IMG/VR virus record: IMGVR_UViG_3300036791_000670
Span: 1 to 35,749 of that record
DNA: 35,749 nucleotides
Strand: one strand, 5' to 3'
DNA from: a virus
The notes beneath the pieces are model-generated. The model had not been told where the DNA came from. It was given only the letters and a program-made list of their open reading frames with translations, and searched no databases. This document shows, piece by piece, positions 1-35,749 of this stretch. The stretch's first letter is position 1. Each line of letters starts with the position of its first letter. Position numbers and translations under genes: made by a program.

Positions 1-215
1 CGCCGACAGTTTGGCCGAACCCGCCTGAGCCGCTTCCGCCAACTCCGCCGTGGTGGCCTGGGCATCCGGCGCATCCGATCCCGCCGGTGGTGTGGCCCGA
101 GCCGCCAGCACCTCCCGGCACGTTGATCGAGTGGAAGGCGGCGTGGTCGCCAACGACCGGCTGGATCATTGTGGGCATCCCGCAAGTGCCGGTGCCTACA
201 CCCAGCAAGAAGTAG
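1..215 (+). CDS. C-terminal end of a Pro-rich phage protein (partial)
   Basis: This reading frame is open from the left edge (first full codon at 3) to a TAG at 213-215, so only the last 70 residues are visible. The first two thirds are very rich in proline, tryptophan and histidine (PPEPLPPTPPWWPGHP-like), followed by a compact segment ending WIIVGIPQVPVPTPSKK. The Pro-rich composition and the position just upstream of the tail genes suggest a structural or head-tail accessory protein, but I do not recognise a family. The upstream part is outside the window, so the start and the length cannot be given. The overlapping ATG-started frame at 50-337 has no comparable features and is treated as a shadow. 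Confidence 0.6.
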   Translation, partial: PTVWPNPPEPLPPTPPWWPGHPAHPIPPVVWPEPPAPPGTLIEWKAAWSPTTGWIIVGIPQVPVPTPSKK

Positions 216-238
216 TTTACCTCCCGGCAGACTGGGGC

Positions 239-255
239 GGGGCGGAAATCGCCCC
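239..255 (+). terminator. Hairpin downstream of the Pro-rich gene
   Basis: The arms GGGGCG (239-244) and CGCCCC (250-255) enclose a 5-nt loop, 24 bases after the stop codon at 215. No T-run follows, so this is a stable hairpin that could stop or pause transcription or protect the mRNA 3' end. It is not a clear intrinsic terminator. Confidence 0.35.
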
Positions 256-324
256 GTCCACCTCTTGCCCGGTAGCCCGCCAATCGCCCAGAGATGGGCA
301 CCCATCAATTTTGAGAGGTGATCC

Positions 325-350
325 GGGGTTGCCCTAGCGGCAACCCCTTT
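325..350 (+). terminator. Intrinsic terminator-like hairpin before the tail operon
   Basis: The arms GGGGTTGCC (325-333) and GGCAACCCC (339-347) pair perfectly over 9 bp around a 5-nt loop and are followed by TTT. This is the best terminator candidate on the + strand. It separates the Pro-rich gene from the tail chaperone gene. The T-tract is short, so partial read-through into the tail genes is likely. Confidence 0.6.
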
Positions 351-411
351 CCAACGCACGGGCCTTTGCGCCCCGATAGCAACGCCAGAACCCACCAGGG
401 AGGGTATTTAT

Positions 412-885
412 ATGGCACAACAACCGCACGTAAACGTAACCGTCAACCGCGACGGTCCCGCCCCGCCCAATCCGGCCCCGCACGCTCGCCCGCGCGAGCA
501 GCGCGGCGGCGACGGCCACGCTCCCCCCTCCGCGCCCTACGAAACCCCCGAAGCTCCCCCAGCCGAGGCTCCGGCCCGTACCGGACCCGTCCGCATCGAG
601 ATCAGGCTCCGCAAGCCGATGCATTGCCACGATGGCATTCGCGAGACCTTGGTCCTGCGCGAACCCACGGTGCTCGACATCGAGCGTTTCGGAATTCCAA
701 TGTCGCTGGAATTTTCCGGCGCGGCCAAGCCAGTGTTCGATACTTCCAAGATGACCGGCTTGCTGGCCATCCTGGCGAACTGCACCGACCGCGAGATACG
801 CGCTATGGACACCAGAGACTACGTGTCAGCGTGCTGGTCGCTCGCGCCTTTTTTCGTGCCGGATTTTCAGATAGTATCGTCATAG
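412..885 (+). CDS. Tail assembly chaperone, short form (gpG / Mu gp41-like)
   Basis: A 157-residue protein. The first 60 residues are Pro/Ala-rich and probably disordered. The C-terminal two thirds (about 60-150: RIEIRLRKPM, VLREPTVLDIERFGIP, KMTGLLAILANCT, DYVSACWSLAPFF) reads like a phage tail assembly chaperone of the Mu gp41 / Phage_TAC type, which coats the tape measure before the tail tube polymerises. It lies immediately before the tape measure gene, as in most long-tailed phages, and it ends in a slippery sequence (849-855) that opens a -1 frame into the long form. ATG 412 is preceded by a strong ribosome binding site (AGGGAGGG, 397-404). The family call rests on position, slippery site and general sequence pattern. 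Confidence 0.8.
   Translation: MAQQPHVNVTVNRDGPAPPNPAPHARPREQRGGDGHAPPSAPYETPEAPPAEAPARTGPVRIEIRLRKPMHCHDGIRETLVLREPTVLDIERFGIPMSLEFSGAAKPVFDTSKMTGLLAILANCTDREIRAMDTRDYVSACWSLAPFFVPDFQIVSS
849..855 (+). promoter_or_regulatory. Programmed -1 ribosomal frameshift site T TTT TTC
   Basis: In the chaperone frame the codons are CCT TTT TTC GTG, so the heptamer T TTT TTC sits in the phase required for simultaneous -1 slippage (X XXY YYZ). It is 10 codons before the 0-frame stop at 885. After slippage the reading frame stays open to 1040. A possible stem downstream (TGGCC 898-902 with GGCCA 912-916) lies rather far from the site for a classical stimulator, so the stimulating element is not identified. 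Confidence 0.8.
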
Positions 886-1040
886 CTGCCTACCGGCTGG
901 CCAAACATTTCGGCCAACACCCGGACAGCTTCCTGCAAAAGACTCCGACTGAAATCCGGCGTTACCTCTACTGGACCAATGAAATGGTGAGACTGGATAC
1001 CGAAATCCAGGACGCCGAACGGACGTGGCGTAATGGCTAG
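849..1040 (+). CDS. Frameshift extension of the tail assembly chaperone (gpGT-type T domain)
   Basis: This is the -1 frame read after slippage at 849-855. The fused product would have about 148 residues from the 412 frame plus 61 from this one, about 209 in all. The extension (AAYRLAKHFGQHPDSF, TEIRRYLYWTNEMVRLDTEIQD) is helical in appearance and has the place and size of the T domain of lambda gpGT, which links the chaperone to tail tube and tape measure. It has no start or ribosome binding site of its own near the frameshift point. Its TAG at 1038-1040 overlaps the tape measure start at 1033 by 8 bases. An ATG at 318 opens this frame upstream, but the translation before the slip site (Arg/Pro-rich) looks like a shadow of the chaperone. 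Confidence 0.75.
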   Translation, partial: FFRAGFSDSIVIAAYRLAKHFGQHPDSFLQKTPTEIRRYLYWTNEMVRLDTEIQDAERTWRNG

Positions 1041-3744
1041 TCAACCCCAACAAGTTAATGTCGTCATTCAGGGCATTGACGAATTCAGCGAGGTAGCGAA
1101 GAAGCTACAGAACTCGCTGGAGGGCTTTTATCGTCTTGGCGAAGGAGACGCCAAGGAAGCCATCGGGCGGATGCAGGAATTCGGCAAGGCGGTCACCGTC
1201 GTCGCCCAATCACTTAAGAACCCATCAACGGGTCTGATCCCGGCGCTGACCGGCTTCACCATTGCCGGCGGCATGGCCAGCGCCGCCTTCCTCGGCCTCA
1301 TCCATTCCATTTCGCAGTTTGCTTCGCACGAGGCCAACCTCGCGCGCATGGCAAAGACACTCGGCGTTGCGCGCGAGCAACTGGTCGCGATGGACGTTGT
1401 TGGCAAGTCGACCGGCGTCGACTTGCTGGGGTCTCTGGACAAAGCCGCGCAGAAGATGCGCGAGTTCCATCTCGTGCAAGGTGGTACGCGCGAATGGTTT
1501 CAGAAGAACTTTACCAAGGAAGACCTCGCCAGGCTGGAGGCGGCGGATAAGCGTCAAGACGTCGCGGAGTTTTGGAGAGTCATGGTGGAAGGGTCGCAAA
1601 AGATTGCGCCCCTATTCCAGCAGATGGCAACGACGGAGCTTTTTGGACAGGCCAACCCGCAGGAATTCTTCAACGCGACAAAGTTGATAACTCCTGCACT
1701 GCTTGAACAGTTGAAGATACACGAGAAAACCGCGAAAACACTCGAAGAACTCGACAAGACAGTCATTAAGTTAAAAATGGATTACGCGGTAACCATTCAA
1801 CATCTCGCGACCGACGCCGCACCGTCCGTTCTAACTACCCTCAAAGAGATTTTGCACTTATTGCATGACCCGATAGACGAGTCATGGCAGCGATGGTTTG
1901 GCACAAAAGACACGGGCACACCGGGACCTCTTTCACAGGTTGCGCCGCAGACGCCGCGTGGTCTCGGCCAAGGCGCTTTGACGCAATACTCGGTCTTGCC
2001 GGGGATGGGCGGTCCCCGCGTTGGCGCTGCAGCGGACACCGCGTTCGACGCTTGGATGCGAAGAAGCGGCGGCGGCCCCGGACAAACACAGGTTCCGCAT
2101 GATACGCAGGACAAAATAGCCGAAGCAGTGCGGCGGGGCACGGCGCAAGGCGCGGCAGACGCCAGCAAGCGGGGGCCAAGCATAGGCGACATCGTCAGCG
2201 GCGGCGCGGCTGGGGTGTGGGAATGGATGAAGAAAAATCTCAGCCCCATTAGCGCGGCTGGGGCGGCTACCATGCCGGGAGGCGGTGCGGCGGGCGCGGC
2301 TGGCGCACCGATAGGCACAGCCGCCGCTGGCATGGCCGCTGCCAACGCTGCCGCAGCGATGACGCCGGAACTATTCCAACGCGACCCCGGCCTCTCCGGG
2401 CAGACGACGACATACTCAGCCGGGGTGCCGAGCGCGACTCCAGGTGCATACGGCGGCGGCGGCCCTGGTGGACCTGGTGGCGGAGCTTCGGGTCAACCGA
2501 GACGCCCAGGTGGACCGGGCGGCACTCGTGGTGCCGACACTGGCACCGCTAGTGTCATTCCCGAACTGGGTAAGACCATCAAGGAAGCGCTGGAGAGTAC
2601 CGGCAAGGCGCAGGGCATCAACCCGGTGGCCATTGCCAGCATGATTACGGTCGAAGACCCGTCTTGGAAGCCGGGTGTTACGGGCGGCGCGAGCGGCAGA
2701 TACATGGGGCTGACGCAAGTCGGTCCTGACACGCTGAAGGAAATGGGGGTTAGTCCGCAGCAATACTTGTCGATGACCGCCGAGCAACAAATTCAGTTCT
2801 ATAGTCAATGGCTGGATCACTACCACTTCAAGGAAAAGCTGGCGGCTGCCGGCATTGACTTCAGCAAGCTGGACTCCGCCGAGCAGGCTGCGGTCTTGCA
2901 AGCGATGCAATTCCATCCGAACCAGCGCGGCGGGTCGGCTACGACGCCGCCAGACTGGATGACGCAGATCGGTAAGGGCAACTGGGGCGCGGTAGCGACC
3001 GAGAGCAAGCAAGCCGGGTTCCTGGGCGGGACGCTTGGAAGCTACCGAGACTTCTTCAAGCGGCAGCAAGCGAACACGGTGCAAGCCCGCCAAGCCGCCG
3101 CAGACGGAACCGGTGTCCCAGGCGTCGGGACAGGTGCTGTCGGTCAAGTAATGCCGGTGACCGGCCGCGTTACCGGCTTGGTTGGCGATCCGCGCAGCAG
3201 CCACACCCACGCCGGCATTGACATTGCAGCCGAGGAAGGCTCCGCCATCTCGGCAACCGAAGGCGGCAGAGTGGTGCGGGCGCAAACGCAGACCGGCTAC
3301 GGTCTGACGATGGACATACAGCGCCCGGACGGCACCATCGACCGCTACGCTCACATGTCGGCATTCGGCGTAAGGGTAGGTGATACGGTCAAGACCGGGC
3401 AGTACATCGGCGCTGTCGGGCATACTACCGGCACCCGGACGGTCGTTGGCTCACACTTGCACTACGAGCACCGCCAGCGCAGTGATTTTGGCTTCCAGGG
3501 GATAATCGATCCGGCCCCGGAACTCGGGATAAATCGCAAGTCGCTGATGACCCGGCTCGATCCGATACCACACGATAGCGCCGCGCTGGCACGCAAGACC
3601 GGGACGCCGGAGAAGAAGGGCAGCGTTGACATTGAGGTGAAGGTCGGCGGCAACGAGGACTTAAAGAACAAGCACGTCTGGGACGACCCGTTTTTCCGCG
3701 ACTATAACAAAGACGACAAGCAACAGAACGTCGGGGCGCAGTAA
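1033..3744 (+). CDS. Tail tape measure-like protein 1 with transglycosylase-like and M23 peptidase domains
   Basis: A 903-residue protein directly after the frameshifted chaperone, the normal place of the tape measure. Residues 1-290 are helical, with a hydrophobic stretch near 70-95 (ALTGFTIAGGMASAAFLGLI). Residues about 300-510 are Gly/Ala/Pro-rich. A lytic transglycosylase-like domain follows (about 515-660), with a candidate catalytic Glu541 in ITVEDPSW and the pattern GASGRYMGLTQVGPDTLKEMG. An M23-type metallopeptidase domain (about 700-830) has HAGID (His726, Asp730) and HLH (His808, His810) as zinc ligands. Such domains help the tail cross peptidoglycan during DNA entry. The next gene is a paralog: LEGFYRLG, the Gly-rich region and the M23 domain recur. 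If this protein sets tail length, 903 residues at about 0.15 nm each gives a tail near 135 nm (inference). Confidence 0.85.
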   Translation: MASQPQQVNVVIQGIDEFSEVAKKLQNSLEGFYRLGEGDAKEAIGRMQEFGKAVTVVAQSLKNPSTGLIPALTGFTIAGGMASAAFLGLIHSISQFASHEANLARMAKTLGVAREQLVAMDVVGKSTGVDLLGSLDKAAQKMREFHLVQGGTREWFQKNFTKEDLARLEAADKRQDVAEFWRVMVEGSQKIAPLFQQMATTELFGQANPQEFFNATKLITPALLEQLKIHEKTAKTLEELDKTVIKLKMDYAVTIQHLATDAAPSVLTTLKEILHLLHDPIDESWQRWFGTKDTGTPGPLSQVAPQTPRGLGQGALTQYSVLPGMGGPRVGAAADTAFDAWMRRSGGGPGQTQVPHDTQDKIAEAVRRGTAQGAADASKRGPSIGDIVSGGAAGVWEWMKKNLSPISAAGAATMPGGGAAGAAGAPIGTAAAGMAAANAAAAMTPELFQRDPGLSGQTTTYSAGVPSATPGAYGGGGPGGPGGGASGQPRRPGGPGGTRGADTGTASVIPELGKTIKEALESTGKAQGINPVAIASMITVEDPSWKPGVTGGASGRYMGLTQVGPDTLKEMGVSPQQYLSMTAEQQIQFYSQWLDHYHFKEKLAAAGIDFSKLDSAEQAAVLQAMQFHPNQRGGSATTPPDWMTQIGKGNWGAVATESKQAGFLGGTLGSYRDFFKRQQANTVQARQAAADGTGVPGVGTGAVGQVMPVTGRVTGLVGDPRSSHTHAGIDIAAEEGSAISATEGGRVVRAQTQTGYGLTMDIQRPDGTIDRYAHMSAFGVRVGDTVKTGQYIGAVGHTTGTRTVVGSHLHYEHRQRSDFGFQGIIDPAPELGINRKSLMTRLDPIPHDSAALARKTGTPEKKGSVDIEVKVGGNEDLKNKHVWDDPFFRDYNKDDKQQNVGAQ

Positions 3745-5664
3745 ATGGCCAACCCTACGGTCCAGCTTAACATCCCGATTGTCGCGATTGACACCTTTAG
3801 CAAGTCGCTAAAGGATGCGCAGGTCGGACTGGAAGGCTTTTACCGACTCGGCAAGGGCGACGTCTCGAACCTGACCGAGCAACTGCAAGCGATGGCCAAG
3901 GCGACGACCATGCTTGCGCAGGCGTTCACTGGCACCGGCGGTTTGATCGCAGGCGTCACCGCGTTTGGGGCAGCGGCGGCGGCGGCAGCGTCAGTGATGG
4001 CCGGTATCACCGTCGCGGTTAGCAGTTGGGCGCGAAGCGATGCCGGGATAGAGCGGCTGTCGCAGCAGACCGGCATTGCACACGGACGATTAAAAGCCTT
4101 TCGGGAGTCGGCCAGCGCAGCGGACTTCGCTCCCGGCTTGCAGGCGCTTGAGATCGCGACCGGCCATATGCGTCGTCTCAAGATGAACAACGAGGAGGAA
4201 CGCAAGGCAATCGTCGCGCTCATCCCGGAGCATGAGGGAGCACTCAAAAAGCTCGCGGACGCGGAAAAGACCACCGAATTTATCGACTACCTTGTTAAAC
4301 TTTCCGAGACCCTCGACCCGAAGATGGTGGCGGAACTAACCAAGCATTTTTTTGGCACCGAGGAAACGATTTTGTTGGGGGAGGTATGGAAGCTCTCCAA
4401 GGAATACGAAAAGCAGTTCGAGATGTCTGAGAAGCAACTGGCAACGGTTATGGAGATTGAAGCAACCCTGAACCAAATAATGATCGAGTGGAACGTATTG
4501 CTCAACAACATAGGAAAATGGACGGCACCGGAAGTGTTGAGGGCGTTGAAGTACGTTGCCGACTTGTTGAAGCTGGTTAACCCGCAATTTGATCCCATTA
4601 CTGGCAAGCCGGAAGACCCGAAATTAGGCGAAGAACGCTATCATCGGGTAGCGAGGGATACGGGGTATTATTTCTCGCAGCTTCTTAAATGGTCGAACCC
4701 CATGACATATGGGGCATTGATAGCCGAAGCGCTGGCTCCCAAGTTGCAGGTGCCGGTGACCCAGGGTTATCTCGACTTCATAAAGAACTTCAGTTTCATT
4801 TCCTCGGCGGGCGCGGGCACCATGCCTGGTGGGGCATTTGGCGCGGGCGGTGTTGGAGCCTTCGGCACCAGCGGGGGCGGAGCCCTGGGCTACGGCGGCG
4901 CAGTTTCAACTTATGGCGGCGGCGGCACCGGCAGGTCTGGTGATGGCGGCGTTGGCACCGGCTCTACTGGCGGACATATAACCGACGCACCGGACCCTTC
5001 GGGTATTGGGGGCGCGTTGTATGACCCGGTCTCCGCTACGGGGATCGGCAGCAAGGTAGGCGAACCGCGTCCCGGGCATACCCATGCCGGCGATGACATT
5101 CTAATTGCGGCTGGGTCACCGATGTATGCCGTAAAGGACGGCACCATCACCAGCTACAATTTGAACGGGGCGCGGCAGCCTAACAGAGCCAGCGAACCAT
5201 CCGCTAGTCACGTTATCAGGGTTGATTGGGACGATGGGACTTGGTCGTACTATATGCACGGAGACTTGGACCCGTCGCTCAAGAAAGGCTCTCGCGTCAA
5301 AGGCGGGCAAGTAATCGGCAAGACGGGCCGGGCCAATTCCGTCGATCATCTGCACTTTGAGATGCATGGTCCGCACGGGGAGCTTTACGAACCGAGTCAG
5401 TACTTTGGCTGGGACAAGAAAAACCTCCCGCGCGGCGGGCAGGTGGCTAGAACTAGCAAGGTGCCTGCGCCCCCGCATCCGGCAACGCAGCAGGCGACCG
5501 ATCCGGCGAAAAGCAGTTCGCTGGCACCCACTTCAGACAACAACACTAAAATCGTGATCAATCTCAATGTGACCGGTCCATCCGGGACTCGTGCCATTGC
5601 AAATATGAACTCTAAAGACGAGCTATTCGACCAGGACACCATCCGCAGAGCAGTACTGGCTTAA
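3745..5664 (+). CDS. Tape measure-like protein 2 with M23 peptidase domain
   Basis: A 639-residue protein starting on the base after the stop of the first tape measure-like gene. The N-terminus aligns by eye with it (IDTFSKSLKDAQVGLEGFYRLGKGDV versus IDEFSEVAKKLQNSLEGFYRLGEGDA), including the hydrophobic segment at about 65-95. A helical region (about 100-290) and a Gly-rich linker follow; the linker shares an ATMPGG/GTMPGG motif with protein 1. The M23 peptidase domain (about 425-560) keeps the ligands in HAGDD (His447, Asp450) and HLH (His535, His537). The transglycosylase-like domain of protein 1 is absent. It is therefore a shortened tandem duplicate. It could be a second tape measure subunit, a tail-tip wall hydrolase, or a length variant; the sequence does not decide. 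Confidence 0.8.
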   Translation: MANPTVQLNIPIVAIDTFSKSLKDAQVGLEGFYRLGKGDVSNLTEQLQAMAKATTMLAQAFTGTGGLIAGVTAFGAAAAAAASVMAGITVAVSSWARSDAGIERLSQQTGIAHGRLKAFRESASAADFAPGLQALEIATGHMRRLKMNNEEERKAIVALIPEHEGALKKLADAEKTTEFIDYLVKLSETLDPKMVAELTKHFFGTEETILLGEVWKLSKEYEKQFEMSEKQLATVMEIEATLNQIMIEWNVLLNNIGKWTAPEVLRALKYVADLLKLVNPQFDPITGKPEDPKLGEERYHRVARDTGYYFSQLLKWSNPMTYGALIAEALAPKLQVPVTQGYLDFIKNFSFISSAGAGTMPGGAFGAGGVGAFGTSGGGALGYGGAVSTYGGGGTGRSGDGGVGTGSTGGHITDAPDPSGIGGALYDPVSATGIGSKVGEPRPGHTHAGDDILIAAGSPMYAVKDGTITSYNLNGARQPNRASEPSASHVIRVDWDDGTWSYYMHGDLDPSLKKGSRVKGGQVIGKTGRANSVDHLHFEMHGPHGELYEPSQYFGWDKKNLPRGGQVARTSKVPAPPHPATQQATDPAKSSSLAPTSDNNTKIVINLNVTGPSGTRAIANMNSKDELFDQDTIRRAVLA

Positions 5665-5667
5665 CCC

Positions 5668-6273
5668 ATGCCGATGCCGCAAAACCCTTGGCGCGCTCGT
5701 TACCGACAGGCGTCGTTTCGGTCGGCTAACTTCTTTACCGAAGTGGCGGGCCGCGCCAGTGGCCGAAGAGTGGCCATTCATGAGTATCCAAAGAAAAATA
5801 CCCCGTTTGCAGAAGACATGGGTCAGCGAGCGGTCCACTTCACGGTGACCGGGTTCGTGATCGCCAACGCCAACAATAACTTTAACTACATCCCGGACAT
5901 GCAGGCGCTCATCAACGCCTGTGAGCAAGGCGGTCCTGGCTCGTTGATTTTGCCGACCATCCCAGGCATGCAGGTGGAATGCACTAATTATTCGGTGCAG
6001 GAGATGCGCGAGCGCGGCGGCTACGCCGCCTTCGAGATGCAGTTCGTGGAGGCAGGGGATGCCTCCAATGTGATGGTGCCGGATCAGACGCCGCAAACCG
6101 CCGCGCAGGCAGCCTCCAACTTCGACTTCCAGTCGCAGCAGACGTTCGACAACATGAAATGGGTGAACGGCGGCTTCTCCAACCCGCAGTCGCCGGGGAC
6201 TAGCGCGGGCGGCGGCGGCGTTGGAGGGATCGCCCAGGTCGGGCTCCCCGCATCATCCACTGGATTTACCTAA
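5668..6273 (+). CDS. Mu gpN-like baseplate protein, N-terminal (DNA circularisation) domain
   Basis: A 201-residue protein with the pattern of the DNA_circ_N family, the N-terminal part of Mu gpN, a baseplate component named historically for DNA circularisation. Diagnostic stretches are WRARYRQASFRSANFF, SGRRVAIHEYPKKNTPFAEDMG, ALINACEQGGPGSLILPTIPG and GYAAFEMQFVEAG. Mu gpN is about twice as long; here the chain ends after a Gly-rich tail and the C-terminal half is the next ORF. The stop at 6271-6273 overlaps the next ATG in TAATG, so the two are likely translated together. The position, tape measure then N then P, matches Mu. Confidence 0.85.
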   Translation: MPMPQNPWRARYRQASFRSANFFTEVAGRASGRRVAIHEYPKKNTPFAEDMGQRAVHFTVTGFVIANANNNFNYIPDMQALINACEQGGPGSLILPTIPGMQVECTNYSVQEMRERGGYAAFEMQFVEAGDASNVMVPDQTPQTAAQAASNFDFQSQQTFDNMKWVNGGFSNPQSPGTSAGGGGVGGIAQVGLPASSTGFT

Positions 6274-6995
6274 TGCCTAGTCGAGCGGCGCAGATACAGG
6301 AGGTGGCGGATTACACCGTGGACCTTTGCCTATGGCTGCGCGCGGCGTGTCCATCGACGGCATTGCAAGGACGCTCCGGCTCCGATTTGCGGCGGGCGAC
6401 CGGCGACCTTGCCGCCAACGCGGCGACCATGATCGAGGCCACTATTTACTCCGCCAACCTGTCGAACTGCTTCAACCTCGCCCGCTTGAACGGCGCGACC
6501 TATTCCACGTTCGACGCAGTACGGTTGGATATTCTGGCCTACCGACCGAAGGGTGAGCTAGGCGTTGCGGCGCAAGAAATGTCGCTGCAGTTTTGCCTTA
6601 TCCAGCAGGCGCGCGTCAACGCCGGCACCACGTTCGTAAGCCGCGACGACGTCGATAGTATGCTGCAACGGGTCGATGCGGCGTGGACGCCGGTGCTCGA
6701 ATACTTGGGTGACTACGGCGATGCGGCCAGCTACCTTTTGGCCATCGCGTTGTTCGCCGCAACCGCCAACGATTTGACTTCGCGCTCGCGCCCGCTGCCG
6801 CGCATGGTCATCTACACCCTGTCGCAGCCGGTGCCGACCTTGAAGCTGGCGAATATGCTCTACCCGGACGCGACCAAGCCAACGACCACCGAGTCGACCT
6901 CCGACCGTAGCGACGAGCTGGTGCTGGAGAACCATATCGTGCATCCGGCGTTCCCGCCCGTTACCGGACGCTGCCTTGCGGATATCTTGCCATGA
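6273..6995 (+). CDS. Mu gpN-like protein, C-terminal domain as a separate ORF
   Basis: A 240-residue, mainly helical protein. Its last third (PVPTLKLANMLYPDATK, ENHIVHPAFPPVTGRCLADIL) resembles the end of gpN-type proteins, where a conserved pattern of the form LA-LYGDA...EI..RN.I.HP.F.PG precedes the stop. It begins in the TAATG overlap with the N-terminal domain gene and ends in an ATGA overlap with the gpP-like gene. The simplest reading is a gpN gene divided into two separately translated chains that still assemble together. The alternative, a lineage-specific wedge protein, cannot be excluded without a profile search. Confidence 0.65.
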   Translation: MPSRAAQIQEVADYTVDLCLWLRAACPSTALQGRSGSDLRRATGDLAANAATMIEATIYSANLSNCFNLARLNGATYSTFDAVRLDILAYRPKGELGVAAQEMSLQFCLIQQARVNAGTTFVSRDDVDSMLQRVDAAWTPVLEYLGDYGDAASYLLAIALFAATANDLTSRSRPLPRMVIYTLSQPVPTLKLANMLYPDATKPTTTESTSDRSDELVLENHIVHPAFPPVTGRCLADILP

Positions 6996-8593
6996 ATGAC
7001 GTTCCGCTGCCAACACCACGGCCAGCAAGCGCGCCGCAGGCTCCGACGCCTCCGGCTGCCACCGATCCCAACGCCATCGGCAGCGGCACGTCGGATAGCA
7101 GTCCTACGGGCACGACAACGGATAGCATCGCGTCTCCGAAAGATCAATGCATCATCATTGCCGGTGGTCAACAATATAAAGATTGGGCGCAGGTCGAAGT
7201 CACCATCACGCAGGGCGAACCTATGCGCGAAGGTGCATTCGTGACCACCGAAGTGTTGGACGCTCCCGGTCTAGGCTTCTCCTTGCCAGCCGGCCAAACG
7301 GCTTTGCAGCTTGTTCCTGGGATGGACTGCAAGATTTACATGGGCGGACAGCTCGCGCTCACCGGCAAGATATACGAGCGCACCGCCAACTACGATCATA
7401 GCAAGCATAGCGTGCTCATCAAATGCTCGGGGGATAATCGGGCAATCGTCCGGGGTGTGGTAGCAGGCCCAAGCGGCAAGGCGATGAAGAATGCCACGTG
7501 GGAGAAGTACACGAACGCCCAACTCAAGGATGCCGGCTTGCAGAGTGTCAAAATGAACGCCACGAGTAAGGCCGCGACTTCGCCGTTCAGTCTCATCCAA
7601 CACATTCCCGGCGAGAAGCGGTTCAAGGCCATCGACCGCTATGCGCGTTCCGCGCAAATTCAACTGAGCGAGTCTCCGCAAGGACAACTGGTGGCTAACG
7701 ACATCGGCGGCCCGCAAGGTGGTGGTGGCGGTGGCGCGGAGTTGCAGGAAGGAAAAAACATCCTGCGTGCCTCGTGCAAGATTTGGGACCTGCCTGACTA
7801 TAGGAATAGCGTCGGATTGAGTGCGCAGAAGGGCAACGACAAGAATAGCAAAGACAGCCCACGAAACAACTCACAGGTGGCAACGCAGACCGACTCCGGC
7901 GCGACCAGCGGGCATAGCGCGGGCGGTGCGCAAACGACGAGCGGCGGCAATGCACCTGGACCTGGCGGCGGTTTCGGAGGAGGAAGCACGCTCGCAGCAT
8001 CGCCGTCGCGGCCAACAGTATCCCCGAGGTCATCAAGAGCATCGGTATCACCCTTTGACATGCAACCTACGGAGCTACCCCAGGTCAACGTGACCGCGCC
8101 CGCGACCAGCGGAACTAGCTCGGGCAGTTCGATGGAGACGATGTCAACGGGGAAAGTGACCGGGGCGGTGCATAGCGAGATCGGCAATAGCGATAACAAG
8201 ACGCTGGGCAACCGGCACGATTATCAAAACATGTGGGAGGACGCCAAGTATCAAATTCAGGCGGAAGTCGTGGTGCGCGGCTGGCTGCGCGACGACGGCA
8301 GGGCGTGGGATGTGAACGAACAAGGGAGTGGCCCGCAAGGGATGGTTTCGATCAACGCGCCGATGCTGATGCTAAAGACAAGCCTGCTAATCAACGCAGT
8401 GAAGCTATCGCAAACCGTCGACGAGGGGACGCTCACCACGCTCACCCTTGGCCGTTATCCAAACGGCGAGTCGCCGCTGCCGAAATCGCAAGATCAATCG
8501 AAAGCCAAGCCGGGAACGCCTAGCGATTATGGGCCTAATCCCGACACCGGCGGCGTTCCGGGCGGCGGCACCGGCGGCGGCATCCAAACCTAA
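6992..8593 (+). CDS. Baseplate hub protein, Mu gpP (gp44)-like, with a low-complexity insert
   Basis: A 533-residue protein at the hub position between gpN-like and spike genes. After a Pro-rich leader (1-45), residues about 50-240 look like the hub fold (QVEVTITQGEPMREGAFVTTE, LVPGMDCKIYMGGQLALTGKIYERTANYDHSKHSVLIKCSG). The C-terminal part (about 405-510: YQIQAEVVVRGWLRDDGRAWD, LLINAVKLSQTVDEGTLTTLTL) is typical of gpP-like proteins, which form the ring holding the spike. Between them lies a long Gly/Ser/Thr/Pro-rich stretch (about 230-395) that Mu gpP lacks. Family members are usually nearer 380 residues, so the insert accounts for most of the extra length. The gene starts in an ATGA overlap. 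Confidence 0.8.
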   Translation: MNDVPLPTPRPASAPQAPTPPAATDPNAIGSGTSDSSPTGTTTDSIASPKDQCIIIAGGQQYKDWAQVEVTITQGEPMREGAFVTTEVLDAPGLGFSLPAGQTALQLVPGMDCKIYMGGQLALTGKIYERTANYDHSKHSVLIKCSGDNRAIVRGVVAGPSGKAMKNATWEKYTNAQLKDAGLQSVKMNATSKAATSPFSLIQHIPGEKRFKAIDRYARSAQIQLSESPQGQLVANDIGGPQGGGGGGAELQEGKNILRASCKIWDLPDYRNSVGLSAQKGNDKNSKDSPRNNSQVATQTDSGATSGHSAGGAQTTSGGNAPGPGGGFGGGSTLAASPSRPTVSPRSSRASVSPFDMQPTELPQVNVTAPATSGTSSGSSMETMSTGKVTGAVHSEIGNSDNKTLGNRHDYQNMWEDAKYQIQAEVVVRGWLRDDGRAWDVNEQGSGPQGMVSINAPMLMLKTSLLINAVKLSQTVDEGTLTTLTLGRYPNGESPLPKSQDQSKAKPGTPSDYGPNPDTGGVPGGGTGGGIQT

Positions 8594-8610
8594 AACCAGG
8601 GAAAACTAAA

Positions 8611-9627
8611 ATGGCACTTTCACTACAGGACGTAGCGCTGCGCGTTCTCACCATGATCCAGCGTGGCGTTGTTGGCCAGCAGGACAATCAGAAGAAGTTT
8701 CCGTATCACACCATCTACGTTGCTCCGCAAGAGATGATGGACGAGGTGGAGGACTTCTCGCAGCCTTACGGGCGGGCGCATGTATTGCACCCGGAATTGG
8801 ACGAGAACGGCAACCCGGCAAGCCAGGGTCAAGGCGGGCAGGACTACGGCAAAGGCGACGGCAAGGACAAGCGCAAGTCGGCGGAGGTCGTGGTGCTATT
8901 CGTCGGTGGGCATCGCACGCATCCGATTGTCATCTCTACGCCCGACCGGCGTTATTATCCACATGACTCGTCGCTCGATCAGCAAGATGGTCAGCAGAGC
9001 GGGCAAAGCGGCGGCAGTAGCAGTCCGCAGGCCACGTTGGCGGATAGCTCCGGCGGAGGACAAAGCGGCGGCCAGCAAGGTGGCCAGCAACAGTTAAAGA
9101 ACCTACAGCCCGGCGAATGGTGCCTCTACGACGACCAGGGGCACCAAATTCATTGCACCCGTGGCGGCATGACCATGTCGATGCCGAACGACAAAAACGT
9201 CACGATGCGGCTAATGCATGCCAAAGCCGGCACTCCCGGCAAGCCCAGCACTGACGTGCAATCATACAAGACCGATCCCGCCAAGGACGTGGCGCATACT
9301 ATCACCATGAGCGCGGGTGGCATCTCGATGGCGTCGAAGGGCAACATCGTTCACACCGTACTCAATCAGGACGGCAGCACCAAAAGCTCGATGACGTTTG
9401 ATGGCACCGGCGTGACCTGGAATATTAACGGCGATATTACCAAGCAATCGTCCGGCGACAACAATCAGACGGCGGGTGGCCAGCTTGGCATCAAGGGTGG
9501 CTCGAAAGGTGTTAAGATCGCCAGCGATACTAAAATCCACACCGATCTTGCCGAGTTGAGCGAGGAAGGCAAACCCAAGAGCATCGGTGAAAGCGGCCCG
9601 CATCCCAAGATGGTTTATAAAGTCTGA
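8611..9627 (+). CDS. Baseplate spike protein, Mu gp45-like (OB-fold spike)
   Basis: A 338-residue protein in the position of Mu gp45, the membrane-piercing spike of the baseplate. Residues 1-110 carry the N-terminal OB-fold-like part (LRVLTMIQRGVVGQ, YGRAHVLHPELDENG, VVVLFVGGHRTHPIVI). A Gln/Gly/Ser-rich insert (about 125-165) follows, then PGEWCLYDDQGHQIHCTRGGMTMSMP, the usual lead-in to the beta-helix spike, and a beta-rich region (about 200-310) with alternating polar and hydrophobic residues. The insert resembles that of the preceding hub protein. The start is preceded by AGGG at a fitting distance. The stop overlaps the next start as TGATG. Confidence 0.8.
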   Translation: MALSLQDVALRVLTMIQRGVVGQQDNQKKFPYHTIYVAPQEMMDEVEDFSQPYGRAHVLHPELDENGNPASQGQGGQDYGKGDGKDKRKSAEVVVLFVGGHRTHPIVISTPDRRYYPHDSSLDQQDGQQSGQSGGSSSPQATLADSSGGGQSGGQQGGQQQLKNLQPGEWCLYDDQGHQIHCTRGGMTMSMPNDKNVTMRLMHAKAGTPGKPSTDVQSYKTDPAKDVAHTITMSAGGISMASKGNIVHTVLNQDGSTKSSMTFDGTGVTWNINGDITKQSSGDNNQTAGGQLGIKGGSKGVKIASDTKIHTDLAELSEEGKPKSIGESGPHPKMVYKV

Positions 9628-10577
9628 TGATTGTCGTCGGGGGCAGGCGCAGTTTTAGGGACGTAATAAGCGGCGCATTGGCCGCAGTCGAAGACAACGA
9701 CATCCCGACGTTCTCGGTAGCGAACCCGGTTCATTTTGCTATCGCGATAGCGGATGCTCCTCCCGTCTCGATGAAGGCGGCAGCAGTCATTGATCTATCG
9801 GCAACTGACAGCAACGACGTTCAGATCACTAATCCGTCGCCCAGCAACCCGATCACCATCACTTCACTCGGCACCGGCGTCCCGTGGGTGCGGGTCCAAG
9901 TTAAATTCATGGACCCCAACATCACGGTGCATATTCCAGCGGTCGTTAAGACTTACAATGCAGGCAATATATCCATTTTCCGCGCGTTGGCTGATGGCAG
10001 TTGGATTGAAGAGCGTGTCCTATCGCCAACCGGGACTGCTGCCGGAGTGCATTACACGTCCTCGCAGACCATTACTGTTGTGTCCGCTAGCGCTTATGTG
10101 AAAATGTGGGGCGGCAGCGGCGCATCAAGTGCCGGTAACACCCCTAACCTCTACAATTCTGCAGGCGGAACACAGGGCGTCGGTGCTCCTGGTTACCTTG
10201 AGAAGTTCTTGACCGGATTGGCACCGGGAAAAACTCTCACCTACACGCGCGGCGCGGCGGGGGTCGCATCTGGCGGTAACGGCGGCGCATCCACGCTGGT
10301 GAGCGGCACTCAGACGATAGCCACGCTGACGGCGAACGGAAGCGTCGGCGGCGGCACTGCCGGCGGAACTGCAACTGGTGGCGACATCAATATAACTGGT
10401 CAGAGCGGTGCATTGACCATCCCAATTTATGGTGACACTGGCGGTGGCGTCATCGGTCAGGTCGGGCAAAACGTGGGTATTGGTGGCCGTAATGGATTTG
10501 CCTACGGTCCTGACGGTTCCTATTACTCTCCCGGCAATGCGGGCAATCCCGGCGGTCTCATCATCGAATGGTCTTAA
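9627..10577 (+). CDS. Glycine-rich tail/adhesin-like protein inserted between spike and wedge genes
   Basis: A 316-residue protein. Residues 1-150 look like a beta-sandwich (a DSNDVQITNPSPSNPITITSLG segment, KFMDPNITVHIPAVV). The rest is a glycine-rich domain (about 155-316: MWGGSGASSAG, GGNGGASTLVSG, NAGNPGGLIIEWS) of the kind found at phage fibre tips, where Gly-rich loops mediate receptor binding. Mu has no gene here: gp45 is followed directly by gp46. The gene begins inside TGATG at the end of the spike gene and is followed closely by the gp46-like gene, so it is a real member of the operon. It may decorate the spike tip or the baseplate. No characterised homolog is recognised. Confidence 0.65.
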   Translation: MIVVGGRRSFRDVISGALAAVEDNDIPTFSVANPVHFAIAIADAPPVSMKAAAVIDLSATDSNDVQITNPSPSNPITITSLGTGVPWVRVQVKFMDPNITVHIPAVVKTYNAGNISIFRALADGSWIEERVLSPTGTAAGVHYTSSQTITVVSASAYVKMWGGSGASSAGNTPNLYNSAGGTQGVGAPGYLEKFLTGLAPGKTLTYTRGAAGVASGGNGGASTLVSGTQTIATLTANGSVGGGTAGGTATGGDINITGQSGALTIPIYGDTGGGVIGQVGQNVGIGGRNGFAYGPDGSYYSPGNAGNPGGLIIEWS

Positions 10578-10580
10578 CCC

Positions 10581-11093
10581 ATGACCGACATCCGCATCGT
10601 ATCGTCGTTTTCGTTTACGCTGACGCCCATCATTTCGATGGATTGGCTGTTGACGCCTGTGGGCTCGCTGGACGAGACGCAGGAATTGGCAACGGCGGTG
10701 AAGGTAGCGTTGGCCACCGACGGCTTGGCCTACGTCGACGATCAGCTTCCCGGCCTCGAAGACGACATCGACCGACAGGGTTGGTGGGGAGATTTGGAAG
10801 CACCCAACATCTGGCCGGGGGCGTGGCAACCTCTGGGCAGTCGCCTGTGGCTACTACGACGGTCCTCGATTACCGACTCGGCGTCACGGTTGGGCGCAAC
10901 TTTGGAACGGGCCGAACGCTACACGGTGGAATGCTTGCAGCCGTTCGTTGACAACAAGATTTGCTCGACCTTCGAAGTCGTTGCCAGCCGCACCACTAAG
11001 GAAACCATCGTGGTGAACGTGACCATGTTTCGCGGCCCGTTGACTGCCATTCAATTACAATTCCAGGCCCTATGGGATGAGGTTGGACAATAG
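10581..11093 (+). CDS. Baseplate protein, Mu gp46-like
   Basis: A 170-residue protein with the hallmarks of the phage GP46 family: DLATAVKVAL-like start, DDQLPGLEDDIDRQGWWGD (residues about 53-71), GSRLWLLRR (86-94), and a helical C-terminus ending in a beta strand. GP46-family proteins are small baseplate wedge components related to T4 gp25 and link the hub to the wedges. The length and the position before the baseplate J-like protein match Mu. It starts three bases after the glycine-rich gene. Confidence 0.85.
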   Translation: MTDIRIVSSFSFTLTPIISMDWLLTPVGSLDETQELATAVKVALATDGLAYVDDQLPGLEDDIDRQGWWGDLEAPNIWPGAWQPLGSRLWLLRRSSITDSASRLGATLERAERYTVECLQPFVDNKICSTFEVVASRTTKETIVVNVTMFRGPLTAIQLQFQALWDEVGQ

Positions 11094-11095
11094 CG

Positions 11096-12217
11096 ATGCC
11101 TTGGACCACGCCAACTCTATCGCAGGTGCGCGGGATGACGCGCGATGCCACGGCTGCCGCCTTGGCCACCGCAACCGTGCCGGCGCAGCAAATTCTGTCG
11201 TTGCTCAACCGGCAAGCCACCATCGGCAACTCGGTGCTGCGGGTGATGTGCGATGCCATGAGCGGGCTGGCAAGTTTGACCTTAAAATATCTGGACTGGC
11301 TGGCTCTTCAGTTTTTGCCCGACACTGCTGAGACTGAGTGGCTGGATCGGCATGCCAATATCTGGCTGGTGAATGCCGACTCGACTATCGGACGTAAGCA
11401 AGCCGCGCTGGCGCAAGGCACCGCTACCGTTACCGGAACCGCTGGTTCGATAGTGCCGGCGGGCACCACGCTCACCAGCACCGGCGAGATTGGCTATGAG
11501 GTATTAGCCCAGGTCATCGTTGGGTCCACGCCGACACCGATGTCGATACGCGCGCTCGACCCAGGCATTATCGGCAACTTGCCGGTAAGCTCCACGCTTC
11601 CGTTTGACCTTCCTCCCGTAGGTGTTGATCCCGACGCCATCGTGGTCGCATTGGTCGGCGGCACCGATCAGGAAACCGACGACGAACTTCGGGCGCGCGT
11701 GCTCAAGCGAATTCAGGAACCCCCGATGGGTGGGGATGCCACGGACTATGAGCAGTGGTGTTTGGCCGTACCCGGGGTCACCAGGGCTTGGGCGTCACCC
11801 CTGGAAATGGGAATGGGAACTGTAACAACGAGATTTTGTGAAGACGACCTGCGTGCCGACAACAATGGTATTCCAACCGCCGAGGATGTGCTGGCGGTGC
11901 AGAACTACGTCGATAGCAAGCGGCCCGTTGCGGTTAAGGACATCTTCGTCGTGGCACCTATTCCGTTCCCGATCAACTTAGCCATCAACCAACTCGCCCT
12001 TGACAACGCTTCGACTCGCACCGCCATCGAGGACTCGTTACGGACCATGTTGTTCGAGAAGGCAATCCCTGGCGAAACCATTTACGCGTCGTGGGTAGAG
12101 GCGGCGATTGCCGACTCTGTGGGCGTCGATCATTTCGAGTTGAATTTTACGACTACGGCTATGCCAACCCCAGGCCATTTGGCCGTACTCGGGTCGATAA
12201 TCTATGTCGGCGGATAG
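11096..12217 (+). CDS. Baseplate wedge protein J, Mu gp47-like
   Basis: A 373-residue protein of the Baseplate_J family (P2 gpJ, Mu gp47, T4 gp6 C-terminal region). The recognisable order is an N-terminal helical region with ETEWLDRHANIW (about 80), GTATVTGTAGSIVPAGTTL (about 103-121), the family signature GGTDQETDDELRARVLKRIQ (about 188-207) and VPGVTRAW (about 228-235), then a C-terminal part with RTAIEDSLRTMLFEKAIPGETI. Length and position are as expected. The stop overlaps the next ORF by 14 bases. This is the protein that closes the wedge ring around the hub. Confidence 0.9.
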   Translation: MPWTTPTLSQVRGMTRDATAAALATATVPAQQILSLLNRQATIGNSVLRVMCDAMSGLASLTLKYLDWLALQFLPDTAETEWLDRHANIWLVNADSTIGRKQAALAQGTATVTGTAGSIVPAGTTLTSTGEIGYEVLAQVIVGSTPTPMSIRALDPGIIGNLPVSSTLPFDLPPVGVDPDAIVVALVGGTDQETDDELRARVLKRIQEPPMGGDATDYEQWCLAVPGVTRAWASPLEMGMGTVTTRFCEDDLRADNNGIPTAEDVLAVQNYVDSKRPVAVKDIFVVAPIPFPINLAINQLALDNASTRTAIEDSLRTMLFEKAIPGETIYASWVEAAIADSVGVDHFELNFTTTAMPTPGHLAVLGSIIYVGG

Positions 12218-12923
12218 GCACGTCCGGCGCGACGGCGACGATTACGCCTCCGCCCTAACCGAGCTGCTGCCGTGGGGCATGGCATGGCCGCGCGATGACG
12301 AGTCCGTGCTGATGAAAACGGTGCGCGGCTTGGCGCAGGTGTTTGGCTACGTCGATAGCCGCGCCGCCGATTTGCTGGAACGGGAAACCGATCCGCGTCT
12401 CACCATCGAGATGCTCCCAGATTGGGAACGGGCGTGGGGACTGCCAGATTTGTGTTTTAAGACCGCCCTCACGATTGATGAACGACATAAGTTGCTAGTT
12501 TTCAAGATGACGCTGCTGGGTGCGCAAAGCCGGCAGTGGTTCATCGATATCGCAGCATGGCTCGGTTATAACATCTCGATCACAGAATTTGCACCATTTA
12601 CAGCCGGTGTTTCACAAGTTGGCGACACGCGCGGCATGGAATTATGGAACGACAAGCCGGGCCAGCATCCAGAACTAATGGATGATTTTCGGTGGGAAAT
12701 TGGCCCACCAGAAATGCGCTTCCTTTGGCAAGTCCATGTTCATTTAGCACCGTTGATGTGGTTTCGAGTTGGGTCTGGGCGAGCAGGCGAGGACCCGCAT
12801 CTGACTATAGGCTATGCGCAAGACCTTGAGTGTTTGCTGCGCAGGTGGAAACCTGCACACACAGATATTGTGTTCGACTATTCGAACCTCTCACCGCCGG
12901 ATAAGTATGCAGGATTGCCATGA
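12204..12923 (+). CDS. Tail protein, Mu gp48-like (YmfQ/DUF2313 type)
   Basis: A 239-residue protein with the typical start YASALTELLPWGMAWPRD, then RAADLLERETDPRLTIEMLPDWERAWGLP, TIDERHKLLVFKM and QSRQWFIDIAAWLGYNISITEF, the known sequence of Mu gp48-like proteins (YmfQ_N / DUF2313). These connect wedges to the fibre network. The Mu member is about 180 residues; here the C-terminal part (about 130-239) is extended. It overlaps both neighbours (14 bases upstream, ATGA downstream), which shows tight coupling in the baseplate operon. Confidence 0.85.
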   Translation: MSADRHVRRDGDDYASALTELLPWGMAWPRDDESVLMKTVRGLAQVFGYVDSRAADLLERETDPRLTIEMLPDWERAWGLPDLCFKTALTIDERHKLLVFKMTLLGAQSRQWFIDIAAWLGYNISITEFAPFTAGVSQVGDTRGMELWNDKPGQHPELMDDFRWEIGPPEMRFLWQVHVHLAPLMWFRVGSGRAGEDPHLTIGYAQDLECLLRRWKPAHTDIVFDYSNLSPPDKYAGLP

Positions 12924-14701
12924 AGTATGAGCAACCATTCGCCAACCCGGACCCAAACGCGTCTTATATCAACGCGCAGGAGGAGAAAGGGATACACGGT
13001 TCGATCCCCGGTGGTCCGGCGGTTGAGAACCCGATGCGTGAGATTACTAATCTGATCACCAACTCGCTGCAGACGCCTACCGATGATGACTTGATGCAAG
13101 TCACTAGGGGAGTTCGTGACGGACGCTTGAACTTTCGGGTGGATCAAGGAACCGCAAACCAGATTGTTGTAGACCAGCTTTCGCCGTCCATTACGTCCTA
13201 TGACGCCGGCCTTGAAGTGCGGGTGTTGGTCGCCCACACCGCAACCGGCCCAACTACAATTCAGATTGGCAATCTTGCGGCAATAGGTGTCACAAGATTA
13301 GATGGCACTGCTTTGAAGGCCAATGATTTGCTGGCTGGACAGATTGCAGACTTGGTCTGCGATGGCACGCAGTTTCAGGTCCAAAACCTTGGCGTTGCCG
13401 ACCAGGCCGGTGGTGGCAACATTGATCGCTACGAGGTTTTGCTGCCCTACATTCATGATACCGGCACTGTAAATCACCTGATCGGACTCTACGTTCCGGC
13501 TTTACCGAATATCAACGAAGGCAGAACTGTAGAAATCAAACTGGCAAACAATACGACCGGCCCCGTCGACTTCAAACCAAACAATTTCCCGGTCTACCCC
13601 GTGCGGCATCCCGATGGTTCTGAACTATCGTCGGGCGATGGCGTTAGCAATCAGATTTTTCTGCTTTGCTTCGACGGCGGGCAGTGGCAGTTGATCAGCA
13701 GCCGCTCGGACCCGAACGCTGTTATCGTGAGAACGCCGAAGCGCTCGCTGCAATTTCAGGACCCGAATGCGGGATGGTGGGGGACCTACACGTCGTTCCC
13801 ATTTTTGATGCGCACGCCCAAAGCTGCCGGCAACAGCAACGTGTGGACGTTTAGCGCATTCATTCGGTGGCCGGTTTTGATCCCTCGGCCTAATGTGGTT
13901 CCCGGCAATCAAACCGATTTGAGAGAGTTCGTTTTATCCGCCGCCGACGCCACCGGACCCGCCAGTGGTGGAGCGAGCGATGTAACTTGTTTGGAGTTTG
14001 AAGGCGGCGACGTAGACACCTGTCTGTCGACCTTTTGGCACAACACCACCATTCCAATAACTGGCTACGGCGACTCTACCTCGCCGGTAACGCATAACGG
14101 CATTTTCAAGTGGGGCGTGTTCAAAGACACGAATTGGCATCATCTAATGTGGAGAGCAGACGCGATCACTGCCCATCAAACCGAAGTGTGGGTTGACGGC
14201 ATTCTGGTGAATGCCGGCTCGGTGACCAGCGCAAGCACGATGAATGCTGCACGGCTGCATGCGCTTGGCACCGAAACCGGCCCGGACAATCCGGCCACGA
14301 CTACTCCCACTCCGGTCGCGTTCCAACCATCGGTTTACGGCTGTCGTGCTCGCATGGCCGAGGTTTGCATGGTTGACGGGCAATGGCTCGATTGGAGCTT
14401 TTTCGCCTACAACATCGGCGGGATTATGATCCCGAAAGTGCTCAACGTCCCAGCGATGAATTTCGGAACCAACGGCTACTATTTGAACTGGGCGGATGGC
14501 ACGGCCATGACCTCGACAACTTTAGGCACCGATTACAGCCCGAACAAGAACGACTGGACGCCTGTGAACTTCACGGCTGCGCACCTGCATTTGGACTATC
14601 CCGGCAATCCTGACTCCACCGAGACCTTCGGAACCTTCACCAACGGCGGCACCTGGCCAACCGGCCTCCCGCCTGGATGGCGCACGACATCGGGACCGTA
14701 A
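12920..14701 (+). CDS. Tail fibre with lectin-like (ConA/LamG-type) domain, copy 1
   Basis: A 593-residue fibre starting in an ATGA overlap with the gp48-like gene. The N-terminal module (about 1-165: GSIPGGPAVENPMREITNLITNSLQTPTDDDLMQVTRGVRDGRL, then TGPTTIQIGNLAAIGVTRLDG) is a common phage fibre base domain that would attach to the baseplate. The C-terminal part (about 270-560) has the flow of a ConA/LamG-like jelly roll: SLQFQDP, NVWTFSAFIRWP, NWHHLMWRADAI, TEVWVDGILV, RMAEVCMVDGQ. This would be the receptor-binding part, probably for a surface glycan. Copy 2 at 15213 has the same architecture; the following small gene also has a copy there. Confidence 0.8.
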   Translation: MKYEQPFANPDPNASYINAQEEKGIHGSIPGGPAVENPMREITNLITNSLQTPTDDDLMQVTRGVRDGRLNFRVDQGTANQIVVDQLSPSITSYDAGLEVRVLVAHTATGPTTIQIGNLAAIGVTRLDGTALKANDLLAGQIADLVCDGTQFQVQNLGVADQAGGGNIDRYEVLLPYIHDTGTVNHLIGLYVPALPNINEGRTVEIKLANNTTGPVDFKPNNFPVYPVRHPDGSELSSGDGVSNQIFLLCFDGGQWQLISSRSDPNAVIVRTPKRSLQFQDPNAGWWGTYTSFPFLMRTPKAAGNSNVWTFSAFIRWPVLIPRPNVVPGNQTDLREFVLSAADATGPASGGASDVTCLEFEGGDVDTCLSTFWHNTTIPITGYGDSTSPVTHNGIFKWGVFKDTNWHHLMWRADAITAHQTEVWVDGILVNAGSVTSASTMNAARLHALGTETGPDNPATTTPTPVAFQPSVYGCRARMAEVCMVDGQWLDWSFFAYNIGGIMIPKVLNVPAMNFGTNGYYLNWADGTAMTSTTLGTDYSPNKNDWTPVNFTAAHLHLDYPGNPDSTETFGTFTNGGTWPTGLPPGWRTTSGP

Positions 14702-14705
14702 TAAA

Positions 14706-15200
14706 ATGGCAATTCTTACACGTGATAGACCCGATCCTAAATACTACACGAACATCGTGCAGTATGACAATGGGGACTGGGCTGCCGATCCACTTGCGCT
14801 TGAGGATACGACCATATATCCGGTCAGGGGCGGATACAGCAGCGCGGGTATTCTAGTTCCCGGCTTGCGCACGATTACTTCGAACAGCTTGAAAGCTCTG
14901 GCGTTGCAATTGATCAACACGTACGCGCCCAGTGATTTGCAGCGAAATGCTCTCTTCATTTTAACAACGCAAACATCCGGCACGGCTTGGACCAACGCTA
15001 AGGCGATGATGGACTGGATCGTAGCTGTCAACGCTTACAGAGACACCCAGATTGCTAACATCAATACGTTAAACTTCAACCAAATCGTCACCTACATCCC
15101 GCCCACTGGAATGCCGCCTTGGCCAGCACCTCCGGCAGGCTTGACGCCAGTCCCGCCGGCACGGGTAGGAAGTGCTACCCATAAACTTCGCTATTCTTAA
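14706..15200 (+). CDS. Small fibre partner protein (putative fibre assembly chaperone), copy 1
   Basis: A 164-residue protein immediately after fibre copy 1. Its core KALALQLINTYAPSDLQRNALF, DWIVAVNAYRDTQIANINTLNFNQIVTYIPPTGMPPWPAPP is repeated almost motif for motif in the gene at 17082 after fibre copy 2 (LINKYAPADVQRNALY, NWVAAVNSYRDTQITNVGTLTFDQLVAYI). One small partner per fibre suggests a cognate assembly chaperone or fibre-cap protein. The YRDTQIxN segment recalls tail fibre assembly proteins, but I cannot name the family with certainty. Confidence 0.65.
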   Translation: MAILTRDRPDPKYYTNIVQYDNGDWAADPLALEDTTIYPVRGGYSSAGILVPGLRTITSNSLKALALQLINTYAPSDLQRNALFILTTQTSGTAWTNAKAMMDWIVAVNAYRDTQIANINTLNFNQIVTYIPPTGMPPWPAPPAGLTPVPPARVGSATHKLRYS

Positions 15201-15212
15201 AGGAGAGACAAC

Positions 15213-16919
15213 GTGCAGTATCAGGCTCCATATGGACCACCCGGCCTCATTGACCCGAACGCCTCCTACATAAATGGCGATCCTACCATCGGTCGCCCTG
15301 GCAGCGTGCCGCCCGCGTCAGCGTTTGAATACCCGCAGCGGGAAATAGTCAACCTAATCACCAACTCGCTGCAAGCCGCTACCGATCAAGACTTGAACCA
15401 GATGACGCGCGCAGTGCGCGACGGCAAACTGATTTTTAGTCTTGATAGTGGCCCGCTGAACACTGTGGAGATTTCCAACTTCAGTCCGCCCGTCAACTCC
15501 TACACCCAAGGACTGACATTACATGTTCTCATTGCGCATACGGTCACTGGACCGACGACGATAGCCATCGGCAGTCTAAATCCCACATCTATCAAGCGTA
15601 GGGATGGTGCCGAGCTTCTAGCTAACGATATGGTGGCCGGTCAGATTGCTACTTTGGTTTCAGATGGGACTTTCTTTCAGCTCCAAAATATGGGCGCGGA
15701 CGGTTCCACTGGCGGTGCAACGACGTTGCATCAGGTTGATATTCCGTACGTCCATGACACCGGCGCGCTCGACCCGAATTGGCAAAGCACGACGCAGGTC
15801 GTGAAGAACCACGTGATCGGTTTATACAGCCCGGTGTTACCCGACATCAACGAGGGCCGCACGGTCGAGGTCAAGCTTGATCAGGTAATCCAAGGCCCAA
15901 CTGACTTCGCACCAAATGGGTTTCCAATACATCCAGTCGCGCATCCCGATGGTTCGCCAATCGTAGCCGGCGATGGTGTGCCGAACCAGATATGGCTCCT
16001 CGTGTTCGACTCAGTTCAGTGGCAGTTGCTCGATGTTTTTAACTCAGGCGCGCAAACCATACCTGCGGCACCCAAAGCCTACGATGGCAGGTCGCTGCAA
16101 TTGGACCCTCCCGGCACTCCTTATTACATAACAGGTAACACCACATCCTGTCTGACTCGTTCTCCTTCGTTGAGCACAAATAGGCAAGTGTTCACCATCA
16201 GTGCCTTCGCAAAGCTTCCTGTCGGCCCGGCTGGCGATATGTTGTTCTCTGCCGGTGATGAAGGTGGGACATGGTGGGGCTGCACCATGAATTGGTTTGG
16301 AGTAATTTGCGGCGGTGATGGTACCGGCGGCAACATTTTTGAACTGTTTTGGGCTAATTCCGGCGGCCAAGTGGCGGGTATCGGATCATATCAGTCCTAC
16401 ACCGGCGAGACCAACGGCTACTACACGTCAGGCGTATTTGTTGACAATAAATGGCACCATGTTCTGATTGTTGCTGATGGGGCCTTTCTATATGCCTATT
16501 TGGACGGAATTCTAAAGAGCAAGGGATCAATCGCTGGCAACGCCCCTTGGAACAGCACGTTGATACATACTATCGGAGCGATGTGGGATTGTACTGGTGG
16601 TCCACTAGGATCAGCCGCTGGATACTATGCGAGCAGCCGGCTCCGTTTCGCAGAAGTGATTGGCATCGATGGTCAGGCGATAGGAGATTACACAAAATTT
16701 GCCGTGGCTAACAACGGCATCCTTGTGCCGCTCGATCCGAGCGTGATCGCGGCACTGCCGTTTGGCACAAATGGATTTTATCTGAACTGGCAGAATGGAT
16801 CGGATGTTACGCCGACTGGGTTGGGCAAGGACTTCAGTGGCCAAAACAATAACTGGACGTGTCTCAATCTCGATCTGAGCCATCTGCAGACTGACTTTCC
16901 TGGGAAACAGCAATCGTGA
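15213..16919 (+). CDS. Tail fibre with lectin-like domain, copy 2
   Basis: A 568-residue paralog of the fibre at 12920. The GTG at 15213 is the start because AAAGGAGAG lies at the right distance (15199-15207) and the N-terminal DPNASYIN motif aligns with copy 1. The N-terminal module (GSVPPASAFEYPQREIVNLITNSLQAATDQDLNQMTRAVRDGKL) is closely similar to copy 1, while the C-terminal jelly-roll part (about 289-550: SLQLDPPGTPYYITG, VFTISAFAKLP, KWHHVLIVADGAFLYAYLDG, FGTNGFYLNWQNGSDV) has diverged more. That pattern fits receptor-binding diversification after duplication. The stop overlaps a GTG-started small ORF. Confidence 0.8.
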   Translation: MQYQAPYGPPGLIDPNASYINGDPTIGRPGSVPPASAFEYPQREIVNLITNSLQAATDQDLNQMTRAVRDGKLIFSLDSGPLNTVEISNFSPPVNSYTQGLTLHVLIAHTVTGPTTIAIGSLNPTSIKRRDGAELLANDMVAGQIATLVSDGTFFQLQNMGADGSTGGATTLHQVDIPYVHDTGALDPNWQSTTQVVKNHVIGLYSPVLPDINEGRTVEVKLDQVIQGPTDFAPNGFPIHPVAHPDGSPIVAGDGVPNQIWLLVFDSVQWQLLDVFNSGAQTIPAAPKAYDGRSLQLDPPGTPYYITGNTTSCLTRSPSLSTNRQVFTISAFAKLPVGPAGDMLFSAGDEGGTWWGCTMNWFGVICGGDGTGGNIFELFWANSGGQVAGIGSYQSYTGETNGYYTSGVFVDNKWHHVLIVADGAFLYAYLDGILKSKGSIAGNAPWNSTLIHTIGAMWDCTGGPLGSAAGYYASSRLRFAEVIGIDGQAIGDYTKFAVANNGILVPLDPSVIAALPFGTNGFYLNWQNGSDVTPTGLGKDFSGQNNNWTCLNLDLSHLQTDFPGKQQS

Positions 16920-17110
16920 CCTGTCACTTTTGCGAGGAAACACGACGAAGGTTGGCGGAATTAGCAGCCATCGTTGATGCTTGGACTAAACGCAGGATGG
17001 AAGTGAGCCCTCGATGGACGGCTGAGATAGATCGTCAGTTCAGTGAGAAGTATCGAATAGCCTCGAATGAAGGAGGGCCAAATGGCAATAATCACGACAA
17101 CCATGCCTGA
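16916..17110 (+). CDS. Small CxxC protein
   Basis: A 64-residue ORF that starts with GTG in a GTGA overlap with the stop of fibre copy 2 and ends 26 bases into the next gene. The start MTCHFCEETRRRLAELAAIVDAWTKRRMEV has a CxxC pair followed by a charged, probably coiled helix. The pair could bind zinc or form a disulfide. No such gene exists between fibre copy 1 and its partner, so it is specific to the second cassette. It is short, has a GTG start and no evident ribosome binding site except through coupling, so it is a moderate-confidence gene. Confidence 0.45.
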   Translation: MTCHFCEETRRRLAELAAIVDAWTKRRMEVSPRWTAEIDRQFSEKYRIASNEGGPNGNNHDNHA

Positions 17111-17528
17111 CAAAAAATACTATATGAACATTCAACAGTTGCCTGATCTCACCTGGTCATCCGACCAGAAGCATCTCGCTGATCAACAGATTATTCATCC
17201 CAGCTTCACCAGTGCTGCGGACCAAAACATTATAACTGTCCCAGGGCTAACGTCACAGGTAGCGGCGGGTGTTACTGAGCAAGCCGCCCAGTTAATCAAC
17301 AAGTATGCGCCTGCGGATGTTCAAAGGAATGCTCTTTATAAATTGTCCCAAACACCTACTGACGCCAACTCATTGGCCACGATGAATTGGGTTGCCGCAG
17401 TGAATTCCTACAGAGACACGCAAATCACCAATGTTGGAACGCTAACTTTCGATCAACTCGTCGCCTACATCGTTCCCACCGGCATGCCGCCGTGGCCAAC
17501 GCCTCCATCCTTCTTAACACCACAATAA
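17082..17528 (+). CDS. Small fibre partner protein (putative fibre assembly chaperone), copy 2
   Basis: A 148-residue protein paralogous to the one at 14706. The ATG at 17082 is chosen over an in-frame ATG at 17067 because AAGGAGGG (17070-17077) lies just before it and because MAIITTTMPDKKYY aligns with MAILTRDRPDPKYY of copy 1. The core (AAQLINKYAPADVQRNALYKL, VAAVNSYRDTQITNVGTLTFDQLVAYIVPTGMPPWPTPP) is strongly conserved between the copies, while the N-terminal third differs, which is what one would expect if that part contacts the divergent fibre tips. The function is inferred only from pairing with the fibre. Confidence 0.65.
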   Translation: MAIITTTMPDKKYYMNIQQLPDLTWSSDQKHLADQQIIHPSFTSAADQNIITVPGLTSQVAAGVTEQAAQLINKYAPADVQRNALYKLSQTPTDANSLATMNWVAAVNSYRDTQITNVGTLTFDQLVAYIVPTGMPPWPTPPSFLTPQ

Positions 17529-17532
17529 AACC

Positions 17533-17901
17533 ATGCCCACAAATATCCTTTACATGCCGCAAGTCGCGATGGCCATGACCGTGGCGACCAATGCCGATTG
17601 GCTGGATGGCCTAGAGTATTGGGACTTGCAAGCGCCGCCGCAGCCGATTGATTTGGATGGCATCGCGTTCGAACTTGAGCTTCGCTCCAGCCCGCCCGCC
17701 GCGACCGTCGTAATCCAAGCCTCGACCGATAACGGTCTGATCGTTGTTTACGACAACACTTGGCAGTTGCTGGTGCCGGCGGCAACCATGCTGCTGCTTC
17801 CGCCCGCGACCTACGTCTATGACATGCTAGGCGTGGCGGACGGCTATACGCGCATGCTCGCGTCTGGCACTGTTTCTGTCGTGCAGGGAGTCACCAGATG
17901 A
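17533..17901 (+). CDS. Small beta-rich tail accessory protein before the collagen-like fibre
   Basis: A 122-residue protein that reads like a beta-sandwich: DLDGIAFELELRSSPPAATVVIQASTDNG, then LLPPATYVYDMLGVADGYTRMLASGTVSVVQGVTR. The ending, a YVYDL-like strand followed by G-x-V-x-V-x-x-G-VTR, is a pattern I associate with small phage proteins encoded just before fibre genes and with baseplate upper protein-like domains. It overlaps the collagen-like gene by ATGA, so the products are probably made together. A role as adaptor between baseplate and the collagen-like fibre is inference. Confidence 0.55.
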   Translation: MPTNILYMPQVAMAMTVATNADWLDGLEYWDLQAPPQPIDLDGIAFELELRSSPPAATVVIQASTDNGLIVVYDNTWQLLVPAATMLLLPPATYVYDMLGVADGYTRMLASGTVSVVQGVTR

Positions 17902-19295
17902 CTATCAATACCGTCGACGTCATCAACGGTTCAGCCGGTGTCATCGGCCCGCCTGGGCCGACTGGCCCGAGTTACAACGGGACCAGCACATCGGTATTCG
18001 CTATCAGCGTTGGTCCAAAAACATTCATAACGCAGACTAACTTAGCCTATTTGCCGGGAAGCAGAGTACGGTTCTCATCGGCGGCATTGCCTAAAGATGA
18101 TTGGATGGAAGGTATCGTCAATTCTTATTCCGCTGGCGTCATGCTGGTTACGATTGACCTGATTAGTCAGACGCGGGACTCGAACACTCATAGTGACTGG
18201 AATTTATCAGGGGCAGGCAATCCCGGCGCACAGGGCAATCCGGGCGCACAGGGCGTAGCTGGTCGCCCGGGCAATGTGATTTGGACCGGTGTAAATGCGC
18301 CGACCGGAACCAATCCAGCGTCACCCGTCGACGGCGACTATTATTTGCAAAGCAATCCGGCCACGCCAGGGGCAGCCGCGTATCTGTGGGGACCGTATCT
18401 TCATACAAACACGCCAGCGTGGGGAAGCGCGGGTCTGCTGCTCGCGGTCGGTCCTCCGGGACCCGCAGGGCCTCAAGGCACGACCGGAGCAACCGGGCAA
18501 ACCGGGCCTGCCGGGCCGCCAGGGACACAAGGTCCGCAAGGCTCTCAGGGCGTTCCCGGAAACCAGGGCGTTCAGGGAAATCCTGGACCCGGATATGGTG
18601 GCCTTTCTACATCGTCACAAGCAGTCGTAATAGGATCAATCACACTCATTTTGACCGCTGCTGGATATGCTTATGTTGTTGGCTCGCGGGTGCGTGCGGC
18701 TTCGCAATCAAGCGGCGAATGGATGGAAGGCACCGTCACCGCCTACAGCGGCACAAGTCTCACCTTCACGTCGGACCTTATAAACGGTTCTGGCACGCAC
18801 GCTGACTGGACTGTCAGCATCGCCGGCATGCAAGGTCAACAAGGCGTGGCCGGACCTGCGGGTGCTGGCTCGGGTGACATGCTGCGGGCGAACAACCTCA
18901 GCGATCTCATAAGCATTCCGACTGCGCGCAACAACCTCGGCCTCGCGGCGGTTGCAGCAAGCGGAGCTTATGCCGATCTGTCTGGCAAGCCGCTACCGCC
19001 AACGCAGCGCAGCGTCACGGCATCCCCTATCTCGCTCACGGCAAATGACGAGGTCATCAATTGCAACATCGCGACTGCGGCCTCCTGCAATTTACCCTCG
19101 GCGGCAACGCGCGCCGGCAGGCCGCTTGTGTTCAAGGACATTGCCGGGCAATTCGCAGCACACCCTTTGACTATCAACTGTGCCGGCGCGGAGAAGATGG
19201 ATAATCTCGCCAGCATCACGCTCAACACCAACTATCAGTTCCTGCGACTCTATCCACTAAATGACGGAGTGAACACAGGATGGGCAATGCTCTGA
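17898..19295 (+). CDS. Collagen-like fibre protein
   Basis: A 465-residue protein with several Gly-X-Y runs: near 15-27 (GVIGPPGPTGP), about 107-125, a long one at about 185-232 (GPPGPAGPQGTTGATGQTG and onward), and about 310-324. These would form short triple-helical shafts in a trimeric fibre. Between them are two related beta-rich domains of about 75 residues (SRVRFSSAALPKDDWMEGIVNSYS and SRVRAASQSSGEWMEGTVTAYSG), an internal duplication. The C-terminal module from about 370 (VTASPISLTANDEVINCNIATAASCNLPS to the end) is shared with the small protein at 25811. It overlaps its neighbours at both ends. Confidence 0.8.
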   Translation: MTINTVDVINGSAGVIGPPGPTGPSYNGTSTSVFAISVGPKTFITQTNLAYLPGSRVRFSSAALPKDDWMEGIVNSYSAGVMLVTIDLISQTRDSNTHSDWNLSGAGNPGAQGNPGAQGVAGRPGNVIWTGVNAPTGTNPASPVDGDYYLQSNPATPGAAAYLWGPYLHTNTPAWGSAGLLLAVGPPGPAGPQGTTGATGQTGPAGPPGTQGPQGSQGVPGNQGVQGNPGPGYGGLSTSSQAVVIGSITLILTAAGYAYVVGSRVRAASQSSGEWMEGTVTAYSGTSLTFTSDLINGSGTHADWTVSIAGMQGQQGVAGPAGAGSGDMLRANNLSDLISIPTARNNLGLAAVAASGAYADLSGKPLPPTQRSVTASPISLTANDEVINCNIATAASCNLPSAATRAGRPLVFKDIAGQFAAHPLTINCAGAEKMDNLASITLNTNYQFLRLYPLNDGVNTGWAML

Positions 19296-20089
19296 TTTTT
19301 CGCGCGCTGCTTGTTAGCATCGCGCTGATCGCCCTCACTGACGTCGCGCAAGCGCAGTGCTCGGGCCAACCGGGTGCTAACACATTTTGTGCTGGCCCGC
19401 CCTCGGGCGGCACGGGCTTGCCTAGTTGGCGAGCTTTGGTCGGTGCTGATCTTCCAGCTCCGTTAACCGCTCCGATCCAAGTGAACTCGACGGTAATCAC
19501 TGGTGGCACTTCGGGCCGCACTCCGTACAACAATGCGGGCGTCTATGGCGAATACGCAATGGGCGGCGATTGCACGCTGGCGGTGCCTAGCATTACTTGT
19601 ACCAAAACCGGCGGCGCACCATTTGCTACATCAGCCACGACCGACGCGACCAATGCCAACAACATCGGCAGCGGCACGCTTAATAATGCACGGCTCAATA
19701 TGGCGGCGGCGGCGGACTTCAGGGCTGGCACCGCTGGCAAGATTTTGCCAGCAGATCAAGTATTCACCGCCGAGGTCGCCGTTACCTATGGTGCAACCAC
19801 AACCTTTGATTTCTCGACGTTCATCAACGCCAGCGTGACGCTGACCGGCAATATCACCACCATCTCCTTCACCAACGTCAAGGCTGGGCAAGCAGGTTTA
19901 ATCCGTTTCATCCAGAGCGGGGCCGGTAGCTTCACGGTGCCTTCTACCATCAACACAAATCTCAAATGCCCCGGCGGCTGCAACGTCGTGCTCACCACCG
20001 GCAGCGCGACAGCAGTCGATATACTCGCCTATCAATGCATCTCGACCACGTACTGCATCGGCGGCGCATTGCTGAAGGATGTGAAATGA
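19280..20089 (+). CDS. Fibre-like protein with Sec signal peptide
   Basis: A 269-residue protein that overlaps the collagen-like gene by 16 bases. It begins with a convincing Sec signal peptide: a short positive start, a hydrophobic core LLVSIALIALT and a cleavage site AQA before Gln26. The mature part is Ser/Thr/Gly/Ala-rich and beta-like (NNARLNMAAAADFRAGTAG, TFDFSTFINASVTLTGNITTISFTNV), similar to phage fibre shaft sequence. It has about eight cysteines, several as close pairs (CTLAVPSITC, CPGGC), which suits folding in the periplasm. Phage structural proteins are normally cytoplasmic, so the signal peptide is unusual. Its stop overlaps the start of a second, larger exported-looking protein. 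No defined family is recognised. Confidence 0.65.
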   Translation: MGNALIFRALLVSIALIALTDVAQAQCSGQPGANTFCAGPPSGGTGLPSWRALVGADLPAPLTAPIQVNSTVITGGTSGRTPYNNAGVYGEYAMGGDCTLAVPSITCTKTGGAPFATSATTDATNANNIGSGTLNNARLNMAAAADFRAGTAGKILPADQVFTAEVAVTYGATTTFDFSTFINASVTLTGNITTISFTNVKAGQAGLIRFIQSGAGSFTVPSTINTNLKCPGGCNVVLTTGSATAVDILAYQCISTTYCIGGALLKDVK

Positions 20090-23000
20090 GACGCACAGTA
20101 ATATCACTAGCATTTCTGCTGGCGAGCGCGTGGAGTCTCTACGCGCAGCTTCCCGGTACGTTCGCGCCGATATTGGTCGCGGGCGGTGGTGCTGCCCCTC
20201 CTTGCACTGGCGGCACGATTACGGTTGCTGGCAGCACCACCATCCACACGTTTACAGCAAGCGGCACGCTGACGTGTCCGTCAACGAGGAACGTCAGTTA
20301 TCTCGTAGTTGCTGGAGGTGGAGCCGGGGGCGGCGGCAGTGGTGGCGGCGGCGGTGGCGGCGGGGTGCTCAGCAGCTTCTATTCGATCACAGCGGGCGAC
20401 GCTCTCCAAATCACCGTTGGTGGTGGCGGGGTTGGTGCCGCCGGTAGCGGTGGTAACGGCAATGACAGTGTATTTAATGTTACGGCTTTGCATGGTTCGA
20501 CACTCACTGCGACAGGTGGCGGAGGTGGCGGATTTAACACAAATGGCGCGGCTGGCGGTTCCGGCGGCGGCGCTGGACTTTCTGCCTCGGCGACAGTCGG
20601 AGGGGCCGGAACCGCTGGTCCGCCGGTGCAGGGCCTCAAGGGTGGAGATGGCTATCCAGCCGGAAACCTTTCGGCTGGCGGCGGCGGCGGATGTGGTAGC
20701 CAAGGCATTAATGGGGTTAACAGTGCTTCTGGCAATGGCGGCACCGGCTGCACGTCGTCAATCAGTGGAACATCCACGGTCTACGGGGCGGGCGCTGGCG
20801 GCGGCGGGCGATCAGGTTATCCTACATCCGCTGGAAATCCCGGCGATGCCTGCGCCGGTGCATCTGCGGCTGGCAGTGTAGCAGGCAGCCCGGGCGTAAA
20901 CAATCGAGGATGCGGCGGTGGTGGTGGAGGATACGGTGGTGCTGTTGGCAACGGCGGCAACGGCGGCAGCGGCATCGTCATCGTAGCGTATTCAACTAGC
21001 GGCAATGACTGCCTCACTAGTGGAACCGGCAACACGATCACATCTGTTGGTGGTCAAACCGCCTACAACTTTGTCAGCAATGGCAGCTTGCTTTGTCCGT
21101 CGAGCCGCGTTGCCAAATATCTGTTGGTCGGCGGCGGCGGTGGTGGCGGTGCGGGGGCCGGTGGATCGAACAACGCATCGGGTGGCGGCGGCGCAGCCGG
21201 TCAGACCGTAAGCGGTATCGGAAACTTTAGCGGCACCATCCCGATTTTGATCGGCGCGGGCGGCGCGGGCGGAATACATGCCACGGCCGGGACAGGAAGC
21301 GCGGGCGGCACCACAACAATCGGTTGCGTAGCAAACACCCAAGGCGGCGGCAGCGATGCGAACGTCCTTGGCCTGTGGCACATGGACAACAGCGGCACCG
21401 ATAACAGTTCCGCTGGCACACGCGGCTTAACATTGAACGGCACGGCAGCTTATTCAGCGACGCAAGCAAAATTTGGTGGCTCGCTGAAGATTGTGGCCAC
21501 GGGAGACTATGCAGGATTTCCGGGAACGAGTCTCTCGTTGACTGGCGATTTTACGGCTGAAGCTTGGCTCTACATGACTGCCGTTCCTGCCAATTACTTC
21601 GGCTGGATCGGCGACGATCAAGCGACCAACTTGCTGGCATATTCTGCTCCAGCTTTAGGTTCGCAAATTGCTAGTACGTCAGCGACGATCACAGCCACAA
21701 TCGCTGTATTCACACCGAATGCTTGGCACCACGTCGCGTGGGAGCGGCAGGGCGGCAACCTTCGCATCTTCCTCGATGGTGTGGAGCAAGCTGGCAGTCC
21801 CAAGTCTGGATTACCGACCAGCACGGCAGGTGGCTCGGCGACGACGTGGAAGATCGGTCGGGCGTATTCCAACACCTACATGATGCCTGCCAACAGTTAC
21901 ATGGATGAAGTTCGCGTCAGCAACATGGTGCGCTACACCGGCAACTTCACGCCGCAAGGAGCACCATTCTGCAATCCGGGCACGGCAAGTTCTGTGAGTG
22001 ATGGTGCCGTGGGTGGGGCGGGCGGCGCGAACAATGGATCGACGGGTGGCAGCGGCTACAACGGTGGCGGCGCTGGTGGGCAGAATGCCAGTGGGGGTGC
22101 TGGTGTCGGCACGCACTTCAACGGTGGCACGGGCTTTACCGGGACCAACTACGGCGCGGGCGCGGGTGCCGGTGATGGAGGCCCCGGCGGCAGTGGAACA
22201 GGCAGCACGGGCGGGACCGGAGGCATCGGGGTCACCCCAACTGGTTTTGGTCTAGCAAGCTGCATCGCAGGCGGCGGTGCCGGTGGTACCTACAATGGCG
22301 GCACGACGGCGACGGCTACATGTGGCGGCGGCAATGCTGGCACGGCTGGCGGTGACAATCAGGGCGTGCCCGGAGCGCCCAACACTGGCGGCGGCGCGGG
22401 CGGCAACAGCGAGGCAGCGGCAGCGAGCGTCAAGGACGGTTCAATCGGCGGCAGCGGCGAGGTAATCATCGTTGAAGGCGGCACGATACCGGGTTGCACG
22501 GTCTCGGGCACTGGAAACACCGCAACCGTCGTAAACGGCTTTAATCGCTACACGATGACTTCGAGCGGCACCATCACGTGTGCCGTAACTACCACAGTTA
22601 GATACTGCATCGTTGCGGGCGGTGGTGGTGGCGGCAACGGTTCTGGTGGCAACGGCGCAGGCGGCGGTGGTGGCGGCGGAATGTTTATAGGCTCCGGTGG
22701 AACGCTGGCGAACGGAGCCAATGCAATCACTGTCGGCGCTGGTGGACCGGCGAGCACTGTTGGCGCTAACACGACAGCTATCGGGTTTACTGCGAACGGC
22801 GGCGGGGCTGGCGGCAATAATAGTGCTGTTGGTGGCAACGGCGGTGCTGGTGGCGGTGGCGGTCAAGGCAGTCCAATAAATGCCGGGGGCCTCGGATCGC
22901 AGGGCGGCAACGGCGGAAGCAGCGGCGGCGTCGTCATTGCTACTGGCGGCGGCGGCGGCGGCGGCGGTCCAAGTAACAATCCCGGCGCTAATGCAACTGA

Positions 23001-24471
23001 CGTTGCAAGCGGTTCCGGCGGCAAGGGTGGCGATGGTACTGTTTGTCCGATTGATGGAACGACTTACGCGGGCGGCGGCGGCGGCGAGGCTCCTGTAAAC
23101 TTTGGTGCTGGTGGCGCAGGCGGCGGTGGGGCTGGTGGCGCAGCCGGTCTTGGTACAGCAGGAGCCGCGAATACGGGCGGCGGTGCTGGCGGAAGTTTTT
23201 CTACAGGCGTTGCTGGCGGTTCCGGCAAGGTGATCATTGATGAAGGACCACCCCCTTCACCTTGGCAAAGCTTGGTCACCATTGCTCCTGGCTCTGACAA
23301 CACAGGCTGGAACAGCTTCGGTGTCCGACAGTGGATCGGAACCGGCGCGTATGGGTCACCTAACGCATCCTCGCAAGTCAGAGTGTCGATCAGGTCTGGA
23401 TCGGTCGCTCTGGTTCTCTCTGATGTATTCGTCGGGCACTCTGCTGGACCTACCGGAACTGCAACGCAGAACTATGACGGCTCGCAAGTCAGGGTGACGT
23501 GGAGCGGCGCTAACGGCGTGACCATTCCGGTGAATTCGACCGTAGTGAGCGACGCCATAAACTACGCTTTCGATCCGAGCAAGGATTTGATCGTCGGGAT
23601 CAACGTAACCAGCGGTGCCACGCAGGTGACATCCAATGGGGGAACTAACTTTCAAGAATATCACAATGCATCGCAAGCATCTTGTCCTGCGCCGAACACG
23701 AGTTGCACATATGCTTTCGCGGCCCCCGCCGGAAATTCCTACTTCGTCGCCAAGGTCGAGACCGCTGGCGCGGGCTGCACTGCTAATACACAAGGCGGTG
23801 GCACCTTCGCGAACACTCTCGGGCTGTGGCACTTCGACAACAATGGCACGGACAGCAGCGGGAACAGCCGCACGTTGTCGCTCGTTTCAGGGGCGGTGTA
23901 TTCGAACACGCAGAGCAAGTTTGGCGGCTACTCTGGAAACAACGTGACCACCAGCAGCACCTTTGTTGCTGCTACTTCCCCTGCCGCGACGACGGGCGAC
24001 CTAACAATGGAGGGGTGGTTTTATCTCACGTCCGCTGCGACACAGTTTGTTCTCTATGAAGATTATCTCGTGGGGAACAACGTCAGCTTCACTCTCAATT
24101 ACGGTCAGACGAACAGTGGGGCATTCACACTAGGCCACTATATCAATCCAACTTCTGGTTTAGACCATCAGTACGGCCCATGGGCATGGACGCCCGTCAC
24201 CAACACATGGACGCAGTTCGCTGTTGTTCGCAAGTCGGGAACGTGGAGCATGTTCATCAACGGCACCACGCTCAATCCAACAGCAGGGGTGACGGGTTCG
24301 ACTGACTCGATATGGCTCGGTGCCAGTTTCCCGTTGCTGTTGGGAAACGCCTACAGCGGCGGCTCCCCAAACGTGCCCGGCTTTCTCGATGAGTTTCGTA
24401 TCAGCAACGTGGCTAGATACAGCACCGGCATCAATTTCACGCCGCAACCGACGGCGTTCTGCAATAACTAA
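20086..24471 (+). CDS. Giant Gly-rich adhesin-like protein with signal peptide and two LamG-like domains
   Basis: The ATG at 20086 (ATGA overlap with the previous stop) gives 1461 residues. Upstream in-frame starts lie inside the previous gene and give a basic, implausible leader. The start is a Sec signal peptide (MRRTVISLAFLLASAWSLYAQ). Next come: a Gly-rich module 1 (about 37-305) opening with TASGTLTCPS and VVAGGGAGGGG; module 2 (about 308-420); LamG-like domain 1 (about 425-629: GLWHMDNSG, DFTAEAWLYM, WHHVAWERQGGNLRIFLDG, MDEVRVSNMVRYTGNF); more Gly-rich sequence (630-800); Gly-rich module 3 (about 804-1050); a beta-rich domain (about 1058-1230); LamG-like domain 2 (about 1245-1461) resembling domain 1 and ending FCNN. 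Cysteines mark module boundaries. A carbohydrate-binding adhesin or giant fibre is likely. Confidence 0.75.
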   Translation: MRRTVISLAFLLASAWSLYAQLPGTFAPILVAGGGAAPPCTGGTITVAGSTTIHTFTASGTLTCPSTRNVSYLVVAGGGAGGGGSGGGGGGGGVLSSFYSITAGDALQITVGGGGVGAAGSGGNGNDSVFNVTALHGSTLTATGGGGGGFNTNGAAGGSGGGAGLSASATVGGAGTAGPPVQGLKGGDGYPAGNLSAGGGGGCGSQGINGVNSASGNGGTGCTSSISGTSTVYGAGAGGGGRSGYPTSAGNPGDACAGASAAGSVAGSPGVNNRGCGGGGGGYGGAVGNGGNGGSGIVIVAYSTSGNDCLTSGTGNTITSVGGQTAYNFVSNGSLLCPSSRVAKYLLVGGGGGGGAGAGGSNNASGGGGAAGQTVSGIGNFSGTIPILIGAGGAGGIHATAGTGSAGGTTTIGCVANTQGGGSDANVLGLWHMDNSGTDNSSAGTRGLTLNGTAAYSATQAKFGGSLKIVATGDYAGFPGTSLSLTGDFTAEAWLYMTAVPANYFGWIGDDQATNLLAYSAPALGSQIASTSATITATIAVFTPNAWHHVAWERQGGNLRIFLDGVEQAGSPKSGLPTSTAGGSATTWKIGRAYSNTYMMPANSYMDEVRVSNMVRYTGNFTPQGAPFCNPGTASSVSDGAVGGAGGANNGSTGGSGYNGGGAGGQNASGGAGVGTHFNGGTGFTGTNYGAGAGAGDGGPGGSGTGSTGGTGGIGVTPTGFGLASCIAGGGAGGTYNGGTTATATCGGGNAGTAGGDNQGVPGAPNTGGGAGGNSEAAAASVKDGSIGGSGEVIIVEGGTIPGCTVSGTGNTATVVNGFNRYTMTSSGTITCAVTTTVRYCIVAGGGGGGNGSGGNGAGGGGGGGMFIGSGGTLANGANAITVGAGGPASTVGANTTAIGFTANGGGAGGNNSAVGGNGGAGGGGGQGSPINAGGLGSQGGNGGSSGGVVIATGGGGGGGGPSNNPGANATDVASGSGGKGGDGTVCPIDGTTYAGGGGGEAPVNFGAGGAGGGGAGGAAGLGTAGAANTGGGAGGSFSTGVAGGSGKVIIDEGPPPSPWQSLVTIAPGSDNTGWNSFGVRQWIGTGAYGSPNASSQVRVSIRSGSVALVLSDVFVGHSAGPTGTATQNYDGSQVRVTWSGANGVTIPVNSTVVSDAINYAFDPSKDLIVGINVTSGATQVTSNGGTNFQEYHNASQASCPAPNTSCTYAFAAPAGNSYFVAKVETAGAGCTANTQGGGTFANTLGLWHFDNNGTDSSGNSRTLSLVSGAVYSNTQSKFGGYSGNNVTTSSTFVAATSPAATTGDLTMEGWFYLTSAATQFVLYEDYLVGNNVSFTLNYGQTNSGAFTLGHYINPTSGLDHQYGPWAWTPVTNTWTQFAVVRKSGTWSMFINGTTLNPTAGVTGSTDSIWLGASFPLLLGNAYSGGSPNVPGFLDEFRISNVARYSTGINFTPQPTAFCNN

Positions 24472-24472
24472 A

Positions 24473-25096
24473 ATGGAAGTCAAGGCCGACGTCAGTGCGT
24501 TGCTCAAGTTCGCCTCGCTGCTCGGGAAAGTCCCATCCTATACCAACGTCAATGTTGCCCGCGCCATCAACTCGGTGGGCAGCAATGTGATGTTGGCGAC
24601 CGCGCGCAGGATCGCCAGTCGTACTGGCATGTCGGTTGAGTACATCATCTCCAAGATCAAGGTAACGCCGGCCACGCCCAATAACTGGACGTGGAAGATG
24701 GACACCTCCGAGATAGCGCCGCCGGAAACCGGGGACGAGGAAGAGGTGGCCGACGAAACGGCAGGCGATGATATGCTGGTCAAGATCGTAACTGCGGACG
24801 ACGAGCAGGTCTGCCCTATCTGCCTGGAGGCGGCGTCCGAGAACCCATACTCCATGACCGAGATACGGGATAAGCAGGCGACCCTGTACCTGGGCGAAGG
24901 CGAGGACGCCGGCTTGTTGCATCCGCATTGCCGCTGCGTGCTCAAGCCGTTCTGGCCGCTGCGCAAGCTGCCCGTAAGCATCGGGGAGCTTGGCATCGAT
25001 ATGGAGGCCATGACCACCGGGCAAATAGCGGATGCCGTAAGCGACAGCCTTGAGACCGTTTTTCGGGCCGAAGGGATGCCGGTGACCCGCCGTTAG
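24473..25096 (+). CDS. Small protein with a Mu gpF-like zinc-binding C-terminal motif
   Basis: The ATG at 24473 follows the giant adhesin's stop after one base; in-frame upstream starts lie inside that gene. The 207-residue product starts with a helical region that may resemble minor tail proteins (VDVSALLKFASLLGKVPSYTNVNVARAINSVG, ATARRIASRTGMS). From about 118 it has CPICLEAASENPYSM and HPHCRC: the C-x-x-C ... H-P-x-C-R-C arrangement that closes the Mu gpF/SPP1 gp7 family of minor head proteins. The catalytic or portal-binding part of gpF is absent. Encoded among fibre genes, it could be a minor virion protein with a transplanted zinc module. The function is not known. Confidence 0.6.
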   Translation: MEVKADVSALLKFASLLGKVPSYTNVNVARAINSVGSNVMLATARRIASRTGMSVEYIISKIKVTPATPNNWTWKMDTSEIAPPETGDEEEVADETAGDDMLVKIVTADDEQVCPICLEAASENPYSMTEIRDKQATLYLGEGEDAGLLHPHCRCVLKPFWPLRKLPVSIGELGIDMEAMTTGQIADAVSDSLETVFRAEGMPVTRR

Positions 25097-25252
25097 GGGG
25101 GTTTGCCCCGGAATAGGAGGCCCCTGGGAGCCATTTTAAGGCCCGCTGGTGCGTTTTGGCGGGCTACCCTTGGCACCTCTAGCTCCCTAGCTCTCAAATC
25201 GCCCGCCCAAAGGTACAATAATGCTCTCGTTCAATCAAAGGAGTTAGATCAA
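25097..25252 (+). promoter_or_regulatory. Non-coding leader with hairpin and possible promoter
   Basis: This 156-base gap is the longest in the fibre region. It holds a GGGG-TTTG-CCCC-type mini-hairpin (about 25098-25109) just after the previous stop, a hairpin with arms GCCCGC (25141-25146) and GCGGGC (25159-25164), and a -10-like TACAAT (25214-25219) without a convincing -35 box. The AAAGGAG ribosome binding site for the next gene is at 25237-25243. A late promoter or an mRNA processing site is possible; the evidence is weak. Confidence 0.3.
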
Positions 25253-25636
25253 ATGGCAGTCAACTACGCAGCAGCACTCAAGGATACCCGTATGACGGCG
25301 GTGCTCAACGCAATCGACAACAACGCGGCGGCGGCCTACATCGAGATCGGCACCGCCGCGATGGCGGCGGTCATCGTTACCATCACCTTGAGCAAGCCGT
25401 CGTTCTCGGAAGGCAGCCAGCAGATAACCATGCTCGGCGTTCCGAAAAGCGGCACCGCCTCGCTCGCCGGCACCAACACCGCTGCGGCGGCGCGCATCAA
25501 GGACGGTGGTGGCAACGTCCAGGTCAGCGGCTTGACGGTCGGCACCTCCGGCTCGGATATCAACCTGAATTCGACCTCGATCACCAGCGGGCAAACCGTT
25601 ACACTCTCCAGCGGAACTATAACCCACGCCCCATAG
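25253..25636 (+). CDS. Conserved-looking phage virion protein
   Basis: A 127-residue protein; ATG 25253 is fixed by AAAGGAG nine bases upstream. It starts MAVNYAAALKDTRMTAVLNAIDNN, then IEIGTAAMAAVIVTITLSKPSF and LTVGTSGSDINLNSTSITSGQTVTLSSGTITHA. I associate this arrangement with small structural proteins of unknown function in tailed phages; the C-terminal part is beta-rich with Gly/Ser/Thr turns. No enzymatic motif is seen. Its isolated start and strong ribosome binding site suggest high expression, as expected for a virion protein. The precise role is not known. Confidence 0.65.
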   Translation: MAVNYAAALKDTRMTAVLNAIDNNAAAAYIEIGTAAMAAVIVTITLSKPSFSEGSQQITMLGVPKSGTASLAGTNTAAAARIKDGGGNVQVSGLTVGTSGSDINLNSTSITSGQTVTLSSGTITHAP

Positions 25637-25643
25637 GTGACGC

Positions 25644-25814
25644 ATGGACTTCGATGACGAACTGAAAGGATTGCTGGACCTCTATAAGTTCAAGCCGTTC
25701 GCGGAGCAGGAGAAAGCGGTCGCGGCGTTGCATCGCAAGCACGGTCGCGAGGTCCCGCCGCCGATTACCGGCACCATCAACGTGACCGAACCGAAAGACG
25801 CATTCAAGAAGTGA
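25644..25814 (+). CDS. Small acidic-basic protein of unknown function
   Basis: A 56-residue ORF with ATG 25644 and TGA 25812-25814, in the gap between two better supported genes and too short for most gene finders. The sequence MDFDDELKGLLDLYKFKPF is followed by a charged helical part (EQEKAVAALHRKHGREV) and a short tail (TGTINVTEPKDAFKK). It lies 7 bases after the preceding stop and its stop overlaps the next start as GTGA, which supports translation. No family is recognised. A helper or assembly role for its neighbours is only a guess. Confidence 0.55.
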   Translation: MDFDDELKGLLDLYKFKPFAEQEKAVAALHRKHGREVPPPITGTINVTEPKDAFKK

Positions 25815-26218
25815 CCCAGCAATCCATTGGCATCGGCTCGGCCCCCAACGATGGCACCGGCGATCCGGTGCGGACGGCGTTCGACAAGTGCAACAAGAAC
25901 TTTGCCGAATTGTACCAGCCGCAGCGGCGGGTGACGGCCAGCCCCATCACGGTCGCGGCCACCGACGTAATCATCAACTGCGCGATTAGCAGCGGGTCTC
26001 CCACCTGCACCCTGCCGCCATCCGGGTCGCGCGGTGGCGTGCCACTCGTGTTCAAGGACGTCGGCGGCCACTTCGCCGCTAACAACCTGACCATCACGGC
26101 GGCGGCCAGCGAGTTCATGGATGGGCTGGCCACCATCGTACTCAGCACGAACTACCAGAGGCTAAAGCTGCTTCCAGTCAACGACGGCGTCGGGGTTGGG
26201 TGGTCCATTGACCAATGA
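25811..26218 (+). CDS. Small fibre-module protein sharing the collagen-like protein's C-terminal domain
   Basis: A 135-residue protein that starts with GTG in a GTGA overlap. The N-terminus (SIGIGSAPNDGTGDPVRTAFDKCNKNFAELY) is a familiar phage fibre or baseplate leader of the IG-x-APNDGTGDPLRTAFDK-x-NxNFxEL type. From residue 38 it matches the end of the collagen-like protein at 17898: RRVTASPITVAATDVIINC, PLVFKDVGGHFAANNLTI, MDGLATIVLSTNYQRLKLLPVNDGVGVGW. It is thus an attachment leader joined to a terminal knob module. It overlaps the repeat protein gene by ATGA. Confidence 0.7.
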   Translation: MTQQSIGIGSAPNDGTGDPVRTAFDKCNKNFAELYQPQRRVTASPITVAATDVIINCAISSGSPTCTLPPSGSRGGVPLVFKDVGGHFAANNLTITAAASEFMDGLATIVLSTNYQRLKLLPVNDGVGVGWSIDQ

Positions 26219-29181
26219 TATTCCCAACCGCCGATCTCACTTCGGTAACTGCGGATAGTACCCTATACACTGCCGACGCGTCCGTTACGCTAACCGCCGA
26301 CACCACCAAATTCACGGCGGATAATACTAACCTAACCGCCGATATGATTATGCTGCCCGCTATAGCGGGCACGCTGGCGGTCACGGAAGCAAGCGACTCC
26401 GCCGCCTTGGCCGGCTCGATTGTTTGGCCAGCCATAACCGGAACGCTGGTCGCCATCGAGGTTGGCGATAGCGCGTCAATCACCGGCTCGGCGGTCACGC
26501 TCGGCACGTTGGCGACAACCGAAGCCGCCGACACTTCCAGCTTCTCCGGCACCATTGCTTGGTACGGCAGCCTAGCAGCAGCCGAAGCCGGCGACTCCGC
26601 CAGTCTCACAGGTCTTGTTGGATTACTCGGAAGCCTAGCCGCAGCCGAGGCGGATGACATTGCCGCCCTGTCCGGCGCGGTCGAATGGCTCGCAGCATTA
26701 ACGGCGACGGAGGCAGGCGACTCCGCTGCCATCCCCGGCATCGTCACCTGGTATGGGACGATGGCCGCCGCCGAGGCGGCAGACGCCGCGAGTCTATCCG
26801 GCCTGGTCGGACTGCTCGGGTCTCTAGCGGCAACCGAAGCCGGCGATAGCGCCAGCGTCTCCGGGGCGGTTGAATGGATCGCCGCGCTGGCCGCAACTGA
26901 AGCCGGCGACAGTGCGATCTTTACCACGCTCTCCGGCTGGTCCGGTTCGCTGGCCGCGACCGAGGCCGGCGACACCTCCGATTTCGAAGGGCTGGCCGGC
27001 GTAATCGGAACGCTGGCCGCCGCCGAGAACGACGATAGTGCTGACGTCTCCGGCCAGGTCGTTTGGCTCGCGATATTGGATACGACCGAGGCGGCGGATA
27101 AGCTCAGAGTACCTGCCACGGTTGACTGGCAAGCGGCGCTGGCCACGACCGAAGCCGGCGATAGCTCCGACATTGAAGTCAGCGTCGAATGGTTTGGCAG
27201 CTTCGCCGCCACCGAGGTTGGTGACTCCGCCATCTTCACTACGCTCTCCGGTTGGACCGGCGCGCTGGCGACGACCGAAGCCGATGATTTGTTCAGCGGT
27301 GCTGGACTCGTTGGCCTGCTCGGGTCGCTGGACGCCACCGAAGCCGACGACACATCTGACTTCGAAGCGTCCGCAGTTTGGCTCGGCGCGCTGGCCGTCG
27401 CTGAAGCTGCGGACAGCATGGCGGCAAGCGGCCTGCTCGGCGCGCTCGGAACCCTGGCGGCGACCGATGCCGGCGACTCCGCCAGCCTAGCCGGCTCCGC
27501 CGCATGGTTTGCTACGCTGGCGGCGACCGAGGCCGGCGATACCGCGCTCATCAGCGCCGACGCGGTGCCGCTGCTCACCGGCACGCTGGCCATTACCGAA
27601 GTCGCGGACGCCGCTGCCTTCGCCGGCAGCCTGGGCATCGTCGGTGCGCTGGCGGCGACCGAGGCCGGCGATACTACATCGTTTCCTGGGCAAGCCTATA
27701 CGCTCGGCGCGCTGGCGGCGGCGGAATTCTACACCGACGTTTTCAGCGTAGTCGGGACGGTCAGTCTATTTGGACCTCTGGCCGCCACCGAGGACTCGGA
27801 TCAGGCTGCCGTAGTTGGCACCGTTGCTTGGTTCGCCACCCTCGCCGCGATTGAAGCTGCTGACTTTGCCGATATCGAAAGCAACGTCACCGAATTCGGC
27901 AACTTGGCGGCCATCGAGGCTGACGACGTCGCTGCCTATTCCGGCATTGTTCAATGGCTCGGGAATATGGCGGCAGCGGAGCAGGGCGATAGCGCCGCCG
28001 GCTCCGGCAGCATTACCTGGCCCGGCACGCTGGCCGCCACCGAAGCTGCTGACCTGGCGGCTATCTTCGGCCAGGCGCAGACGCTTGCTGGTTTGGTGGC
28101 CAGCGAAGCCGGCGACCTCGCCGCCTACTCCGGGACGGTTGCTTGGCTGGCGACGATGGCTGCGGCGGAGGCCGGCGATAGCACGGCGTTCCCCGGCACC
28201 GTGGCTTGGTACGGCAATCTGGCCGCGCCCGAGGCCGGCGATAGCGCTACCGTAGCCGGCCTTGTCGGCTTGCTGGGTGCGTTGGCCGCGCCCGAGGCTC
28301 AGGATATAGCGGCGGTTGCCGGCGCGCGAACGTGGCAAGCCGTGCTGGCCGCCACCGAGGCGGCGGATCGCGCCAGCCTCCCCGGCGTCGTTGCGTGGTA
28401 CGGAAGCATGGCGGCAAGCGAAGCCGCCGACCATGCCAACCTCGCCGGCCTCGCCGGCCTCATGGGTTCGCTGGCCGCGAGCGAAGCCCCCGACGTTGCG
28501 ATATTCACCAGCGCTACCGCGTGGCACGGTGCCTTGCTGGCGACCGAGGCAGCGGATAGTGCCAGCGTAGCCGGCCAGGTCATAAGCAGCGGTGCGCTGG
28601 CCGCCGCCGAGACCAACGATAGCGCCGCCGTTGCCGGACTCGTTGGCGTGCTCGGCGCGTTGGCGGCAACCGAAGCGGCGGATGCCGCCAGCTTCCTCGC
28701 GGTCACCGAAGCCTACGGCAGCCTGGATGCGACCGAGGCCGGCGACCTGGCGGCCCTCGACGTTCACGTCGGCCACTTCACCTACCCGCTGCCGCCCTGG
28801 ATCGACGCCGGTTTCATCGGGCAGGGCGAAGGGCCAAGTGCTGAAGTTGTCGTCGGACCCGCCACCATCACGGGGCAGTCCGGTAGCGTCATCAACGCGG
28901 TAGCGGTTGCAGGACCCGCCACCATCACCGGCAAAGCAGGAGCCGCCCCGCTGGTTGGGGCCGGCCCTGCCGTCGCGATAACAGCCAGTCGGCCCGGGGT
29001 CAGCTTCACCGGACAGCCGGCAACGATGCTCGTTTCACAAACGCAGAGCCTAACTTCCCTGGAGGGCTCGGCGCGGTCTGGTCCGACCTCTCGTAAGATT
29101 GCGTCGGGCCAGACCTCCTTTGTAGGAGGTGGCAGTGGCGGTAACGCATCACGACTACGTCGAGCTTCGAGCAGGCGATGA
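26215..29181 (+). CDS. Long fibre-like protein built of 21-residue tandem repeats
   Basis: A 988-residue protein. Residues 1-45 hold a short repeat in which TAD recurs about every seven residues (TADLTSVTADSTLYTAD and on). Residues about 51-855 are some 38 copies of a 21-residue unit of the form G-(S/T)-L-A-A-(T/A)-E-A-(G/A)-D-(S/T)-A-x-(L/F/V)-x-G-x-V-x-W-(L/Y). Two units are longer by one or two residues. The last 130 residues (GHFTYPLPPWIDAGFI, then GPATITGQSGS and GPATITGKAGA repeats, then a basic Arg/Ser-rich end) are different. There is no cysteine. The regular period, acidic turn (EAGD) and hydrophobic pairs suggest a beta-solenoid-like fibre shaft. The terminal 47 bases overlap the next gene. 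The function is inferred from the neighbouring fibre genes. Confidence 0.75.
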   Translation: MIFPTADLTSVTADSTLYTADASVTLTADTTKFTADNTNLTADMIMLPAIAGTLAVTEASDSAALAGSIVWPAITGTLVAIEVGDSASITGSAVTLGTLATTEAADTSSFSGTIAWYGSLAAAEAGDSASLTGLVGLLGSLAAAEADDIAALSGAVEWLAALTATEAGDSAAIPGIVTWYGTMAAAEAADAASLSGLVGLLGSLAATEAGDSASVSGAVEWIAALAATEAGDSAIFTTLSGWSGSLAATEAGDTSDFEGLAGVIGTLAAAENDDSADVSGQVVWLAILDTTEAADKLRVPATVDWQAALATTEAGDSSDIEVSVEWFGSFAATEVGDSAIFTTLSGWTGALATTEADDLFSGAGLVGLLGSLDATEADDTSDFEASAVWLGALAVAEAADSMAASGLLGALGTLAATDAGDSASLAGSAAWFATLAATEAGDTALISADAVPLLTGTLAITEVADAAAFAGSLGIVGALAATEAGDTTSFPGQAYTLGALAAAEFYTDVFSVVGTVSLFGPLAATEDSDQAAVVGTVAWFATLAAIEAADFADIESNVTEFGNLAAIEADDVAAYSGIVQWLGNMAAAEQGDSAAGSGSITWPGTLAATEAADLAAIFGQAQTLAGLVASEAGDLAAYSGTVAWLATMAAAEAGDSTAFPGTVAWYGNLAAPEAGDSATVAGLVGLLGALAAPEAQDIAAVAGARTWQAVLAATEAADRASLPGVVAWYGSMAASEAADHANLAGLAGLMGSLAASEAPDVAIFTSATAWHGALLATEAADSASVAGQVISSGALAAAETNDSAAVAGLVGVLGALAATEAADAASFLAVTEAYGSLDATEAGDLAALDVHVGHFTYPLPPWIDAGFIGQGEGPSAEVVVGPATITGQSGSVINAVAVAGPATITGKAGAAPLVGAGPAVAITASRPGVSFTGQPATMLVSQTQSLTSLEGSARSGPTSRKIASGQTSFVGGGSGGNASRLRRASSRR
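26365..28779 (+). repeat. 63-bp degenerate tandem repeat array (about 38 units)
   Basis: The array encodes the 21-residue units of the preceding entry. At the DNA level recurring pieces such as GCTGGCCGCCACCGAGGC and GGCGATAGCG appear at 63-base spacing, but individual units differ by many substitutions. Codon-level divergence with conserved protein pattern shows selection on the protein, not recent slippage. Most units keep exactly 63 bases; a few have insertions of 3, 6 or 9 bases, always in frame. Confidence 0.85.
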
Positions 29182-29761
29182 TTGGATAATCCAGGCAACC
29201 CTGCTCAACCCGGACGGCTCAGCGTACGACCTGACCAACGCTACGGTCGAGTGGATTTTGCTGGGGCCGGACGGGATGACGGCAATCGACCAAGGCTGGA
29301 CTTTCCAAGTCGCGGAGCCGGCGACGGGCGGGCAGGGCGTGGTTCTGGTTGACAACAAGCTCACCGCGCCATTGGCTCCCGGCTACTACATGGATGCGCT
29401 ACGGGCGATCACGCCGACGCCGACCGACCCGAACCTGCAAGTAACCACCATGTGGGATGGGCAGATCGGGGTCTGTATAAATATGTTTTTCGGCTTGCAA
29501 GTAATGCCGGTCGGGACTAGCGTTACGGGTGACGACGCTGCGGCAATCCCCCCACCCCCATTGCCTCAAGTCGTCTACCCCGACGCTCTAACGTCGATGG
29601 CGCTAGGGGGACCTGCGTTGCCCCCTAGCGCGGGTCCTCCTTCCGGGCCTGCTCGATCCTCCCCAGTGCCGCCAGAGATGGTGCCCACCCGCGTAGGCTC
29701 CGTGGTCGATCCGGGTCTCGAACCCGGTCCAGTTGGCGGCGGGATGGTCGGTTATGATTGA
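29135..29761 (+). CDS. Baseplate upper protein-like fibre accessory protein
   Basis: The GTG at 29135 is preferred over GTG 29129 because AGGAGG (29124-29129) lies five bases before it. The 208-residue product begins MAVTHHDYVELRAGDDWIIQATLLNPDGSAYDLTNATVEWILLGPDG and continues APGYYMDALRAI and WDGQIGV, the pattern of a small beta-sandwich found in baseplate upper proteins (BppU-like) and fibre adaptors. The last 60 residues are Pro/Gly-rich and contain a strong DNA hairpin (29601-29630). This is the last gene of the rightward block. Its stop TGA at 29759-29761 lies inside the end of the leftward regulator gene, so the operons overlap tail to tail by 10 bases. Confidence 0.65.
   Translation: MAVTHHDYVELRAGDDWIIQATLLNPDGSAYDLTNATVEWILLGPDGMTAIDQGWTFQVAEPATGGQGVVLVDNKLTAPLAPGYYMDALRAITPTPTDPNLQVTTMWDGQIGVCINMFFGLQVMPVGTSVTGDDAAAIPPPPLPQVVYPDALTSMALGGPALPPSAGPPSGPARSSPVPPEMVPTRVGSVVDPGLEPGPVGGGMVGYD
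29601..29630. other. Perfect 10-bp inverted repeat near the end of the late operon
   Basis: CGCTAGGGGG (29601-29610) and CCCCCTAGCG (29621-29630) pair perfectly around a 10-nt loop, just after a smaller hairpin (CGACG 29581-29585 with CGTCG 29592-29596). Neither strand has a T-run next to it, so this is not a standard intrinsic terminator. Placed about 130 bases before the convergence point, it may slow or end transcription in both directions or stabilise the late mRNA end. Confidence 0.5.
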
Positions 29762-30054
29762 GGGTTATCGACTCGCCAAACGCTAACCAGCGTTCCGCCC
29801 GCTTCCTGGCGATGCTCCAACCGGACGCCGAGGGTCACCAGCAGCTTACGGATTAGCATCGCCTCCTCGATTAACATCGCGGCCTGCCGCCCCATTGAGC
29901 GGCGATGCCGCAACCCCTCCGCCCGTAGCGCTTCCTTGGTCTCGGGCGCGAGATGCATAACGACCGTTTGCTGATTTGTCCGTCTTGAACCTGGTGGCCG
30001 ACCGCGCCTCCGGGGCGCGGTAGCTGTGTCAGTGGTAGAGTCGGTCGGGTCCAT
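29752..30054 (-). CDS. Ribbon-helix-helix-like DNA-binding protein with AT-hook-like tail
   Basis: The start at 30054 is chosen because AAAGGA precedes it on the minus strand; the longer frame upstream reads as Ala/Thr/Pro-rich shadow of the preceding gene. The 100-residue product has a basic RRRGRPPGSRR segment (15-25), an AT-hook-like minor-groove motif, then QTVVMHLAPETKEALRAEGLRHRRSMGRQAAMLIEEAM (about 29-66), the strand-helix-helix pattern of Arc/MetJ-type regulators. The end is less clear. It is last in the leftward operon and overlaps the zinc ribbon gene by 26 bases. A role as regulator of this operon is likely; the palindrome at 30415 is a candidate operator. Confidence 0.65.
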   Translation of the reverse strand: MDPTDSTTDTATAPRRRGRPPGSRRTNQQTVVMHLAPETKEALRAEGLRHRRSMGRQAAMLIEEAMLIRKLLVTLGVRLEHRQEAGGTLVSVWRVDNPQS

Positions 30055-30403
30055 CTTGTGTCCTTTCCGCCCATATATCCCCATCCCCGTAGTTGGCGAC
30101 GTTGAAGCCGTGCCGGCATCTCGGGTTGGAGCAATAGATGTTGACGTTCGTGCCTGCGGTTGGTCCTTGATAGAAGTCCTCGCCGCCGCAGTCGGGGCAG
30201 ATGTTGGTTTTGATGTAGCCGCCCAGCCGCCATTCCTCACGCCCGTTCTTGGGCGGCGGCGGCCTATCGGTGATGCGTGGCGCAACGATTAGCGGTTTGG
30301 GGACGTACCAACGCCCGACGATGGCGTACAAGGCAATGGCAGCGAACAAGAGTGCGAATGCCGGGAGCGCCGTCTCCGGGGGCACGTGGCTAAAGTTAAA
30401 CAT
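30029..30403 (-). CDS. Membrane-anchored zinc ribbon protein
   Basis: A 124-residue protein. An N-terminal hydrophobic segment (about 11-30, ALPAFALLFAAIALYAIVG) would cross the membrane. After a Pro-rich linker (40-55) comes a zinc ribbon with Cys69, Cys72, Cys91 and Cys96 (CPDCGG ... CSNPRC) and the ending HGFNVANYGDGDIW. Such CPDCGG-x-x-F ... C ... C-x-x-x-FNV ribbons occur as small proteins in many phages, usually without a membrane segment; joining one to a membrane anchor is less usual. The start ATG at 30403 has AGAGGG upstream. Function unknown. Confidence 0.7.
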   Translation of the reverse strand: MFNFSHVPPETALPAFALLFAAIALYAIVGRWYVPKPLIVAPRITDRPPPPKNGREEWRLGGYIKTNICPDCGGEDFYQGPTAGTNVNIYCSNPRCRHGFNVANYGDGDIWAERTQDGPDRLYH

Positions 30404-30414
30404 CGGGAACCCTC

Positions 30415-30430
30415 TTTAGAATGTTCTAAA
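30415..30430. promoter_or_regulatory. 16-bp palindrome, putative operator
   Basis: TTTAGAATGTTCTAAA has two perfect 7-bp arms (TTTAGAA and TTCTAAA) separated by TG. It lies between the start of the zinc ribbon gene and the terminator of the PEP-CTERM gene, directly before the ribosome binding site. A dimeric regulator could bind it; the ribbon-helix-helix-like protein encoded two genes downstream is the nearest candidate. It does not match the alphaproteobacterial LexA box (GTTC-N7-GTTC). Confidence 0.45.
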
Positions 30431-30455
30431 CAACAGGGGGCGCGTGCGCCCCCTG
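30427..30455 (-). terminator. Intrinsic terminator after the PEP-CTERM genes
   Basis: On the minus strand, 10-bp arms (CAGGGGGCGC at 30434-30443 in + orientation and GCGCCCCCTG at 30446-30455) form a very stable GC-rich hairpin, followed by TTGTTTA. It stands 24 bases after the stop of the 30479 gene and would end transcription of the PEP-CTERM genes before the zinc ribbon and regulator genes. Confidence 0.75.
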
Positions 30456-30478
30456 GTAACACTTGAATGCGGAGAGGA

Positions 30479-31126
30479 TTACGCGAACGCGCCGGTGACC
30501 CGCCGCCGATTGCGGAAGGCAAAGCCGAGTCCAACGAAGCCCAGGAGCATCATGCCCCAGGTCGCCGGCTCCGGCACCGCCGTGGATATGTCAATACCCC
30601 CGTTGAATGAACCCTCACCGACCGAGGAGATCAGATAGTGCTCATCGGCAGTGAAGAGCGTGCCCGCAAACGCGGCGTTGATGGAGGACGCCGAGTCAGA
30701 CACTCCGGTGAACGTGGGAGTGGTGGCAAGCAGCACGCCATTTATGGTCGTTCGCTCGATCACACTCCAGCCTGCCGTCTGACCGCTCACCGAGAAGCTC
30801 GACAGGAAGTTCTCCAGCGCATTCGGCCCAGCAAGACCGGTCGCCGTGATGTCCAAGACCAGCGTGTGGTTGCCAAGCGCGGTTTGATCCACGTCTAGCG
30901 TATTGCTCGAAAGGATACCTGGGGGTGCCAGGAATGTTTCCGAGTTGATGCTCAAGCTGTTCAAATTAAAAACGCCGAACGCTTGATTGGTGATGGTCAA
31001 CGAACCATCAGGGCTACTGGCAGAGCCAGCGGCCACTCCGTCGACGGTCGCCGTTAGATTGATCGCATCTGCGAGGGCGGGACCTACCGCCAAGGCGAAC
31101 ACGCTTGCTAGTAAGAGTTGCTTCAT
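30479..31126 (-). CDS. PEP-CTERM sorting-signal protein A
   Basis: A 215-residue exported protein. It starts with a signal peptide (MKQLLLASVFALAVGPALA, cleavage before Asp20 or so). The middle is beta-rich, Ser/Thr/Asn-rich and free of cysteine (LTATVDGVAAGSASSPDG, NHTLVLDITATGLAG). It ends with a full PEP-CTERM tag: VPEPATW, a hydrophobic stretch (GMMLLGFVGLGFAF) and a basic end (RNRRR). Such tags are processed by an exosortase and keep proteins at the outer surface or in the extracellular polysaccharide of some Gram-negative bacteria. The ribosome binding site is GGGTGA. The neighbour at 31204 has the same tag on an unrelated middle part. In a phage this looks like an accessory gene acting on the host surface. 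Confidence 0.85.
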   Translation of the reverse strand: MKQLLLASVFALAVGPALADAINLTATVDGVAAGSASSPDGSLTITNQAFGVFNLNSLSINSETFLAPPGILSSNTLDVDQTALGNHTLVLDITATGLAGPNALENFLSSFSVSGQTAGWSVIERTTINGVLLATTPTFTGVSDSASSINAAFAGTLFTADEHYLISSVGEGSFNGGIDISTAVPEPATWGMMLLGFVGLGFAFRNRRRVTGAFA

Positions 31127-31161
31127 TTTGTCACCCGATTAGGTGGAGGGAAAACTTGGAA

Positions 31162-31175
31162 GGGCGCGTACGCCC
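31162..31175 (-). terminator. Weak hairpin between the two PEP-CTERM genes
   Basis: GGGCG and CGCCC form a 5-bp stem with a 4-nt loop (CGTA on +), followed on the minus strand by a short T-rich piece (TTCCAAGTTTT). It may attenuate transcription between the two PEP-CTERM genes. The stem is short and the T-tract interrupted. Confidence 0.3.
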
Positions 31176-31203
31176 ATCCCGATATCGATGCCGTTTCTTG
31201 TTA

Positions 31204-31920
31204 TTAGGCGAAGCCCGCGATCCGCCGACGTGAGCGGAACGCAAACCCGAGACCGATGAAGCCGAGGAGCATCATGGCCCATGTTGCAGGCTCTGGAACT
31301 GCCGCGACCGGATTGACCGATGCGAAGCCGGTCAGGCCATTGCCGGCAGTGGCGCTCGTGTCCGACCACACGGTCAGGCCGAGAAGATTGCCCGCTGCAT
31401 TCGGCACAAGGCTGGCCAAGTTCAGACCACCCTGCAACGTATCGCCAAGCGTAAACGACACGCTGGTAACGTGCGTCGTATTGGCCTGACAAAACGTGTT
31501 GCAGTCGATCCCGAACTGCCACGTGCCTGTCCCGTCCATTTGGCCGACATTCAGCAACAGCAAGCCCGCCGTGGTCCCGGATGGGTTCGCGTCGGTGAAT
31601 GTTGCGCTGAGGAGTTGCAGGTCCGCGCCAAGGACAGACGTATTATTGATGTCCTTGCCGAGGTCGAACCCGATGGTCGGATGGCCGGCTGAACTCGCCC
31701 CGTGAAAGAATAGGTCGAAATTCTGCCCGGCAGGGTCGAGGTTAAGCTGGATGGTGACGGTCCCGTTGAGATTGTCTGTCACCGAACCAGAACCCGCAGC
31801 TTGCGGGACACCGGAGTCAAATCCGTTATTGGACGTGACGCCGATGGTCGTCTGTGCGCTTGCGGGCGTCAAACCGAACGCGGCAAGCGCAACCGCAGTG
31901 AGTAATAGCTTGGCTTTCAT
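31204..31920 (-). CDS. PEP-CTERM sorting-signal protein B (PEPxxWA type)
   Basis: A 238-residue exported protein with a signal peptide (MKAKLLLTAVALAAFGLTPASAQ, cleavage after ASA) and a beta-rich Asn/Thr/Gly-rich middle part (DNLNGTVTIQLNLDPAGQNFDLF, SVSFTLGDTLQGGLNL) with one close cysteine pair (CNTFC). The C-terminal tag is VPEPATWAMMLLGF followed by IGLGFAFRSRRR, the PEPxxWA variant common in Alphaproteobacteria. A very good ribosome binding site (GGAGG, five bases before ATG) and an AT-rich leader suggest its own promoter. At the DNA level only the end of the gene resembles its neighbour, so the two proteins share the sorting tag but not the domain it anchors. Confidence 0.85.
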   Translation of the reverse strand: MKAKLLLTAVALAAFGLTPASAQTTIGVTSNNGFDSGVPQAAGSGSVTDNLNGTVTIQLNLDPAGQNFDLFFHGASSAGHPTIGFDLGKDINNTSVLGADLQLLSATFTDANPSGTTAGLLLLNVGQMDGTGTWQFGIDCNTFCQANTTHVTSVSFTLGDTLQGGLNLASLVPNAAGNLLGLTVWSDTSATAGNGLTGFASVNPVAAVPEPATWAMMLLGFIGLGFAFRSRRRIAGFA

Positions 31921-32010
31921 AAAGCCTCCGTGCTTGGGGTGGAGTTAACCCGTTGACATTACCGATTTTTAACGGAGAGGGGATATATCGAAAGGTATAC
32001 AGTCGAAGAA
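31921..32010 (-). promoter_or_regulatory. AT-rich leader, possible promoter of the PEP-CTERM genes
   Basis: This 90-base gap upstream of the PEP-CTERM genes is more AT-rich than its surroundings (TATACC, GATATATCC and GTTAAAAATC on the minus strand) and holds the GGAGG ribosome binding site. No pair of -35 and -10 boxes at ideal spacing is evident. A promoter here would let the PEP-CTERM genes be expressed apart from the recombination genes upstream. Confidence 0.3.
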
Positions 32011-32286
32011 TTATTCGGGCTTGAATGGATTTTTCGCGAGCACCTTCAACGCCACCGTAACCCGCGCATCGCGAGCAAACTTTAGAAGCTCGTCAATGCT
32101 TGGCTCGCGGAGGGTCAGGTCCTCGTTGAACACCGCAACGTGCCGGCAGTACGCGCATATGCTGGCATCGCCCGAATGGGGGCGGGCGTAGAGTTCGCCA
32201 ATAACGGAGGCGGCATCATTAAGCGCGCCGCACTCGGGGCATCGCGAGGGCGGCACGCAGGGGGTTGGTACTAGGTCGGTGCCCAT
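32011..32286 (-). CDS. Small double-CxxC zinc ribbon protein
   Basis: A 91-residue protein. The pairs CPEC (16-19) and CAYC (44-47) enclose about 25 residues and end with RHVAVFNEDLTLREPS, the layout of a small zinc ribbon. The C-terminal part (DELLKFARDARVTVALKVL) is helical. The ATG at 32286 follows the stop of the upstream gene directly (TAAATG) with AAGGA before it. Zinc ribbons of this size in phages are usually of unknown function; a role in transcription or in protein contacts is possible. No membrane segment. Confidence 0.7.
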   Translation of the reverse strand: MGTDLVPTPCVPPSRCPECGALNDAASVIGELYARPHSGDASICAYCRHVAVFNEDLTLREPSIDELLKFARDARVTVALKVLAKNPFKPE

Positions 32287-32619
32287 TTATTCCTTGGATG
32301 CTTGGCTTACGGTTGTTGCCCAGGTTTGCACCAGGTGGGTTAGGATCGGGGCCAGCTTAATCGGTGCCACCGAAAAATCAAACCCGGCGTCCTTGTCCTG
32401 GTTCTTATTTATCTCGGCGGCCAAGCCGATGCCGATTTGCTGCGCCTCGTCGTAGGTCAGGCTCTTGAGCGCCGCCGCGATGGCTTGTACCGGATTACTG
32501 TCGATGGTGTTAGTCTGGTCGACGTGCCGCCCGAGTATGTCGGCCAGCGAGCTTAACCCCTTGTCCACTTTGCGCGCCTTGGGTGGGGCGAACTCTTGTA
32601 CCGTGCTTTGGTCCGTCAT
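32287..32619 (-). CDS. Hypothetical phage protein in the recombination operon
   Basis: The ATG at 32619 is favoured because GGAG precedes it by seven bases; an in-frame ATG at 32631 is also possible. The 110-residue protein begins MTDQSTVQEFAPPKARKVDKGLSSLADILGRHVDQT and continues ALKSLTYDEAQQIGIGLAAEINKNQD and ILTHLVQTWATTVS. It looks helical with no catalytic motif, membrane segment or cysteine. It overlaps the SbcC-like gene by 110 bases in another frame, a long overlap. Its role is unknown; co-transcription suggests it works with replication or recombination. Confidence 0.6.
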   Translation of the reverse strand: MTDQSTVQEFAPPKARKVDKGLSSLADILGRHVDQTNTIDSNPVQAIAAALKSLTYDEAQQIGIGLAAEINKNQDKDAGFDFSVAPIKLAPILTHLVQTWATTVSQASKE

Positions 32620-34489
32620 TGTTGGCTCCATCTGCGACCTCGTTATCCAGCGAGATGCTGGCACCGTCATTGTCGCGCGTAACGGTTAACACTGCGTTAA
32701 AGCGGTCACTGTCTACCGCCCGATGATCCACAAACCAGACTTGCCGGGAGAGCGTCCGCGCCCGCGCAGCCAGGAACCCGACCAGGTCCCGGACCCCTTG
32801 CAGGCTCAAGTGCTGCGTCGGCTCGTCCAGGACCTCGATCCCGGGCTCGACGCCGGCGTGGTTAAGCAGGGTTTCGGAAAGCGCCAACGCCCCAAGCAAC
32901 CGGAGGCGTTGGCTTTCCCCACCCGACCAGTTCTCCCACCGCACGTTGCGTTCCAATGACGGCGAGAAGATGGTCACGTATAAGCCGCGCTGCGTGCTCC
33001 CGGATTTGGTCTCGCGCTCGATGGCGTAGGCGATCCGCCAGCCAATCAATCCCATCTCGTCCAGCATGGCGTTGGAGCAAAGCTCAAGCTCCTGTAGCAC
33101 CTCCTCGACAATGTGCAGTCGCACGTCCTTGAACCCTTTGACCCAGTGCGTATGCCGGGCGTGCTTACGCCGCTTGACGATTAGGTCCTTGTCGGTCAGG
33201 ACTATTTCCCCCTGCAATACAACCGCCCGCCGTTTCAGCCGGTCTAGCTCCTTGTTGAACGGGTTGACCTCGGTCTCGCCGTCCAGCTTGGCGCGCTTGA
33301 GAGCGTCGATCTTGGCCTGCATCTCGGCTTGGTCGGGCCGGCGAGCGTCGAGAATATCCCGGGCATCACGGGCCTTTGTCTGAAACTCATCACGTTTTCT
33401 GCCAGCCTCAGAAAGCTGCAGCTCCAGGTCCTCCAGCGCTTTCTTCGCACCCTTGTCGTTGAGATGCACCAGCGCCTTCTTGAGATTGGCAATGGCGTTG
33501 TCCAACTCCTCGCGGTGCTTGTCGAGGCGGGTGCCTTTGATGGGCTGGTCGCAAACCGGGCACCTGCCGTTGCTGCCGAACTTGATCCGTTGCTCCTGCT
33601 TGATGCCTAACTCGCGCTGCAAGCCATTCGCCTCGGAGCGTAGGTCGGCCAGCCGGTCGCGGGCGTCGTTGCGATATTGCTCCATCTGCGCCCGCTCATT
33701 GTCCAGGTGCCGTAGCTCGGTCATGGCGGAGTCGTAGGTCAGGTCTGCCTCATCGATGACCTTGCTTATCTCTGCCAGCAACTTGTTAAAATCCGCCAGC
33801 CGGGCGTCCCGCTCCTTTTCCTCCTTGGCTCGCTGGCTCTCCCATCCATCCGCCATCAGCCGCACCCGCTTGCGGCTTTCCTCAAGCTCGGCCAGCGCCT
33901 GCTCGCGCCCCGCCCGCTGGGTCTCTGCCGTCGCGATGTTGGCGGCAATCGTATCGGCGGTCCGCTTGGCGGCGTCTGACCGGGCATCCCATCGGTCGAG
34001 GCGGAGCACGCTGGAGAATAACTCCAGCTTCTCGCGCGGCGGCAGGTCGTAGAATAACGGCTGGCCTTGCCCAAGCATTACGGTATTGACGAAGGTCTCG
34101 TAAGTCAGGCCAACAGCGTCCTCGATATCCTCGTCGGTGACCGGCTCGTCGTTCCATTCGATCTTATTGATGCCGTGGGTGCCGCGCGAAAGTAAGCACG
34201 GCTCGCCGTCCAGGCGTAGCTCCAACGTCACGTTGGTGCCGCCGCGATGCGGCTGCCACGGCTGGATATCGGGCGAGCGCAAACCGCTGGCGGTTTTGCC
34301 ATAGAGCACCCAGGTGAGCGCGTCCCATAGCGTGGTCTTGCCGGCACCGTTGGAGCCTAGCCGGGGCTCCACCAGATTGCGCCCGCGTACGAAGTTGAGC
34401 CCGCCGCCAACGGCTCGGAAGTCGAGCGAGACTTCGCCGGCCATGTTCTTGAAGTTGGTGATGTGGATGCAGTCGAAGTCTAGTTTCAT
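32510..34489 (-). CDS. SbcC/Rad50/T4 gp46-like recombination ATPase
   Basis: The start at 34489 (MKLDFDCIHITNFKNM) is chosen because it overlaps the small membrane ORF as ATGA and gives the family's normal N-terminus; upstream in-frame starts read through that ORF. The 659-residue protein has Walker A GSNGAGKT (45-52), a Q-loop-like VNTVMLGQGQPLF, a long coiled coil (about 170-490) broken by a zinc hook CPVC (310-313), the ABC signature WSGGESQRLRL (about 521-531) and Walker B IEVLDEPT (about 548-555). With the nuclease encoded just upstream it would form the DNA end-processing complex used in phage recombination-dependent replication. It is close in size to T4 gp46 (560). The last 40 residues are basic, low-complexity and lie in the overlap with the next gene. 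Confidence 0.9.
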   Translation of the reverse strand: MKLDFDCIHITNFKNMAGEVSLDFRAVGGGLNFVRGRNLVEPRLGSNGAGKTTLWDALTWVLYGKTASGLRSPDIQPWQPHRGGTNVTLELRLDGEPCLLSRGTHGINKIEWNDEPVTDEDIEDAVGLTYETFVNTVMLGQGQPLFYDLPPREKLELFSSVLRLDRWDARSDAAKRTADTIAANIATAETQRAGREQALAELEESRKRVRLMADGWESQRAKEEKERDARLADFNKLLAEISKVIDEADLTYDSAMTELRHLDNERAQMEQYRNDARDRLADLRSEANGLQRELGIKQEQRIKFGSNGRCPVCDQPIKGTRLDKHREELDNAIANLKKALVHLNDKGAKKALEDLELQLSEAGRKRDEFQTKARDARDILDARRPDQAEMQAKIDALKRAKLDGETEVNPFNKELDRLKRRAVVLQGEIVLTDKDLIVKRRKHARHTHWVKGFKDVRLHIVEEVLQELELCSNAMLDEMGLIGWRIAYAIERETKSGSTQRGLYVTIFSPSLERNVRWENWSGGESQRLRLLGALALSETLLNHAGVEPGIEVLDEPTQHLSLQGVRDLVGFLAARARTLSRQVWFVDHRAVDSDRFNAVLTVTRDNDGASISLDNEVADGANNDGPKHGTRVRPTQGAQSGQGVKLAGRHTRAARRPD

Positions 34490-34566
34490 GGCCAGCGCAC
34501 CACGTATATAATGGCGCAACATGCGATCAAGATCGGAATGACCCAGAGTATATCGAGCGCCGTCAT
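34486..34566 (-). CDS. 26-residue single-pass membrane peptide
   Basis: A very short ORF filling exactly the gap between the nuclease and ATPase genes. Its ATG (34566-34564) overlaps the nuclease stop as TAATG, and its TGA (34488-34486) overlaps the ATPase start as ATGA. The product is one hydrophobic helix (LWVIPILIACCAIIYVV) with Asp5 at one end and Arg24 at the other, as in a small membrane protein. A GGAG lies about 10 bases before the start. The double coupling strongly suggests that ribosomes pass from the nuclease through this ORF to the ATPase; the peptide may be made as well. Nothing else about its function can be read. Confidence 0.6.
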   Translation of the reverse strand: MTALDILWVIPILIACCAIIYVVRWP

Positions 34567-35549
34567 TATAGCAACTCCAATCCGACCTGGAGGGTCTTGT
34601 CATCTATCGAATGCATGCGCGCGTAGCGGCGCAGCAACTCCTCGTCGGTCTCAGTCATGCCGGCGCGTTTCTTAACCGCCGCCGACCGATCCGCCTTCTG
34701 CACGATGGGCTCGACTGCGTAGACCACATAGCCCTGCTCGGTTGCCATATTGCGAACCCGCTCGCGTATCTCCGGCCATTTGGCATAGTCCTGCTTGGCC
34801 AGCCCGACTCGCAGCTTGAGAATATCACCTTTGTTGATCCCGCGCATGGTTTCCGGGAGGCCGTGCCGGTCCAGGACAACCAGCCGCTTCTGCGGCCCCG
34901 GCACCGGGATGGACTCGAACCGGAATGGCTTGTCGCGGATGGTCATCACGCGCGGTGTATAATCGTCCCCGAAGTCCACGGTATAGGGCGCGCCGACGTA
35001 GGTGATCTTCTTATGCATCTGCGGCGTATGGATATCGCCGGCGATGATCAGGCAGCTTGGCGGGAAATACGACGGCGGGATGCCGGGCAGCATGACGCCG
35101 TTGGCCATCGCGCCCTCGAATGTGTTGTGTGCAAATATCATCGGATATGTGCGGAAGCTGTCCTTTATGGAGTCCCAATCGCGGCGATAGTTAGTGGTGT
35201 GCGGCAAGAACAAATAATCCCCGACTTGGGTTGGCTTGTCGATGAATAGGATGTTCTGCACCATATCGAGGAAGGCGAAGAACGGAAACCCGGACCCGGC
35301 GTAGTCGTGATTGCCGCGCAGAATGACGATGCTGACTAGCTGCGCCAGCTTATAGAACGCATCCGAGATGCGATTGACCAGCCAAGAGCCGTGGTTATCC
35401 TTTTCCTCGGTTAGATCACCAAGAACATAAAGCCACTCGGCCTTTTCGGCCATTAGCATTATCCGCAGCGTCTTCTCCAGGAACTGCCAGCGGTACTCAT
35501 CGCGCGGATTATCGGTCAGACTCAGGTCGGATGTGATCAGGACGGTCAT
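34566..35549 (-). CDS. SbcD/Mre11/T4 gp47-like nuclease with altered metal ligands
   Basis: A 327-residue calcineurin-type metallophosphoesterase. Recognisable motifs: SDLSLTD (Asp8) where the family has D-x-H, GDL (Gly44, Asp45), RGNHDY (Asn80, His81), FAHNTF (His141) and GDIH (171-174) where the family has GHxH. The first motif therefore has Ser10 instead of His, and the last has Asp172 instead of the first His. The C-terminal part (about 200-327) is the region that contacts the SbcC-like partner. It overlaps the upstream HTH-like gene by ATGA and is coupled to the membrane peptide downstream. The pairing with an SbcC-like gene makes the call secure; activity is uncertain because of the substitutions. 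Confidence 0.85.
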   Translation of the reverse strand: MTVLITSDLSLTDNPRDEYRWQFLEKTLRIMLMAEKAEWLYVLGDLTEEKDNHGSWLVNRISDAFYKLAQLVSIVILRGNHDYAGSGFPFFAFLDMVQNILFIDKPTQVGDYLFLPHTTNYRRDWDSIKDSFRTYPMIFAHNTFEGAMANGVMLPGIPPSYFPPSCLIIAGDIHTPQMHKKITYVGAPYTVDFGDDYTPRVMTIRDKPFRFESIPVPGPQKRLVVLDRHGLPETMRGINKGDILKLRVGLAKQDYAKWPEIRERVRNMATEQGYVVYAVEPIVQKADRSAAVKKRAGMTETDEELLRRYARMHSIDDKTLQVGLELL

Positions 35550-35734
35550 CGCAGGCCAACCGCTTTGCGAACGTCCTGGATGGCAGTGTTAACGCGCCCC
35601 GGATTGACTTCAAATATCTCGGCCAGCACGTGTTGTGCGATGCCGCGTACCTCGTGCAGATACGCCACTTTGATCTTATCGCGTGGTTTCAGCGAAGGAT
35701 CACTCTGCACGTGGCCGCGTTTGACGGTCGTCAT
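35546..35734 (-). CDS. Small helix-turn-helix-like protein
   Basis: A 62-residue protein starting at 35734 with GGAG eight bases upstream. After a basic start (MTTVKRGHVQSD) it reads KPRDKIKVAYLHEVRGIAQHVLAEIFEVNPGRVNTAIQDVRKAVGL, which fits a helix-turn-helix of the kind where a recognition helix follows EIFEVNPGRV. It resembles the DNA-binding end of sigma-like or resolvase-like proteins in layout only. The ATGA overlap with the nuclease gene suggests a common operon. It could regulate or assist the recombination genes. The family is not identified. Confidence 0.6.
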   Translation of the reverse strand: MTTVKRGHVQSDPSLKPRDKIKVAYLHEVRGIAQHVLAEIFEVNPGRVNTAIQDVRKAVGLR

Positions 35735-35749
35735 GTTTTATCTCCCATT

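Follow-up and report, generated by a model that had tools for sequence, protein, structure and literature searches.

The window, i.e., the whole stretch of DNA analysed here, is a linear IMG/VR virus record of 35.7 kb that contains contractile-tail genes. An operon of baseplate, tail and tail-fibre genes (5668..29761, plus strand) marks the record as phage and converges on a set of genes on the opposite strand. Read from the right, the minus strand encodes an SbcD-like subunit (phrog_100; 34566..35549), an SbcC-like subunit (phrog_77; 32510..34603), a small conserved phage protein (32287..32670; 74% in contig L013), a soluble zinc-ribbon protein (phrog_24566; 32011..32286), P2, P1, and a membrane zinc-ribbon protein (30029..30403). 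The two Sbc-like genes provide an early-gene context, and the soluble zinc-ribbon protein, the upstream neighbour of the P1/P2 pair, has relatives in L006, L007, L008, L009, and L013. On the plus strand, positions 26215-29181 encode a 988-aa protein with dozens of degenerate repeats (LAATEAGDSA...), which are too diverged for a tandem-repeat finder; the protein shares 40% identity with one of 928 aa encoded in L006.

P1 (30479..31126, minus strand) encodes 215 aa from an ATG and represents ectodomain family A; P2 (31204..31920, minus strand) encodes 238 aa, likewise from an ATG, and represents family C. Each protein consists of a signal peptide, an ectodomain, which is beta-sandwich-like in P1 and beta-rich in P2, and a PEPxxWA-CTERM tag, encoded at about 30479-30577 in P1 and about 31204-31300 in P2. 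The P1 sequence contains MKQLLLASVFALAVGPALADA, then VPEPATWGMMLLGFVGLGFAFRNRRRVTGAFA, and the P2 sequence MKAKLLLTAVALAAFGLTPASAQ, then VPEPATWAMMLLGFIGLGFAFRSRRRIAGFA. As read from the sequence, the N-terminal signal peptides of P1, P2, and their relatives comprise a lysine, a hydrophobic core, and an AxA-type end. A PEP motif, a transmembrane segment, and a basic cluster are found at the C-terminus of both P1 and P2, and the tagged proteins are PEP-CTERM proteins by sequence definition. P1 and P2 score 34.7 and 28.4 bits with PF07589 (curated cut-off 20.7), and 37.9 and 38.6 bits with the PEPxxWA-CTERM model NF035944 (cut-off 35). The first-pass annotation of both genes as signal peptide, beta-rich middle part and full PEP-CTERM tag is borne out. 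TIGR02595 matches exactly two places in the record, namely P1 and P2, and has no match in 14 control genomes. The same annotation described the middle parts as unrelated and the tags as matching. This holds, as BLASTP aligns P1 and P2 over the tag alone (25/30 identical, 83%) and hhalign of the two ectodomain families finds no similarity beyond the leader.

Relatives of P1 show a dN/dS of about 0.09-0.18, corresponding to strong purifying selection, and P1 is therefore more than a chance open reading frame. P2 contains a cysteine pair (DCNTFC / TCGLAC) that is also kept in its one relative, found in L006, and this fits an extracytoplasmic protein. The start codon of P2 is preceded by a GGAGG ribosome site. 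A 90-bp AT-rich gap precedes the gene, and a scan for sigma-70-type promoters found no match.

Phage setting and anatomy of the cassette

All evidence on the cassette comes from metagenomic contigs. The gene order of the window is repeated over the whole stretch in the independent contig L013, which excludes a chimera, and the base composition of P1 and P2 is that of the window. In the window, L006, L008, L013, and L096, the cassette is flanked by phage genes on both sides. Specifically, the pair of the P1/P2 type in L006 lies between an endolysin gene before it and an integrase gene followed by RecT after it, while in L096 the cassette is preceded by genes for RecE, RecT, and an integrase and followed by one for a tail lysozyme. 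The phage origin proposed earlier is thereby borne out through flanking genes in the window, L013, L006, and L096. Genes for recombination or replication are the neighbours of the cassette in the window, L013, L004, L007, L063, and L096. A terminase is encoded in 20 of 45 records, the window included, and a tyrosine integrase in 12 of them; nine of these 12 integrases are encoded less than 6 kb away from a tagged gene. No integrase was found in the window record. Contigs found solely via the tag (most of L011-L044) were left out of the evidence, as several may be host flanks of prophages. Among named phages, neither P1, P2, nor two family-B proteins had a match, nor did the first 25 kb of the window at the DNA level, and family B had no match among plasmids.

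The genes had been placed between phage recombination genes and a phage zinc-ribbon gene. Both kinds of gene are indeed nearby, but the soluble zinc-ribbon gene lies upstream, between SbcC and P2, and the gene downstream of P1 (30029..30403, minus strand) encodes a different protein of 124 aa with an N-terminal transmembrane segment and a CPxC...CxNxxC zinc ribbon. When this membrane zinc-ribbon family was searched independently, a PEP-tagged gene was found nearby in all eight viral contigs recovered. Two of these contigs, L128 and L129, are absent from the results of the tag-based and ectodomain-based searches. The membrane zinc-ribbon protein is a possible regulator or partner of the cassette.

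Directly after P1 lies a strong intrinsic terminator (30434..30455, minus strand) with a 9-bp stem followed by a T-rich stretch. Hairpins of a similar kind are found after the second gene in L003, L004, L006, L008, L009, L069, and L070, and the terminator is weak or missing in the other ten loci checked. Because of its position, the P1/P2 pair probably ends its own transcript and is not a piece of a long operon. The description of the two genes as lying inside a phage operon is correct in that they are located among phage genes, but needs amending with respect to transcription. With extra genes between phage genes on both sides, and an own terminator in the window and seven relatives, the cassette displays two hallmarks of morons.

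Ectodomain families and sorting tags

Five ectodomain families were distinguished, A (P1), B, C (P2), D, and E, which occur in combinations: C-A in the window and L006, B-A in L003, A-B in L004, D-A in L007, D-E in L008/L009, and E-B in L013. Many further loci contain a single tagged gene. The P1 ectodomain is present in six other viral contigs with 50-92% identity, i.e., about 70-92% in L003, L004/L005, L006, and L007, and 50% over the whole protein in L068. The P2 relative in L006 shares 44% identity. Family B accounts for 64 viral loci and 47 distinct proteins. When the species genomes of 84,980 bacteria and archaea were scanned, there were pattern matches alone and no relative of families A and B, although the seeds used would catch 23 of the 47 viral B proteins (about half), so that absence from these genomes is not proven. 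The comparison of the ectodomains with phage and bacterial proteins, which had been suggested at the outset, thus yielded viral relatives, but none in named phages and, for A and B, none in the scanned genomes. No common origin is claimed for the P1, B, and E ectodomains: of the two hhalign matches, with probabilities of 81-87%, one owes its score largely to the leader and the other to a short stretch. A short third PEP match is located in the L003 contig (G001:16721), and a short viral contig, L014, encodes a partial PEP-CTERM protein (3-356) in which 11 consecutive histidines precede the tag.

The tags follow the genome. Within the 14 genomes that have two tagged genes, mean tag identity is 0.705; it is 0.443 when members of one ectodomain family are compared between genomes, and 0.459 in unrelated pairs. 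A value as high as that observed did not arise in any of 20,000 permutations; the test treats the phages as unrelated, and its result is therefore to be read as a strong tendency and not as an exact probability. In L063, the two tags are 94.5% identical over 91 bases of DNA and the ectodomains do not align.

Exchange of ectodomains in place is seen in the sister phages L103 and L119, whose flanks are up to 95% identical. Their tagged loci agree in the leader (84% over 68 bases) and again in the tag and the DNA downstream of it (89% over 135 bases), but between these parts one phage encodes ectodomain B and the other ectodomain D. When the fetched flanks of L003 and L004 are compared, the two ectodomain cassettes alone are shared (92% and 88%), in inverted order. 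Judged from these sequences, tag and ectodomain evolve separately. The idea that different ectodomains had been given one sorting signal, drawn originally from P1 and P2, proves to be a general pattern across viral loci. L068 contains purine-rich low-complexity repeat DNA (14-706 and 2547-2789; units such as GGCGA and GGCAT) before and between its two tagged genes, and these repeats could promote recombination.

Family B was found with a PEP, a VPLPA, or a VPGPxxGAGLPGL tag. Among 39 family-B proteins, ten carry a PEPxxWA tag and two match the VPLPA-CTERM model TIGR03370 (E <= 0.01). Family A has a PEP tag in the window and VPSPILGAGIPGL in L068, where the family-A gene adjoins a B gene with VPGPVVGAGLPGL, and family D has differing tag types in L008 and L119. 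The VPGPxxGAGLPGL tag is located at the C-termini of tagged proteins in L055-L057, L068-L070, L077, L081, L082, L084, L088, L091, L096, L098, and L106. In its full form, VPGPxxGAGLPGL...L..RRRR, it is recognised by no NCBIfam or Pfam model and is a candidate for a new class of sorting tag on the basis of its sequence. No sorting enzyme is known for it, so some of the tagged proteins may depend on a different enzyme or on no enzyme at all. Family-B proteins in L094 (214-906) and L100 (10001-10693) have a double tag, VPGPVAG with VPEPxTWxM immediately behind it, which looks like a VPGP tag extended by a PEP tag. Tags of 36-37 aa used alone as queries gave no match even at E 10, and are too short to inform on hosts.

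Predicted folds and related systems

In the high-confidence model of family B (pLDDT of about 96 for the ectodomain), a beta-sandwich lies between a signal helix and a helix at the C-terminus. Its best matches among solved structures include many carbohydrate-binding modules (CBMs), with CBM29 foremost at a Z of about 8. P1 is likewise modelled as a beta-sandwich, at low confidence (mean pLDDT 64.5), and its best structural matches include a surface glycan-binding protein and CBM61/CBM4 (Z 7-9). A Z of 7-9 lies in the range of common arrangements, and glycan binding is therefore a lead and not a result. Neither family B nor P1 has meaningful sequence similarity to solved structures, and no catalytic domain was found in the tagged proteins. 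The possible likeness to CBM29, CBM22, CBM61, and CBM4 concerns the predicted beta-sandwich of family B (Z about 8) and, with less confidence, that of P1; the phage proteins differ from CBMs in having no enzyme attached. Fold matches to toxin domains with CBM-like folds were taken as shared fold and no more.

PEP-CTERM proteins occur only alongside exopolysaccharide (EPS) genes and an EpsH homologue in Gram-negative bacteria (PMC1569441). With these exosortase (EpsH) substrates, and within them the PEPxxWA-CTERM subtype (NF035944), the phage proteins share the signal peptide, PEP motif, transmembrane helix, and basic end, as well as an ectodomain without recognisable homology and the occurrence of unrelated ectodomains with near-identical tags (PMC1569441). 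They differ in being phage-encoded, often paired, early or integrase-proximal, and often followed by a terminator, in ectodomain families seen in viral contigs alone, and in a record that encodes no exosortase. The phage setting, the tag matching, and the ectodomain exchange set these proteins apart as a proposed form of phage-encoded surface modification.

The Ltp superinfection-exclusion lipoproteins of temperate Streptococcus phages are also prophage-encoded in the lysogeny region and displayed on the surface, as is proposed here, but they are lipid-anchored in a Gram-positive host (PMC3952083), whereas the products described here would take the route of a C-terminal sorting tag, in a host that is presumably Gram-negative. 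In hot-spring virus contigs, putative exosortase-interaction proteins (TIGR03118, n = 13) were listed as transferred genes (PMC11003980). These have an exosortase-type C-terminus in viral contigs as well, but belong to another family, and the report mentions them in passing, without neighbourhood, tag matching, or function. This mention was the nearest result of full-text literature searches for a characterised phage use of the exosortase route, which found none, in agreement with the first-pass annotation.

Possible routes to the host surface

Phages alter host surfaces via lipoproteins, membrane proteins, and enzymes. The tagged genes may do so by another route, as the annotation had supposed when it proposed use of the host sorting system during infection or lysogeny. 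No exosortase was found in the window record, where a search had been advised, nor in 76 other viral records; any processing of the tag would therefore have to be done by the enzyme of the host. A tag that matches the genome and not the ectodomain is expected if it must fit the enzyme of the current host. The proposed use of host sorting fits both observations. With respect to lysogeny, tyrosine integrases lie close to the cassette in relatives, but the window record has none.

In the reading that is preferred here, and to which we give about an even chance, P1 and P2 would form a phage-borne moron cassette that is mobile between phages. The signal peptide would export each product, and the C-terminal helix of the tag would hold it in the inner membrane. 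There, the host's own exosortase could recognise the tag and cut at or near the Pro-Glu-Pro motif, so that the ectodomain would end up on the outer surface of the infected cell or lysogen, or in its exopolysaccharide layer. The tag would serve as an exchangeable adaptor that suits whichever sorting enzyme the current host has, and the ectodomain as the variable, probably glycan-binding part that is exchanged between phages. The most likely benefit would be an altered or masked envelope to which competing phages adsorb, or through which they inject, poorly, i.e., superinfection exclusion. Alternatively, the lysogen might be kept in its matrix, as overexpression of a PEP-CTERM protein can keep EPS bound to cells (PMC9850573). 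Swappable ectodomains, an early or integrase-side location, and isolating terminators together fit a moron that changes the surface of the infected cell or lysogen.

The strongest competing explanation, although an unlikely one, treats the tag as a plain inner-membrane anchor, with a periplasmic ectodomain that blocks DNA entry by other phages without any exosortase. A signal peptide, a C-terminal hydrophobic helix, and a basic end suffice for such a topology, many tags, namely those of the VPGP type, are not recognised by any known sorting model, and the viral records are devoid of an exosortase. However, an anchor has no need of a PEP motif, yet PEPATWxMMLLGF is kept; the tag also tracks the genome more closely than a generic anchor requires, and two members match VPLPA-CTERM and ten PEPxxWA-CTERM. 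Somewhat less probable still is action late in infection, where the proteins would loosen or coat exopolysaccharide for virion escape as an accessory to lysis. Endolysin genes in the fetched neighbourhoods of 13 loci and the CBM-like fold would suit this role, but the lack of a catalytic domain does not, nor do the terminators that isolate the cassette from its neighbours, and in the window, L013, L004, L007, L063, and L096 the cassette keeps company with recombination or replication genes outside the lysis cassette.

That the tagged proteins merely saturate the host exosortase as decoys, thereby changing the host surface while their ectodomains are irrelevant, is very improbable: two tagged genes in one phage and genome-matched tags would be in line with it, but strong purifying selection acts on the ectodomains (dN/dS ~0.1), which retain 70-92% identity between phages. 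An even smaller chance is left to an assembly error or host DNA, i.e., genes of a bacterial chromosome beside a prophage, at 30.4-32.0 kb, a concern voiced in the first-pass annotation and now largely refuted. PEP-CTERM proteins are normally chromosomal, and several cassettes are near integrases, where prophage gives way to host DNA. Against this stand the independent contig L013 in the same order, the phage genes on both sides in five contigs (window, L006, L008, L013, L096), the six viral contigs with the P1 ectodomain, the matching base composition, and the 84,980 genomes in which families A and B were not found with seeds that would catch 23/47 viral B proteins.

A broader form of the preferred reading, host-directed sorting of a moron cassette, is put forward more tentatively, as we consider it somewhat more likely to be wrong than right. 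It would make the cassette one case of a widespread system of phage surface display, in which exchangeable ectodomains are inserted behind a leader that stays constant and ahead of an exosortase tag that matches the host. Recombination would then change both the effector and the sorting route, resulting in modular superinfection exclusion. This system would include the VPGPxxGAGLPGL...RRRR tag class, and the membrane zinc-ribbon protein as a partner of the PEP-tagged version.

If the reading is true, the poorly understood PEP-CTERM system would gain a clear external user. Phages would then provide natural sets of tags co-selected with host sorting enzymes, and ready-made pairs for testing the roles of exosortase tags and ectodomains. 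It would also indicate one way in which the envelopes of environmental bacteria that produce EPS come to vary.
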